Of a stretch of 64,000 nucleotides of DNA, positions 1 to 64,000 are shown one piece after another (within the stretch, counting starts at the first letter, position 1; each line of letters begins with the position of its first letter). The translations under genes and the position numbers were made by a program. The notes under the pieces are model-generated. The model saw only the letters and a program-made list of their open reading frames with translations, was not told where the DNA came from and did not search any database. This DNA is from Porphyra umbilicalis (lineage: Eukaryota; Rhodophyta; Bangiophyceae; Bangiales; Bangiaceae). The stretch spans positions 124,001-188,000 of the forward strand of contig KV918858.1 in NCBI GenBank assembly GCA_002049455.2, read 5' to 3'.

Positions 1-1
1 G

Positions 2-310
2 GTCAAGGGCGGGGGCGGGGCTGGCGCCAAGAAACGCGAGCGGCGTGGCGACCGTGGCGACGGCGGGGGTAACGGCGAGGGCGGCGGCAACCGTGGGGGC
101 GGCGATGGTGTAGGGGGGGGCGGTAACGGTGGGGGCGGCGGTGGCATCGGAGTGGGCGGCGCACAACCGCCGGCGACCAGTGGCAAGGGTGCTGGTACAA
201 AGGTGCGGCGGTCTTGTGCCGACGTGAAGCAGCCGGACAAGGAAGGGGAGGGACGGGCGGATGCACGCTCCGCCAGGCCCGAGACCGGCAAGCGGCAAAG
301 ACGTGAGTGA
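2..310 (+). CDS. C-terminal tail of a Gly/Arg/Lys-rich protein (5' end outside window)
   Basis: An open frame enters from the left edge and ends at TGA 308-310, giving 102 residues with no start in view. The tail begins with basic residues (KGGGGAGAKKRERRGDRGD), continues as glycine-rich sequence with scattered N and R, and finishes with a lysine/arginine-rich stretch ending in GKRQRRE. Such RGG/GGN tails are usual on RNA-binding or nucleolar proteins, but no folded domain is visible, so no function is assigned. Its stop lies about 120 bases from the stop of the convergent NSE2 gene, which fits two genes meeting tail to tail. It could also be a chance frame in GGN-rich DNA. Confidence 0.35.
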   Translation, partial: VKGGGGAGAKKRERRGDRGDGGGNGEGGGNRGGGDGVGGGGNGGGGGGIGVGGAQPPATSGKGAGTKVRRSCADVKQPDKEGEGRADARSARPETGKRQRRE

Positions 311-428
311 CTGATGGGGGCGGTCCCTGGGCTTGTGTCGCGCAAGAGCAGCGCTGTACAACGCCCTGGCCCTCGCACAGGACCAACATTGCAAAAGAGA
401 AGCAAACCGCCACCGCCCACCCACCCGC

Positions 429-1779
429 TCACGCCTCGTCAATATCCTCCACTTCCCCGCGGGGCCCAGCCGACCCGCCCGCCGCATCGGCCTGTGTTCG
501 CCGCAGCTGCATCTCCGCTTCATAATCCTTCTCCAGAGACGAAGCACCGATGGTCGCCGAGCATCCGACCACCGGGCACGAGGCGGTGGATGAGCCGAGT
601 AGGCTCAGCGAGGGGGGGGCATTCTTGAGATGTGCAGGCGCATTGTTGTTGACGAGGATATGTTGGACGATGCCTTGAAGGGAGTAGCGATGCGGGCACT
701 CGAGGCTGCGGTACGAACGAGTACCGAACGTGAGGCGAGCAGCAGGCGCGCCGGAGACAAACGCAAGCCAACAGGAAGCAGCGCCGTAGGGGAAACGAAA
801 ATGTCAATAAAGAGGGAACGCAAGCAGGACTCTCAGGACGGCAAGGCAAACGCACAGCGCGCTACCCAACCTCCGTACCGCGCCATCCTCTCCACGCTAC
901 GTACCTCCGCTGTGGGTCGACCATGGCCATCCCTGTGATGGGGCACTTGAGCGTTCCCGTCTCGGCCTCCATCTCCACCTCCACATCGTCGTCTCCCCCA
1001 CCTTCGCCCATCGCCTCCATCGCCTCCTTCCACCGGCGAGTGCTTGACACGTTTAGGGCGTTCACGCCCGCATCCACCCGGTCCTGCTCCTCACTGAGCA
1101 GCGACACGACGCCGCCAGCGGCCAGGAACATCGCCTCAGGCCCGGTGCTCGTCGCTCCCGGCCCGCCGCCACCACCGCCCTCCTCCTCCTCGTCGTCGCC
1201 GCCGCCGCCGCCGCCGCTACCGGCCGCCTCTGCCACGGAGCGAAACTCTACGTCTTTTTGTTGAAGTGTGGTTGCCACCCGCTTCGAGGCCGCCGTTCGT
1301 AGGCGGCTTTCCTCCTGCAGCCGGCACAGCTTCCCCAGGTTCTGCTGAAGGGAACTGACCACGTCTGGGGGGACCTTGGCGGCCGCACCGGGCTCGCTCC
1401 GCGCCTGGCCCATGAGAATGGCCGTTTCATTTAGGTGCGCCATACACGTGCCGATGCGCTGATGGAATAGTTCCCACGCTGTCGTCGTTAGGTTCAGAGG
1501 AACAGGGGACAGCGGGTGGGGAGCAAACGAGAGGCGAAGGGAAAGGGTCCCCGGTCGTCAAGGAGATAACCAAGGACGCGAGACAATGAGGGGAAATGAA
1601 CAGGCAAGGAACAGAAGAGGCGCAACTCGTAAGTTGCTGAGCCAAAACGAAAAAATGCACACGCAACAGCAGACAGACACAACGCGGACGTGTGTACCAG
1701 CAAGCACGTGACAGGCGAGACACAACGAACCTTCGCGAGACTTGGTCAAGGACGCGGAGGCAGTGGTGATGGAGTCCAT
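429..1779 (-). CDS. NSE2: E3 SUMO-protein ligase NSE2/MMS21 (SP-RING), three exons
   Basis: Subunit of the SMC5/6 complex; in this family the SP-RING promotes SUMO transfer during DNA repair in the nucleus. Exons on the minus strand are 1779-1731, 1478-905 and 705-429, with GT donors (GTTCGT, GTACGT) and AG acceptors, and phases that join cleanly to 299 residues. The N-terminus (MDSITTASASLTKSRE, then AWELFHQRIGTCMAHLNETA) looks helical; residues about 75-100 hold an acidic/glycine linker. The SP-RING starts at KCPITGMAMVDPQ (C195). The second intron falls inside it, and exon 3 supplies C211 and H213 (ECPHRY) and C251 and C256 (CPVVGC), matching the C-H-C-C zinc pattern and the CPxxGC signature typical of NSE2. 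Read without splicing, the gene appears truncated after CPIT. Neighbours: convergent with 2-310, tandem with the gene at 2099-4123. Confidence 0.85.
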
Positions 1780-2098
1780 GATGATAAGGTCGACAAACCC
1801 CAGGGCTCCGCGCAAATTTGGACGTGAGGACGCGTTGCGGGAAACACTGTGTGCGCGAAGAAGGTTGAAGAACGAAGGCAAGCAACGACGATATCAAGGG
1901 CATCAGGCGCGCAGCCGTCGGTAAGTACGAAGGCCTACAATTCTGTTGGATGCACACTGCTTGGATTGACCTCATTTCACTCGTCAACTACTATTCAAAA
2001 ACCAAAGCAGACGATGCGCTCGTCACATCCGAGTGACCATCCGCCGTTGCCGCTGCCGCCTCCCAGACATCGGCCGCACCCGCGCGAGCAACACGCTC
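1780..2098. other. Intergenic spacer
   Basis: These 319 bases separate the start of NSE2 from the stop of the next minus-strand gene. They must hold the NSE2 promoter and the upstream gene's 3' end. I see no clear TATA box, repeat or RNA gene. Confidence 0.5.
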
Positions 2099-4123
2099 TC
2101 ACACTAGGTTTGCTCCCACCACTGCCGTACGACCCTCTGCCGATGGAGCTGACGATGGAGAAGCAACGGCGGCGCCAGCTTTCGTGCTCACCCCCTCCCC
2201 CGACATCACGGTGCTCGTCGAGTAGCTGCTGGCCGACGTGCTCAGCGGGGAGGACGAGCGGGAGGACGTGCTACACGTCGACGTGCGGGACGACCGCCCG
2301 CCCGGCGTGAGCGCCTGCGCCCACTGGCGGAGTCGACCTTCCGGGCGCGGCGGGCCGCCCGGCCCCCCCTTGTCGTGCCCAGAGGAGCGCCGCGGGGTCG
2401 GGCTCCGGCTCCCACCACAGCGTGCAGACCGCCCCTGCAGCGGCGGCAAGTCGGGCGGTGAGTGCCCTCCGTTGGGCATATCTGGCGACGGTGGCGCGCT
2501 GCGGCGCGGGCGGTCCAGCTTGAAAATGCCGCAGGCGCTCAAGTTCGAGTCGGCGCGTGACGACCGCGCCTGCGATGGCGTCGCCGTTGCCGCCCCCTCT
2601 GCCAAGCGCCGGTTGACTTGCTGCACCATCTCGTAGACGGCCGAAAAGTCGTGGAAGCCGACGCCCTCGACGCCGGGCGGCAGCGGGCGGGCGACCGCCC
2701 GGTCCACCCCAACGGCGGCCGCCGAGGCGGCCAACTCAACCATCGCCACCGCCTGGTCGGCCGACAAGCTTTCTCCGCCAAAACCCGACAGGACCTGCAG
2801 GAGGTCCTCGGCGTGCAACGCGCCGCGGCGGGCAACGTCAAACACTTGAAACACCGAGCCGGAGATGGCCACGGCGTGGCCGCCATGGCCGCCGACGGTG
2901 TCCCCCTCGGCGGGGTGGTACGGGGCGCCCCCGGGTCCCGCCACCGCGTCCGCGTCGAGCTCCCGCAGCACCTGCACGACGACGAGGAGGAACTCGCGAA
3001 AGTCGAGCGACGGCAGGGCCGACGCCGCGGCGGCGGCCGCCGCGGCGGCGGCACCGCCGCCCCGGCCCTGACCACCGCCCGAGGTCGGTCGCCGCAGCGG
3101 ACCGGGGGCGGGGAGGCCCACCGCCGAGACGGGGGGGAGTATCGGCGGCGCCTTGGCGGGGGCCCACCGGGGGGACTTGGCGGCAGTCGGGAGGGGCGGC
3201 GCCGCTGATGCCGGCGGGCTCGCCGCCGACGATGGCGGCGGCTTTGGCGCCCCGCCGTCGGCCGCCGTCGTGGGTGCCCTGTCGGACGCACCGACCGCTG
3301 CGTCCCCGTGCGGACGATGCTGGCGGCGGTGGTGGTGGTGGTGGTGATGGTGGTGGTTGTGGTGGTGGTGATGGGGGTGGCCCTTGCCGCCACCCTCGTG
3401 TTTGAGGCCCTTGACGTGGGCGTTCATGGAGCCAAACTCGGCCCCCCCCGTCCGTTCGGAAGGCCCCCGGTGGTGGACACCCGCCGTGCCCGGCCGCATG
3501 AAGCTCTCACGCACGGCAGCGGCGGCTGCCGCCGCCGCGGCCGTCCCATCGGGATCATCCGACGTGTCTGGCGTTTCGTCGCCCCAACCCTGGTCCTCCC
3601 CCGCCGCCCGACGCGTCTCGACACCAGACGGCGGGCCGGACGTGCGGGCACCCGCCTTGCCACCGGCCACGCCACCGGCGGTGACCGCTGCCGCCGCCGC
3701 TTTGCTCTTTGGGAGACAATACGGGGCGACAACGTCGGTCGGCAGGTCCCCCGCCAGCGGCGAATGCGGTGGCGGCGGCGGCGAGCGCGCGGTGGGCGAG
3801 CGCGCCGCAGCGGGCGACGTGGCGCCCTGCGGGGACGCTGCGGTCCGGGACGCTGGCGCCACCGCCTGCGTCCCTGGCGCGTCGTCGTGGAGGTCGACGA
3901 CGACCGCCGCCTTGCCGGCGGCCGGCGGCGCGCCCGCCGCCTTTGTCGTCACCCCGCGGATGAGCGCGAGCACCCGGTCTGCCGACAGCGCGTGCGCGCC
4001 TGGCGAGACGCTTTGCAGCAGCGCCAGCACCTCGGCCGCCGCCGCCCGATCCGTACCTGGGAGCGACGGGAGGGCGTCAAATGCATGCTTGAGCTCCTTG
4101 ATGGCCTCTGTCGTCAAATCCAT
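2099..4123 (-). CDS. EF-hand-like (calmodulin/centrin-type) protein with long disordered insert
   Basis: The start is ATG 4123 in a good context (GCCATGG); the frame stays open upstream, but only MDLTTEAIKELKHAFDALPS looks like a protein start. The 674-residue product begins with a helix-loop-helix resembling the first EF-hand of calmodulin (residues about 3-60), though the loop lacks the acidic ladder. Residues about 60-385 are low complexity, with poly-Ala and a run of about 16 histidines near 250-265. A second EF-hand-like region follows (about 390-495: FREFLLVVVQVLRELD, then SGSVFQVFDVARRGALHAED). The tail is Ser/Pro-rich. Family resemblance suggests a calcium-sensor fold that may no longer bind calcium. 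The coding call is moderately sure, the fold less so. Confidence 0.5.
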   Translation of the reverse strand: MDLTTEAIKELKHAFDALPSLPGTDRAAAAEVLALLQSVSPGAHALSADRVLALIRGVTTKAAGAPPAAGKAAVVVDLHDDAPGTQAVAPASRTAASPQGATSPAAARSPTARSPPPPPHSPLAGDLPTDVVAPYCLPKSKAAAAAVTAGGVAGGKAGARTSGPPSGVETRRAAGEDQGWGDETPDTSDDPDGTAAAAAAAAAVRESFMRPGTAGVHHRGPSERTGGAEFGSMNAHVKGLKHEGGGKGHPHHHHHNHHHHHHHHHRRQHRPHGDAAVGASDRAPTTAADGGAPKPPPSSAASPPASAAPPLPTAAKSPRWAPAKAPPILPPVSAVGLPAPGPLRRPTSGGGQGRGGGAAAAAAAAAASALPSLDFREFLLVVVQVLRELDADAVAGPGGAPYHPAEGDTVGGHGGHAVAISGSVFQVFDVARRGALHAEDLLQVLSGFGGESLSADQAVAMVELAASAAAVGVDRAVARPLPPGVEGVGFHDFSAVYEMVQQVNRRLAEGAATATPSQARSSRADSNLSACGIFKLDRPRRSAPPSPDMPNGGHSPPDLPPLQGRSARCGGSRSPTPRRSSGHDKGGPGGPPRPEGRLRQWAQALTPGGRSSRTSTCSTSSRSSSPLSTSASSYSTSTVMSGEGVSTKAGAAVASPSSAPSAEGRTAVVGANLV

Positions 4124-5689
4124 GGCAGTGGCAAGCCAAAGCGCAAAGGGACACAACACAGGGGTAGGGGGGGAACGGGTGCCGGGGGCGGGAAAGGGGG
4201 CAGCGGTAGCGTGTGCAGCACTCTGCCGCGTCAGAACTGGGCAGCGCCAGCCAGAGCACCGTGAAGTGAAGCGCGTGCCCCAACGGGTTGGTACGCTGCC
4301 CGAGCGAGCGCGGCGGTCGGCAGAGGCGCCCACACGGAGAAGTCGTCAGGGCGTACCCGCGACACCACCCTTCACACAAAGATCCGACAGAAGTGCAAAA
4401 AAAAGGCACCGGGTGTAGCTTGAAGAGAGGCACTTGACGCTTCCTGCCACGGATCACGTCCTCCTACAAGGCACAGGCAGCTCGACCGGTACGACATCAA
4501 CCACGCGGTGCCGACAACCCCTCCGTCACAGCGCAACCGCCCGATAGTGCGTCACACGCGGGGCTCCCGAGCACCGTTGCATCGGTACCGACGGGGGGCG
4601 GGCGTGTCTCGGTCGGCGTGACGACGCTCCACCGTCGTGGTGACCCCGCCGATGCGCCGGTCGCGCGGATGGCGGCGGCCGGGTGCGGGGAGCGGGCCGG
4701 CACTCGCGCAATTAGGCCAGACCGCCGACGCGCCAAGCAGCTGCAGTGGGCGGGCGGGCCAAAATTGGGTGCAGACCGCGCCGCCAAACCGGCCCGCGCC
4801 GCTGGCCACGTCATGGCCAGTGGCGGCGGCAGAGTGCGCACCCGACAAGGGCGGGGACGACCACGGGAGCGCGAGGTGCCAGCGTCTCTCCTCAGACGGG
4901 GGTCCTCTCCAGCGCTGGCGCGAGATGGGTGGTCCGTACAGGCGGTAGGGATGGTCTCCAATCACCCGTCACGGGTGGCGCGGGGCGCCGCTGTGGGAGG
5001 GGCACCTACCACGTCGTTAGGGAGGGGGGTCCCCAACCCCGCGCCGGGATTTGAGGTACTTTTTGCCTCTCAGCCATATCCGTAGTACCTTTGGGGCCAC
5101 TCATCCGCTCTGTGGGAGACCACCTGGGTGGCGTGTGGCCCATTGACAGGTCCAATGCAGATTGGCCCACGAATGGGCTCCCGCCGCTGGCGCACCGTCC
5201 GCCCCACCCGAGTGTTTCGTGACGGATGGCCCGCCCCTGACGCAGCACCCCTCGAGCCCAGCCGAGTGCGGAAACACGACCGTCGCTCCAACAGACGCGT
5301 CGCGCACCGAACAAACAGTTCGACAAGGGAGATAGGATATCCCAGTTGTCGTATGCGCTGTGGACGATGTGTTTGCCCAAGGGCATCAACGATCATCGTT
5401 GTCATGATGACATGTGGACCGACCTCACTCCGCGCCATACAAAACCAACAGTGTTCTCTCAACGAAGCAGACACATCGTCCACTTGCAGATCGAAGGCCC
5501 TTTTCCGATGACATCGGGACCCGACAGGATCTGGTCATCGGATGGGGTTTTCGATGGACATAATAGATGAGACCTTCGATGAGAACCGCTTCGATGAGAG
5601 GGATGGCATCGGCCGATGAGACTGAGAATCCGTGCCGACACAGTTACATGAATTACATAAATTTACGTGCATGAAGAAAGGGTAGGAGG
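4124..5689. other. Gene-free interval
   Basis: No frame gives a recognisable protein. The first kilobase is GC-rich and has open frames on both strands that read as composition artefacts. From about 5330 the sequence becomes AT-richer, with a short GATGAG-type direct repeat around 5565-5620. Confidence 0.5.
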
Positions 5690-6137
5690 GGCACAGGCTG
5701 TTATTCATACTGGGGGTGTTATACGGGGAGTGTGTTAGAGGCTGATAAAGGGAGGGGGCCGCGATTCAATCGACGCCACCTCCGACGCCGCCGCCAACGT
5801 TCCGGTCAGGGTCGACCCCAAAGCCACTGACGTTGACGCCGGGACCCCGCGGTGGCGTCTGCGTGGGCGCTCCTCCACCTGTTCGGCGCCCACGCGTGGC
5901 CGTCGTCGCGCTTCCTCTTCCGCGCCGCGCGGCTCGTGCGCTACGGCGCGACCGCGGCGGCCAAGAACCGGCCGCCCCGCGCCGCCGGCGGTGCGGACGA
6001 GGACCCGCCCGCGGCGGCAGGCGACGTCGAGGCAGCGGCGGTGGCGGCGGGCATGGCCAGCCTCCTCGCTGAGGTGGTCCTCCCCGGCGCGTGCGTGAGC
6101 CTCTAACAGCCCCAGTAAGAACCTTTATCAGCCTCTA
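5690..6137. repeat. GTTAC/AACAGCC-type short repeats around a GC-rich insert
   Basis: Both edges carry the same words in opposite orientation: GGCTGTTATTC, GGGGGTGTTA and TTAGAGGCTGATAAAGG near 5697-5755, and GCCTCTAACAGCCCCAG plus TTTATCAGCCTCTA near 6094-6137. Between them, 5760-6100 is GC-rich with an open plus frame (5852-6106, no ATG start) that ends over a GTGAGC donor-like site. It could be a captured exon, but I recognise no family. Confidence 0.4.
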
Positions 6138-6765
6138 TGGTGCGTGTCCCAAAAATGAGACATCGCGGTTTTTTCATTTTTTCTCGGCCCACTGGCCTTC
6201 TGCAACGGTCCGATAATGTAATGTGACCCACTCGGTCCCACTGGGCTTCCAGAACACCCCCTGACAGTGTTAGCAGAGGCGGCACATCCTGACGTGTCAT
6301 GGGGGAAAGTGTCATTCCTTGTAACTTCGACAGGTGACAATCACGCGGCCCAATCAAATGCACAGATACTAGAGGAGGCCTGTGCTGACAATTTGTGCAC
6401 GAAGAAAAGGGCACCAGTTTACCAAAAAAAACGTGAAAAAGACCCCCATGTAGCCCCCTGTGAGGAAAACACGATTTGGGACACCCCTCATCGAAGCTCC
6501 AGTTAGCACATGAGCTTTGGTGTTGCAAACCTTTAACCCCAAGAACCTGAAAAAGACTGGCTCCAAGATCGGGGCTATCTGAGAGGTCCACAGAACAGGG
6601 CCCACAGGCGGGTATTAAGGAGTTGTCAGCCAAGCACGCGTCGGGAGAGGCTCTTTCCATGGAGGCCAGTCGAGAATTTTCTCGTACCCCACGCCGCCTG
6701 CGCCCGTGCAGTGATGTGTCAGTCCTTCAGAAAACGCGCATGTCTCATTTTTGGGACACGCACCA
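6138..6765 (-). mobile_element. 628-bp terminal-inverted-repeat element, copy 1 (TA target duplication)
   Basis: The element begins TGGTGCGTGTCCCAAAAA and ends with the exact complement of that sequence; the inverted repeats extend about 26 bases. TA dinucleotides flank both ends (6136-6137 and 6766-6767), as expected for Tc1/mariner-type target duplication. A second copy of identical length lies inverted at 21704-22331. On the minus strand an open frame starts at ATG 6660, 105 bases inside the end, and runs through the far repeat to 6103. Its product (about 185 residues, starting MERASPDACLADNSLIPAC) matches no family I know. No transposase domain is seen, so the element is probably non-autonomous. 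Confidence 0.8.
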
Positions 6766-7485
6766 TAACAGCCCTAATTTAGTAACAGCCTTGATCAGCC
6801 TCTAACAGCCCCAGTCACAGCCTTGATCAGCCTTTAATTAAAGAGGGCGCAAGCGCAGCGAACAGCCTCGGCTCGTGCCACCTCAGAAAGATGGTCCGAA
6901 GGAATGTATAAAAAAAAGCATATCATACAGAAGCAACGACGCAAACGATCCCCTTCAGGAGCGCCCCTTTGCCTTACAAACACAGCGCATCCCGGCCCTG
7001 TTGGCTCGCCGCAACCCCCACTCCTTTCGCTCTGCCGCAAACATCGGCTGCGGCCGCGCCGCCAGCCACGCCGGGCGGCGGCGTCGCCACCCGCCCCATC
7101 GCCTGGGGCCGTCCTCCCCCCCAGCGACACCCCCCCCTCCCCTCGACGCAGAGGCCGCGCGAATGGCAACAGGAGATAACGGCGGGCGGTGAGGATTGTG
7201 TCCAGTACAGCCGATGACTCGGCTGAACAGCCCGAGTAACAGCCCCAGTAACAGCCCCAGTAACAGCCTTTATCAGCCTCTAACAGGCTGTTACTGGAGG
7301 TGTTACTCGGGGTGTTACCGGGCTGTTACTGGGGCTGTTATGATACTGGGGGTGTTACCGGGCTCAGAGGTGTGATTATAATCATTCCTGGGCTCGGTTA
7401 AAATGATTATAATCAACCCCTTGATTTTAAATCGTATGGGGCGATTTTTATTGATTATAATCATTGTCCATGATTATAATCATTG
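6766..7485. repeat. AACAGCC/GGTGTTAC satellites and TGATTATAATCA repeats
   Basis: Directly beyond the 628-bp element come AACAGCC words (6767-6835). A unique stretch follows at about 6840-7205, then dense AACAGCCCCAGT and inverted GGTGTTACTCGGG units at about 7215-7372 that can fold on themselves. At 7372-7485 the palindrome TGATTATAATCA occurs several times. The same two satellite types flank the second 628-bp element near 21.6-22.6 kb. Confidence 0.6.
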
Positions 7486-9524
7486 GGCGCCTTTACGACA
7501 GAGCAGAATTACGCATAAGTAAAATAAAAGTCCAATCAAGTCTACATTAGACGTCAGAAGCCAACTTATTAAGCATCCCTTGTAAAGCTACGAGTGTGAC
7601 TTCGGCAGGGTTGCAGGCTGTGTTCCTGCCGAAGAAAGACAGTGCCGACACCGCCGCCGCTGAGCAGCAACTGATGGTGAGAAATAATCGTGGAGCTGAA
7701 GCGACATGTTATTCTGGATAGTGAGACTCAGGTCTGGCCTGAGAGCAAACCCTGCAACGTCGATCCCATCTTCCAATTGGGGAATCTAGAGGCGCAACGT
7801 GTGGCATGCTGAATGGAGAGCCCATTCTGGGGGCCCTGTTTGGGGCCAGACGCGATGTAGTTGGGCATCGAGCTGTCTGAAACGAGCCACGAGACGGTCT
7901 GAATGGGGTCGTCATTGCTGGGTTATGTGTAGCCCCATTCTGGTAGTTCAAATCCGAATGAAAGCGAAGGAGCGCTAAGGGATCTCGATCAGCGCTTAAT
8001 GAAACGAAACCACCGAAAAGTTGTCCGGAAAGTGTGCCCAACAGTCGCGGTGAGATTGCCACGTCCTCGTCAAGCGCCAGATATGCCGCTAATAATCGTC
8101 GAAACCGATGACAACGTCGAAGAAAGAGGCATTCAAAGGGACGAACGGGCCGACACCTGGCACGGCCACGACATAAATCGGGCACCTCATTGGAACTAGG
8201 CCCCTGGGAAGAATCCGATCTCCTCGTGCGCAGTCCTGTCGATTGTAAACGGATTGGATCGGGCCACAGAAGAAGCGGTAAGCGGCTGGGCGGGGAAACT
8301 GGAGAGCGGGCGTCGCCACTGGCACGATCCGCATTGTGCGGAAGGCTCGTCGCGAGATATCAACAGGTCAGATGTCGTTGCCGTTGACACTCTCGGGAGC
8401 TGTTTTGAAACCGCCCAGTTTGGAGGGAAGTGCAGTCATTGGCTGATCCAGTGAATCGAACCAATCTGTCGTCCTGGATGGCATCACTTTTCTCAAAAGC
8501 TGCACTTTCGGTGACTAGTCGACGCCACAAACTGTCGGTTTCGGTGCCACTTGCACAATGCTCGGTTGAAGCTGGGTCGCGTCATCGGATGAGATCGTGC
8601 GTGAGTGGGCCACTGGAGGGGTGCGAAGCGCTCTGCGCATTGGGTGGACACGGCGACGCCTCAGAACGGATGGCCAGCCGGTCACGTGACCAACTGGTCA
8701 TCCTTTTGACGTTGGAACGGCCGCCGCGCCAACGCCCTCGCTGGCTCAGGAGGCGTGACGGCATTCAGCGCCGCGACTCGTCAGGGGCCGCCTCGCGGCC
8801 CCTCAGCCGTCCGACGTGTGCCGCGCCCGGCGTGTCAGTCTGACGCGTGCCGCTCGACCCCCCAGCCGTCCAACGTGTGTGGCGTAGGGGCGTATGATTC
8901 CCGCCTGTAAACGGGTCTGCGTTGTCAGGCTGCCGTGGCGGGTCTCTCCGGCTCGTCCCACCCGCTCGTTCATATTTTATCGGGCGGGCACGGCGCCTCT
9001 GTGGACGGGCTGCACGTGGGACGACGAGACGCATGCGCGCTGGTCGGTTCTCAACCGTGACCAGTTTCTGGGAGCCAGGTCTCCTGCGGGGCGGGCCAGG
9101 CTGACGCAGTCCCCCCACACTCGCTCAACCGCCGTCGGACGGCAGGTGGGATTGGGCGGGCGGCGGGGACGCGTCTCCTCTGTGTGCGCAATCGCGCCGG
9201 TGTGGTGGGACGTCTGTGCAGCGCGCGCGCTCCGGCTGCCATCCCGCCCACCCCTCCACCGCGCCCACCCCTCCCCCCCTCTGTAACCGCGCTCATGACG
9301 CGTGTGAAGGGCGCCAACGACACGCGACGACGCCGAGCGCAGCGGCAGCGCAACGGTCGCGCTGCCACCCCGCCCTCTCCGCCTTGCACCTGCGCGGGGC
9401 CGTGTGACCACGGCACCACGGACGCCCCCCCCCCCCCCCCCCACCTGCTGAACGGTGCGCTGCACCCTGCCGCCCTTCCCGCCTCGGGTCAACGAGCTTC
9501 GCTGGTCCCAGGGAGGACGGCTCC
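7486..9524. other. Gene-free interval before the Harbinger-like block
   Basis: No protein is recognised on either strand. The sequence turns from AT-rich (7.5-8.4 kb) to GC-rich (after 8.6 kb). A perfect palindrome GGTCACGTGACC sits at about 8680, and GAATGGGGTCG-type words near 7890-7935 resemble those at 20.9-21.0 kb. If a transposon end lies here I could not identify it. Confidence 0.4.
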
Positions 9525-11838
9525 ATGTACGCGCCTCCCCCCCCACCGCCCCGCGCTTTCGGGCCCTCCCCTCCCCGCAATCACTCCCGCCCCCCTCCTG
9601 CCGGCCGGGGTGTTGGCCGGCCGCTTAATCAAGGCGGCCGGCCTCCGGCACCACACCGGCTGCCCTGCCCTCCTCATCCCCGCCGCCTCGGACCTGACGC
9701 TGACCGCGCCGATCCTGACGACCGACGTGTTCGTCGACGCGTCGACGACGACGGGCGCTATCACCCTCAAGCCGGCGGCGACTATCCCCGTCGGTGGAGC
9801 CCGCCTCGTCGAGCAGCGAGCCCGCCTCGCGGGCCCCCTTGGCGCAGCCCCCCTCGACGCCCGGCGGGCCCCCCACAGGCCCCCCCCCCCCCCCGTGGTG
9901 GAGCCCGCAGCGAGGACAAACGGGCGCCCCACGGGGCCCTCGACGGTGCAGCCCTCCGCGACGACTGGCGGGTCCCGGACACGGATCCCCTCGCTGGAGC
10001 CCCCCGCGACGACCGGCGGGCCCGTTTGAGGACCCAAGGCGCTGGCCGCCGGAGCCACCGGTCGACGATCACCGGCGTTCGTACGGCGTTTGGCCGCCGC
10101 CACCCCCGTCCTCGTTCACCCACGGGTACGCGAGCGCGGGCGAGCCGTGGCCAACCGGTGGGTACGACCCCACCGGTAGCTGGTCTTCCGCGTGGCGGCC
10201 ACCGCCGTACCCGGTGTGCCACCGTCCGGCGCTCTGGAGCGGCGAGTCACCCGCCAAGCCACACGGCGGGCTCGCGTACCAGTGGGCGTTGACGACGGGG
10301 CAGCCGCAGAGCACGCCTTTGCCGTTGATGTTGTTGCCCGCGCCGCCGCAGCCCTCGCTGCAGCCGACGCCGCAGGAGCCAGCGCGCCAACCTCTGTACG
10401 TGGTCGGGAGCCACCCAGCCCCGCAGCCGACGCCGCAGCCGACGCCGCAGGAGGCAGCTCGCCACCCTCTGTACGTGGTAGGCGGCCACCAAGCCCCGCC
10501 CCCCTCGACGTTTGTGCTGGTGCCTGCTCCCCCCCAGCCTCCCCAGCAGGCCCCTCTCTACCTGACGTCGCCGTTCCAGCAGTGAACTACAACCTCCCCA
10601 AGTCCATGGGCTCCAGCCTGGGATGGACGGACGAGGACCGCGTGCCGCTGTGTAGGGCCTACCTGGAGGTGAGCGAGGACCCTGTGAGCGCCACTGGTCG
10701 CTCCAAGGACCAGCTGTGGGCGGCTGTGCACGAGAAGTGGACGGACCTGATGACCAAGAAGGGGCCCCTGCGCGTCAAGCGCAACGTCAGTGCGTTGGAG
10801 AAGCAGTTCAAGAAGATCCGGAAGGGGGTGAGCTCGTTTACTTCTCACTACCTGGCCGTCAAAAACATGCAAACTACCGGGAACCTGACGGAGGAGGACA
10901 TTATCAGCGGTGCGGTCGCGCGGTACTGCTCGCTGGACATCTACGAGTCCATCCGCAGCGACCGGGAGAAGGACAAGCGCAAGGGCAAGACGGCCAAACG
11001 CAAAGCCAAACTGGCGCATTGCAAGTGGGTGGGGTGCTGGCGCGTTTTGCGCACATCTGACAAGTTCAGCGGCGCGGCCAACACGGCGGACGACGCGAGT
11101 GTGGACGTGGGCGACTCTTCAGACGAGGACGGCGAGAGCGGGAGCACGAGCAGCCCGAACTCGCGCAACAAGGGGTATCAGAGCCGCCCGGGCGGCATCA
11201 AGGCCGCCAAGCTGATGCGGTCGGAGGACGCTGGAATGGAAAAGCAGGTCAAGGCGAGCACGGCGGCGGTGGACAAGTTGACCGTTGCGCAGCAAGAGCG
11301 CACTGCGCTTTGCTTTTTTGACTCTCCCTCGATGCGTCACACGCCCGAGGCGGCACAGTACCGGCAGGCTGTTATGCTCAAGATGATGCAAGCTGCTGGC
11401 CTGGCGGCGCCCCCTGCACCGGCTCCCACGCCTGCGCCGCCGGCGCGCAGTGCTGCCAAGAAGATCCATGTTGTGGAAGTTGGCGACGGCGTGGCCGCCA
11501 TGGAAGTCACCACTCTCGCGGCTGATGCGTCGTCGTCGGCGCCGCCGGCGGCCGGCTCTGCCGCCGGAGCTAACGCGCCGCCGGGGGAGGACCCACCGGC
11601 GGCGCGTGTGGCAGCAGATACTGCTGCTGCAACGGCTCTGGCGGCGGGGGCGAAGTCGCCGGCGGCGCCGCCGGCGCGCGGCAGCAGGGGGGGCGACAAC
11701 CAGCGTGGCCGCAAGTCGCAGGCCGCGAAGCAGCGCGCCGCTTCTGCGGCTCTCAGCAAGCAGCTGGATACAACCCGCGGCCTTGACCAAAGTAGCGAGT
11801 CTGACACGACGACGACCACCACCACGGACACTGAGTAG
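9525..11838 (+). CDS. Myb/SANT-like DNA-binding protein of a PIF/Harbinger transposon
   Basis: The conserved part is one uninterrupted frame ending at TAG 11838, with its first in-frame ATG at 10606. It opens SMGSSLGWTDEDRVPLCRAY and includes a tryptophan/helix pattern (WTDEDR, LWAAVHEKWTDLM, ALEKQFKKIRKGVSSF), a basic segment (EKDKRKGKTAKRKAK), an acidic stretch and a Pro/Ala tail. This is the trihelix/Myb-like partner that, in plant Harbinger elements, binds subterminal DNA and helps the transposase. Upstream, a proline-rich region with SPPRRPAGP-like peptide repeats runs from ATG 9525. It changes frame at a 15-C run (9880-9894) and again near a C run at about 10500-10535, each by one missing base. 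I take 9525 as the likely start and 10606 as the fallback. Confidence 0.65.
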
Positions 11839-11897
11839 CGTAGCGACTGTGTATTGCTTTGTGCTTAGTGACATGTAGCAGCAGCTCGGTGACAACG

Positions 11898-11942
11898 AAA
11901 GGTTTTTTTTTATCCCTCTTCGGGGTTTTTTTTTTCCTACAC
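11898..11942 (+). other. Shared 3'-end motif, copy downstream of the Myb-like gene
   Basis: Sixty bases after the Myb stop comes AAAGG, nine T, a CCC/GGG pair around a short spacer, ten T, then CCTACAC. The transposase gene has nearly the same arrangement after its own stop. It may act in 3'-end formation, or simply mark common descent. Confidence 0.6.
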
Positions 11943-11999
11943 TTATGTCTTTCTCGGTGCACACAGACGACCTTGCGGCCCAACCGCGGGCAGCAACAG

Positions 12000-12610
12000 C
12001 CGCGGGCAAGGGGACCTCGGCGCCAGCGCCGGGGCGACGGCACGCGGCGACAGCCGCGAGCGAGCAAACGCCAGCGCAAGCGCGGGGGCAACCGCGGGAA
12101 CGAAAAGCCGCGGGCGAGGGGACCGCGGCGCCAGCGCAGTGGCAACCGCGGGCAGCAACAGCCGCGGGCGAGGGGACCGCGGCGCCAGCGCCGGGGCGAC
12201 GGCACGCGGCGACAGCCGCGAGCGCGCAGACGGCGGCGCAAGCGCGGGGGCAACCGCGGGCACCAACAGCCGCGGGCGAGGGGACCGCGGCGCCAGCGCC
12301 GGGGCGACGGCACACGGCGACAGCCGCGAGCGAGCAAACGCCAGCGCAAACGCGGGGGCAACCGCGGGCACGAAAAGCCGCGGGCGAGGGGACCGCGGCG
12401 CCAGCGCAGAGGCAACCGCGGGCAGCAACAGCCGTTGGCGAGGGGACCGCGGCGCCAGCGGCGGGGCGACGGCACGCGGCGACAGCCGCGAGCGCGCAGA
12501 CGGCGGCGCAAGCGCGGGGGCAACCGCGGGCACCAACAGCCGCGGGCGAGGGGACCGCGGCGCTAGCCCGCGGGCGACGGCGGGGGGCAACAGGCGGGCA
12601 GCGGTAGACG
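12000..12610. repeat. 54-bp minisatellite with 108-bp higher-order units
   Basis: The word GGGGACCGCGGCGCCAGCG recurs (with small changes) at 12010, 12118, 12172, 12280, 12388, 12442 and 12550, so spacings are 108, 54, 108, 108, 54 and 108. Because 54 is a multiple of three, all six frames stay open and give repetitive Ala/Arg/Pro or Arg/Gly peptides. These are read as artefacts, although one plus frame has an ATG (11945). Confidence 0.85.
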
Positions 12611-13329
12611 CGGGCGAGCGATGCTGCCCGGTGTGGGCCGCCCGTTCGCACGTCGCCGCAGGCCCGAGTTCGGAGCCGCAAGCGAACGCGGGCGAGCGGT
12701 GAGCGCCGAGTACGTTTCATCGAATGTTCTCGGCCAGCATGACAGTGGGACAATAAAATCAAAACAGTTCTGCCGAAATCGGTGTTGTTTTTGGAGTATG
12801 TGGGCATGTTCAAATTATAGGTCGCGTGACTGACTGTACAGCCCCCGTAAGACCCCGTCTCGCGTTCTCAACTTTTGTGGCGCAAATACATGCACATGTC
12901 TTGCTGTCCGTGCTTCGTATCTCAACGCCACCGCTCAAATGGAACGAGAGGGCGCGGGGGATGTTCGCTTTCCCGCATGGGGATCAGCCCCGCGCGAAGG
13001 CCGCCCCTCCCACAACGATCTGCCGCACCGCCAGCGGCGGGGGTCGTGGGCCGGCACTGGCGGCGCGGCGCGCCCGCTGCGCCGACCGCTGCCGGGCGGC
13101 CAGTGCGGCGCGAGCGCGGCGCAGCAGAGCTTTCTACCCTCGCCGCCGCTGCTGCGGCCGCGGCGCGGCGTTATCGCGCCCGGTGACGCAACGAACACGC
13201 TGGCGGCGGCGACACGGGCAGCGCGCCGCCGACGCTGTTGGCGGCGAAGCGCGGCGGGGACGACGGCGGCGGGCGGTCGGTGCCGTGTGCGGCCGACGGC
13301 GACGGGAAGGGCCGCGGGCTGATTGGGGG

Positions 13330-14195
13330 GGGGGGGTGGCGGGGAACGGGGGGGGGGGGTCTCTGCCACCTCCGCTGCCGCACCGTGACGCAGCGCGCGC
13401 CCCTGCGCGTCGGCACTGGCGGCCGCGGCGGCACGGCGGGGGGGTTGGCGGGGGGGGGGGGGGGGGGTCTTTGCCACCGCCGCTGCCGCATCGTGGCGCG
13501 GCGCCCGCCCCTGCGCGTCGGCAATGGCGGCCGCGGCGGCACGGCGGGGGGGTTGGCGGAGGGGGGGGGGGGAAGATTCTTTGCCACCGCCGCTGCCGCA
13601 TCGTGGCGCGGCGCCCGCGCGCTGGCAATGGCGGCCGCGGCGGCACGGCGGGGGGGTTGGCGGGGGGGGTGGGGGGGGGTCTCTGCCACCGCCGCTGCCG
13701 CACCGTGGCGCAGCGCGCGCCCCTGCGCGTCGGCACTGGCGGCCGCGGCGGCACGGCGGGGGGGTTGGCGGAGGGGGGGGGGGGGGGGTCTTTGCCACCG
13801 CCGCTGCCGCACCGTGGCGCAGCGCGCGCCCCTGCGCGTCGGCACTGGCGGCCGCGGCGGCACGGCGGGGGGGTTGGCGGGGGGGGGGGGGGGGGGATTC
13901 TTTGCCACCGCCGCTGCCGCATCGTGGCGCCGCGCCCGCGCGCTGGCAATGGCGGCCGCGGCGGCACGGCGGGGGGGTTGGCGGAGGGGGGGGGGGGGGG
14001 TCTTTGCCACCGCCGCTGCCGCACCGTGGCGCGGCGCCCGCGCGCTGGCAATGGCGGCCGCGGCGGCACGGCGGGGGGGTTGGCGGGGGGGGGGGGGGGG
14101 GTCTCTGCCACCGCCGCTGCCGCATCGTGGCATGGCGCCCGCCCCTGCGCGTCGGCAATGGCGGCCGCGGCGGCACGGGCCGCGCGTCGCCAACG
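13330..14195. repeat. Eight-copy 101-110-bp GC minisatellite with long G runs
   Basis: Units are anchored by CTBTGCCACC at 13361, 13469, 13579, 13681, 13790, 13900, 14002 and 14103. Each unit starts with a run of 9-18 G, continues through GCCGCTGCCGCA, and ends GGCGGCCGCGGCGGCACGGCGG. Two unit subtypes differ by an internal segment (CCCCTGCGCGTCGGCA present or absent). The flanks 12640-13330 and 14200-14640 are similar GC-rich sequence without a recognisable gene. Confidence 0.85.
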
Positions 14196-14644
14196 CTTTT
14201 GGCGGGGGGGCGCGGCGGCCGCAAGAGCGGCGGGTCCCTGCGGCCATACTGCCGTTGGCGGCGGTGGCGTGGGCGCCGGCGGCGGCGGCGCAAGCGGCGG
14301 TGGCGTGCCCGTGGCCACTCCACGGCGTCTCGTGCCGCAGTCCCCGCACCCCACACGGCCGCCGCCCGTCGGCCGCCGCCGCCACCGCCGCCGCCGCGGG
14401 GCTGCACGCGCTGGTGGCTGCCGCCGACGGCGCCGACGGCACGACGCGCCGGCGGTGGTTCTCCCTTTGCCTCCCGTGGGTGGCGACGCGGGTGCGAGGG
14501 CCGCGGCTTCTCCGGATGTTTCTTTTTTTTTTGCACCTACGTCCCACGTCTTACTTGGACTCCATCCCACTCGAGCACCACGTCTCCCAAAGAAGTAAAT
14601 GAATGTAGTAAACTCAATGCAAACATGTTCCCACAACGCAAAAG

Positions 14645-15058
14645 CTACGCCCGCTCGCCACGGATGCGGCGGGCAAGCTGAATGTCCTTGGTCATGACAG
14701 TCACACGCTTTCCGTGGATGGCGCACAGTTGAGCGTCCTGGAAGAGGCCCACCAGGTAGGCCTCGGACGCCTCCTGAAGCGCCAGTACAGCTGACGCCGA
14801 AAAGCGAGGAGAGTTGGTGTACTCCTGCGCAATCTCGCGCACCAGCCGCTGGAAGGGGAGCTTGCTGATAAGCAGCTCCCCCGACCGCTGGAATTTGCGG
14901 ATGTCCCGCAGGGCGACCGTCCCAGGCCGGTAACGGCGCTTGACTGCGGCCTTGCCACCGGCCTTGGACTTGGTCGCCCGCCTGGCGGCGGCCCTGGCCA
15001 GAGAAGCCGGGGCCTTGCCGCCAGTGGACCGCCGCGCCGTCTGCTTCGTCCGCGCCAT
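14645..15058 (-). CDS. Divergent histone H3 variant (K9R, no K27, K56R, K79T)
   Basis: The 137-codon gene starts at ATG 15058 and has no intron. The fold region is clearly H3: [73 protein letters not shown], ending ARRIRGERA. The tail starts [16 protein letters not shown], so K4, S10 and K14 are kept while K9 is arginine. After residue 16 the tail diverges ([18 protein letters not shown]), and the AARKS motif around K27 reads AARRAT. K18 and K23 are lost, K56 is arginine and K79 is threonine. The protein is one residue longer than canonical H3. It lacks the long loop 1 and divergent tail of CENP-A, so a replacement-type H3 variant is more likely. No histone 3' stem-loop is seen. It sits between the two Harbinger-like genes. 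Confidence 0.9.
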
Positions 15059-15397
15059 GGCTGGCGGGGCGCAGGTGTGGTAGCCGCCACGGGTGGGGGA
15101 GGAGCGGGGGGGCAGGAGGAGGGGAGTTGAGGCGGGGTGAGGGGGGGGGCAGGTCCACGCCAGACAACAGTCAGCGCGGCCGGGCCAGGTCCCACCAACA
15201 GTAGAGGCTGGGGGCGCGGGGGGGGGGAAGGGGGGCAGGGTGCCAGGGGGGACAGGTCAACCCCAGAACACAGCCGGCGAGGCGGGGACAGGCCGCACCG
15301 CCAGTGGAGGTTGGCGGGGCGGGGATGGGGAAGGGGATGGGCAGAAGGGACGATGCTGCCGGATGACGCCGAGAGGAGATGGCTGGGATGGGCTCCT

Positions 15398-15404
15398 CTA
15401 TATA
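15398..15404 (-). promoter_or_regulatory. Possible TATA box of the H3 gene
   Basis: The minus strand reads TATATAG here, about 340 bases before the H3 ATG. The intervening 15060-15395 is GC-rich with no competing TATA-like word. That distance would imply a long 5' leader or a leader intron, so the assignment is tentative. Confidence 0.35.
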
Positions 15405-15799
15405 CCTGGAGTGGGTCTGCCTGGGGTGCCGTGGGTGACGGTCACGGCCACTGCCCGGCAGAGACCACCTGGGCAGCACCAGAAAGCCCTCCGCGACTCA
15501 GGTTGGATGCATCAGTGGGGACATTCCATCGCCTTTGTATTGGGCTCGCAGAGTCACCCGAATCCGCCGTCTCTATGACTGGTTTCAAGCGTGGATATGT
15601 ACACTTCTTCTCATCTTCGTGAGTTCGTGTTCAATAAAGTGCGGAATGTATTGCAAGAGAAAGGAATGCTTGTCCGAAGAACCGCGCCACCCGTACGCTG
15701 ACGCCCTACTCAATGCGGGATCGTTCACCACAGATCGCCCCATCTGATCGCCCCCCCAGGGAGCGATCTTCGGATGACAAACCGCCTCCCCCCCGCTCT

Positions 15800-16330
15800 G
15801 TGAGGGTCCCGCTGTCGCCGCCGTAGATCTCATTCGCAGCCATCCACTCGACGGCGTCATACAAACTGCGCGACAGCAACCAATGGGGTGTGCAGAATTG
15901 CTGTTAAACAACCACACGGTTCAGAGCTGTGCAGTGTCAGATGTATGCACGTGTTCTTGTTGGTTCTTCATAAGTGTACGTCGGGGACCGCGTGATTTTC
16001 TGTCGTTCGCCCTCTGTGGGCATTGAAACAGCGCCGCGACAACCAATGGAACGGCTTAGACATGTTCATTGAAATTGACGGGGGGCCAAGTCTTGCTATG
16101 TATGGTACATACCAGTGGTGTGGTTGGTTCTTGAAGTTGTGTAAGTAGTCACGTGAGCTGCTGGCGACCGTCAACTGTCGGACAAGAACTTTCGAGAGCC
16201 ACGATAACCAATGGGGTTACTGACAGTTGTTATTCATCAAACACGTGGTTGAAAGCCTTGCATCGATAATAGATACAGGTGTTTTGATTGGTCGTTGTCG
16301 TCATGTGAGGGATCGCCTGACCATCCACAC
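15800..16330. repeat. Degenerate ~164-bp tandem repeat with CCAAT words
   Basis: ACCAATGG recurs at 15879, 16042 and 16207, and TTGGTTCTT-like words at 15960, 16124 and 16288, giving a steady period of 163-165 bases over about three units. The units are AT-richer than their surroundings and have drifted strongly. The period is close to one nucleosome, and the CCAAT words lie upstream of the H3 gene. No gene is seen from 15405 to 16540. Confidence 0.6.
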
Positions 16331-16539
16331 GTTCGTGACTGGCGTATCTTCTTTGAGTGACGCCATGTCATTGGACTGTGTCATCGTCAGCACCTTATGT
16401 GGCAATGAATTGTTTGTGCGGGATTTTTGAGACGAGCGATAACGGCAGAAGCAAGTTTATTAATGCGGTCTATGGGCAGCGTGTCGAGCCACAAGATCTT
16501 GCGAAGCTCGCACGCGCAATCATCTTGCGGCTCTTCGCA

Positions 16540-16869
16540 CGAAAGCCTCCCCACCGCAGGCCGCCCTGCCCACGCTGCTGCTACCCGCAATCCTGCCCCG
16601 CCCGCGCTCCCGAGCCGCCACCGCCAGCAATCCCTGAAGCCTGGTCGCCTGGAGCCGCTCCGCCGCCGCGGCGCGGGCGCTGCGTACCCTCGCGCCGCCG
16701 CACGTGCGCTCGCCGCCAGCTGGACTCCGCAAGCGCAGTGGGCGGCGTCGCTGGCGGCCAAGTGCGCCATGTGCGGCGAAGGCGACGGCAGCAGCTGCGG
16801 CGGCGGCTGTGACGGCGGCAGCAGCGACGGCGGCAAAGGCGGCGGCGGCGGCGGCCGCGGCGGCGGGGG

Positions 16870-16900
<31 letters not shown>

Positions 16901-17012
16901 GGCGGCGGCGTCAGCGGTGGCGGGGGCGGCGGCGGCGGCGTCGGCGGTGGCGGGGGCGGCGGCGGCGACGGCGGCGGCCATGCCAGTGGTGGCGGCGGTG
17001 GCGGCGGGGGCA

Positions 17013-17043
<31 letters not shown>

Positions 17044-17135
17044 CGGGGGCAGCGGCGGCGGCGGCGGTGGCGGCAGGGGCGGCGTTGGCCGTGGCGGTGG
17101 TGGCAGCGGTGGCGGCGGGGGCAGCGGCGGGGGCA

Positions 17136-17167
<32 letters not shown>

Positions 17168-17222
17168 GGCGGCGGGGGCGGCGTTGGCCATGGCGTTGGT
17201 GGCAGCGGTGGCGGCGGGGGCA

Positions 17223-17253
<31 letters not shown>

Positions 17254-17345
17254 CGGGGGCAGCGGCGGCGGCGGCGGTGGCGGCAGGGGCGGCGTTGGCC
17301 GTGGCGGTGGTGGCAGCGGTGGCGGCGGGGGCAGCGGCGGGGGCA

Positions 17346-17377
<32 letters not shown>

Positions 17378-17444
17378 GGCGGCGGGGGCGGCGTTGGCCA
17401 TGGCGTTGGTGGCAGCGGTGGCGGCGGGGGCAGCGGCGGGGGCA

Positions 17445-17476
<32 letters not shown>

Positions 17477-17952
17477 GGGGGCGGCGTTGGCCGTGGCGGT
17501 GGTGGCAGCGGTGGCGGCGGGGGCAGCGGCGGGGGCAGCGGCGGCGGCGGCGGCGGCGGTGGCGGCGTAGGCAGCGGCGGCGGCGGCGGCGGCGGCGACG
17601 ACAGCGGCGGCCCGCTGCCGCTGCGTGCCACCTCCGTGCCGACCCCCTCGGTGGCTGCCGCTGTGCAGCCGTCGCCTGGCCTCCCGCCGCCGCACCTGCA
17701 CTCGCCGACAGCCTCGACGCCGCCCAAGCGCAGTGGGCGGCGTCGGTGGCGGTCAACGGCGGCGGAGGAAGCAGCTGTGGTGGCGGCTGCACCGGCGGCT
17801 GCGAAGGCGGCAGCGGCGACGGCGGCGGGGGCGGCGGTGGCGGTGCGGGCGGCGGCGGGGGCGGCGGCGATGGGGGCGGCGGCGAAGGTGGGGGCGGCGG
17901 CGGGGGCGGCGGCGGGGACGGGGGCGGCGGCGGGGGCGGCGGCGGCGGCGGG

Positions 17953-17983
<31 letters not shown>

Positions 17984-18210
17984 TTGGCGGTGGCGGCGGT
18001 GGCGGCGGCGGCGGCGGCGACCCGCCGTCGGGCGCTGCGCGGCCACCGGCGCGGGAGCCGCGAGCGCCAGCATGACCACGGGTTGCCACCGTGTGGAGGC
18101 CGCGGCGGGCCGGCGCGGGCGGCCCTCACGACGGCGACGACCGCGGCCGAGGCAGCCCGGGGGATCCCCCGCCGGACCCGTCGGCTAGTCACTCCGGGTT
18201 AGCGGCGCTG
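16540..18210. repeat. GGN trinucleotide satellite with 210-bp higher-order repeat
   Basis: From about 16850 to 18025 the plus strand is almost only GGC/GGT/GGG with AGC and GTT interruptions. GGCGTTGGCC marks a 210-bp higher-order unit (17081 to 17291, 17180 to 17390, next near 17483). The start (about 16725-16830) and a later block (about 17730-17850) share a diverged copy of the same lead-in (AGCGCAGTGGGCGGCGTC). All frames are open and read as poly-Gly, poly-Ala or poly-Pro; I treat none as a gene. Confidence 0.85.
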
Positions 18211-18246
18211 GGGGCCTCCCGCCATTCGAACGATCGTAGCAAAGGT

Positions 18247-18289
18247 GTGTAGGAAAAAAAACCCTGCCCAGCGGGAAAAAAAAACCTTT
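18247..18289 (-). other. Shared 3'-end motif, copy downstream of the transposase
   Basis: On the minus strand, about 30 bases after the transposase stop: AAAGG, nine T, CCC and GGG around a short spacer, eight T, CCTACAC. It matches the motif after the Myb-like gene (11898-11942) in order and spacing. Confidence 0.6.
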
Positions 18290-18318
18290 GTTTCTACTCT
18301 ACTACGCCCTACATCGCG

Positions 18319-19905
18319 TCACCCAATGTACGGGGCAAGCAGTTCGCCTCGGTCGCGATAAATGTCCGCGGTCAGGTCAGCTCGCAGGCGCTCGTTCTCC
18401 TGCACATTCTGCGTCTCAGCCCAAGCATCAAAAATGGCAGCCATGCCAGCGGCAGGCGGGTGGGCGACGGGATTAAGAGCAGGGGGCGCGTTGCCGACGG
18501 CGTCAATGTTATCCATTGCCGCAGCGACGCCGCTGACGCCACCGCCAGGTGCTGGAGCCCCGGCGGCAGCAATAACACCGCCGACGCCACCGGGACTGCC
18601 GCCGCCAGGTGCAACTGCCCCGGCGGCAGCAATGCCGCCAGCTGGTGTCCCACCGCTCTGTCCTTCCCCCCCATCTGACCCGCCGCCAGCATCGCCACCT
18701 ACGCCACAGTTAGTCCCACCATCACCCCCCACCGCACGTCGACGGCGACTCAAAAAGTTGCTACGTCGACTCTCCACACACATGTTATGCAGAATGCAAA
18801 TGGCCTTGTAGGTCGTCACTAGCTGCGACACAGAGCGGTAGCGCCCAGGGTGGAGCGCAACGTGAAAGCGCTTCATCAATACGCCAAACAGCCGCTCCAC
18901 GTCCTTTCGGATGGCCTCTTGGAGGCGGTTGAACGTCGTCTGCTCCTCGGTGGACGGCTTGGGGTGTGGCGACATCAGAAAAGCGTAGCGCGGGTAAATC
19001 CCGTCGACAAGGTAGTAGGGTAGCGTGCGGGTGCGGCCATTGATAGTAAAGGGCGTGCCGCGAGGCGGCCACCTGCCGCCAGTGACGTCCAGGTACAGCG
19101 GCGACTGCTGCATGACGTTGATGTCGTTCAGACTGCCGGGGGCCCCAACAAACAGGTGCCACACCCACAGGTCCTCGTCACACACAGCTTCTACGACGAT
19201 GCCCCGCTTGCCCTTGCGACTCTGGTACGCCCCCGCCATCCCCGTCGGGCACTGGTGCCACTCCCAGTGGCAACAGTCGAGGGAGCCCATGCACCCCGGC
19301 ATCCCGCGTTCCTTGTTGCGCTCCATAATGGTGTTGAGCTCGTCTTGGTTCGGTCGTCGCAGGTAGGTAGGTCCCCATCGCTTGACAATAAACTCCATCA
19401 GCAACTTGGTCGACTCGGCGATCACCGTCCGGGACAGGCGCACGTACTCGTCCGCTCGGTCGGCCGCCTCGCCGTAGGCGATCACTCGAAAGGCAGCCAC
19501 TACCTTCTGCAGAGGGTGCGCTTGCAGCTTGCCCGTCGCATTAATGCGTTGTTGGAAGAAAGGCTCGTCCTTAACAGCCAAATAGATACGCCGAAAGACG
19601 GCGCGGGGGACACGGAACCGCGTCTCAAAGTCCCGGTCATCGTAGATAGGGAGCACACCGCCAACACCGAAGTAGTCTCGCAAAATGGCGTGCACACCGG
19701 CCGCAAAGTCGCGGCGCTTGTTGCCACGGCGCCCCGCGGTGGAGCCACGATAAAGCCACCGTCGCGCGATGCGCTTGGCGCGCGCGCGTCGGCGCACCGC
19801 CATGAGCACATCGACGTGCGCCTGCACCACAGCAGCAACGTCCGCGCCGTCGTCCTCGGCCAGCAGGGCGGCGGTGGCCGAGACCTCCTCCTCCTGGACG
19901 TCCAT
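18319..19905 (-). CDS. PIF/Harbinger-type DDE transposase (HARBI1-like)
   Basis: Cut-and-paste transposase; in this superfamily it acts with the Myb-like partner. ATG 19905 starts MDVQEEEVSATAALL and the frame is unbroken for 528 residues. The catalytic triad is in place: D210 in GSLDCCHWEW, D261 in GSLNDINVM and E337 in RKDVERLFG. The plant-Harbinger signatures GMPGCMGSLDC, GAYQSRKGKRGIVVEAV, LPYYLVDGIYPRYAF and AICILHNMCVESRR are also present. An N-terminal helical region (about 1-130) precedes the nuclease core (about 205-385). The Ala/Gly/Pro-rich tail ends with a helix (about 485-520). With no stop, frameshift or lost catalytic residue, the gene looks recently active. Its 3' end points at the H3 gene and the Myb-like gene. 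Confidence 0.9.
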   Translation of the reverse strand: MDVQEEEVSATAALLAEDDGADVAAVVQAHVDVLMAVRRRARAKRIARRWLYRGSTAGRRGNKRRDFAAGVHAILRDYFGVGGVLPIYDDRDFETRFRVPRAVFRRIYLAVKDEPFFQQRINATGKLQAHPLQKVVAAFRVIAYGEAADRADEYVRLSRTVIAESTKLLMEFIVKRWGPTYLRRPNQDELNTIMERNKERGMPGCMGSLDCCHWEWHQCPTGMAGAYQSRKGKRGIVVEAVCDEDLWVWHLFVGAPGSLNDINVMQQSPLYLDVTGGRWPPRGTPFTINGRTRTLPYYLVDGIYPRYAFLMSPHPKPSTEEQTTFNRLQEAIRKDVERLFGVLMKRFHVALHPGRYRSVSQLVTTYKAICILHNMCVESRRSNFLSRRRRAVGGDGGTNCGVGGDAGGGSDGGEGQSGGTPAGGIAAAGAVAPGGGSPGGVGGVIAAAGAPAPGGGVSGVAAAMDNIDAVGNAPPALNPVAHPPAAGMAAIFDAWAETQNVQENERLRADLTADIYRDRGELLAPYIG

Positions 19906-21635
19906 ACGGAAAGCAGGGACGCACACCACCGGACCCCGTGGGGGGCGGGGTGGGAATGGGGAAGAACAGCAGGGGCGCCTGGTGCGACGTGGAAATGGAG
20001 GAGGGGGGAGGAGGGGGGACGAGCGGTGCGAGCAGCGCGCGTGCCCAGCGAGATCGAGGAGGGGGGGGGAGTGGGATGGAGCCCAGCCGTGAGAGCAGAG
20101 CGCGTGGCCGGCGCGATGGGGGAGGGGCCGCGTCGGCCGTGCTCACGGGTGTGGTGGGTGGACGAAAATCGGCGGCGGCGGGATGGGGGTGACGACGACG
20201 GTGGCAAGCAGCGGGCGGCCCGTGCCGTCCTCTGAATGGCGTGCCCGGCCGACCACTGCGGACAGCCACCCCAGCCCACCCCCCCACTGCAGATGCACGC
20301 CGAGATGCCCCGCCACCACCCCCCCCAGGCAGCGCTCGTGCGGGCGCCCCCGGCCACTGATGCACGGTGGCTGGGCGGCCACCCCCCTTCAAACGGTGCC
20401 GATCGCGGCCCCCGCCATCCAGGCGCGACCGTTCAGGCTGCAGGACCCCCTCAGGCTCCTGTCAGGGCGCCCCAATAGCTGTAGCACAGCGACCGGCCCA
20501 ATCTCGCCCCTCCACGCGGCGCTGTCGACGGCCCGCGCCGCCCTCGTGAAACGACCACCCTCCACGAGGGCTCCCAGAGAGGCCCTCCGCAGGCGCAGCT
20601 CACCTGGGTTGACAGCCCCTCCCCTCTCAGATTGCTCTGTGAGCGATGCGTGGGAGCCACGCAGGCGCAAAAAGATCCAACGCGCTTCCCTCTGTGCATG
20701 CCGTGACAAAATATCTGGCGAGAGCCGTGAACCCGCTTTCGAGAGGAGTGGTCCAGATCGACAATTTCTAGTTTCTCAATGACTGTGAAAAACCGGGGCT
20801 GATCGTGGACCCACACGTTGCTCGCTTAAGCGTGCTATCTTCTATACTATTTCGAATCGTTCGACCAATGAGAGAGCATAGAAGAATGGGGTCGGCTTCG
20901 GTCCGACCCCATTTCCGGTCGGGAATGGGGTCGGTCCGGCACGGGCCCCATTTCTGAAAGCAACATATGCGTTGTACTTACGTCATTTGCTTTGGGCGAA
21001 ATGATGCCTAAATGGGGTCGGAGACGTTGATGCGGGAGCGTTCCGGCCCCATTTCCTCAATAATGAGACACGTTTGCGCCACGTTGCGCCACGTTTCGCA
21101 AATATGACTTGGGGCCGACGTTGCAGGGTTTGCTCTGAGCGGTTGCTCGCGACGACGCTGCGGCTTTGGCCAAGCGTCCTCCTGCGCTCCAGTCGCTTCA
21201 CGGGCCACGAAAAACACATGGGAGGCCAACGTGAATCGACCACACCTGATAACCTCGCTCAGATGTACTATGTACGATTCTATGTGGCAATTGTGTACTG
21301 ATGCCATTGTAACCTTGGCTTTTTTTGCAGATGCCTGTCTTCATATGCATGTGGTGCTCTTCGACGCTCTGTCGCTTGGCTCAGACTCTTTCTTCACTCT
21401 TCCCTGCGCGCAGATGCATCAGACTGCTATGCTTGTTGCCAGTTCTGCCATCTGTGGAAGTGTACCGTGTGAGTGCAGCAGGGCATGTCCTTAGCAATGT
21501 TGACACTAACGACAGACGTGGACCTGCCAAACAGCCAGAGGAACGCTTGAATCTGTCAGTTGGCAGACCAACCAGCTGTCTCCATCTCCCAGTAGCCCCC
21601 CTCATGCAAGCCCAACTGTAAGTCCCCCTGCATGG
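19906..21635. other. Transposase 5' flank and gene-free interval
   Basis: No further gene is recognised. The first 700 bases are GC-rich and presumably hold the transposase promoter. At 20885-21055 GGGGTCGG and its complement CCGACCCC alternate, forming a cluster of short inverted repeats within AT-rich sequence; it could belong to an element end but I found no clear partner. 21.07-21.63 kb holds nothing recognisable. Confidence 0.4.
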
Positions 21636-21703
21636 CCATGTGATTTTAATCATCAGCCCCGTGATGTAAAATGATTATAATCATTATAATCATCATGATT
21701 ATA
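21636..21703. repeat. ATGATTATAATCAT-type palindromic repeats
   Basis: TGATTTTAATCA, ATGATTATAATCAT and variants fill this stretch directly against the left end of the second 628-bp element. The same words occur at 7372-7485. Confidence 0.6.
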
Positions 21704-22331
21704 TGGTGCGTGTCCCAAAAATGAGACATGCGCGTTTTCTGAAGGACTGACACATCACTGCACGGGCGCAGGCGGCGAGGGGTACGAGAAAATTCTCGAC
21801 TGGCCTCCATGGAAAGAGCCTCTCCCGACGCGTGCTTGGCTGACAACTCCTTAATACCCGCCTGTGGGCCCAGTTCTGTGGACCTCTCAGATAGCCCCGA
21901 TCTTGGAGCCAGTCTTTTTCAGGTTCTTGGGGTTAAAGGTTTGCAACGCCAAAGCTCATGTGCTAACTGGAGCTTCGATGAGGGGTGTCCCGAATCGTGT
22001 TTTCCTCACAGGGGGCTACATGGGGGTCTTTTTCACGTTTTTATTGGTAAGGTGGTGCCCTTTTCTTCGTGCACAAATTGTCAGCACATGCCTGCTCTAG
22101 TATCTGTGCATTTGATTGGGCCGCGTGATTGTCACCAGTCGAAGTTACAAGGAATGACACTTTCCCCCATGACACGTCAGGATGTGCCGCCTCTGCTAAC
22201 ACTGTCAGGGGCTGTTCTGGAAGCACAGTGGGACCGACTGAGTCACATTACATTATCGGACCGTTGCAGAAGGCCAGTTGGCCGAGAAAAAAAGAAAAAA
22301 CCGCGATGTCTCATTTTTGGGACACGCACCA
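21704..22331 (+). mobile_element. 628-bp terminal-inverted-repeat element, copy 2 (inverted relative to copy 1)
   Basis: It has the same ends as 6138-6765 (TGGTGCGTGTCCCAAAAA and its complement), TA on both sides (21702-21703 and 22332-22333) and exactly the same length. A plus-strand frame from ATG 21809 to 22342 encodes 177 residues and is the counterpart of the minus-strand frame of copy 1, also starting 105 bases inside the end. The two predicted proteins differ at a modest number of scattered positions. No known domain is seen. Confidence 0.8.
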
Positions 22332-22365
22332 TAATCAAATAAAAATCACCTGCCACCTGACCGGG

Positions 22366-22557
22366 CTGTTCCTGGAGATGCTACTGGGGGTGTTACCGGG
22401 CTGTTACTGGGGGTGTTACTGGGGGTGTTACTCGGGGTGTTACTCGGGGTGTTACCGAGCTGTTACTGGGGATGTTACGAGGCTGTAACTGGGGGTGTTA
22501 CTCGGGGTGTTACTCGGGGTGTTACTCGGGGTGTTACTCGGGGTGTTACTCGGGGTC
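22366..22557. repeat. 12-bp tandem repeat GGGGTGTTACTC
   Basis: The stretch 22490-22557 contains about six perfect 12-bp units, and 22380-22490 holds looser variants (GTTACCGGGCTGTTACTGG). It reads as repeated Leu-Gly-Val peptides in one frame, which I regard as an artefact. The same family occurs at 5.7-7.4 kb. The following 22558-22800 holds nothing recognised. Confidence 0.8.
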
Positions 22558-22800
22558 TGTCCACCACGTACGCCCGCTCGACGCCAATGCTTTGGCCGAG
22601 AAAAGGCAAATGCACCCAGAGGCAGAGCAACAGTCAGACAGCAACAAATGCAGGGAATGCACGTCAGGACAAGTGGACAGCCAAAGCACTTCGTATCTAC
22701 ACCTGGTTGTCGCGCTGGACGTCAAGAGCTGACTACTATCCGCACCCCTCCACTCTAAGGCCCCGTGCACCACTACACTGGCGTCGACCACTCCCCGCCC

Positions 22801-24153
22801 TCAGGGGAGGGATGGCGACACGGGCGGCGCATCCTCTGGCGCCAACACTCCCCCCCCCTTCCCACCCAGCACCCGCTCGGCAAACGCCAACACAACATCA
22901 TTGACCGCCGCCGGCGCCTCGTCGTGCGCGCAGTGTCCAACGCCCTCGAGGACTACTAATCCTCCCCCCGCCCGCACCGTATCGTACTCGGCCAGCGGCG
23001 AGCACAGGCGGTACGGTTCAAAGTTGTCTTGCTCCCCCCACACAAGCCGCGTCGGCACACTTAACTGTGGCAGCAGGTCCTCGGCCAGCGGCCCCGTGTC
23101 GTAACTCGTAAAGGCCAAAAACACAGCAAGGGCGCCCGGCGACGCGGCCGGATCCAACAAAATCCGAATGAGCTCCTCGTCAATCGCCGGACCAACCGCG
23201 TACGCCTTGGAGAGCACCCGTCGGAGGGCGGTCGGCTCTGCCAACGACGCGAGGAAGGAGGCGCCGACGGGCCCGACGGCGAGCGCGCGCATGGCGAGCG
23301 GCGCAAAAATGTCGGCCAGAACTCCTCGCTTGCGCACGTGGAGCATGCGCAACGAGGGGCTGATTGCAACGAGGCCGGTGGCCGCCGCCGGGTCGTCGAC
23401 CATGGCCTGAAGCAGCGCAATGCAGCCGATCGAGTTGCCGACGGCGAGCACCGGGGCGGGTGACGGGCCGTCGGCCTCGTCCCCGCAGGTGCCATTGGCG
23501 GCCGGTCGCGGGATGGGCGTCACGTCAGCCCCCGCCGGCGCGACCACGTCTGCGAGGAAGCCCCGCAGCTGCGCCGACCAGTACGGGAAGGAGTAGGCGA
23601 CGGCCTCGCCGGCGCCATCGAGCGTGCCCGGCGGCGGCTTGTCCGACAGCCCAAAGCCGAGCAAATCTACCGCGTACACGCGGTAGCCGGCGGCCGCGAA
23701 CGCCGGCACGTTGCGCCGCCACTGCCGGCAGTTGGCGCCAAAGCCGTGCACGCAGACAATGGCCGGCTTGGCCGATGCGCCGGGGCCGTCGACGCCCGCG
23801 GCGAGGTACTCGATGCGCCAGCCGCGAAAGTCGTACACGCGGGCGGGGTCGGCCGCGACCGACGGGAGCGAAGCGAGGTCGTCGGCGGTCGGCACCGCGT
23901 CCGCAACGCGCGTCGGCTTGAGGGCGGGCGGCGACGCGCCCATATGTGGGGGGGGGCATTGGGGGGGAGGGGAGGTTCGCCGGGCAGGACTCAAGGCACA
24001 ACGAGTCGAAGCTAGGCGTCGGCCGTGGATCTTAGACGCGGCGGTCCCAATGGCGGCGCGGGGCAGGCAGTGTGGCAGCGGGGCTCGGCAGCAACGACCA
24101 CCGGGTGCTACTGCCGGCCATGACGCCAGTGGAGGCGCGGCCAGGAACGCCAT
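22801..24153 (-). CDS. Plastid alpha/beta-fold hydrolase (pheophytinase/chlorophyll dephytylase-like group)
   Basis: ATG 24153 starts MAFLAAPPLASWPAVAPGGR, an Ala/Arg/Ser-rich leader of about 75 residues typical of plastid transit peptides; 450 residues in all. The hydrolase core follows: FRGWRIEYLA, oxyanion-hole motif HGFGANCRQW (H136), nucleophile elbow GNSIG (S241), acid D376 in WGEQDNFEP, and H407 in GVGHCAHDE. The order and spacing fit the plant and cyanobacterial chloroplast hydrolases that include pheophytinase and CLD1. The exact substrate cannot be told from sequence. A cap region lies at about 265-360. The open frame extends upstream to 24507, but without transit-like sequence. It is divergent from the PP2C gene. 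Confidence 0.8.
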   Translation of the reverse strand: MAFLAAPPLASWPAVAPGGRCCRAPLPHCLPRAAIGTAASKIHGRRLASTRCALSPARRTSPPPQCPPPHMGASPPALKPTRVADAVPTADDLASLPSVAADPARVYDFRGWRIEYLAAGVDGPGASAKPAIVCVHGFGANCRQWRRNVPAFAAAGYRVYAVDLLGFGLSDKPPPGTLDGAGEAVAYSFPYWSAQLRGFLADVVAPAGADVTPIPRPAANGTCGDEADGPSPAPVLAVGNSIGCIALLQAMVDDPAAATGLVAISPSLRMLHVRKRGVLADIFAPLAMRALAVGPVGASFLASLAEPTALRRVLSKAYAVGPAIDEELIRILLDPAASPGALAVFLAFTSYDTGPLAEDLLPQLSVPTRLVWGEQDNFEPYRLCSPLAEYDTVRAGGGLVVLEGVGHCAHDEAPAAVNDVVLAFAERVLGGKGGGVLAPEDAPPVSPSLP

Positions 24154-24664
24154 GGCAGCGGCAACAGATGTAGAGGGTCGGGGAGGACGAAGAGGGCGGG
24201 GAGGAGAAGAGATATGGGAATGACCGCAGGTGCACGGCGTTGTCAGTGGTGGTGGTGATGCTCCTTCCACCACCACACAGACCACGAGGTCTGCGTCAAG
24301 AATTCTACATTTCAGACGTGTGGCTTGACACCAGCGGGTGTGCATCGATCTCAGCGATGGAGAGGTTGCGCAATTGCGCCGACCGCTCTGGCGATGCATC
24401 TGGCGTGTCGCGCTTGCCCAGATCCGCCTTCGGCCGCTTCTCCCTGCCAGGCGCGTGACTGGTGTTGGGCCACCAAAAATCTGAGCGGGATTTAACACAC
24501 GAGCCAAGCGCCTCCTCCCTCAGTGACCATTCCAGTGACGTTTTTTTCTTGGCGGCCCGCTCCGCCCCCCGTCGTCCCGGCTGTCTTATTCTTTGAGAGC
24601 CTGACCCGCTGGACTGGTAGCCATTCCGCCTCCCTTGTCACTTGGTTTCTCCACCCCTTACACT
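24154..24664. promoter_or_regulatory. Shared divergent promoter region
   Basis: These 511 bases lie between the start codons of two oppositely directed plastid-protein genes and must hold both promoters. I see no clear TATA box; short G/T-rich words (GGTGGTGGTGATG) occur near 24250. Co-regulation is possible but not shown. Confidence 0.4.
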
Positions 24665-25717
24665 ATGGCATTTGTCTCGGTGGCCGTGCCGCGAACGGGG
24701 GCGGCGCCAAACGTCCGCGCCGTCGGCCTCCGCACCTGCGGCCTGACCTCCCCCGCGGGACGCCCGGCCCGCACCGGCAGCGGCATCCCCTTGCCTCTTC
24801 TCGTCCCTACCACCGGCCCGGCGGCCGTGTCGGGTCGCTTTGCGCTACGAATGCTTGGCGGGTTGTCGCTGCCCCCCTTCCCCTTTTTCAAGAACAAGGA
24901 GGACCCCAACCGGGTGCCCCTTTCCCTTGAGTGCGGCTACGTCTTCCTTGCGCACCCCGAGAAGCAGACGGGCGAGGACGCCTTCTTCATCGAAGGCAAC
25001 GCGCTCGGCGTCTTCGACGGCGTCGGCGGGTCGGCCAACCGCGGGGTCGACCCGCGGCTCTTCTCCCAATCCCTCGCCGCCCTCACCGCCGAGCGCGTTG
25101 CGGAGCGCGGCGCGGACAAGGTTGTTGCGTGCCTCATCTCGGCGGTGGAGGCCAACCCCATGGCGGGCGCCTCCACGGCGGTCGTCGTCGGCTTGGACAA
25201 TGTCGGCCGCGTCTTTGGGGTGTCCCTCGGCGACAGCGGTGCGCGTATCATCCGCAATGGCAAGGTCATTTGCCGGTCCAAGGACCAGGCGCACGCCTTC
25301 AACGCACCCTACCAGCTGTCTGACTTGGACGTGTCGGACACTGTTGCGATGGGGAGCAACATTAGCTCCCGTGTCAAAGAAGGGGACGTGCTCGTGCTCG
25401 CGTCGGACGGCCTCTTTGACAATGTGGAGGAGCCGGAGCTCCTCGCGCTCATTGCCGCCGCGGATGGGGATATGGTCGTCGCCGCCGAGACGCTCGGCTC
25501 GACGGCGAGCGACTTGTCCCGGCGGCAAGATATTGACTCTCCCTTTGCGAAGGCCGCCCGGAAGGCGGGCGTGCGGTGGCGGGGGGGGAAGATGGACGAC
25601 GTAACCGTATTGACTGCGCGGGTCGTGCGGGACCCGGAGAATCCGGCGCTCAGTGTGCTCTCCTTGTTGCCAGAGAAGGGGACCGAGCCGGATGAGGATG
25701 CGCTCGTGGAGATGTGA
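24665..25717 (+). CDS. PP2C-family protein phosphatase, probably plastid (PTC7-like)
   Basis: ATG 24665 opens MAFVSVAVPRTGAAPNVRAV, a probable transit peptide of about 65 residues; the product has 350 residues in one exon. The PP2C metal-site motifs appear in order: GEDAFF (E104, D105), GVFDGVGG (D118, G119), GASTAVVVGLD, GVSLGDSGARII (D190), VLASDGLFDN (D248) and MDDVTVL (D311, D312). These residues bind the two Mn/Mg ions used to hydrolyse phospho-Ser/Thr. The short build, the DGVGG motif and GVDPRLFSQSL resemble the PTC7/SpoIIE-like branch found in mitochondria and plastids. Substrates are unknown. It shares a divergent promoter with the hydrolase at 22801-24153. Confidence 0.88.
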   Translation: MAFVSVAVPRTGAAPNVRAVGLRTCGLTSPAGRPARTGSGIPLPLLVPTTGPAAVSGRFALRMLGGLSLPPFPFFKNKEDPNRVPLSLECGYVFLAHPEKQTGEDAFFIEGNALGVFDGVGGSANRGVDPRLFSQSLAALTAERVAERGADKVVACLISAVEANPMAGASTAVVVGLDNVGRVFGVSLGDSGARIIRNGKVICRSKDQAHAFNAPYQLSDLDVSDTVAMGSNISSRVKEGDVLVLASDGLFDNVEEPELLALIAAADGDMVVAAETLGSTASDLSRRQDIDSPFAKAARKAGVRWRGGKMDDVTVLTARVVRDPENPALSVLSLLPEKGTEPDEDALVEM

Positions 25718-26541
25718 AGGGGAGGTGATGTTGTTTGAGGGGTAGAGGGGCATACATAATGGCCGTGCTTGAGAGAGCTCTGAGGAGAAGATGCATGGGG
25801 GTCGTCTGGTTGGCAGCTACCACTCTCTCCCTCACGACGGGGACGAGCCTCTCCTCTCCGTTTGGCCCCACCTTGGGCTTTGGACACTAAGTGCTTTTAC
25901 GCACTTGATCAGGCGTGCCAGACCCAGTGCCTGAATCTGGATCTCACTCGGAACCTCATTGGCAAAAAGGCAGGCCATGCCCACCACACGGATTGGCGTG
26001 CGGACCACCAACTGCACACAGCCTCAGCCTCCGCAGATTCATCTGTTTTGCCACCACACGCCCAATCTGGCTAGACCCGCGAGCCGAGCCATTTTACAGT
26101 AAGTAATGGGGCCCCACTGAGTGCCGGAAGTCAACGGCGGCCATCCCGCTGCCGCTGCCGTGGAAGGAGTGGCGTGCGTGCGCGCCACCTGAACCGCCAC
26201 CCGCGAGGTTTGCCAGCCGCCGCGCCACCGCCGCCGCCGTCATTGGTGTGCTCCCCCGTGGTTGTCCGTGGCGTGCACTCACCCCTGCCGACGACTGCGC
26301 TCGCAGCCGACGCTGGTCTTCGATATCATCCTGCTGGCAGGTGGCTTGAGCTGCTGTTTACTCATTCTTCTTTTTATTGTAGCGGTTTGTCTTTTCGTGG
26401 TACTGCGGGCCCCTTTATCCGGACTCTACCAGCCGTCTGCCTCCCATATCTCCATCTTCCTTACCCCCCCCCCCACCTGCTCCATCCGCTCATTTTCCCA
26501 TTCCCCTCCCCGCTCCCCTCCCGCACCGTGTCCGCGTCGCC
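25718..26541. other. Intergenic region
   Basis: It holds the 3' end of the phosphatase gene and the promoter of the next gene. The part 26340-26540 is pyrimidine-rich (long C/T stretches just before the ATG), as in several leaders in this window. No gene or RNA is recognised. Confidence 0.45.
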
Positions 26542-27270
26542 ATGAACTCCCGATCCCCCCCGTTGGAGCTGCTCGCCACGGCCTTTGCGCCGCCACATGG
26601 GGCGGTGCTTGGCGCCCGCAGGTTAGGCGCCCCCGCGGTCGGCGGCCGGCGGGCACCCGCCCCGACCCCCCGGTCGGCTTGCCCGCCAGGATGCTCAGCG
26701 GTGCTGCGGCGGTCGCCGCCGTCGGCCACGGCCAGTGGCGGCGCGGCCGCGGAAGCCGAGTCGCTTGCTGCCGCCACGGTCGCTGCCGCCGCTGAGGCTG
26801 TCACCACCTCCTCTCCGTCGTCGGGGCTGCTTCAAGAGCCCGGCGTGGCCGTCCCCGGCGCCATTGGCACGGATGAGGAGGAGGATGCGGACGAGGAGAG
26901 TGGGCTCCATGGCTCGTGGTACATGTACGAACAGCCCGGCAACGCGTGCGTCGTGTGCGACGGCCAGGGCGCCGTCAAGTGCCTCCACTGCTTTGGCAAC
27001 GGGTACCTGCTACTTGGCCCGGACGCGGAGCGGGACCGCCAAGAGTGCCGCGTGTGCGACGGCACCAAGACGGACTTGTGCCGCCGGTGTCTCGGCTCGG
27101 GCGTGCGGCCGTCGACGCGTTGGAACGAGGCGGGGGAGGTGGTGCCCAACCTGACCAACGAGCAGGTGTGCGCGCTGGCGGCTGAGGAGGGGGCGGCGTA
27201 TTTGGCGTCGGGCGGGTCAGTCGAGTTGGAGGCGGAGGTGGTCAAGGCGAACGCAGAGTATGGGGCCTAG
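26542..27270 (+). CDS. Plastid DnaJ-type zinc-finger protein (BSD2/PSA2-like)
   Basis: The 242-residue product starts MNSRSPPLELLATAFAPPHG, with a long Ala/Pro/Arg-rich leader likely to be a transit peptide. The core is a DnaJ cysteine-rich zinc finger without a J domain: C136-C139 (CVVCDGQG), C147-C150 (CLHCFGNG), C169-C172 (CRVCDGTK) and C180-C183 (CRRCLGSG), so four CxxC pairs bind two zinc ions. Related plastid proteins (BSD2, PSA2, LQY1) act as chaperones or thiol-disulfide helpers in Rubisco or photosystem assembly. The third motif lacks the usual final glycines, a mild departure. Which photosynthetic complex it serves cannot be told. Confidence 0.8.
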   Translation: MNSRSPPLELLATAFAPPHGAVLGARRLGAPAVGGRRAPAPTPRSACPPGCSAVLRRSPPSATASGGAAAEAESLAAATVAAAAEAVTTSSPSSGLLQEPGVAVPGAIGTDEEEDADEESGLHGSWYMYEQPGNACVVCDGQGAVKCLHCFGNGYLLLGPDAERDRQECRVCDGTKTDLCRRCLGSGVRPSTRWNEAGEVVPNLTNEQVCALAAEEGAAYLASGGSVELEAEVVKANAEYGA

Positions 27271-27713
27271 CATGCGTGCGTTGCGCGCGAGCGGATGGCG
27301 GCGGTGTGGGAGCATCTCTTTTTTTTTTGTCTCGATGTCCTGTCATGCCACGGGGGCCGATGCCATTTTTATTCCTTTTGACCCGTGCCCTTCCTTTCTT
27401 TCATCGACAGCGGCAGTGTGTCCCGACCGGCCAACACTGGCGCTTGCGTCTCTGCTCTTGCTCCTGTCGATGGTGACCGCCCTGCAAACCCTTGTTGCTG
27501 GTAAAGCGCACGTCCCATCACCTTGACAGCTGCCACAGCTGGCGTCTGCTACGACAGGGCATCACCTCGCTCACCAACTGCTTCTCAGCGGTCGAAGACC
27601 ACCGAGTTGTCCTACGACGCCACAGCTGCAACACGCTCCTGCGCCACGCTCGACAAGAATAACAACCAAGAATGTTTATGTCCCCCGCAAACCAATCAAG
27701 CTATATACACATG
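27271..27713. other. Spacer between convergent genes
   Basis: This holds the 3' flanks of the zinc-finger gene (+) and the large membrane-protein gene (-). It includes a T-rich run at about 27317-27330 and no recognisable gene. Confidence 0.5.
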
Positions 27714-30700
27714 TCATTGAGGGAAGCCCGGAGGAGTCGGCGGCGCCGGCATGGGTGGCGGCGTCGGTGGCGGCGACGCCGTCAACGACCCGCCGCCGCC
27801 GCCGCCGTCGACCGGCGGCGGCGGCGGCGGTGTCGCCGCACCGAGCGCGAGCGGCGGCGGCATCGACGCCGCGGCGACGCCCTCTACCCGCGGGGGCGTC
27901 TCCCACGCGGAGCTCGGGGAGCGCAACGACGTGGCGCCCGGTGGTGTCCCCGCAGGGGACGCGCCCAGCGGCGTCCCGGACGGGGTGATAACCTGCGACG
28001 TCCCCGTAAAGGCCGACAGCGGGGGCGCGACGGGCACTTCGGCGGGCGGCGGGGGCGTCACCGCCACTGCGGGCGCCGGCGGGACCCCCACTAATGGCAC
28101 GGGCGGGGCCACTGGCGACACGGCCCCGTTGCCCGCGTCCCTGCCCGCAAACGCCTCCATCGCCGACGTGTCAGACGCCGCGTCGCTCGGCGCAATGACC
28201 GGCACGCCAAACGCGTCGACGCCGTTCGGGGCCGCCACCCCGTGCGACACGTCCGCGCTGGTCGGCACGCCAAACTCATTGCCGACGGGGATGGCCACCG
28301 CCGCCGCCCCGCCGCCGGCGCCGCGGGCGAGCGTCGACGTGCCGCTCTCGCTGCTGCCGCCGCCAAAAATGGTCGGGTCGTCGGCCACCACGCCAGGGAC
28401 AGACGCCGCGGGCACCCCCGCCACGCCCAGCTCGGCCACCCCCCCGTCCATGCCGAGGGCGGCCGCCGACGGGCGCGCGCGGGACTGCGTGTCGAGGTCG
28501 AGCCGGATATCCGTGCGCCCGTAAAAGTCGCGCTCGACCCAGTTAGCGACGGCGACCGCGCCTTGCTCCGACGCCCCGTCCCCGTATGACGTCACCGCCA
28601 CGTATGTGCACGCCGAGGCGACGAGGAGGAGGAAGACGATGCCACACAGGAGGCCAATCACCAAGAGGGCGTTGAGGACGACGCCTTGGAGCTCGTCGCC
28701 AAAGACGGGGAGGACGGTGTTGCAGTCGGCGCGGCGAGCACCAAACAGGCCGAGGCGGTCCGACGAGGCAACAACCGACACGTCGCCGACGGTGGCGGCG
28801 CTCGACAGGCTCCGAAAGTTGCGCCCATACAGTTCCGCGCCGGGGCCCTGGACGCCGTCGTTGAGCTGCTTGACGGGCGCCAGGGAGTAGGCCTCGAGGG
28901 TAGAACAGCCGTCCGCGCGCGCCATCAGCTGCTGGTCCATTGGCAGCGTCACGCTGTAGCAAAAGGAGGAGGCGCGGGTGAGCGGCCGCGCCGTCGAGCC
29001 GGCCCGGTGCGGCTGCGCCGTGCCGAGTGCCACCCGCGGGGCCGCCCGCAGCCGGTTGCCGGCGCTCAGTTCGTCAATGTCGACGGAGACGAGCTTGGAC
29101 GACTCGGAGCGCGAGTCCTCCCCAGGTCGAATGCCCGATAGGTACACATAGTCAAACGTCTCGGCGATGGAGATGACCTTGCGCTCCGCCCCGCGCCCGT
29201 ACACAGCGGGGCACCAGCCAAAGGCTGCACCGAGGTCACCCTTGAGGTACAACCCCTGCTCCGCGTTGCACATGACCGCGACGGTCAGAGAGGCGGCGAC
29301 GGCCGACGAGCCGGCCGACGACCCGAGCGTCTCGACCAAGTCCGACGACAGCTGCGTGTCCGCCACCGACCCCATCCGCAGGGTTTGGGTGAAGCCGCAT
29401 GACTTGTCCTTGGTCGTCACCGCGGTTACCTGCTGCCGGCGCAGCTCCATGAGGTCGAGCAGCAGCGTGTTGGCGTCCCCGAGACGCGGCAGCAGCCGCG
29501 AGCGCGTCGACCCGCCGGCACTCCGGCGGAGCGACAGTTCCACGAGGCGGTCGTAAAACTCGGTAACGACACCGCCGAGCTCCGCCGCCGACCGGCCGGT
29601 GGGCGACGCGCCATTGGAAAGGCGGGTGGAGAAAGCCTCAAGCGACTCCGAGTCGGGTGTCCGCTCAATGGCGTTGGTGGCAATCGCGACCAGGCGGTAC
29701 AGGGTGTTCTCGTCAGGCAGATGCTTCAGGTCCATCGCCGCAAAGGTCGCAGCGGCGGTCACCAGGTTCCGCGCAAACGCTGTTGTCGGGATGCTCAGCG
29801 CCGAGATCTGCACGACCCGGTCGACCATCTCCTGGACGGCCGACGACACCGCTTGCTCGTGCTCCTCGTCGGCGCCAGCCGCCATCGCAATGACCTCGCC
29901 CGATGACTCCTCGGCCGTGAGCGACTCGGTGAGGTACATGGCGTCGAGCAGGTAGGAACCGTCGTCGCCCGCCAGGTGCCGCGCCTGCAGGGTGCGGCTG
30001 TGGGCGGCCAGGGAGCGGGAGTGGTTGGCGTCCTCGCGGATGACCAGCGGCTGCGGCTGCTCCGCAAAGTCGAGCACCGACAGGCCCGACGCGGCAACCA
30101 GCCGCACCTGCACGCGGTACTCGCCCGGCCGCAGGACCCGGAAAGAGGCTTGCGGCGAGCCCGTACACCCGTCGACGCACACCTCCTTCCCGTCCGCGTC
30201 GATGAGGTAGAAAAAGAAGAGCACGTCGGCGGTGGCAAACGACGAGATGGCCGACACATGCCACTGCTTCTCCGTGGTGCCGACAAACTTGTCCAATGGC
30301 ACCAAGTACAGATGCGCCGCCTCCTCAACGACGAAGTCGAACAGCACCCGGTTGGGCTCCGTCGCGACCGCTGCCTCGCCCGACTCGGTCGAACTGCCAA
30401 AGAACTCGACCTGCAGCTGGTACGACGTGCGCGGCATCAGCGCGCCCGCCTGGAAGCCGAGCAAAGGACGCCGCACAAACGCATTGTCCTGCCCGGGGCT
30501 CCAATACCCCGGCCGCGACAGCAGCGAGCCCGGCATGCGCAACAGGTCCGCGTGGGGGGGCAACAGCGAAAACTCCCACGTCACGCCATCATCAGCTTGT
30601 GGCGACAAGATCAACTCGTCATGCGCCTTGATGGCAGTGGCGTCCACCGCATCCCCACGCGCGTTGCGGAACGCGACCGACGTGAAGGATGACACGGCCA

Positions 30701-33700
30701 CGTCAATGACGGAGAGCAGCTCCAGCTCCTGCATCACCGTCGGCGACACCCGACCCGGCTGCCGCCCGTCCTGCACCGCCAGCTCGTAGCGGATAAAGAC
30801 GCTGCGGTTTAACAACCGCGCCGCCGACAGCGCCTGCTGCGGCACCACAAACGTGGCCGGCATGCGGTACGCGGTCGTATCGTTGGGCTGCACTGACCGC
30901 CCCACCACCGCCCTGCGGGCGGCCGGTGTCGGCGCCGCCGCATCAGGGGTGGGCGTGGCCGCGGGTGCCGGGCTCGGCAACATCTCCGCCGAGCAAGGCA
31001 TCGAGAAGTCGCCCGTCTCCCGGTCCCGGATGAGGCAGCCCCAATGGTACAGCAGGTACTGCGCCTGGTTACCATCGAGCAGGTCCGGGTCGTGCGAGCC
31101 CGTCCCGACCATCGCGTACGACTCGTTGCCCGACAACTGCACCCGCTGTGCGCCGCTGCCAATCATCGGAACTAGCGGCGACGCGTTGATCGTGACCGCA
31201 ATGAGCGCGGTACCATTCACCGCGGGGTCGTCCTTGATCGACGTGAACAACATGACGTCATGGACGCCGGGCAGCAGGTCCGCTTGGGGAACAATCAGCT
31301 CCCTGCCAAGGCGGGCGGCGGTGACGCCGGCGTCCGACGCCATCGACTGGTTGCTCGACGACATACGCGCCGAGATGACCGTCCCGTCCCCGCGGTCGTA
31401 CGTCCAGTCGTAGAGCACCTCGGGCATCCCCTCGTAGCACGACGGCAGTTGGACCCTGGCAATGACCCGCAGGCCGACCTCTGGGCGTGCCACCGTCCGC
31501 GTCTCGGGCTGCACCAAGCTGACCCCAATGAGCGTGTAACTGCGGCGGACGAGGTCCAACCCCGCCCGCCCGCCGCCGTGGAGCGTCTTGACTTCGAGCG
31601 ACAGGGTGTGCGGCGAGTCGAGCGTCGCCAACCACGCATTGTCCACCGCCAGCGTCGAGTGATTCGTGGCGGTGAGGCCGAGGACGTCCACCCCCGCCCC
31701 GTTGCGCAGGTACCACTGGTAGGAGAGCTCCGACGGCTTGGCACCCCGCACGACGGCGACGTACGTCGAGTCCCCACAGTTGGACACTGCGTGCAGCGGC
31801 ACCGCCCGCGGCGCGCTGCCAGTGTTGCTTGCATTGGTCCCCGCCGGCACCTCCATGGACGTCCCAAACGGCACGATCTTGACGTCGAGCAGGCCCGCCG
31901 TGTACGTCCACTCAATGGCGTTGGAGAAGACACTGTTCATCACCACCGAGATGTCGTACACGAGGCCCTTGCCGACCTGCTGCTGTGGCGGCACCATAAA
32001 CGTCAGCGACTCTTCGGTCCACGAGATCGTCCAGGACGGGTCCAGCGGTCCGTTGGAGAAGAGCACCGCGTCCCCGCGGCTTGGGTCCCAGCCCGTAAAG
32101 TTGCCGACGAGCGTCCGGTTGAAGCCGCCCGCCACGTCCCCAGACGGCAGCGAGCCGTCGGCAAACTGCAAGTCGGTGCCGGCATAGTCAAAGCGGAAGG
32201 GCGGCCGCGTGCGGTCCACCGCCGCGCTCGGGACGCTCGACCCCCCAATGGCCACGTCGTTGCTCCCACCGCCGGTCTCGCTGCCAGGCGCCGCACCACT
32301 GCCCCCGTCTGCCGTCGTGCCATTGCCGCCGCCGACCGCCGAACCGTTGCCGCCCGCCGTCGCCGTGCCGTTGGCGCCACCACCCGCCGCGGCGCCGTCG
32401 CCCCCGTCCGACCCCGCCGTTAGGAGGAGCCACGACAAGTTCTTGCCCGACCCCGGCGCCGTCTCAAACACCGCCGTCTCGTAGTAGTCGGGCGCCCCAT
32501 GGATGACCACCGACCCGTTGCGGAGCACAAAGTCGGCCGCCGCGCCCGGCACCCGAAACGCCTGCAGCGGCCGGTTGATGCTGTTGAACACCGTCACGGT
32601 GAGGGCCTCCCCGCCCGCCGGTGAGTGTGGCACGTCCTCGTCAATGGCCGTGACGACGACAGGCGGGTTGCCCCGCACATTGACGTTGAGGGTGGTCGTG
32701 TACAGCTCACCCGCAAACTCGGTGCCCGCCGTGAAGCGGTCCCACTCAAACGCCACCGCCACGGGGCCGGCGCGGTACTCATTAAAGGCCAACCCAAAGA
32801 GCACCTCCCCCGTGGACCCGTCCGCGGCAAACGCAAAGCCGCACCCATCGTCAACGTCGACGCGGCTGTTGCCGCCAAGCTTGCCGGCCGTCGCGCCGCA
32901 CTTGGTCGGGTCGTGGTCAATAACCTTGCGGTTGGCCGTGACGGTCGACGTCAGGTCGGCCAGTGAGAATTGGGTGTTGGGGTCCACACCACCGCCGCCA
33001 CCGTCACCGCCACCCCCCGTGCCACCACCATCCCCCCCGCCACTTGCCGACGCCGGCCCGAGCGCGGCCGTCGAGGTGGTGCCATTGAGGTACTGTGCAA
33101 ACGCGTACAGCGTCCGGCTGCCGTCGCCGAGCAGGTCCTTGTAGTCAATGTCGAGCGCATTGTCCGTGCCCGTGTACAAGACGGGCGTCGGCGAGCCCGG
33201 CAACGTGCCATAAATGGCCAACCCCGCCACCACAAACGTCACCGAGTGCGCGTCGTACAGGCTGTTGTCGGCCTTGCGGCGGAGCTCCCACGCGTACGTC
33301 GACACCCCCGGCATGCGGTCAAACGCAAACGCAACGGTCGCGTTGAAGGAGACGCCGTCCCCGTTGCTCACCGGCGCCACCTCTGTGTCCTCGGTCGCGT
33401 GGAGGACGCCCGGGTCGCTGCTCCGCTGCACGAGCACATAGTCATCCAGGGTGCGGTTGGGCTCTGCGTAAAACGTCCAGCTAATCGCATCCTCGGCGGT
33501 GCCATTGACGAGCAACACGGACCGCGAGGCAGCGCCGGGGTACTCAATGCCACCGGGCGACCAGCGGGCGACGGCCGACGGGAGGGTGACGACATTGACG
33601 TGGCCGCTGCCGCGCCGCGCCGCGCCGCCGCGGCGGCCGCGGCGGCCCACGGGGGGGGGGGGCACCACCCCGGCGTCGAGCGCTTCACCGCCGCCGCTGG

Positions 33701-33962
33701 TAGATGGTGGCAGCGGGAGGCCGACGACCGACCGGCTGCCGAGCGCTGGGCCGCCAGCCAGCGACAGGGGACCATCGTCGTCCCCAAAGACGCCACCGCC
33801 GCCGCCGCCGCCTCCGCCGCGACCGCCGCCGCCCCGCGCCGCCGCCGCCACCGCCGCCACCGACGCGGCAAGCACCCCCGCACCGAGGAGCGCCGCCGCA
33901 AACCACCCACCGCGCCGCCCGCCGCCCGGCCGCCGGCCGTGCGCACGACGGAGGCGCCTCAT
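27714..33962 (-). CDS. Giant PKD/REJ-type single-pass membrane protein
   Basis: ATG 33962 starts MRRLRRAHGRRPGGGRRGGW followed by a hydrophobic stretch (FAAALLGAGVLAASVAAVAA), a signal peptide or anchor. The uninterrupted frame gives 2082 residues. A poly-Gly linker follows; the rest up to about residue 1755 looks extracellular, with many N-x-S/T sites and beta-rich segments. Around 1235-1310 (LFFFYLIDADGKEVCVDG to LRPGEYRVQVRLVAASG) it resembles the REJ/PKD modules of polycystin-1 and related proteins. A cysteine-containing region before the membrane may correspond to a GAIN/GPS-like fold, but no clear cleavage site is seen. One membrane helix (ALLVIGLLCGIVFLLLVASA, about 1763-1787) precedes a 295-residue Pro/Ala/Gly-rich cytoplasmic tail. 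There is no channel domain. The role may be adhesion or mechanosensing; this is inferred. Confidence 0.75.
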   Translation of the reverse strand: MRRLRRAHGRRPGGGRRGGWFAAALLGAGVLAASVAAVAAAARGGGGRGGGGGGGGGVFGDDDGPLSLAGGPALGSRSVVGLPLPPSTSGGGEALDAGVVPPPPVGRRGRRGGAARRGSGHVNVVTLPSAVARWSPGGIEYPGAASRSVLLVNGTAEDAISWTFYAEPNRTLDDYVLVQRSSDPGVLHATEDTEVAPVSNGDGVSFNATVAFAFDRMPGVSTYAWELRRKADNSLYDAHSVTFVVAGLAIYGTLPGSPTPVLYTGTDNALDIDYKDLLGDGSRTLYAFAQYLNGTTSTAALGPASASGGGDGGGTGGGGDGGGGGVDPNTQFSLADLTSTVTANRKVIDHDPTKCGATAGKLGGNSRVDVDDGCGFAFAADGSTGEVLFGLAFNEYRAGPVAVAFEWDRFTAGTEFAGELYTTTLNVNVRGNPPVVVTAIDEDVPHSPAGGEALTVTVFNSINRPLQAFRVPGAAADFVLRNGSVVIHGAPDYYETAVFETAPGSGKNLSWLLLTAGSDGGDGAAAGGGANGTATAGGNGSAVGGGNGTTADGGSGAAPGSETGGGSNDVAIGGSSVPSAAVDRTRPPFRFDYAGTDLQFADGSLPSGDVAGGFNRTLVGNFTGWDPSRGDAVLFSNGPLDPSWTISWTEESLTFMVPPQQQVGKGLVYDISVVMNSVFSNAIEWTYTAGLLDVKIVPFGTSMEVPAGTNASNTGSAPRAVPLHAVSNCGDSTYVAVVRGAKPSELSYQWYLRNGAGVDVLGLTATNHSTLAVDNAWLATLDSPHTLSLEVKTLHGGGRAGLDLVRRSYTLIGVSLVQPETRTVARPEVGLRVIARVQLPSCYEGMPEVLYDWTYDRGDGTVISARMSSSNQSMASDAGVTAARLGRELIVPQADLLPGVHDVMLFTSIKDDPAVNGTALIAVTINASPLVPMIGSGAQRVQLSGNESYAMVGTGSHDPDLLDGNQAQYLLYHWGCLIRDRETGDFSMPCSAEMLPSPAPAATPTPDAAAPTPAARRAVVGRSVQPNDTTAYRMPATFVVPQQALSAARLLNRSVFIRYELAVQDGRQPGRVSPTVMQELELLSVIDVAVSSFTSVAFRNARGDAVDATAIKAHDELILSPQADDGVTWEFSLLPPHADLLRMPGSLLSRPGYWSPGQDNAFVRRPLLGFQAGALMPRTSYQLQVEFFGSSTESGEAAVATEPNRVLFDFVVEEAAHLYLVPLDKFVGTTEKQWHVSAISSFATADVLFFFYLIDADGKEVCVDGCTGSPQASFRVLRPGEYRVQVRLVAASGLSVLDFAEQPQPLVIREDANHSRSLAAHSRTLQARHLAGDDGSYLLDAMYLTESLTAEESSGEVIAMAAGADEEHEQAVSSAVQEMVDRVVQISALSIPTTAFARNLVTAAATFAAMDLKHLPDENTLYRLVAIATNAIERTPDSESLEAFSTRLSNGASPTGRSAAELGGVVTEFYDRLVELSLRRSAGGSTRSRLLPRLGDANTLLLDLMELRRQQVTAVTTKDKSCGFTQTLRMGSVADTQLSSDLVETLGSSAGSSAVAASLTVAVMCNAEQGLYLKGDLGAAFGWCPAVYGRGAERKVISIAETFDYVYLSGIRPGEDSRSESSKLVSVDIDELSAGNRLRAAPRVALGTAQPHRAGSTARPLTRASSFCYSVTLPMDQQLMARADGCSTLEAYSLAPVKQLNDGVQGPGAELYGRNFRSLSSAATVGDVSVVASSDRLGLFGARRADCNTVLPVFGDELQGVVLNALLVIGLLCGIVFLLLVASACTYVAVTSYGDGASEQGAVAVANWVERDFYGRTDIRLDLDTQSRARPSAAALGMDGGVAELGVAGVPAASVPGVVADDPTIFGGGSSESGTSTLARGAGGGAAAVAIPVGNEFGVPTSADVSHGVAAPNGVDAFGVPVIAPSDAASDTSAMEAFAGRDAGNGAVSPVAPPVPLVGVPPAPAVAVTPPPPAEVPVAPPLSAFTGTSQVITPSGTPLGASPAGTPPGATSLRSPSSAWETPPRVEGVAAASMPPPLALGAATPPPPPPVDGGGGGGSLTASPPPTPPPMPAPPTPPGFPQ

Positions 33963-34262
33963 CGTAGGTGGTTGGTGGTCGGGACGGGGACGCGCGCACA
34001 CCAACCGTCTGGCCCCGTGGCGGCGACCGGCGTCGCCGACATGCCCCGCTCCCCCGGTCGGCCGTCGGGTATCAAAAGGGTGCGTCTGTGTGTGGGGCGC
34101 ACCGCAGAGCCGCCGCCGCGCGCCCGCCGCCGCCGCCCCATCCCTCCCAAGAGCAGGGGTGACGGGCGGGGGGGCATGGCGGGGCGCGCCCCGCCCGCGT
34201 GCCGCCGCGGCCCCCCGCCCCGCCGCCGCCGCCCGTGCGGGGCGGGCAACGACGCCCGCGCC

Positions 34263-34315
<53 letters not shown>

Positions 34316-36626
34316 CGCCACCGTCGTTGGCGCAGCCACCGCAGCCACCGGCGGCGGCAGGCACAGGCGCCTGCGCAGCGGGCGCTGGGCCGGGCGGCGC
34401 CGCGGAAACACGGGTGAGCGCGCGCCCGCGTAGCAGGGGCGCCTGCCTCTGCGCTCGACGTCGACGCCAATGGCACTTTTGCAATGGCACAGGCGCTGCA
34501 CGTCAGCGCTGCGAGTCGTGTCAAATTTGGGCCTCCAATTAGCGCTAACGGGACGGGCACCCCCGTCCCAGAGGCGCCGTGGGGCTCCTGGTTTGGGATT
34601 AGAAAACCCACGTCATCGCAGCGGGCGCGCTGGCGTCCTAATTTCGGACCCGGGCGCTGCCTATTTTTTTTTTTTTTTGCGTTTCAGGCGGTCGGTCACA
34701 TTGGAAGGGCGGAATTCCACCCGCCCGGCGTGGTGGGGGGCGGGGCGGGCGAGCGCGCCGCCCCTTTGGTGGCCGGGCCGGTGGTGGTGGTGGTGGCGGT
34801 GCCCCCCACGCCGCTCACGGTGGTTGCAGACCGCCCGACCAGCGGTGCCCACCGTGGCCGGGCGGCCCCGCAGGTGGCCGCGTTGAGGGCACCGCCGGAT
34901 CAACGGCGGGCAGCCGACGCGGTGGCCGCCAGCGCGCCGCCCTGCCCGCGCGGAGCGGGGATGCCACATAGGGCGTGACGAAGCGCCGACCATCTTGGCA
35001 CAGCAGCTCTGCGGCCGCAATCGCTGTGGCACGTGGCCTGCTTCCCGCTCCGTTCTGTGGCAGGCGACGCGCCTGCCCTTCATGGCACGTCGCCTGGCTG
35101 GTGCTCCGCCCAAGGTCGTCGAATCCAGGTTTCTGAAGGGACACTGATGGGGTCTGCGCTGGCCGTTCAGCTTGAGCACTGGCCCGGGGCTTTCGCCCGT
35201 GGGGCTCGAGGAGGCTGTCGCATCGCGTCATGCGTCACCAAATCACACCCACGTCACCACCGCTGAGCGCGAGCAGTCGATACAGATCATTGCTAGACAG
35301 GAGACAGACCATCGGGGTAGTGCGCCCGTCGGTCCTATCGACGGTGCGTCCCGCCACTGCTGGCGGGGGCCCCGATTGCGCCACTTTGGTCCATGAGCCA
35401 GACCCTGCCAACAACTCGAATCACAGAACATTCCAGCCGCTGGCCTTGCTCTCCGCTGCCCCTCGTCCACAGTCCTTTGTGCGGAGTGGCTGCCCCGATG
35501 GTGGCCGTGAGGCGCACTTCTCAACGCCCTAGCTAGCCTGTGCTTCCTTTTCGCCAGCCGATGCGTCAGAAGCTCATCCTTTTGCCCTCCACCTGCCTTT
35601 TCTGCCATCTCACCGTCGGATCAATGGCCCCCTTGGACCTTCTTGGAGGGGACGTTGAACGCCTCGTCGCGTGGCACGCGTCAAATTGAGAAAGCACAGC
35701 GCGCCGCTCAACGTCGATGCGCAGGCTCCATCATGGTACGAGGCGGGCACTCACTCAGAATTGGAGGGCTCCGCACGCCTGATGTCGCAGTGTAGAGTGC
35801 TGCTTCGAAGCACGCGTCCGTTCCAATGTGTTCGTGGTCGCTTCGTCCGCACGGCTGTGGTGCTCGGTAGTGGCAGTCGTGCCGTGGTGCCCCAACGAGC
35901 AGCCTCGAACACCCAGACCACGGAAAACACAAGTGGCTTGTGATTCAGGATACAATTACGAACGAAACAAAAAGTGTTCAGGATGGCCAGAAAAACTAGC
36001 GACACCGGGCTTTCCTAGCTTTTTGTGGCTTTGATGCCAGCTCCATGGTGCCCCAGGGCGCTTCTGTGTACAAGCCCCAGAGTGAGACGCAGGGCGTAGA
36101 AAGTATCGCTGCCCTTTGGGCCAGCCCAGTGAGAGGCACAGCCAGACCACGCACTGCAGGCCCTCTATTTTGCGGATCTTTGTTCTGAACACATGGCCGT
36201 GCTTTCGGCGCTTGGCTTAGAACAACAAGTCCATGCGACGGAGTGAATGTCAACACTTACATGGCGGTAGCACATGCATCCCAAGACCCCTCGGGAACCG
36301 CCTTTTCTTGGGTCTGTCCTTGACAGGAGTTGGCGCGAGACCAGCCGCATTGACGGCAGAGCCTTCTCCGCCCTCTGTTTGGCGCCACTGCCGCGACGGT
36401 GCGCCGGTCTGCGCGCCGCGGCGCTCGCTGACGCGAGTTCCGGGTCTGCTCGTCCCCTTCCCCCCCCTCCGCCCGCCCCCCCCTCCCTCTCCCCACTGGG
36501 TCGAGGGAGCTCCTTCTCGCGCTACGTCCTCGCCCCCCTCCCGCCGGCGCTCCCCACCCCACCCCTCCGTTCCCCATTATTGACGGTCAACGCGGCTACC
36601 CCCCCCCCCCCCCGACAGACCATGCG
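33963..36626. other. Gene-free interval
   Basis: The first 500 bases are GC-rich (leader of the membrane-protein gene, in a still-open frame). A run of about 16 T lies at 34662-34679. From 35 to 36.3 kb the sequence is mixed and no protein family is recognisable on either strand. The last 200 bases before CDC45 are strongly pyrimidine-rich. Confidence 0.45.
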
Positions 36627-38577
36627 ATGCTCGTGCCACAAGACTCCCTCCCGTCTGCATGGCGCGCGTTGACGCGCCCGTCGGCCGGCCGCGGCCCCGT
36701 CCTCATCTTTGCCGCCGCCCCCGACGTGGACGCGGTCGCCGCCACGGCCACGCTCGCCGCCCTCCTCCGCGCGCAGCTGGTGCGCTACGAGGTGCACCCC
36801 GTCGCCGGGTACGCCGACCTCGTCGCCCGCTTCCGCTCTCTCACCGACCCCCTGACGGGCGTTGACCCACGGGCGGCGCTGTGTGTCAATTGCGGGGCGC
36901 GGGTGGACCTCGCGGGGCTCCTCTTGGCGCCGCCGCCGCCGGACGCGGCCGCCGGCGGGGAGGCGCCCGCCCCGCCGTCGGGCGTGCGGCTTTTTGTGCT
37001 CGACTCGCACCGTCCAGTGCACTTGGCGCACGTGGAGAGCGAGGTGACATCCGTGTTTGTCGACGCGGCGACCGCGGATGAGGTCGACGTCGATCGGCTG
37101 CCGATGCGGGGCTTTGAGGACGCCTATGGCTTTGTGGCCGTCGAGACGGACGATGAGGACGGGTCGTCGGCCGACTCGGGGGGAGGGGGAGGGAGTGCTG
37201 ACGACAGCAATGACAACTCGGCTGGGGGGGGCGGGAGAGGAAGAGGGAGCGACGACGATGACGATGCCGACTCGTTCATTAACGATGGGGATGAGGAGGA
37301 GGATGAGGAGGAGGATGAGGAGGAGGAGCCCCGGCGACGACGGCGGCGTGGTGGCCGCAAGGGCGCTGCCGCTGACGATGAGGAGGCGGGCGGCAGCGAC
37401 GAGGAGGAGGAGGAGGAGGAGGTCAATGGCGGCCGCTCCCGCTTGCGGCGAGGCGGCCACACCCCCCGCCCCCGACGGCGGATACGGCGCAACGCCGGCA
37501 GCGACATTGACGGCGACGGCTCCGACGACAATGACAATGACAATGACGCCGGCGACAATGACGAAGAGGACCCCCCCCCCACCCCCCCTCCCGTCGACGG
37601 CGGCGCTCCTCCCCCCCCGCCCCCCCCCCCCCCCCAGGGCGCGTCGCGCGCTCGCGCGGGCGCCCCCGCAAGCGCGTCCGCGTCTCGGCCGCCGAACAAT
37701 CCCTCCGTGACAAGGCCGCCACCTACTATGCACGCGGCGAAGCCGGCGCCCCCTCGGCCGTCGTCGCGCACCGCCTCGCGCGGTCGGTCAACCGCGCGTC
37801 GCCCGCGTCTGTGTGGCACGCGGCCATTGGGGCGGCGGAGCAGCTGCTCTTCCACCGCGCGCCGGCGGCGGCGTGTGGGGCGGTCGCCGCCGCCATCCGC
37901 GCCGACTTGCCAGTGTTGTTTCCGGGCGCCGCCGCCGCGGCGGCGGGGCGCGGGGGGGGGGGCGCCCCCGCCGCGGCGGCGGCGGGGGCGGCGGCGACCC
38001 AGACGGGGGGGGAGGGGGGGGAGGGCTCTGGGCGTACGACGACCCCGACGAGGCGCCCGACGGGGACGGCGGCGGCCGCGGCGGCGGCGGCGCCTCGGAC
38101 GTGGCCGGCGTCCTCGCCGACGGCACCGCCGTCGATGCGGACGTGGTGCTCGCCTCCCGCGAGCTGCGGCTGGAGCTGCTGCGCCACAGCAGCTTGACGG
38201 CTGCCCTCACCCACTCGGCGCACGTGGCCGCGCGCGTCGGCGCGTGGCACGCCGGCGGGCGCGCCAAAGTCGCTGAGCTCCTCGCGACGCTCGGCATCCC
38301 CGCGTCGGAAGCGGCGCAGCGGTGGCCCTACATGCGCCGCGAGTGCAAGGCCGCCCTCCACCGCGCCCTCGGCGGGCGCTCGGCGGCGGCGGCGCCGCCG
38401 GCGGTGCGCGCGTTTGGGTTGGGGGAGATGGCCTATGACGGGTTCTTGCGCGTGCGCCGGGGGCACCGGGGCGTCGTGTCCGCCGCCGACGCGGCGCTGT
38501 GTGTGGCGGCGACGCTTGAGTTGGGGGACGTGGCCGCCGCGGCGGCGGCGGGCGTCACCACGTTGGGCGGGGGGGGG

Positions 38578-38633
<56 letters not shown>

Positions 38634-39061
38634 TGGGGAGTTGAGCCTCGCCCGCCGCCTCTATGGCGGCAACGACGACGACACGGCGCTGACGGCCGGC
38701 GTCGAGTCACGCTTTTGGAAGGCCTATGACGGCCTCGGCGATGTCGGCGACGGCCTCGGCCGCGGCCTGTCGCTCGCCGCCGAACTCCAACAGCTCATCG
38801 CCGAGGTTGGCGGGGAGGTGCTACAGCGCCGCGCCTTTGTGCCGTCGGGCCCCTTCCGCTACGCGTTTCTGCGCGACACGCACCGCGCGGAGCTCGTCGG
38901 CCAGCCGCTGCTGCTCGGGCGCCTCGGACTGTTTTTGCGCGACGCGCTGCGCGTGCAGGGGGGGCGCGACAAGCCGTTTGTCGTCGTTGCGCGGGTGCCC
39001 CCACACTGGGCGTCGTCGACCGGGGGGGGGGGGGACGACGACGCTGCCGGCGGCCGCCGTC

Positions 39062-39096
<35 letters not shown>

Positions 39097-39344
39097 AGTG
39101 GCGGCGGCGGCGGCGGCGGCCGGGATGGCGGCGGCGGCGGGGGGGGGGGGGTGGGCGCCGCCGCGACTGGCTCGCCGTTGCCGTCACGGGCGCGCACGGC
39201 GGCAACGCGTTTGGCGCAAAGTTCCGCGCCGCCGCCGCGCGCAACGGCTCGGCGGTGGCGTTTGACGGCTTTGACGCGGCGGTCGTGGAGGTGGCCGACG
39301 GGCAGGAGACGGAGTTCATCCGCTTCCTCCACGACGTGATGTAG
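36627..39344 (+). CDS. CDC45: Replication initiation factor CDC45 (three homopolymer frame breaks)
   Basis: CDC45 joins MCM2-7 and GINS in the replicative CMG helicase in the nucleus. ATG 36627 starts MLVPQDSLPSAWRALTRPSA; the RecJ-like N-terminal fold follows (GPVLIFAAAPDVDAVAATAT, VLDSHRPVHLAHVES). An unusually long Asp/Glu/Gly/Arg-rich insert spans about 37140-37600. The family match resumes in another frame (YYARGEAGAPSAVVAHRLA, SVWHAAIGAAEQLLF, about 37700-37920). It continues in a third frame from about 38030 (SLTAALTHSAHVAARVGAWH, AELLATLGIPASEA, SGPFRYAFLRDTHRAELVG) and ends in the first frame at TAG 39342 (WLAVAVTGAHGGNAFGAKF, EFIRFLHDVM). The breaks coincide with C or G runs near 37612-37640, 37955-38025 and 39020-39155. 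Each equals one missing base, so sequence error is likelier than a pseudogene; short introns are an alternative at the first. Confidence 0.85.
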
Positions 39345-39611
39345 GGGGGGGCAGGGGGGGGGGGGAGGGATGGACCGGGGCGGGGGGGGGGGTTGGGGTG
39401 TGTGTCTGGTGGGGCCTGCGCCAGCCAGACTGCCTCGCCGCCTGACGCTACCGCACCTGTGCAACGGTGGCTTGTGTTTCGCTTCCTGTATTGCGCACGC
39501 GTCGCAGCGACCGCAGCCGAGGGGTGGCCCGCCCCGCTGCACGAGGCGGACGGCGGCGCCGTGGCAGCCAAACAATCCCCTCCCTGCACGCGCGGCGCCC
39601 CTCCCCCCCCC

Positions 39612-40885
39612 CTATGGGTCCCCCCCCCCCCCCCGTCGAGCGGCGGCGGCGGCGCCTCGAGCGCAATCGGCCCGAGGTGCCCCCCCCGAAAGTCATTGAG
39701 CAGCCGCACCGCCGTCCGGTGGAGGTCCCCCTGATACAACCGGTCCGCCGCCGCGTGCAAATACCCCTCCCCCGTGTGCCCCCCCACGGGCACCTTGTAC
39801 CGGCGGGCGACGGCGCCCAAATCCACATACCCCGGGTGCGCCGCCGCGACCGCGAGGAGCTCCTCCACGAGCGCCGCCGCCATCACCTGATCGTCATACG
39901 CAGCCGTGCCGATATCATCACACAGCGCCAGCCGCACGGCCGTCGCTTGGGAGACGAGCTTGGCCGGAATAATCCCCGGCATGTCGAGCAACTCGAGGTC
40001 GTCGGCGAGGCGCACCCACTGCAGCTGCCGCGTCACGCCCGGCGTGTTGGCCGACCGCACCGCGCGGCGGCCGACGAGGCGGTTGATGAGGGCGGATTTC
40101 CCCACGTTGGGGTACCCAATGACGACCACCCGCACGGGGCGGGGGCGGAGGCCCCGCCCCGCCCGCCGCGCATTGACCGACGCGCCGGCGGCGAGTGCCG
40201 CCGCGCGCACGCCGCGCACGCCGTCGCCGCTCTTGGCATTGATAAAGCGGGGGGGGTCCACGACGCGCGCCGCACCGGTGGGGTGGCGGGCGCCCGCCGC
40301 CGCCGCCGCCGCCGCCCCCGCCGCCGCCGCCCCAGATGCACCCGCCGCCGCCGCCGCTGCGGCGGCCGCGTCGACAAAGTGGCGCCGCCACGCCGCGCGC
40401 GCCACATCCGGCACCGCGTCGGCGCGGTTCATGACGAGCACCCGCCCCTTGCCACCGACCCAGTCGCCCACATCCGGGTGCGCCGTCGCCGCCGGGATGC
40501 GGCAGTCGCGCACCTCCACAACCACGTCCACGAGGCGGAGGGTGGCGCGGAGCTCCCGCTCCGCCTTGGCAATGTGGCCGGGGTACCACTGGATGGTCGG
40601 CGTGAGCGCACCCACGTTGGAGAGGGCGCCGCGCGCGCCGCCGCCGCCGCCGCCGCCGCGCGCCGGCCACGACGCTGCCCCCGGCCCCGCCGCACCCGCC
40701 GCCGCCGCCACCGCGGCCGTTGTAGCCGCGTCGGCAGCGGCGGCCGCCGCCCGCGGCGGGCGACCGTCGACGGCCGCGCGCGACCGCCGCGCGTCGGCGG
40801 CGCGCGGGCCGGGCGGCCGCCGTCCGGCCGCCGACGCGCCGCCGCCGGCGCGGCCGGTTGACGTGGGGCGGCGGGGGCGGCGGCG

Positions 40886-40918
<33 letters not shown>

Positions 40919-41089
40919 CCCACCACCGCCACCACCGCCGCTGCCGCCGGCCGCCATGGACGGGGCGCGGCGGCCGCGGGCGCCGCCCGCCGCCGCCGCG
41001 CCGCGCACCGCCGTGCGACCGGCGGCGGCGAGGGCGGCGGCGGCAGCGGCGGCGGCCGCCGGCGGCACAAAAGCGGGCGGCGGCCGCAT
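39612..41089 (-). CDS. Circularly permuted ribosome-assembly GTPase (YlqF/RbgA/MTG1 type)
   Basis: Organellar GTPases of this family help mature the large ribosomal subunit. The G motifs appear in permuted order: G4 NRAD (about 40419-40430), G5-like INAKSGDG (about 40225), G1 GYPNVGKSALINRL (about 40091-40130) and G3 DMPG (about 39976-39987). The family lead PTIQWYPGHIAKAERELR comes before them and the usual end DFRGGHLGPIALE after. Poly-Ala and poly-Gly insertions are unusually long. ATG 41089 (MRPPPAFVPPAAA) is chosen as a plausible organelle-targeted start; the frame stays open to 41467. As written the frame also runs on to 38795, antisense to CDC45. One extra base in the 15-G run at about 39620-39634 would instead stop at TAG 39614-39612, directly after the conserved end, and I use that stop. 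Confidence 0.8.
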
Positions 41090-41819
41090 GGCGGCGGCAC
41101 TGGTACGCGGCGGGGCGTGGGGGGGCGCGGCGGGGGGGGGCGTCGCGCCGAGCCGCGCCCGCCGCAGACGCGGGGGCGGCAACGGGGGCGGCAGCGCGCG
41201 TCGCCGCGCACCGCGGCTCAGGGGGCGTGGCGGTCGGCGCGGGCGGGCAGGCTGCTCGGCGGGAGCAGAGGCGGGGGGGAGGGAACGCTGCTCGGAGGGG
41301 GGGGGGTGGGGGAGGGGGCACCGCCGTTGCCACAGAGGGGGGAGTGCCGACGCAGGGAGCGGGGGGGGGGGGGGGAGACGGCCGCGTCGGGGTTGGCGAC
41401 GGCCGCAGCGTACACGCGCGCGGCGGGGAGATGGCGAGCTGCCGCCGCCGCGTCGACGGCCAACCACCCGGACTTTTCGCAGGCACGCATTGGGCCGCGC
41501 GAGAGACCAAACTTTGGGTGTGCGGGACGACGTTGAATAGCAAGCATCAAGTAGTACCTCTACGCTTGATTAAATCCCTCCATGCACTGTCGCTGGCGAG
41601 GGAATTGGAAATCAAGTGCATGCCATGACGCTGGAGCTCTGCGCCGGATCTCGGCGGGGCGCATGCGTGGTCCACACGCATTGTCTCGACCGGCGCGCCG
41701 AGCGCCACGCCACGGTGTGGTCCTCCTCTGGTCGACAACGGTCTCCCTTGGTCCGTGGCGTCGCTGCCCAACTTGTTCCCCTGCACCCACGTGCGTGCTT
41801 CCCACGCCCCTCCATCATC
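41090..41819. promoter_or_regulatory. Divergent promoter region, GTPase / adenylate kinase
   Basis: The region lies between two outward-facing starts. The half next to the GTPase is G-rich with long G runs; 41500-41640 is more balanced. No clear TATA box is seen. Confidence 0.35.
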
Positions 41820-42835
41820 ATGGCTGCGTTTGTGGCATCGCCGGCAGCGTCTGTTTGTGCGCCGACAGGCCGCCAACGGCCGGTGTCCTGCCGCGGTCGG
41901 CCGACGCGGCGCCATGGCGCGGCGCCGCCCGCCCCCCTGCGCACTTCCGGCAGCGCCTTTTTTGGCGCGTCCCCCCCCCCCCCCCCCCCACCACCCCGGC
42001 GGTGGCGTCGGTCCGCATGGCCGCGGCCGCCCCGTCCAAGCCGACCAAGATCATCCTTGCCGGCGCGCCCGCGTCGGGCAAAGGCACCCAATGCGAGCGC
42101 CTCACCGACACGTACGGGTGCGTGCACCTCTCCACCGGCGACATGCTCCGCGCCGCCGTCAAGGCGGGCACCCCCCTCGGCAAGAGCGCGTCGGCGGCCA
42201 TGGACGCGGGGCGCCTCGTCCCCGACGAGGTCGTCATTGGCATGATTGTGGAGCGCCTCGGGCAGGCGGATTGCGCGGCGCGCGGGTGGCTCCTCGACGG
42301 CTTCCCCCGTACGGGCGCGCAGGCGGCGGCCCTGGATGCGGCGGGCGTCGTTCCCGACGCGGTCTTGACCCTCGACGTGGGCGTCGACACGCTCGTGCGC
42401 CGCGTCACGGGGCGGCGGTCGGACCCCGAGACGGGCAAGGTGTACCACCTCGAGTTTGCGCCGCCGACCGACGCGGCCGTCGCCGCGCGCCTCGTCACCC
42501 GCTCGGACGATACGGAGGATAAGGTGCGGGTGCGGGTGGCGGCGTTTGAGGAGCACGCGGCGGCCATTGCGGCGCAATACCCGGGGATGGTGCGGGTGGA
42601 TGGGGAGCGGCCCGTCGACGCGATCGCGGCGGACATTAAGGGGGTCGTCGACGCGGCGATGGCGCAAGCGCAAGAGGGGGGGGGGGGGAGGACGTCTCGG
42701 CGGCGGCGGCGCCGGTGGGGGGGGGGGGCGGGCACCCCAAAGAGCACCAAGGGCATGAGCGTCAATGAGTTTGTGCGCTACGCGGAGGAGGCGTACGATT
42801 CGGGGGTGCTGACCAACGACAAGGTCAACTGGTAA
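41820..42835 (+). CDS. ADK: Plastid adenylate kinase
   Basis: Catalyses 2 ADP = ATP + AMP. The conserved domain starts at ATG 42017 (272 residues): P-loop GAPASGKGTQ (G16-Q25, K22), AMP-site HLSTGDMLRAAVKAG, GWLLDGFPRTGAQ, then VRRVTGRRSDPETGKVYHLEF and RLVTRSDD, which carry the arginines of the active site and LID. The LID is the long, non-zinc type. A transit-peptide-like start, MAAFVASPAASVCAPTGRQR, begins at ATG 41820 one frame away. The switch falls in a run of about 19 C (41971-41989), again equal to one missing base, so 41820 is taken as the true start. The C-terminus holds an odd basic insert between two G runs before MSVNEFVRYAEEAYDSGVL. It is followed in the same direction by the DUF3054 gene. 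Confidence 0.88.
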
Positions 42836-43119
42836 GGCGCGGGGTGCTGCGAAGGCGGTGAGGGGCTGACGTGGGAGCTGTTGGGGCTGGGGGGTGGCTG
42901 ACTAGCGGACGAGGGCAGCGCCCAGCGCCTGGCGTGCGCCGCGGCCAGTGCGCTTTCCCCCGTCCGTAACTGCGGTTTTTTTTTATCGGTGGGGTGTGCT
43001 GCCGTGGGGGTGGCCCTTGTGTGTCTGTCTGCGCCTTTTTTAGTGCGCGTCGGGGGGGCGGAGACGGGGTGTTGGCCGTGTGGTTGCACGCTGTGGGCCC
43101 CATTCAATACTTCTTGTTG

Positions 43120-43845
43120 ATGCCACCACCACCCCCCGCGCCGCCCGTGCTGCTCTGCCGTGCGTGCGTGTGGCCTCAGTCCGCAACGTCAGCGCGCATC
43201 GGCAGAGCGCGTGACCGCGCACCGTGCCGGGTGCCTTGCGCCGTTCCGCCCCTCACCCTGCTCTCTTGCTCGGCGTTGCCCGTGCCGTCTGCTCGTTTGG
43301 TTGATCCCCCTCGCTCCCCACGCCCGGATGCCTCGCCCGCCAGGAGCGGCCAAGCGGGCGTGGACGTCAACACGCCCGCCGCCCCCCCCTCCTACGCCGA
43401 CATGGCGGCGCACCCGCTGCTCGCCGCCGGCGACGTGGCCGTCTTCCTCGCCTTTGCCACCATTGGCGCCGCCTCCCACGCGGCCAATGCCAACCCGCTC
43501 TCCGTCACCCTCACCGCCGCGCCGTTTATCGTCGCGTGGTTGGCGGTGGCCCCCCTGATGGGCGCCTACACCCGCCGTGCCGTTGGCACGTACCAGGGGG
43601 CGGCCGTGACGACCGCCCGTGCGTGGCTGGTGGGCGTGCCGTCGGGGCTGGCGCTCCGTGGCGTCGTCACGTCGCACCTGCCGCCGCCCTCTTTTGCGGT
43701 CGTGACGCTGCTGTCGACGGCAGTGCTGTTGGGCGTCTGGCGGGGATCGTACGTCAAGCTCCGGGGAGCGGAGGTGGCAGAGGGCAAGAGGGGGGGGGTG
43801 CTCGACGGCTTCCGCATGATCACCACGTTGTTGCGGCGGTGGTAG
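43120..43845 (+). CDS. DUF3054-family membrane protein, probably plastid
   Basis: The conserved core runs from residue 95 (MAAHPLLAAGDVAVFLAFAT) to about 225. It contains four hydrophobic stretches: LLAAGDVAVFLAFATIGAAS, APFIVAWLAVAPLMGAY, the segment around AWLVGVPSGLALRGVV, and FAVVTLLSTAVLLGVW. The pattern and length match DUF3054, a family of bacteria and plastid-bearing eukaryotes with no known activity. The first 94 residues are Pro/Ala/Arg/Ser-rich and may be a plastid leader. ATG 43120 is the first in-frame ATG after a non-ATG opening, but a C run at about 43381-43388 could hide another frame break, so the start is uncertain. It lies about 285 bases downstream of adenylate kinase. Confidence 0.7.
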   Translation: MPPPPPAPPVLLCRACVWPQSATSARIGRARDRAPCRVPCAVPPLTLLSCSALPVPSARLVDPPRSPRPDASPARSGQAGVDVNTPAAPPSYADMAAHPLLAAGDVAVFLAFATIGAASHAANANPLSVTLTAAPFIVAWLAVAPLMGAYTRRAVGTYQGAAVTTARAWLVGVPSGLALRGVVTSHLPPPSFAVVTLLSTAVLLGVWRGSYVKLRGAEVAEGKRGGVLDGFRMITTLLRRW

Positions 43846-44693
43846 GCGGTGCGCGGTTCCTTCGTCTGCTTGCTGGTCACGCGTGTAGAAAGCAGTGGCC
43901 GAACGGCTTCCGCAGCCTTGTACTGTTGACCAAGACCACCCGCGCTACTCCGTCCTGAACCGGGCGCGTTTCTGGCCCGTCTGTATCGGTACCATCATCC
44001 CCATCACGCAAGCATCGCCTCGATTCCTTCTCTTGAATGTGCCCTACAATTGCAGTCGAGAGCCACTATGAACAACGGAGAAACAGCAGAGTCAAAAGAC
44101 CTGGAGCGCCACGCCGACCTCACCCACAAACCAACAGCGCAGACCAAGCCATTCAGCCACTATGAACAACAAAATAAGCAGCAGTCAAAAATGTCCCCAA
44201 GCGCCACCCCAACCTCCAGCGCCACCCCGACCTCCAGCGCCACCCCAACCACCAGCGCCACCCGAACCATTAGCGCAATCCCAGCCGCCAGCACCACCCC
44301 AGCCTCCAGCACCACCCCGCAGCGCAAACCGAACCAGTCGCAGCAGGCGCGGCTGGTCGTCCCCGCAATTCCTCAACAGCAGGCAGCAGAGGAACGGCGA
44401 TGAGCCTCGCAGCCGGCTCAAACGGCCACGCCAAGACGCAGAAGGCACGGCGACACGACGGGTCGGCGCGCGGCTGGTGGTCCCCGTCAATCCGCAACAG
44501 CAAGCAGCGTGTTGACGGAACCGAGCGTCGCGCTCGGCTCAAAGGCCACGCACGTGGCGCGCACCGCACGGCGGCACGCCGGGCCGACCCACCAAAAACA
44601 GAGGCACAGCAAACACCCGAGCGCTGCTGCCGCCAGAGCGCACAAAAATGTAGACAGGCAGAACGGAAGGAAGGCCCTTTCCGCTTGGCCTCT
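43846..44693. repeat. Gene-free interval with diverged direct repeats
   Basis: GCCACTATGAACAAC occurs at about 44063 and 44157. CGCGGCTGGTCGTCCCCG-type sequence with CAACAGCA occurs at about 44348 and 44468. Between them CCAGCGCCACC-like units of 9-18 bases are tandemly repeated (44195-44320). A plus-strand frame from ATG 44068 (111 residues, Ser/Thr/Pro/Gln-rich) crosses the repeats; I do not regard it as a supported gene. Confidence 0.5.
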
Positions 44694-47600
44694 CTACTCC
44701 CGTGGCGGGTGTCCGCCGGGCCACCCCGAGCGGCCGCCACCAAAGCGGTCGGTGAGGCCCGGCAGCCCGTCGGTTCGGCCCGTCGACGTTGGCGGCAGCG
44801 GAGGTAGCGACTGCGGCAGCGGGTGAAGAGGAGCCAAGCGCGGCGGCGAGACGGTTTCACTTTGCGGATTCCAGTGCGCAAATTCAAAGTGCCCACCACC
44901 AGCGCCGCCCCCTCCATTCCCGCCCGCGCCGCTGTTGCCACCGCTGCCAATGCCGCCGGCGCCGCCAGCACCGCCGCCGCCGGCGCCGCCCCCGCCCCCG
45001 CCACCCGCAGGGCCCAGCGTTTGCTCAATCGTTGCGGGTGTCAGCTGCGGGGACGGCAGCGTCGCGGGTCCCGGCGTCACAGTCGTGGCCGACGAAATGT
45101 AGGCGGCGGTGCCGAGGTCCAGCCCTGAAAACTCCCCCCCCGACGCGCTGCCGCCCTGTGGAGCAGGCCCGCCGAGGCCGCCCACGTGCCCCCCGCCGCC
45201 GCTTGAACCGGCCGTGGCGCCAACGTGGGAAGAGAAGGTAGAGATGGTCGATGGGAACAGGTGAGGGCCTCGGCTGAGGAAAGTGCCGCCCCCATACTCC
45301 CCGGCGCGAGCCATGTCCAGCGCGCGGGACGGGTCGGGCCGCGGTGCCTCCCCGCCACCACCCCCCCACGGGGCAGCTCGCCACCGCGGGGCGTATCGGC
45401 CAACCGGGAGAGGCTCGAGTTGCGCGACATCTCAACAGACCGGCAAAGGTCCGCAGCACGGCCGGCGTCGGTGCTACGCGCGCCGTCTGGGGGGCGTTGC
45501 GGCATGTCGCCGCCGCTGCCCCGGTGCCGCCCGCGGTCACGGTCGCGGTCCAGATCACCACGCTCCCGCTCACGGTCTGACCGATTGTTACCGCCGCCGC
45601 CACCGCCACCACTGGCACCACCGGCAGTGGCGCCCGAGCCCCCTGACGTTGGCACAGTCGACGCAGGGGCGGACGCCAGGAAGCGCGGTGGAGGAAGCGG
45701 CGACGGCAGCGGCGGTGGAAGTGGCGGCCGCTGGTTTGCCTGCCGCAGCGGCGACAGCCGACCGCCGACGTCTTGACCGTCCGGCTTGTTGTCCCACGCT
45801 TGCACTGGCGGGGTGCCACCAAGTGCCGACGGCTGTTGGGGGGGGGAGTACGACTCCATCGGCGGCAGCGGATCTGCCTGGAAGGCCGCGCTGTTGTAGC
45901 GTTGGAGTGAGACGCGCTCCTCCGCGTCGCGCGGCTGGCCCATGCCAAAAGCAAACGTCGAGCCAGCCGCTGCACCGCCGTCTGCGGCACCCCCGACCGG
46001 TGGCCCACCGCCGTGGTAGAGCTGCTGCTGCTGCTGTTTCATCGCCGACGAGCCCGTGCCTCCCACCCCGACGGCACCAAGGTTGGTACCGAGACCCGCC
46101 CCGCCGCCGCCATCGACAGCTTCGCCAGGAGGTATTCCGTACTGGTTGCGCTGCGCGTTCATCGTTTCATAGAGGCCGCCAGCAGGGTCGGCGTGGAAGT
46201 AGGAAAACGGCAGCCGTGTCAGTGAACCCGACCCGGCGCCGCTAGAATACCGCTTCCCCTGCAGCGGCGGACGCTCCGTCATGCCGAACAACGGGGGACT
46301 AGGTGTCGTAAACCCAGCATCTGCCGCATGCGGGTGACCGAGGCCATGAGATGACGGGGGCACGGCCCCTTGGCCGCCTGCGCCAGTGAAGGTGTGACCC
46401 GACGGCGGCGCTGGCCCGCCTTGGCCGTGACTCGCTCGGCCGTGGCTACTAGGTCCTAGTCCTGCCTGCCCAAAGCCGCCCTGCCCGTGACTGCCCAACC
46501 CGTGGCTTCCGTGGGTCGACCCAAGACCGCCTTGCACGTGGCCCGCCGGCCCGTGGCTGCCCTGCCCCTGGCCAGAGCCCCCGTAGCCGCCTTGGTTCGA
46601 ATGGCCCAGGCTGGACGGCAGAGGGGTCTGGCCAAGTCCAGCCTGACCGTGCCCCACCCCCCCCGCATGAAGTTGCAGCGACTGCCCCCGGCCCAAGTGG
46701 CTGTGATTCGCCTGCCCGTGACCCGATGCCCCGCTCAGGTGACCACCCATTGCACCACTCCCGCTGACCAAGCCACCGTGCCCGTGGCCACCATGCCCTA
46801 AGCCCATCCCGCCGTGACCAGGCGCGGCAAGACCTGCCTGTCCGTGACTGGCCTGCCCGAGGCCGCTCCCTAATCCGCTGTGAGGGTGGCCCATCAGGGA
46901 GGAGCGCTGCTCACCCGCATCGGGTGGGGAGAGGCGATGTTGTGATACCCTTGGCGTGGCGTACGCCATGCCCGAGCCCGACGCACCCGACGCACCCGAC
47001 ATGTAGTGCTGTTGTTGTTGTTGTTGCGGCGGTGGCGGCTGCAGCTGTTGTGGATGTTGATGCTGTTGATGCTGCTGGTGTTGTTGAAGCCCCGGTGGCG
47101 GCCCCGCCAGCGGCAGGTTCCGAATGGGCAGGTCGTCCACCTGGTCCCCATATGACAAGCCCAGGTCATCGGACCGGACCTTCCGCTTCGTGCCTGTCAA
47201 TGACCGGCTAACCTGCTGCGGGTTCCAACAAAAGCCAATGTTGTCCAGCCGTTCTCGCCGCGTCTCGAGTAGTTTGTTCTTGCGCTGCGCTTGTCGTTGG
47301 GTGTTGACCCACCAGCCCAAGATGCCGTCGTTGAACGGGACGCGGGTGTGGCCATGGAGGTTCTTCCAGTTGACCAGGTTGTTGAACTGCTTGTTCCAGT
47401 CGTTGGCCGGCGTGTCCCACACAAACGACAGTTCCGTCAGGCGCTCGTAGCGCTCGGAGGAGAGCTTGCCCTTGGCGTGTAGTTGTCGTTGCTTGGCCGC
47501 CCACGCGCCCAGGACACCCTGTGCAATTGGCACGCATGCGTGGTTGTGGGTAGTCACCCACTGCACCAGCTCCGAGTAGCGCATCTCCCACTGGTTGGCG

Positions 47601-47893
47601 TTCGTGTCCCAAATCATGCCGACTTCGTTGAGTTGGGCCTCGCGCTCCGGCTGCAGCTGCTGTTTCTTCTTCAGCTCCCGTTGTCGGGCCACCCACCGGC
47701 CGAGGACGCCGGCGGCCTTGGGCACACACGCGTGGCCTTCCCTCCTCCGCCACTCCACCAACTCTGCATAGCGCTCGGACCATTTGACGGCAGGGGTGGC
47801 CTTGGAAGTGTCTTCTTGCTCTTCCAGGTGCCCGTAGTCCCGGTCCCCGTCGCCGCCGCCGCCGCCAGGGGAGCCACGGGGAGCGCCAGACAT
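44694..47893 (-). CDS. Three-HA-domain protein with Gln- and Gly/His-rich tail (one homopolymer frame break)
   Basis: ATG 47893 starts MSGAPRGSPGGGGGDGDRDY. Three helicase-associated (HA) domains follow at residues 38-96, 102-160 and 166-224, each with W at the start, GHxxVP, LGxWVxxQR and a closing W (WSERYAELVEWRRREGHACV; QWEMRYSELVQWVTTHNHAC; DWNKQFNNLVNWKNLHGHTR). HA domains are predicted nucleic-acid-binding three-helix units that often accompany helicases; here there is no helicase. The rest is low complexity: poly-Gln/His (about 270-300), then Gly/His/Gln/Ser-rich and Pro/Ser-rich tracts, prion-like in character. At a seven-G run near 45370 the sensible frame shifts by one missing base: GEAPRPDPSRALDMARAGEY continues naturally and stops at 44694. 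Without that shift the frame ends at 45077 in nonsense. It may be a nuclear DNA- or RNA-binding regulator; this is inferred. Confidence 0.75.
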
Positions 47894-50800
47894 GCTGCCC
47901 GCCTGAAGCAGGGGGGGGCGACGTGGTCACAAACAAGGTCCACGGATGCGCCGTAGCGGTCACAGCCGGAATCGCCGCAGCTACCACGCTCGTTGTTGCC
48001 GCTGGCGGTCGAATGGGAACTCGCCGGGTCCAGCACCGTCGGCACGGCCTCGCTGGGACTACGCAAAGGCCAATGAAGGCACCACAGACCGACCGAGCAG
48101 GCTGGTCAGCCACGGCCGCACAGGCTCGACGGCGCCCACCGCCACGTAGGCGACAGGTCCCCGGAAAGGGCCACAAGGGCTCAGGTGCAGGCGCCAGCGC
48201 GGGAAGGGATGCAGCGACAGCCAACGAACAAGAGCCGGCGCGACGACGGTGCCCAATAAAGAATGATGATCCAGGCAACAGCAACACGTCGCAGGATCGA
48301 CGAGACGGAAATGCAGTCAAACCGCACAGTCGACCGCGGCCGGCCAGACAAGGGACAATCCGGCCACAAAGCCCAGGCGAAACCAAATGGAAGGAACAAC
48401 ACAGCAGCACCCCCAGTGGTGCGTCCAGCCCCCCCCAACGCCCCAACCTGTCGCCCGCCAGCGTTGGCCACTCGATCCGCACAATGCCCACCCAGCAATG
48501 ACCGTACAGCGTCAGGCGCCGTAGCGCCGCGCCTGCCGATAACGGAAAGCGCTTTGCTACACACCGCCACCCAACGACGACGTCAGCAACGTCGATGGAA
48601 AATCAGGCCGACGGGGAGCCACCGACCAGCTCCGGCCAGTCCCTGGCCGCCTGCGGCGGGCCCGCCTCTCGCACGCGGTGGCGTTCCCCGCGGTGGCGTT
48701 CCCCCCCCCCCCCCCCCCCCCTCCCACCGCCACCGCCCCCCTCCTCCGCAGTCGGCGCAAGGCCGCGGAAGGAATGAACAATGCGGGAGGCGGCGACGGT
48801 GTACAGAGCGGCGCGGGCGCCACCGCGCGCGGGGCGGCGGCGTCAAGCGCCGGCCGGCAGGACGCGGCGAGCGGCGGCGCGTGCGCGGCTGTGCGGATGG
48901 GTGTGCACGGCACGCACGGTGCGGGACACGCGGTGGCGGCGGCAGCCAAGCGCCCGGAGCGTGCCCCCGACTCCCCTCCCACCGCCCCCACCGGCCCACC
49001 ACAGAGCACGGACGAACCGTGGTCGCCGCGCTCCCCCCGCCCAACGCCTGCACCAGCGCGCAACGGCCAAGCGATGCGGGACGCGCGGCGGGGCCAGCTA
49101 CGTGGCCGCCGCGACCGCCACGTGCGGTGGGGGGAGAGCGGGCAAAGCGCCGCCCGTGGCCCACCCCTACCGCCGCCCGCAGCCAGCGTCACAGCAGGAC
49201 AGGCCGGGGGGCGCGGTCGCGTCGTCGGGGGGGGGGGGCGTTCGTTCACACGCGCCCAGGCGCTCGGACCACCACACCACCACCGTAAAAAAAGCGGCGG
49301 GAACGAGGCAATAGAAAATACAGCGGGAAAACGAGCCAATGGCGGGGCGAAAAAGAGCTACCCCACCCCCACACCGGCAGATAAAAGTGCTGACGTTGGG
49401 ATGGTGCGCGGCATGTGCGCGCGCGACCGCGTCACTGGCCAGGGGAGGGGGGGGGAGCAGGGGTTCCGGTCCCCTCCGCTGGCTCGCCCCGTCGTGCGTG
49501 CAGCGGAGAAGAGGCGTGGGCGGCCGACCACGTGTGCAAACGAATGGCGCGGGCTTGCTCTACTGCACTCGTTGCAGACAGACGCCCACCCCAGGGGGGC
49601 GGCTGCTGAAAAGCGCGGGCCGTCGTCCCCCTGATGGCACCTGCGCGCGCCCTCAACGCGCCCAAGGAGCGGGAAAATGAAAAAAACGACAGAATAGCGA
49701 ACGCTGGTGCAGCCGGCACGGACCGTGCCGGCCCCCCACTCACGCGAGACGCAGGCTCCGGCCGGGCGACTGGGCCGGGGTGCCGCGGGGCGTGCCCTGC
49801 GTCAAACGGGGCGGCGGGGCGGCGGCCGCAGCGGCGGCGAGCGATCGGGCCTCGCAGCTCGCGTGCAGAAGGCAGGGTCGTCGGCCTTGTTCCCTCCCTC
49901 CCCCCCTTCCCCGCCGCTGTCCACCTGGCCGTCGACCAGCTCGTACAGCGGCAGCCGGCGCGTGGCTGTGTTCGTTGAAGCACCACTGCGTCAGCGTGGA
50001 CGAGCCCGCGGCAGCTCACCCAGCCGTGCCGTAGTCGCGAGTGCCTTGCTCACCGACAGAGGGGGTCAGTTTCGGTGTGTGTGGTGTGGTCGGCGGGAGC
50101 GGAGGGAGAAGAGTCAGGCGCACGCCGCTGGCCACCACGCACGGAGGCTGGCCAGCCGGCGCGACACGACGCCAGCTGGCCCCGCCTCCCGCAATGTGCC
50201 GTCAGGAGGATAGCGTGGTGCAAAAATACAGTGCCGGTGTGGCGCTCCCTCGGCCAGGCAGGAAACGTCCATCGATAAGGATTCTCGATGGCAATCCCCC
50301 ATCGACCCATGGTTTCGGTGGAACTTTGATGGATCCTCGATGTCTGTATGCCGAGGAAGCCAGCTCCGCTCTCATGATTCGTGGCTTGTAGCGGATGCAG
50401 CAAGAGATTGGCCCAATAGTGTGAGTGTTCTATTACTAAGCTGAACGCGACAACTATTTGACCAGAGCGGGTCGTGTTTTTCTACTTCATGACCGTGGAA
50501 CGTCATTGCAATTAGGTCGACACAGGGCATTCCCCGACAGCACGCCAGCACGCGCCCCGGGTACGCCCTCCCGCTGATGTTGCCGGCGCCCCGCCCAGGG
50601 GCCGGACAGCTCCCCCTGCCGCTCTGTGGTAGTGGCCCGCGACCACCTCCACGAGCTTCCTCGCCCCAGCTAGGCCCCGACGAGTCGCCAGGCGCTCCAG
50701 CGGCGGCGGTCGGGCCACCGTCGCCGCTACGTGGAGTGGCGGCTCCTGTGCGGAAACCGTCCTCCCGTCGAGGAACCCCCTCCGGCCTGATGCGCTTTCC

Positions 50801-50912
50801 ACGCCGACGGCCTGCGAACCTTCCTTCGCCGACGGCGGCAGCAGAAGACGAGGGCCGACGCAGCCACCGACGAGGGGGCGGACGCGCCGCCGCTGCCGCC
50901 CGCCGGACCGGA
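47894..50912. other. Gene-free interval
   Basis: GC-rich sequence with many open frames on both strands but no recognisable family. It includes a C run of about 20 (48701-48722) and G runs near 49230 and 49450. From 50.0 kb the base composition becomes more even. The promoter of the HA-domain gene should lie at the left end. Confidence 0.4.
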
Positions 50913-51101
50913 CATATGCCACACACGGTGGCGGGAGAACGCATCAACCCCCACATCCCCCCTTCCCCACACCGCGAGCGTGTTGCGGTAGCGCCGCCGC
51001 GCCGGCGCCCGGCGGGGGTCCCACTCCGGCCGCGCCACCGCCGTGCGGATCACCGGCACCTCGGACGGCAGGGCGGCGTTGAGGGCGCGTGCCCACGCCA
51101 A
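50913..51101 (-). pseudogene. tRNA pseudouridine synthase (TruA-like) fragment
   Basis: About 63 codons on the minus strand read LAWARALNAALPSEVPVIRT, then ARPEWDPRRAPARRRYRNTL and VGVDAFSRHRVWHM. This matches the central part of TruA/Pus-type enzymes: the ALNxxLPxDIRV segment, the RxxRYRY strand and the RxxWH turn. The part that should carry the catalytic aspartate (RTDxGVH) is not readable upstream: a nearby frame has RTGAAAKCPAPAQPVNAV, which lacks it. No C-terminal HDF motif follows downstream. It is probably a decayed or transposed fragment; an exon of a gene with introns I could not place is the alternative. Confidence 0.45.
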
Positions 51102-53939
51102 CGACGCGGCGGTGGGCGACGGCGTTCACCGGCTGGGCGGGGGCGGGGCACTTCGCCGCCGCACCCGTCCGGGGGGGACGAGGGAGCTCCTCCCGCCCGC
51201 GACCGCCGCCGCCACCGACGGGGGCGAGGCCGGCACCCGGTCTGGGTGGTGGAGGACACGGCGCCCCAGGGGAGGGGCCCCCCCCTAGCATGCCCGTCCG
51301 GCAGGGCCGAAGTCGCCTAAGCAGGTAAGGGACAGCCCGCTATAGTTGAGAATGGCGCCTTGCTGGCGGCCATCTCCTCGCGAGCGATTCTGAGACACAT
51401 GAGTCAGGCCCGTTCGCACTTGCGGCCTTGCTCGGTCCTTGAGCAGGTAAGCACGTCGTGGATGCCGCACTGTGCTGCTCGCATTCCCGTTGCGTTATAT
51501 TTACAGTGACCCTGCACAGGAAGCGGCATGCCTGTTGGAGCACCATCTGTCCCTGATCCAAAGAGGATCGTAGCTGGACCAAACATTCGCTAAAGTGGCC
51601 GTCCACGAAGCTAGCTGTAACGGTGGTCAAGCCGGTTTCGATGGCCGATGTAGCCCGATGCATTCTCGTTGTGATTTCCTGCCGGGACGACGACCCAGTG
51701 ACCCCTCCGCCTTCCGGTGTCCCTCCGAGGGAACAGACCGGGCAGCCGCCAAAAGAACTGCAACGGTCTGCAAGAAAGGCCCAATCCCCAACAGCCAAGC
51801 TAGTCGCCGACCCCAGGATCACACTCGAGTTGATTGCAAGGCGTACAGCCGACGGGACGACCAGGCACGTCGATAACCCGAGGTGTCGTGACGGACAGGT
51901 GGCAGGGCTGCCGTCGGGCCCGACAGCGCCAGCAGTGGCCGGAAGGCCACCTGGAGATCTCGCAACGGTGTGTCAAACCACGGGGGTTTTGTTCTTCTTT
52001 TAGACATGCTGACATTGGGTAATATATCCATTTTTTCATCGTAAGAAATACTGCTGTGGTCCAAGATTAGTAAACCTGGATCAAGCTAGGTCCGCTTCTA
52101 TACCGAAGACCAGTCAGTGGAACAGACGCTGCCTGACACCGATGGTTGGAGGCCATTCACACGATACAGAACCACATACAACGATCACGAGACTGCCGCG
52201 TCGTCTCCATTGCCACAAGGCAGCTTTTTCACAGGTGTTGAGGGGACCTTCTCAGTCCGACGCAAATCTGCCAAAGATCTGATTTCTGAGGTGTCTGCAG
52301 GACGCCGAACCCATGGAAGTGCTTCGGATGGCTGTTCCGCAACCAGGGGATCGGGGCCCAAGGGGCCACATCGACCGATCGAACGGCCCAGCGACAATGA
52401 TTGTGGGCCCCGGGCCTCACACGGGAGTGCTCCGCGCGTCGACTGTTGGGGCTCTCGGCCGGCCCAGTCGACTGGCCGTGCCCGGCAGGTGCAGCTCACC
52501 AGCCAGGTTCAGCTTTTGGCTCCAGCCGTGACCACCACCAGCTGGCAGATGGAATGAGTCGAGAGTGGTGTCGCTGACCCGTTCGCTCGCTGCTGGTGGC
52601 CCACACAAGCAGATGAAGAAAGCCCAGCCGCTCTCCCCTGCCAGTGGAAGCGAGGCGAGGGTGGCCTCCTCCTCGCGGCAAGCAAGCTGTGGTCGTGCGC
52701 CACGACAGTCCGATGCGTGGACCTGCAGGCTCCTTGCGTACGGTCGTGCATGGCACAGAACAAGGGACGAAGGGACGTGGAGAATAGGCGGTCGAGGCGC
52801 TGAGCCCCTCCACACGAGGCCCGAGACTTCGGTGAGCCTCCACACGTGCGCACAGCCGCCGTCTTCAATGCTGTCGACCACCCCTCCAGCAGCTGCTCGC
52901 ACTGTCTTCGTTTCATACGCTCTTGATCTCATTGCCAGCTGCTTGTGACTTGAACTGGAGATTCAAAAATGGGGTCATTCGGAATCCATCGCAACCCACC
53001 TTCCCAATCAGACACAAAGACCAAACCACGAGACCAACAACCCGGTTCGGACAGGCATTGCGGGTGGCCACGCCTCGTTGGTAGTCTCACGGTCTGGCGG
53101 GGCTCGTCAAACAACAGAAACGGCTGCGGCCGCGCAGGGCACAGCCATTGTCCGGTTTGACAACACAGTTGGCTCTTGTGTCTACCCGAGCCAGCACCCG
53201 TTGGTGGCGGAGCGGGAACCCGAGGTCCTCGTCGATCTGGCTCCTGCGCGTGTGTCTGCCGGTAGTGCTGGCCACATGGAGTCGTCGGGTCGCTACCGGA
53301 GGCCAACCGAACAGCCGCCGTACTTCTGCCACTGCCACTGGAGAGTGTCGGTTCACTGGTCACGAGCAACACTTATGGCGCGGCTCACACGCGAGATCTG
53401 AACGGCGGTCTACAGACAAGATCCGCGCGCCTGTCCCAGGTGCCAAACAAATGGCTGTTTTTTGACGGGATGCGAGGACCTATCGCGCCATCAGATGCTG
53501 ATTAGGTCTCTGATTGGCTGGAGCACGGATGAAGCAGGCCGGAACGAGCTCTTTTTTTTCACCATCACTTATCCGTTGCGAAGTGTGAAGTTCAGTATTC
53601 ACATGGGCCATTGTCACAACTCGACACAACGGACCTATCGCTGGCGCTGTCTCAGTGACGAGGACGAGGGCGCAGGTTGCTGGGACGTTCTGCATCCTAT
53701 CTCCGGCCGTTCTGCCCTCTTCTCTGGGTCCTCCTTGGTCGCCTGCTCCATGTCTTCGTGCCTTTTCGTCGGCGGAACGGGCCGTCTCGGCGGCCATCCT
53801 TCGGTTGCTCGGGAATGGCGTCTGGAAGGATGTCGCGGCTGGCTTCCCGAGGGTGCAGCCACCTTGATGAACCGCGCGGATCATCGTGCACTGCATGCTC
53901 CATGGCCGGCGGAAATCTCTGCCGCCTTCGCTGGCAGAC

Positions 53940-54085
53940 TGACGTTGTACGCGGCTGCGCAGAGGGGCGTAGACCGTGTACCTTACAGATCTGCGAATCC
54001 TCTGCAATGGCGTGTTGCAGACTGCTTGGGAAAGTGGCCGCGTGAGCCACGAGCAGCATGATGCCCTGCAGCTCAGATCTGCGGA
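53940..54085 (+). repeat. Dispersed repeat, partner inverted at about 55985-56095
   Basis: GTGTACCTTACAGATCTGCG, followed by a TTGCAGACTGCTTGGG stretch, matches the complement of 56095-55985 (GTGCCTTACGGATCTGCT, TTGCAGGCTGTTGCAG) with small insertions. Both lie in non-coding sequence, so this is an old dispersed element. Confidence 0.5.
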
Positions 54086-54845
54086 GCAGCTCATTGTCGT
54101 GCATTTGTATGCAAAAAAAAACGGAGGACCGGTGCTTTTCTTTTCCCTGGCCTTACAAACAGGATGCTCTCAAAGTGTAGTGATGCACACATATACTTAG
54201 ATCACGGGACTTGCTCTCCGTTTCAGAGGTGTCAGTCTGCATTCGTGTCCTGAGGGATCTGAGGGCGTGTCGACGTCGCGATGACGCTAAAAGCGAATAT
54301 AGTTACGTGGCTGAGAAGGACTGTCCTGCCACAAGGGTCACAGGGCCCTACCACCCCCCACCGCCCCGAGTTGGGCGCGGCGACCGCGCGCAGCGACTAC
54401 GGGGGTTGAACGCGCCCGCGATGACCCGCGGGTGATCGTGCCTGCGCGCCGGCTTCTGTTGCGGCGGCCCGTCGGCCTGCCATCTAGCGGCGCGGTTAGA
54501 GGTGCGCTGCGCGGCGGAGTGAAGGCGCCTCCCGTCGGCGTCGCGCGACGCCGGCGAGCCGCCGCCGCTGCGGTGCCGGCGGCGGCACCCTTTTCCGCGC
54601 CCCACGTTTCCCCCGCCACGGCAACGTGGCTGTACGTGCCCCCATGCGCGCTCGCGGCTATGGAGTCGACCGGCGTGCCCGGTGTCGATGCGTCGCCAAG
54701 CGCCTGAAGGCCAGGGTATTGCACGCACGTGCCTGGAATTATGGAAAGCACCGTCACGGTGCGAGGATCTTGTGCAAAAAGAGTTCAGCGTGAACCCCCG
54801 TTTTTACTGCCTACAACAAGCCTTCGTCAGAAATATCGACACGCC

Positions 54846-54866
54846 GAACGGGAGTCGCTCCCATTC
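54846..54866. repeat. Short hairpin, GAACGGGAG arms around TCG
   Basis: Nine-base arms (one mismatch in the right arm) surround TCG. The same hairpin, perfect, occurs at 55600-55620, and looser ACGGGA/TCCCGT words surround both copies. Confidence 0.55.
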
Positions 54867-55599
54867 ATCCTCCAGTTCGGGGGCGTTCCCCAGAACGGGA
54901 ATTTCTCCCGTTCTAGACGAGTTCGGGGTAGCCGAGGTCCCGGTCACGAGGGTCTACAGCCTCAACTTACATTTTCGCGTAGGAAGCTTGTCAAATCTAC
55001 CAGTTCGGGACCAGAAGTATCGATGGATCTTCAAGTACAATTCGAGCGCTGTGGTGCGACGTCTCCTTCGACCCTCGATCATCTGATGTTGCTGCGCGGT
55101 TCCTACCCGTGGAGCGACGGCGTAGACATGGGTGGGGTGCACCGTGGGGCATGTACAGCTGCTCACAGATGTATTGACTACACATTGAACGGTTTTTCGG
55201 GATGCTCGTAGCCCTGCACCTTTCGGCAGGGAACGTACGGCTTTAGGTGTGGTGATGGGCTGTCGCGCCTGTTGAGACCAAGTCCGTGGCCGACGCAATC
55301 GGATCGCACGAAGGAGATGAGTCGCACCTGTGGGTGCGACGACGTCGAGTCGGAGAAATTGCACTGTCAACCGTTCTGTAACTGTACTGATCTAGATGAA
55401 ACTCCAGTTGTAGACCTCACAGAAGCATGGCGATGTCCATCGTACACGACCAAGCCATCCTATTGGCCTGCATTAGCTGAGATTTCTACAATATCATCGA
55501 GACCATCTCACGACTGCAAGCGTTACAGTCCGAGCCCGGCATCGATTGTCCCGCACGGGAGTTTCTCCGGTTCTTCCTTCCGTTCGCGAACAGGAGGGA

Positions 55600-55620
55600 G
55601 AACGGGAGTCGCTCCCGTTC
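55600..55620. repeat. Short perfect hairpin, GAACGGGAG arms around TCG
   Basis: The left arm 55600-55608 pairs perfectly with 55612-55620. Further inverted words (CCGTTCG/CGAACGG) extend the structure to about 55580-55660. It is the second copy of the hairpin at 54846-54866. Confidence 0.6.
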
Positions 55621-56769
55621 GGACGGCCCTCCGAACCGGACCCCCGTTCGGCCTCCCGTTGTAGACGCAGTCTTTGTGACGTTCATTGTTTTTGACCTGC
55701 AGGAAATCTGCTGGGAAACTGTTGGAGGTCGCTGCCGGACCACTGTTGCAGCGCACATTTTGTGCGCCGGGTCTGTGGAAACCTGCCACTGGGCTGCGCT
55801 TACAGCTGTCGTCAGCATCAAGTCTGCTGCAGAATGACGATAACGGCTTCCTATTGGTGGAAATCAAATAACTCCGCGCCTCCTAGGAATTAGACCAGCG
55901 TGCAGCAGAAGAACAGCACGAGCTTAGCTTCGTCTGAGCATTTGGATGACCCCATTGCGATCAACCAGATATCTGTTAAACCAGCAGGCTGCCAGCACAA
56001 AAAGCCCCGACCAGCAGCCATTTGGCTGCAACAGCCTGCAACACGGAATCAGCAGATCCGTAAGGCACACGGTTTAAGGCCCACTGCGCTGGCGGCCCTG
56101 TCGGCTGCCGCGACGACCGGGGACGAAACAGGTCTGGAAAGCGAACAGGCCCGAGCCGGGAGCCAGCCTTGGATTTCTTGGACTGACAACGCGCTGTCGG
56201 GGAAGGGGAGGTCACTTGGGGTGAAGAATAACCACGGCAGCGGTTGGGAGCGTGGCGCTCGTCCCGCGCGCGCGGCTTCCACGGCCTATGATTGACGGGC
56301 GGTAAAACGAGATTGCGAGTGAGAAGTGGCTGTATGGGAGGGACGCGAACTGGCCGGCTCACGGAACCCCGGTATTCCAAGGGTTAATGGGGTACGCCCA
56401 AGGTGCTGGTCAAGGTCGATTAGGGGTAGGGGAATATATATTGTTTCTTTTTGGCTTGTGCATATGCATTAGCGTTCCTGAGTCCATTACTAGACTCGAG
56501 TACTTGTTCCCCTCGCAGCAGTCAGATCCCCCCTATGTTTGCGGTGTCTCCGTGTCCTCTGGACAAAAACCCTTCATGTTTGCCACTTGCAGCGGGGTAG
56601 GGGACGGAGCAGACGACCAAGACGAAGAGCGACACGGATCATTTGACAGCCAAGCAGCGATCGAATACACAGTGCAAGGAACTCCCGTTGCAGCCAATCA
56701 GGAGTGGATCCACTGTAAATAGTATCAGCCAGACAGTCACGTCATCTTGCGACAAGAGGGTGGGGTGGG

Positions 56770-56812
56770 TCGTGCCCCGGGCCCTCATACCATGCACGCA
56801 CCTCGTTTCAGA
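56770..56812. repeat. Dispersed repeat shared with 61196-61240 (inverted)
   Basis: CGTGCCCCGGGCCCTCATAC continuing to ACCATGCACGCACCTCGTTT matches the complement of 61240-61196 almost base for base over about 40 positions. No coding role is seen. Confidence 0.55.
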
Positions 56813-57689
56813 AACCGGGAAGAATTCCTGTCCAATCGTTACTGATTGTCACATGCACCGAATGACTAACGATAGGCTTTCGTTGACCGCCACGGTGCGC
56901 CTCGGACGATGACAGCCGATCGTTAGACAAGTCACGTGCACGGGAGAGAACTCTGAGCCGTACGATTATCCGCTTCGGACGCGGCATAAAATCTTTCAGG
57001 GCTCATCCATTTTCAACCCAACTTCACCGCATTTTATGGCACGTTTTCTCTGTTCTCTGCGTTATTTTCAAATAGGATTCCATCATCTCCGCTCCTCGTT
57101 TCCTCAAGGCATCTGGTGCACGCATCCCTAATTTGCTCGACTGCACGAGGCGTTCACTGACGCCCGCCCCCCCCAGCGTGACGCCTGAGCCCAAATAGGT
57201 ACCCCCTCCCTGCGGTCATGCTACCGGATGGCGCCCTCCCCGACGGTCGACAAGAAGCATAATCTCCTGTTCGTTACACAGCTACATGGACACCCAGCAC
57301 CCATGCCAACTGATTCATTCCCGTGCAACGTAGAGCTCTCGTGGTGCGCACATCCAAAAGGCTGCGAGTATCCCCGCGTTGCTCTTTAACCGCTATCTAG
57401 GAGCTAAAAGGCTCACTGTTTGTCCTTTTTTTCTTACTTGTACCGTGGCCACCCTTCCACCCCCGGCATCCACCACTCGGCCAGAGGACACAGATACATT
57501 CCAGGTACTTGTTCATTCGATTGTATAGTCTTCCAATGCAGGACCCGTGTTGCGTCGCCAGTCTGCGTTTGTCTGGGGAGCGGCTCTGTTCGGAATCAGC
57601 TGCGTTAATCAGATCCTTACAGTAATGAGATACAAGACCTAACGACAGTAGACACGTTAAGTTCCAGAGGTACCACATGATGAAGTCCG

Positions 57690-58215
57690 AAATTCAGGTA
57701 TCCATTTTTTTATCGCCCGCCCCCGAGTCGGCAGTCGTGGGTGGGGGGGAGCAGCTGGTAGCGGCCGTGGCGGCTGGCTCGGCCGCGTCGCCGCCGTCGT
57801 CCGGCCCGGAGCCGTCGCCGATGGACGTGGAAGAGGTGGCGGCGGGCGTGTTGCGGGCCTGGGCGGCGTCGCCGCCGTCGCCCGCCCCTGAGTGGTGGCC
57901 GACGGACTTGGACGAGGAGGTGGCGGCGGTTTTGTTACCAGGCTGGGCGGCGTCGCCGCCGTCGCCCGCCCCCGAGTCGGTAGTCGTGGGGGGGGGGGAG
58001 CAGCTGGTGGCGGCCGTGGCAGCGGGCTCGGCTGCGTCGCCGCTGTCGCCAGCCCTCCGAGTTTGCGGTCGCGGGGGGGGCAGCAACTGTTTGCCGGCTT
58101 TGCGGCGGGCTCAGCTGCGTCGCCGCTGTCGCCCGCTCGCCAGTCGGCTGTCCGGCGGAGGGAGGAGGTGGCGGCGGCCATGGCGGCATGCTGTGCCGCA
58201 TCGCCGCTGTCGCCC
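57690..58215. repeat. Six-unit minisatellite of about 81-86 bp
   Basis: GCGTCGCCGCYGTCGCC recurs near 57788, 57870, 57951, 58037, 58115 and 58200. Units 1 and 4 also share GTGGGGGGGGAGCAGCTGGT. A plus frame with ATG (57677 or 57680) and a minus frame cross most of it, giving 27-28-residue peptide repeats, but the unit length is not constantly a multiple of three and the plus frame loses its pattern after 58070. A gene is not supported. 58216-58785 holds nothing recognised. Confidence 0.7.
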
Positions 58216-58785
58216 GGCCCCTAAAATTTAGTCGACGGCCGTGGAGGTAGATCTGGCCGCGCGGTCCCCCTTCTTCTTGTTAGCATTTCTCTCGACTTTC
58301 TCGTTCTGTATCCTTTTTCTCTTTTGTCTCCATAAAGTGCTCTCCCTCTGGCCGCGTCTCCCCGCAGGCCGCCACCCCCTCTGGGATGTGAGACTAAAGT
58401 CTATCTCATCTTATTAGTCCTATGGAAAAACGGCTCTGGTTTCGGCGCATGTACATCAATCGACCCCAAACTTCGTAGACGTATCAGAGGGTGGCCCCCG
58501 GGTCCTCAGAAGAAAAAACGGAGCACGAAGCGCAGCACATCCCACCCGTTGATGCCCACTTCCGCATTCGTATCGATCAGGGGCATCCGATCGGCCTGAT
58601 TCTCGACAGCACCCGATTTATGACTGACCAAATCGGGAGGAACGCAAGGACAGGGAGGCTACTTTTTTAGCCTCGTGATCGAGATCTCGTCATGCCGCAC
58701 GGAGAACGAGCAAGGACGGTGACAGCTGACCAAAGGAAGAGAATTTACGGTGAGCAAGTATCTGAGAAGCGTCAGCCATATCAAC

Positions 58786-59307
58786 TTACTGGCAGCGGCC
58801 TCCGACTAATGTGCACAGCTGGACGCCCACCGGCGTCGGCGGCATGCTGCCCTGGCTGTCGGCGCCGGCTGCCACCGCCCCCGCACGCGCGCCGTCTGAG
58901 CGCAGTGCCGCTTCCGTCCCCTGCCCCCCCCCCCCCCCCATCCGCCCACGCTCGGGCCCTTCTGGTGGTGGGCCGGCGAGGTTGGCCCATCCGGGCTGTG
59001 GGGTCGGCAACGGGAAGGTGGATGTAGACGCGGTGGCGGATACGGTCGCGATCGCAGCGCCGCCGCCGACAGCGGCGGGTGCTGCCATGGCGCTGATGCC
59101 GCTTGCCACGGCGGGTGCGGCGCACGCGACCACGTCGGGGGTTGGAACACGCCCGTCGCCGGCGGCGTCAGCCGCCGCGCTGAAGTGCAGTGCGGCGCTC
59201 GGCGCTGCCGGCGCGACGCTCGTCACCGCCGACGCAAAGCAACTGTATTTGCGGAGCAGCTGCTCCCCCAACCTCCCCCCCACCCCCCCCCCCGCCCCCC
59301 CCCACAT
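58786..59307 (-). CDS. Hypothetical Ala/Gly/Ser-rich protein
   Basis: On the minus strand ATG 59307 opens MWGGAGGGVGGRLGEQLLRK, followed by mostly small residues with some structured-looking segments (YSCFASAVTSVAPAAPSAAL; TFPLPTPQPGWANLAGPPPE). No family is recognised. The frame lies in an isolated GC-rich island (58.8-59.45 kb) within poorer sequence and is also open on the plus strand. It may be a composition artefact. Confidence 0.2.
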   Translation of the reverse strand: MWGGAGGGVGGRLGEQLLRKYSCFASAVTSVAPAAPSAALHFSAAADAAGDGRVPTPDVVACAAPAVASGISAMAAPAAVGGGAAIATVSATASTSTFPLPTPQPGWANLAGPPPEGPERGRMGGGGGQGTEAALRSDGARAGAVAAGADSQGSMPPTPVGVQLCTLVGGRCQ

Positions 59308-59747
59308 AGCGCTCCCCGGCGCCGCCGTTGCTTCTCTGGAGCGAATTGTCCGCTTCGGCCACCGGTGCAGTGGCACACACACGCTGCCCCACGACGGCGA
59401 CCGCGGGAGGTACGATAGCGACGGCGGGGGAAGGGTGGGGGGGTAGGTGTGCGATAGCGCTTGAGCCACTCAGAGAGGCTTTCGAGGGCATTTCTGGATT
59501 TAAATCGGGAGTGCCCATGCACAGGCGCTCATTGGCTACTGACGAAGCGCGCGACTCGATGGACTGCCGGCTCTCGTGAGATCGAATCTAATAAGTCGCG
59601 CAGGAGATCGCACTTCTGGATGAGCGAACTCTTAAGTAGCCTGCCAATGTCAGGGGATCGCTGCAACAAAACCCTTACGCTTCTTCTCGACATACTCTTT
59701 ACGGACGTCTACCTTCGGCCAGTGGGATTGGAGCGCTGCGCAGAATA

Positions 59748-59878
59748 CAGTGTGTTCTCGTTATAAGAGAATCGTTTACAAAAGAATAAGGGTCGCGAGT
59801 CTTCCATTCCAGTCCGTGTGGGCCACTTTTTCTTCATATTGAGCCGAATCAGCTGTCTCTTATAACGAGAACGCACTG
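59748..59878. mobile_element. 131-bp MITE, pogo/Tigger-like ends
   Basis: The left end CAGTGTGTTCTCGTTATAAG is mirrored by the right end; the arms are about 23 bases with two mismatches. TA flanks both sides (59746-59747, 59879-59880). CAGT-starting ends with a CTCGTTATAA core are typical of pogo/Tigger-type Tc1/mariner elements. There is no coding capacity. Confidence 0.75.
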
Positions 59879-60154
59879 TAGTGCACTCGAATGCACGAGG
59901 TATGTGAACATGGGACAAATGCGAGAAACGGTGCTGTGACCTCGTGCGGCTCGCCCAGTGTGCCGGAAGGCCTGAAAACGATGCATCTGAGCCGTATCTT
60001 TTCGACATAGGTGTGCCTTTGAAGGGCTTCCTACAGAAGAATGCGTACCATTTCTTGCAGTAAAAAGCTTTGGGGGGTCTCTATCTCTTGTGTGAAGACT
60101 GCATGTCATTTGCGGTCGTTGCGGCGGAGTTCTGGTCTCTCCAAAAAAAGTGCG

Positions 60155-60590
60155 GTTCTCAGAGGACTAATATTGCTGATCCCCGAGTTTTGTCCTGGTG
60201 GACAGAGACTGACTTTCGGACCGACTCTCTCCACCAATCAGGTACGCCCCTGGGACTGACTTGGTGCTCCTGATTGCTTACATGTGCCCATACAGCCTGG
60301 AAATCAACATCAGCTTCTCTTCTTTTCTGCACTTCTGGCAAGGAGAGAGTAGCAAATCTCAAGATCTCGCGTGGGCAGCTTTCTCCGTGCCAAGAAAAGC
60401 GGATCAAGCGGCAACAAACAGTGAGTTCTGCTCGATGCAGGGCCCTGGCACCGAATGCGGGCTTTCTATTGGCTTCAATGACTTCTTACTGTTGTTTTAA
60501 ACCAATAGAGTGCTCTTATTCAGAGTCAGTCTCTGTCTCTGTCCCCCAGGACAAAATTTGGGGATCAGCAATAGAGTGAGACGGACTTTA
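60155..60590. mobile_element. Diverged inverted-repeat element
   Basis: ATTGCTGATCCCCGAGTTTT with GTCCTGGTGGACAGAGACTG (about 60165-60212) pairs with the complement of about 60527-60580 (ATTGCTGATCCCCAAATTTT, GTCCTGGGGGACAGAGACAG). The arms are about 50 bases with several differences. The exact ends and target duplication could not be fixed. No coding sequence lies inside. Confidence 0.55.
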
Positions 60591-61496
60591 GTGATGGACT
60601 ACAGTAGGACCTCCGCCCCCCCTCGAGCCGGCAACAGCGACAGCCAGCTCCACCACCCCTCGCTTGCTCCCCGGCTCGCCCCCACCAACACCTCCAGTCG
60701 AAAGAACGGACCGGGCGCCAACTGTCATGCGTCCTTTGATTCCAATGACCGTGTTGATCCAGCGCACTTGCTTTCATATACTTATTGATTGTCCAGAGAA
60801 TAAGTATAGTGCTACGTCAGCAGCCCCCATACACTCATCAATCCAGAAATGATAGTGCTGATGCGAATCCTAACAAATCTGACCTTTGGGCGCCGGTTCA
60901 AAAGAAACATGGGATAGGTCGAGTCCATCTTCGAGAGAAGCATGAAAAGCAACACTGCTATGGCTGTACATCCTCCCATATACGGTGCACGGTGGTTCTC
61001 CATCATTTCGGGATCCTTATCTCCTCGGAGGTGGGGTCACGTGAAAGGTTCCGGCATTCCTACATTCAGATGCTCCCATTGCCAAATTGTCAATCTTCAT
61101 CCTGCCCTTGGGAGGTGCTGAGAGCGCCTATTTTATCTTTTAGAATGTTTTGCCGGATAAAATGTAGCCCCCTCCCTCGTTTTCTCCCGCAATCAAAAGC
61201 CGAAACGAGGTGCGTGCATGGTATGGGGGCCGTGCCCCGTCCGTTCCCGTCGTTTCTCGGTTGTTTCCCGTCTATCCGCCAGCAATTCCGGGCTCGGGGC
61301 ATGCAAGGCAGGCTCCCTTTGGTTCCGGGATCGGGACAGATGCTGCACACATTCTTGCCAGCCCCCGAATCTCTTCGCGGTCGTTTCGAACCCAATTGCC
61401 GATTGCGAAGGCATGGGTGCCCACCCCTTGTTCCAATTCTCTGAATGCTGTGGTATTTTTTGACTGTAGCCAACAATCGGGGCCCGGATGCAGTTA

Positions 61497-61625
61497 TTGT
61501 GCTTCTCACAAAAACTGGACCTCCGTGCATCAGCTTCCGTCGTAAAATCACTGTTTCATTGGCTCAGGGGGCGGTTCATGATGCTGAAGCGGATGTTGCG
61601 GATCCAGGTTTTGTGAGAAGCACAA
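61497..61625. mobile_element. 129-bp MITE with TA target duplication
   Basis: The left end TTGTGCTTCTCACAAAAACT is complemented at the right end (AGGTTTTGTGAGAAGCACAA), with arms of about 24 bases and one gap. TA flanks both sides (61495-61496, 61626-61627). It is a second small Tc1/mariner-type family and carries no gene. Confidence 0.75.
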
Positions 61626-61777
61626 TAGAAACTGTCTTTGCATTGCCTCAGTCGGTAATTTCCACTGTGGTTTTTGTCCCCTTCTTGTTGCGTACCGGCA
61701 GAATTGAGCAGACCGCAATATAGGAATGGTTGTTATCTGGGGTCAGACGGATACAGCCTTTCTCCAGTTTTGTCAAC

Positions 61778-62063
61778 CCTCTATGGCGATCGTACGACCA
61801 GAAAGTAGCCGACATTTTTCGTGCAGAAGACGATGATCGGGAGCCACGATCGCCGTTGATTGTACCGTAGAGGCCGGTCGACCGCGTTCGTTGCTATCCC
61901 CCCCTGGACAAGAACGGCAGCGACAAGAATGGTGGAAGACTGTATAGTCATTCGCCACTGCTGGTCACCCTCTGTGGCGATCGTATTCTGCCTACGTGGT
62001 ACCCGATTTGCCTACGTGGCGGACGATCGCAGTCCGGAATCGGCCTTGATCGCGCCATAGAGG
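61778..62063. repeat. Two tandem ~95-bp inverted-repeat units, 191 bp apart
   Basis: CCTCTATGGCGATCGTA (61778) and CCTCTGTGGCGATCGTA (61969) open the units; GTACCGTAGAGGCCGGTCGA and GCGCCATAGAGGCCGGTCGA close them. Each unit's ends are roughly inverse to each other, and the flanks (ATTCGTT/GTTCGTT) are duplicated too. This suggests tandem duplication of one small hairpin element. 62110-62444 holds nothing recognised. Confidence 0.55.
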
Positions 62064-62444
62064 CCGGTCGATCTGCATTCGTTACTAGGCACCGTGCCCA
62101 AGAAAGGATGTTACAGTAATGGAAAAAGAATGCACTGGCTGTGACAGCTCTGACAAGACAGCCACCTCTGCGCGTCGTCCGGCAAATCGACAGCTGTTTT
62201 TTGGGCACACGGCACGCTGCCGCGTTGGCTGTCACTACAGTACAGACAAAACACACGTGCTACGAGCGGCTCCCATGGTTCCTACCGCGGCCGCGACCAA
62301 ACTGCCGCCGCGCAGACGCCTGCGTAACGACTCGTCGACAGCGCGCGAGGGGCACGTGCGACGGGTAGGCACGAGGGGCACCCCAAGCACAGAGTCACCC
62401 ACTGACCACCCTCTCACCGTCCCACGCTTTTTGCCCCAGCGACG

Positions 62445-63697
62445 TCACTCTGAGCTGACCCCGCCATCGGTGCCCGGGGTAGCATTGCGCAAGCGCACAA
62501 CTGTGTGGCGCGCCGCGTCAAGCTGTCGAGCCGCTGCGGGCTCCCGCGAGCTGCCCACCTCGCGCGTGACGCTCTCCTTTGCCGACAGCGCCACTAGGAG
62601 CAGCGTCGCCCCGTCGCTGTCGAGCGCGGCCGGGTCGGCGCGGGCACCGATCAGCACCATACAAACGGACTGCGTGAGCGCAGCCGCCGTCCAGTGCAGC
62701 GCGGTGCGGCGCATGTCCCCACCAGCAGCGTTCACGCTCGCCCCGTGCTCGAGCGACTGCCGCACCATGCGCACGTTGCACGCGTGCACCGCGCAATCGA
62801 GGGCGGTGTACCCGGCGTCTACGTCATTGCGATAGTCAACGTCCGCCCCAGCGCCGATCAGCGCCGACAGTACCGGCACGTCCTGGTTACGCCCGCGGCA
62901 GCACAGGACGTCCAGCGCCGCCCGTGCCGACGAGCCATCCAATCGAGGCAGCGCGCCGACGCTGCAGCCTCCCCCAAGCAGCACCGGGATCACGGCGGAG
63001 GGGTTTTCTCCGAGAATGGTAGCCTCCATGGCCCCCATGAAATGTGGACAAGGCAGCGCCAAGTCATGTCGCGCGCCCACCTCCAGCAGCCGCCCAACGA
63101 CGTCTTCCGAGCCGGCTTCCGCAGTGAGGACGAGCATGCACGTTCGCTCCGTCACGTCCGCCGCGACATGGCAGAGGGCGCCTTCCAAAACGGTGCGACA
63201 CATAACCGACGTCAGCGGTCGCACCAGAGTCAGCGCGCATTGTCCACGGTCGTTGCGCCAAGCGCGGTCTCACCCCGCGACAACAGAAAGGCCGCCACGT
63301 CGACGCGCTGGTTCCGCACCGCCATGGTCAGCGGCGCATGCTCATCCCGGTTGGGCAGCGCGATGAGCTCGGCGTCTGCCTCTGCCAGCCGCATCACCGC
63401 CGGCAGGTGCCCTGCCCGCGCCGACAGGTGCAGGGGTGTGCTCTCCCACAGCTGGCCACCACCACCGTCTGCGCGACACCCAGCCGCCAGTAGCACGTCG
63501 ATGGTCTCCACAGAGCCACACCGCGCTGCCATGTGCATCGACGACCGAAAACGCCAGGTGCGCTCCTTGCGCCAGCCGTCGTCCGCAGCAGCAATCGCCG
63601 CCGCCGTGGCGGTCGCATCGCCACTGTACGCTGCGGCGAGGACTGGCGTGAGTGGCGCCATGCGCTCGAACGCGTCGACCGACTCGTCTTTTGTCAT
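62445..63697 (-). CDS. Ankyrin-repeat protein, two exons
   Basis: ATG 63697 starts MTKDESVDAFERMAPLTPVL. Exon 1 (63697-63274) carries ankyrin-like helix pairs (SSMHMAARCGSVETIDVLLA; STPLHLSARAGHLPAVMRLA; PLTMAVRNQRVDVAAFLLSR). A GTGAGA donor after 63274 and an AAG acceptor before 63181 remove 92 bases in phase, joining LLSRG to ALCHVAADVTERTCML. Exon 2 (63181-62445) continues with further repeats (AGYTALDCAVHACNVRMVRQ; RRTALHWTAAALTQSVCMVL) and ends in GTDGGVSSE; 386 residues in all. Without splicing the frame stops at 63230. Such proteins mediate protein contacts; nothing shows the partner. An upstream exon beyond 63719 is possible. Confidence 0.7.
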
Positions 63698-64000
63698 GGC
63701 GGCCAAGTCGGACGGGCCTTACTGGTCCATCTCGCACCGCCGCTCGTAGAGGTAATCAGACACACCGTACGACTCTTTCGAAGCGGCGCCGACGCTGCCG
63801 TCCGAGCCGTCGTCGGAACCGCCAGCACTGCCTGCCCCCGTGGCGGCCGCAGCAGCGCCGCCGCTTCTCCCGGGGTGTGCGCCATGGTGGCACAGAGAGG
63901 ACAGACAGGCAGGACTTGGGGGAGGGGGGGGGTGCGCGTGTCGTGGTCGACCACCAGAGGACACGCCGGGTGGAGAAAAAGGGCCATGGAAATGACAGAA
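63698..64000. other. Right edge, possible upstream exon on minus strand
   Basis: A minus-strand frame without ATG reads GSDDGSDGSVGAASKESYG then VSDYLYERRCEMDQ and stops at 63719, exactly over a CCA/GTAAGG donor-like site. It could be a 5' exon of the ankyrin gene or of a gene entering from outside; I cannot decide which. Confidence 0.25.

What the first reader, a model, noticed from the sequence alone, without database searches (positions are those of the whole stretch)
9525..19905. H3 variant lies between the two genes of a Harbinger-like transposon: possible cargo
Seen: a Myb-like gene and an intact DDE transposase converge, both end in the same 3' motif, and the H3 gene plus tandem arrays fill the space between those motifs. 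Inference: the H3 gene may be carried by the element. A transposon carrying a histone that cannot take K9/K27 methylation would have a built-in anti-silencing function, which I do not know to be described. The weaker alternative is two related insertions on either side of a host gene.
Basis: partly seen in the sequence, partly recalled or inferred. Interest (0 to 1): 0.8.

Follow-up and report, generated by a model that had tools for sequence, protein, structure and literature searches.

The report
Jumping gene carrying its own histone
In what is most likely a red alga, a 13-kb cut-and-paste transposon carries, between its own two genes, a gene for a histone H3 whose main silencing lysines are changed to arginine, and dozens of copies in the genome keep that protein, which suggests a parasite that supplies its own silencing-resistant packaging protein.

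Summary
The element is window 7743-21135 (13,393 bp), with 20-bp perfect terminal inverted repeats and a TGA target duplication. All 10 of 10 copies with both ends fetched have the same ends, matching TNA duplications and different flanks. The H3 gene (14645-15058, -) lies inside, between a convergent Myb-like gene and a PIF/Harbinger-type transposase gene. Of 43 full-length cargo H3 copies, 41 have one or both transposon genes beside them in the same order and orientation; 21 of 43 lie inside a listed inverted-repeat pair. An H3-less sister lineage exists: 0 of 55 sister Myb hits have an H3 within 8 kb. K9 is R in 43 of 43, K27 is R in 42 of 43; K4 and K14 are kept in 42 of 43 each. dN/dS between lineages is about 0.03-0.07. 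A second H3-like family lies beside a Plavaka transposase in 5 of 9 loci. My searches found no report of a transposon-borne core histone in the open-licence library. The anti-silencing function is inferred: no expression or chromatin data were available.

The parts
7743..21135 (.). Whole transposon (13,393 bp), PIF/Harbinger-type, carrying histone H3
   Evidence: common ends with different flanks in 10 of 10 copies with both ends fetched
7740..7742 (.). left copy of the 3-bp target site duplication (TGA)
   Evidence: TNA duplication identical left and right in 10 of 10 copies
7743..7762 (+). left terminal inverted repeat, 20 bp perfect
   Evidence: 170 genome places at up to 2 mismatches against 0 for the reversed control
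10606..11838 (+). Myb/SANT-like, NAM-associated protein gene (410 aa, intact)
   Evidence: Pfam NAM-associated 1.4e-6 over its cut-off; Myb_DNA-bind_4 0.0054 under its cut-off
11898..11942 (+). shared 3' motif of the Myb gene (two T-runs around a small hairpin)
11981..12593 (.). tandem array, 108/162/270-bp periods
13329..14178 (.). tandem array, about 108-bp period
14645..15058 (-). cargo histone H3 gene (137 aa, intact; K9R, K27R, K56R, K79T; K4, K14 kept)
16773..18019 (.). GCG-type tandem array
18247..18289 (-). shared 3' motif of the transposase gene
18319..19905 (-). DDE transposase gene (528 aa, intact)
   Evidence: Pfam Plant_tran 2e-60, DDE_Tnp_4 7.1e-16
21116..21135 (-). right terminal inverted repeat
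21136..21138 (.). right copy of the target site duplication (TGA)

Best explanation
Shown: a PIF/Harbinger-type DNA transposon carries a full-length histone H3 gene as cargo between its two convergent genes. The cargo is present in 43 full-length copies, diversified together with the element into two lineages, and is under strong purifying selection between lineages, with K9 and K27 replaced by arginine while K4 and K14 are kept. Inferred: the element makes its own H3. Host chaperones load it (chaperone-reading residues 87-90 and H3:H3' contact residues are mostly unchanged), and nucleosomes that contain it cannot be methylated at K27 (by PRC2) or K9. Polycomb-type silencing of repeats is then diluted or broken at transposon copies. 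Dilution through newly made H3 at replication is the simplest route; guided loading by the Myb-like protein is possible but has no support here. I hold the anatomy at about 0.97 and the anti-silencing mechanism at about 0.55; the confidence given is for the mechanism.
For: Ends, inverted repeats and TNA duplications in 10 of 10 copies with both ends. Of 43 cargo H3 copies, 29 have the transposase upstream on the same strand, 35 the Myb gene downstream on the other strand, 23 both, 41 at least one, within 8 kb; no neighbour of either kind within 8 kb breaks this order. 21 of 43 lie inside a listed inverted-repeat pair although only 100 of 170 repeat places were listed. H3 identity tracks Myb identity (rho 0.85, n=35) and transposase identity (rho 0.90, n=29). 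K9=R 43/43, K27=R 42/43 (the other W), K4 42/43, K14 42/43. dN/dS of H3 is 0.03 (13 synonymous to 1 nonsynonymous change, window copy vs C28 or C94), against 0.15 for transposase and 0.18-0.19 for Myb; lineage A (window) vs B (C58): dS 0.69, dN 0.049. The genome holds E(z)-like CXC-SET genes. H3K27me3 covers 50% of repetitive elements in the red alga C. merolae and goes with low expression (PMC5405695, passages). Transposons carrying chromatin genes are known (PMC12730594; PMC5735166).
Against: No expression, protein or chromatin data. The cargo also lost K18, K23, K36, K37 and K79, sites of active as well as silent marks, so the loss is not confined to repressive marks. R63S (42 of 43) and L82P (window copy) might alter the nucleosome. 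H3-less sisters spread well too: 55 sister Myb hits, none with H3 within 8 kb, so H3 is not needed for transposition as such; and 9 of 49 Myb hits of the H3 lineage have no H3 hit within 8 kb. High identity alone proves little: between the window copy and C28 the left 2 kb, without a recognised gene, is 0.98-1.00 identical, above the H3 frame (0.96-0.97), so copies may have exchanged pieces. A Pre-SET (SUV39-type) search found nothing, and its control was silent too, so K9 methylation in this host is unproven. K27R, unlike K27M, is not known to poison PRC2 in trans (recalled).
Confidence: 0.55

Rival explanations
1. Two related insertions happen to flank an ordinary host H3 gene.
For: The window alone could look so; no copy of the 3' motif shared by the other two genes was seen by eye in the 165 bases after the H3 stop.
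Against: Common ends outside all three genes and target duplications in 10 of 10 copies; 41 of 43 H3 copies in the same arrangement; canonical host H3 genes are separate.
Confidence: 0.01
2. The cargo H3 serves the transposition reaction or the element DNA itself (architectural protein, protection of excised DNA, target choice), and loss of modifiable lysines is only release from host regulation.
For: Many lysines beyond K9/K27 are lost (K18, K23, K36, K79), while H3:H3' contact residues mostly stay; selection on H3 between lineages is stronger than on the transposase.
Against: R9 and R27 are themselves nearly invariant rather than drifting (43/43 and 42/43); sister elements spread without H3.
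Confidence: 0.27
3. Global chromatin poisoning: enough mutant H3 is made to weaken silencing of the whole genome, as with mutant histones in tumours, rather than at the element alone.
For: 37 of 43 cargo frames are intact against 3 intact canonical host H3 genes among the loci read.
Against: K to R, not K to M (effect of K27M recalled); a global effect would be costly to the host; expression level unknown.
Confidence: 0.1
4. Passenger gene kept because the host uses it (co-opted H3 variant), with the transposon gaining nothing.
For: Strong selection is compatible with host use of some copies.
Against: Selection is seen between element lineages that also conserve transposase; several copies within a lineage decay (dN/dS 0.33-0.79 from the values for C168a, C306, C9, C42a against the window copy and C406 against C58; C174 1.5 from 5 changes), the usual transposon pattern.
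Confidence: 0.07

Closest known systems
TET/JBP-carrying DNA transposons of fungi, including Harbinger and Plavaka (Kojima 2025, PMC12730594; abstract and passages seen)
   Same: Cut-and-paste transposons of several superfamilies that captured a chromatin gene thought to counter silencing.
   Different: There the cargo is an enzyme acting on DNA methylation; here it is the histone substrate itself.
HarbingerS and MuDR elements of Phytophthora with a SET methyltransferase (Kojima and Jurka 2014, seen only as cited in a passage of PMC12730594)
   Same: Harbinger-type element plus a histone-modification gene.
   Different: Carries a histone methyltransferase; here the cargo is an H3 that lacks target lysines.
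VANDAL elements and VANC anti-silencing proteins of Arabidopsis (PMC5735166, abstract and outline; PMC10398659, search listing only)
   Same: Transposon-encoded accessory protein that counters silencing; VANC targets often form tandem repeats, and this element also holds tandem arrays.
   Different: VANC is a sequence-specific protein causing loss of DNA methylation, not a histone.
Bracovirus histone H4 and other single viral histones (PMC9145170, passages)
   Same: A mobile parasite carries one host-derived core histone thought or shown to enter host nucleosomes.
   Different: Viral, H4, acts through an added tail; here an H3 in a DNA transposon with changed methylation sites.
Harbinger elements with two tail-to-tail genes and TNA duplications in Ectocarpus (PMC12477816, passages)
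   Same: Same gene-pair layout and target duplication.
   Different: No histone cargo mentioned in the passages seen.

Membership tests
PIF/Harbinger DNA transposon superfamily | DDE transposase of the Harbinger type | tested here: met
   Plant_tran PF04827 E=2e-60 over 2-202 of 205 positions and DDE_Tnp_4 E=7.1e-16
PIF/Harbinger DNA transposon superfamily | second, Myb/SANT-like protein | tested here: inconclusive
   NAM-associated 29.6 bits over its cut-off 27.7; Myb_DNA-bind_4 17.6 bits under its cut-off 27
PIF/Harbinger DNA transposon superfamily | terminal inverted repeats | tested here: met
   20 bp perfect; 170 genome places, 0 for the control
PIF/Harbinger DNA transposon superfamily | 3-bp TNA target duplication | tested here: met
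   10 of 10 copies with both ends fetched
PIF/Harbinger DNA transposon superfamily | two tail-to-tail genes | tested here: met
   window and three H3-less sisters
Nuwa or another named Harbinger clade | position in a transposase tree | not tested
   no reference transposase set at hand
Nucleosomal histone H3 | histone fold and length of H3 | tested here: met
   Pfam Histone 5.9e-39; 137 aa against 136 in the host H3; best PDB sequence hit 1eqz chain C, histone H3, 1.3e-54
Nucleosomal histone H3 | H3:H3' contacts and chaperone residues (positions recalled) | tested here: met
   C110 40/43, H113 41/43, K115, R116 and D123 43/43, L126 42/43, S87 42/43, A88 41/43, V89 39/43, L90 40/43; but R63S in 42/43
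CenH3 (centromeric H3) | longer loop 1 and diverged tail | tested here: not met
   cargo keeps ARTKQTAR in most copies and shows no loop 1 insertion; a CenH3-like gene is elsewhere, C17:290760
Transposon-encoded anti-silencing factor | loss of silencing at the element when expressed | not testable with these tools
   needs expression and ChIP
Plavaka-borne H3-like second family | gene inside element ends | tested here: inconclusive
   5 of 9 loci have a Plavaka profile hit 3.2-3.8 kb downstream on the same strand, 4 of the 5 over the profile's cut-off; ends not mapped

The most novel reading that the evidence does not exclude
In one red alga genome at least two unrelated DNA transposon superfamilies (PIF/Harbinger and Plavaka) each carry an H3-type histone without K9 and K27, while E(z)-like K27-methyltransferase-type genes are themselves amplified to about 76 places: transposons and silencing fight with the histone substrate itself. 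A transposon that brings its own unmarkable nucleosome subunit would be a new way to escape silencing.
Probability: 0.35. Interest if true: 0.95.

Novelty: new variant of a known kind. Interest (0 to 1): 0.88.

Why it matters
Transposons are known to carry chromatin enzymes and DNA-binding anti-silencing factors. A transposon that carries the core histone, with the silencing lysines already replaced and held so by selection, would show that the substrate of epigenetic silencing can itself be a weapon. It is also a natural experiment: dozens of copies, two lineages and an H3-less sister lineage in one genome, so ChIP and RNA data could directly test what K9/K27 loss does to Polycomb silencing of repeats.

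Tried and rejected
Rejected: the 632-bp inverted repeat 6136-6767/21702-22333 as element ends. Each arm carries its own inverted ends and lies outside the ends shared by the copies.

Tried without result: the MARVKQ H3 family (C137, C37, C268, C281) as cargo. C137 and C37 share about 5.5 kb at 94%; C281 shares only the gene region, C268 the gene region and two short stretches; no transposase was recognised by Pfam in the three neighbouring ORFs scanned. Carrier of the E(z)-like genes: none of 76 within 12 kb of a listed Plavaka, Harbinger transposase or Myb hit; the neighbourhood of one copy shows a GATA-finger-like ORF (by eye, not scanned) and no transposase seen by eye. Ends of the Plavaka-linked unit: the match runs to the query's edge, so not mapped. 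Tree: Harbinger-borne (100/100) and Plavaka-linked (96/92) H3 groups are separate, but a single origin of both is not rejected (p-AU 0.176; ORPH_C240 left out of the second tree). Pre-SET search: no hit, control silent, so uninformative.

Literature: ten searches, of which some were aimed at transposon-borne histones, showed no such report in their listings. The library holds open-licence papers only. Petroll et al. 2025, cited in PMC12477816 for giant red algal EnSpm elements with accessory genes, is not held and could contain one.
Full report
WHAT IS THERE. The window lies at C98:124001-188000 of an unnamed 83.8-Mb assembly. It is most likely a red alga: 12 phycobilisome-linker matches, four of them on one contig, C665, which looks like a plastid genome, and eight on seven others (the taxon is my inference). 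The shared 3' motif is confirmed at 11898-11942 and 18247-18289.

ELEMENT ENDS. The window copy was compared with ten others, one of them without its left end. Similarity stops within a few bases of the same two points. All 10 of 10 copies with both ends show the 20-bp inverted repeat GAGCAAACCCTGCAACGTCG and a 3-bp duplication of form TNA that agrees left and right (TGA five times, TCA three, TTA one, TAA one), with different flanks. In the window the element is 7743-21135, duplication 7740-7742 / 21136-21138. The other nine are 11.8 to 14.1 kb (for C245 one search took an outer repeat, 14,488 bp, while searches give about 13,570). The H3 gene is therefore inside the element. The repeat occurs at 170 places (up to two mismatches) against 0 for the reversed control.

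HOW OFTEN. A translated search with the H3 gave 79 matches. I kept 46 full-length rows at 72% identity or more and set aside 33 partial or more divergent rows. Three of the 46 are canonical host H3 (C17 twice, C540). Of the remaining 43, 35 have the Myb gene downstream in opposite orientation, 29 the transposase upstream on the same strand, 23 both and 41 at least one, within 8 kb; the exceptions are C3:721247 and C168:41462. These are lower bounds: only 102 of 562 Myb candidates and 82 of 1056 transposase candidates were scored. With 100 of 170 inverted-repeat places listed, 21 of 43 lie within a facing pair, 17 of these with both genes (one pair, at C33, spans 30 kb).

SISTERS WITHOUT H3. 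Of 104 Myb matches, 55 are at 64% identity or less and none of these has an H3 match within 8 kb; of 49 above 64%, 40 do. Three sister copies read directly (C169, C231, C38) have the same convergent genes and no H3 between them; two of them show tandem arrays there. H3 was thus gained in this branch, between the two 3' ends, or lost in the sisters; gain is simpler (inference).

THE PROTEIN. Against the host H3 the cargo differs at 38 alignment positions. In 43 copies: R9 43, R27 42 (one W), R56 42, T79 42; K4 42, K14 42, K115 43, K122 42. K18, K23, K36 and K37 are also gone (placement of K36 and K37 depends on the alignment). Contact and chaperone residues are mostly kept, but R63 is S in 42. 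37 of 43 frames are intact. Between lineages selection is strong: window vs C28 or C94, 13 synonymous to 1 nonsynonymous, dN/dS 0.03 (transposase 0.15, Myb 0.18-0.19); window vs C58, dS 0.69 and dN 0.049. Within a lineage several copies decay: dN/dS 0.33-0.79 from the values, and 1.5 from 5 changes for C174. I read this as a gene needed by elements that still move. Identity along the window copy and C28 is 0.96-0.97 over the H3 frame and 0.83-0.90 next to it, but the left 2 kb without a recognised gene is 0.98-1.00, so identity alone is not the argument and copies may exchange pieces.

CONTROL. A Histone-family search gave 84 matches. Ten are not in the H3 list (C4 two, C361 four, C78 two, C214, C364), several as close divergent pairs, so other core histones are not amplified in the same way. 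I did not read these ten, and H4 was not identified separately.

SECOND FAMILY. A different H3-like gene with an N-terminal extension and no ARTKQ tail occurs at nine loci. In 5 of 9 a Plavaka profile match lies 3.2-3.8 kb downstream on the same strand, four over the cut-off and one (C2) under it. From 123 matches in 83.8 Mb my arithmetic expects about 0.003 per locus. DNA around the C1 copy recurs at C390, C39, C61, C83 and C121. C1 against C83: dS 0.54, dN 0.03; C1 against C61, C39 and C390: dN/dS 0.5-0.9, as in decaying copies; C61 has a stop inside. Ends are not mapped, so cargo status is likely but unproven.

E(z)-LIKE GENES. A CXC-domain search gave 76 matches, all over the cut-off, in open frames of 72 to 1,420 codons. 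One read in full has CXC plus SET, most like EZH2 in the PDB. Their carrier is unknown, and I did not check that the other 75 have a SET domain.

MECHANISM. In C. merolae H3K27me3 covers 50% of repetitive elements and goes with low expression (PMC5405695, passages). An element that feeds K9R/K27R H3 into the pool would lay down nucleosomes that PRC2 cannot mark. Shown: carriage, copy number, conservation. Inferred: expression, deposition, effect. Against a purely anti-repressive design: loss of K36 and K79, and the success of H3-less sisters.

KNOWN OR NEW. Transposons carrying chromatin genes are known: VANC (PMC5735166, abstract), TET/JBP genes in eleven transposon lineages including Harbinger and Plavaka, and SET genes in HarbingerS (PMC12730594, abstract and passages). 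Viruses carry histones (PMC9145170, passages). A transposon-borne core histone was not seen in ten searches (listed under tried and rejected), which cover open-licence papers only. I call it a new variant of a known kind, close to the border of a new kind.

Noticed in passing
G000 C1:385808, C150:105125, C61:179653, C2:451453, C12:464336 (loci L036, L037, L039, L040, L041; L083): A second multicopy H3-like gene family with an N-terminal extension, mostly ending RGPERV, next to a Plavaka transposase match in 5 of 9 loci.
   Followed up: partly
G000, 76 places; one read as L086 (C117:3700-7900): E(z)-like CXC-domain genes at 76 places, the one read in full with CXC plus SET; far more than I would expect; carrier unknown.
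   Followed up: partly
window 6136-6767 and 21702-22333: Two 97% identical 632-bp elements in opposite orientation, each with own inverted ends and flanking TA, on either side of the H3 transposon but outside it.
   Followed up: partly
window 7743-9743: Left 2 kb of the element is 0.98-1.00 identical between the window copy and C28 although the coding genes differ more; possible exchange between copies or an unrecognised constrained stretch.
   Followed up: no
L030, L031, L033, L043 (C268, C137, C37, C281): A further H3-type family starting MARVKQ with an altered tail and, in L030, L031 and L033, a C-terminal extension; no transposon recognised.
   Followed up: partly
C17:290760-291179 (L029): A probable CenH3 gene with a longer loop 1, on the contig of two canonical H3 genes.
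   Followed up: no
window 7226-7360 and 22362-22556: 12-bp minisatellite (AACAGCCCCAGT type) on both sides of the element in opposite orientation.
   Followed up: no
window 45077-47893 (-): 938-aa ORF with three helicase-associated (HA) domain stretches.
   Followed up: no
window 36627-38276, 41582-42835, 27714-33962: Other ORFs in the window: CDC45-like, adenylate-kinase-like, REJ-domain.
   Followed up: no
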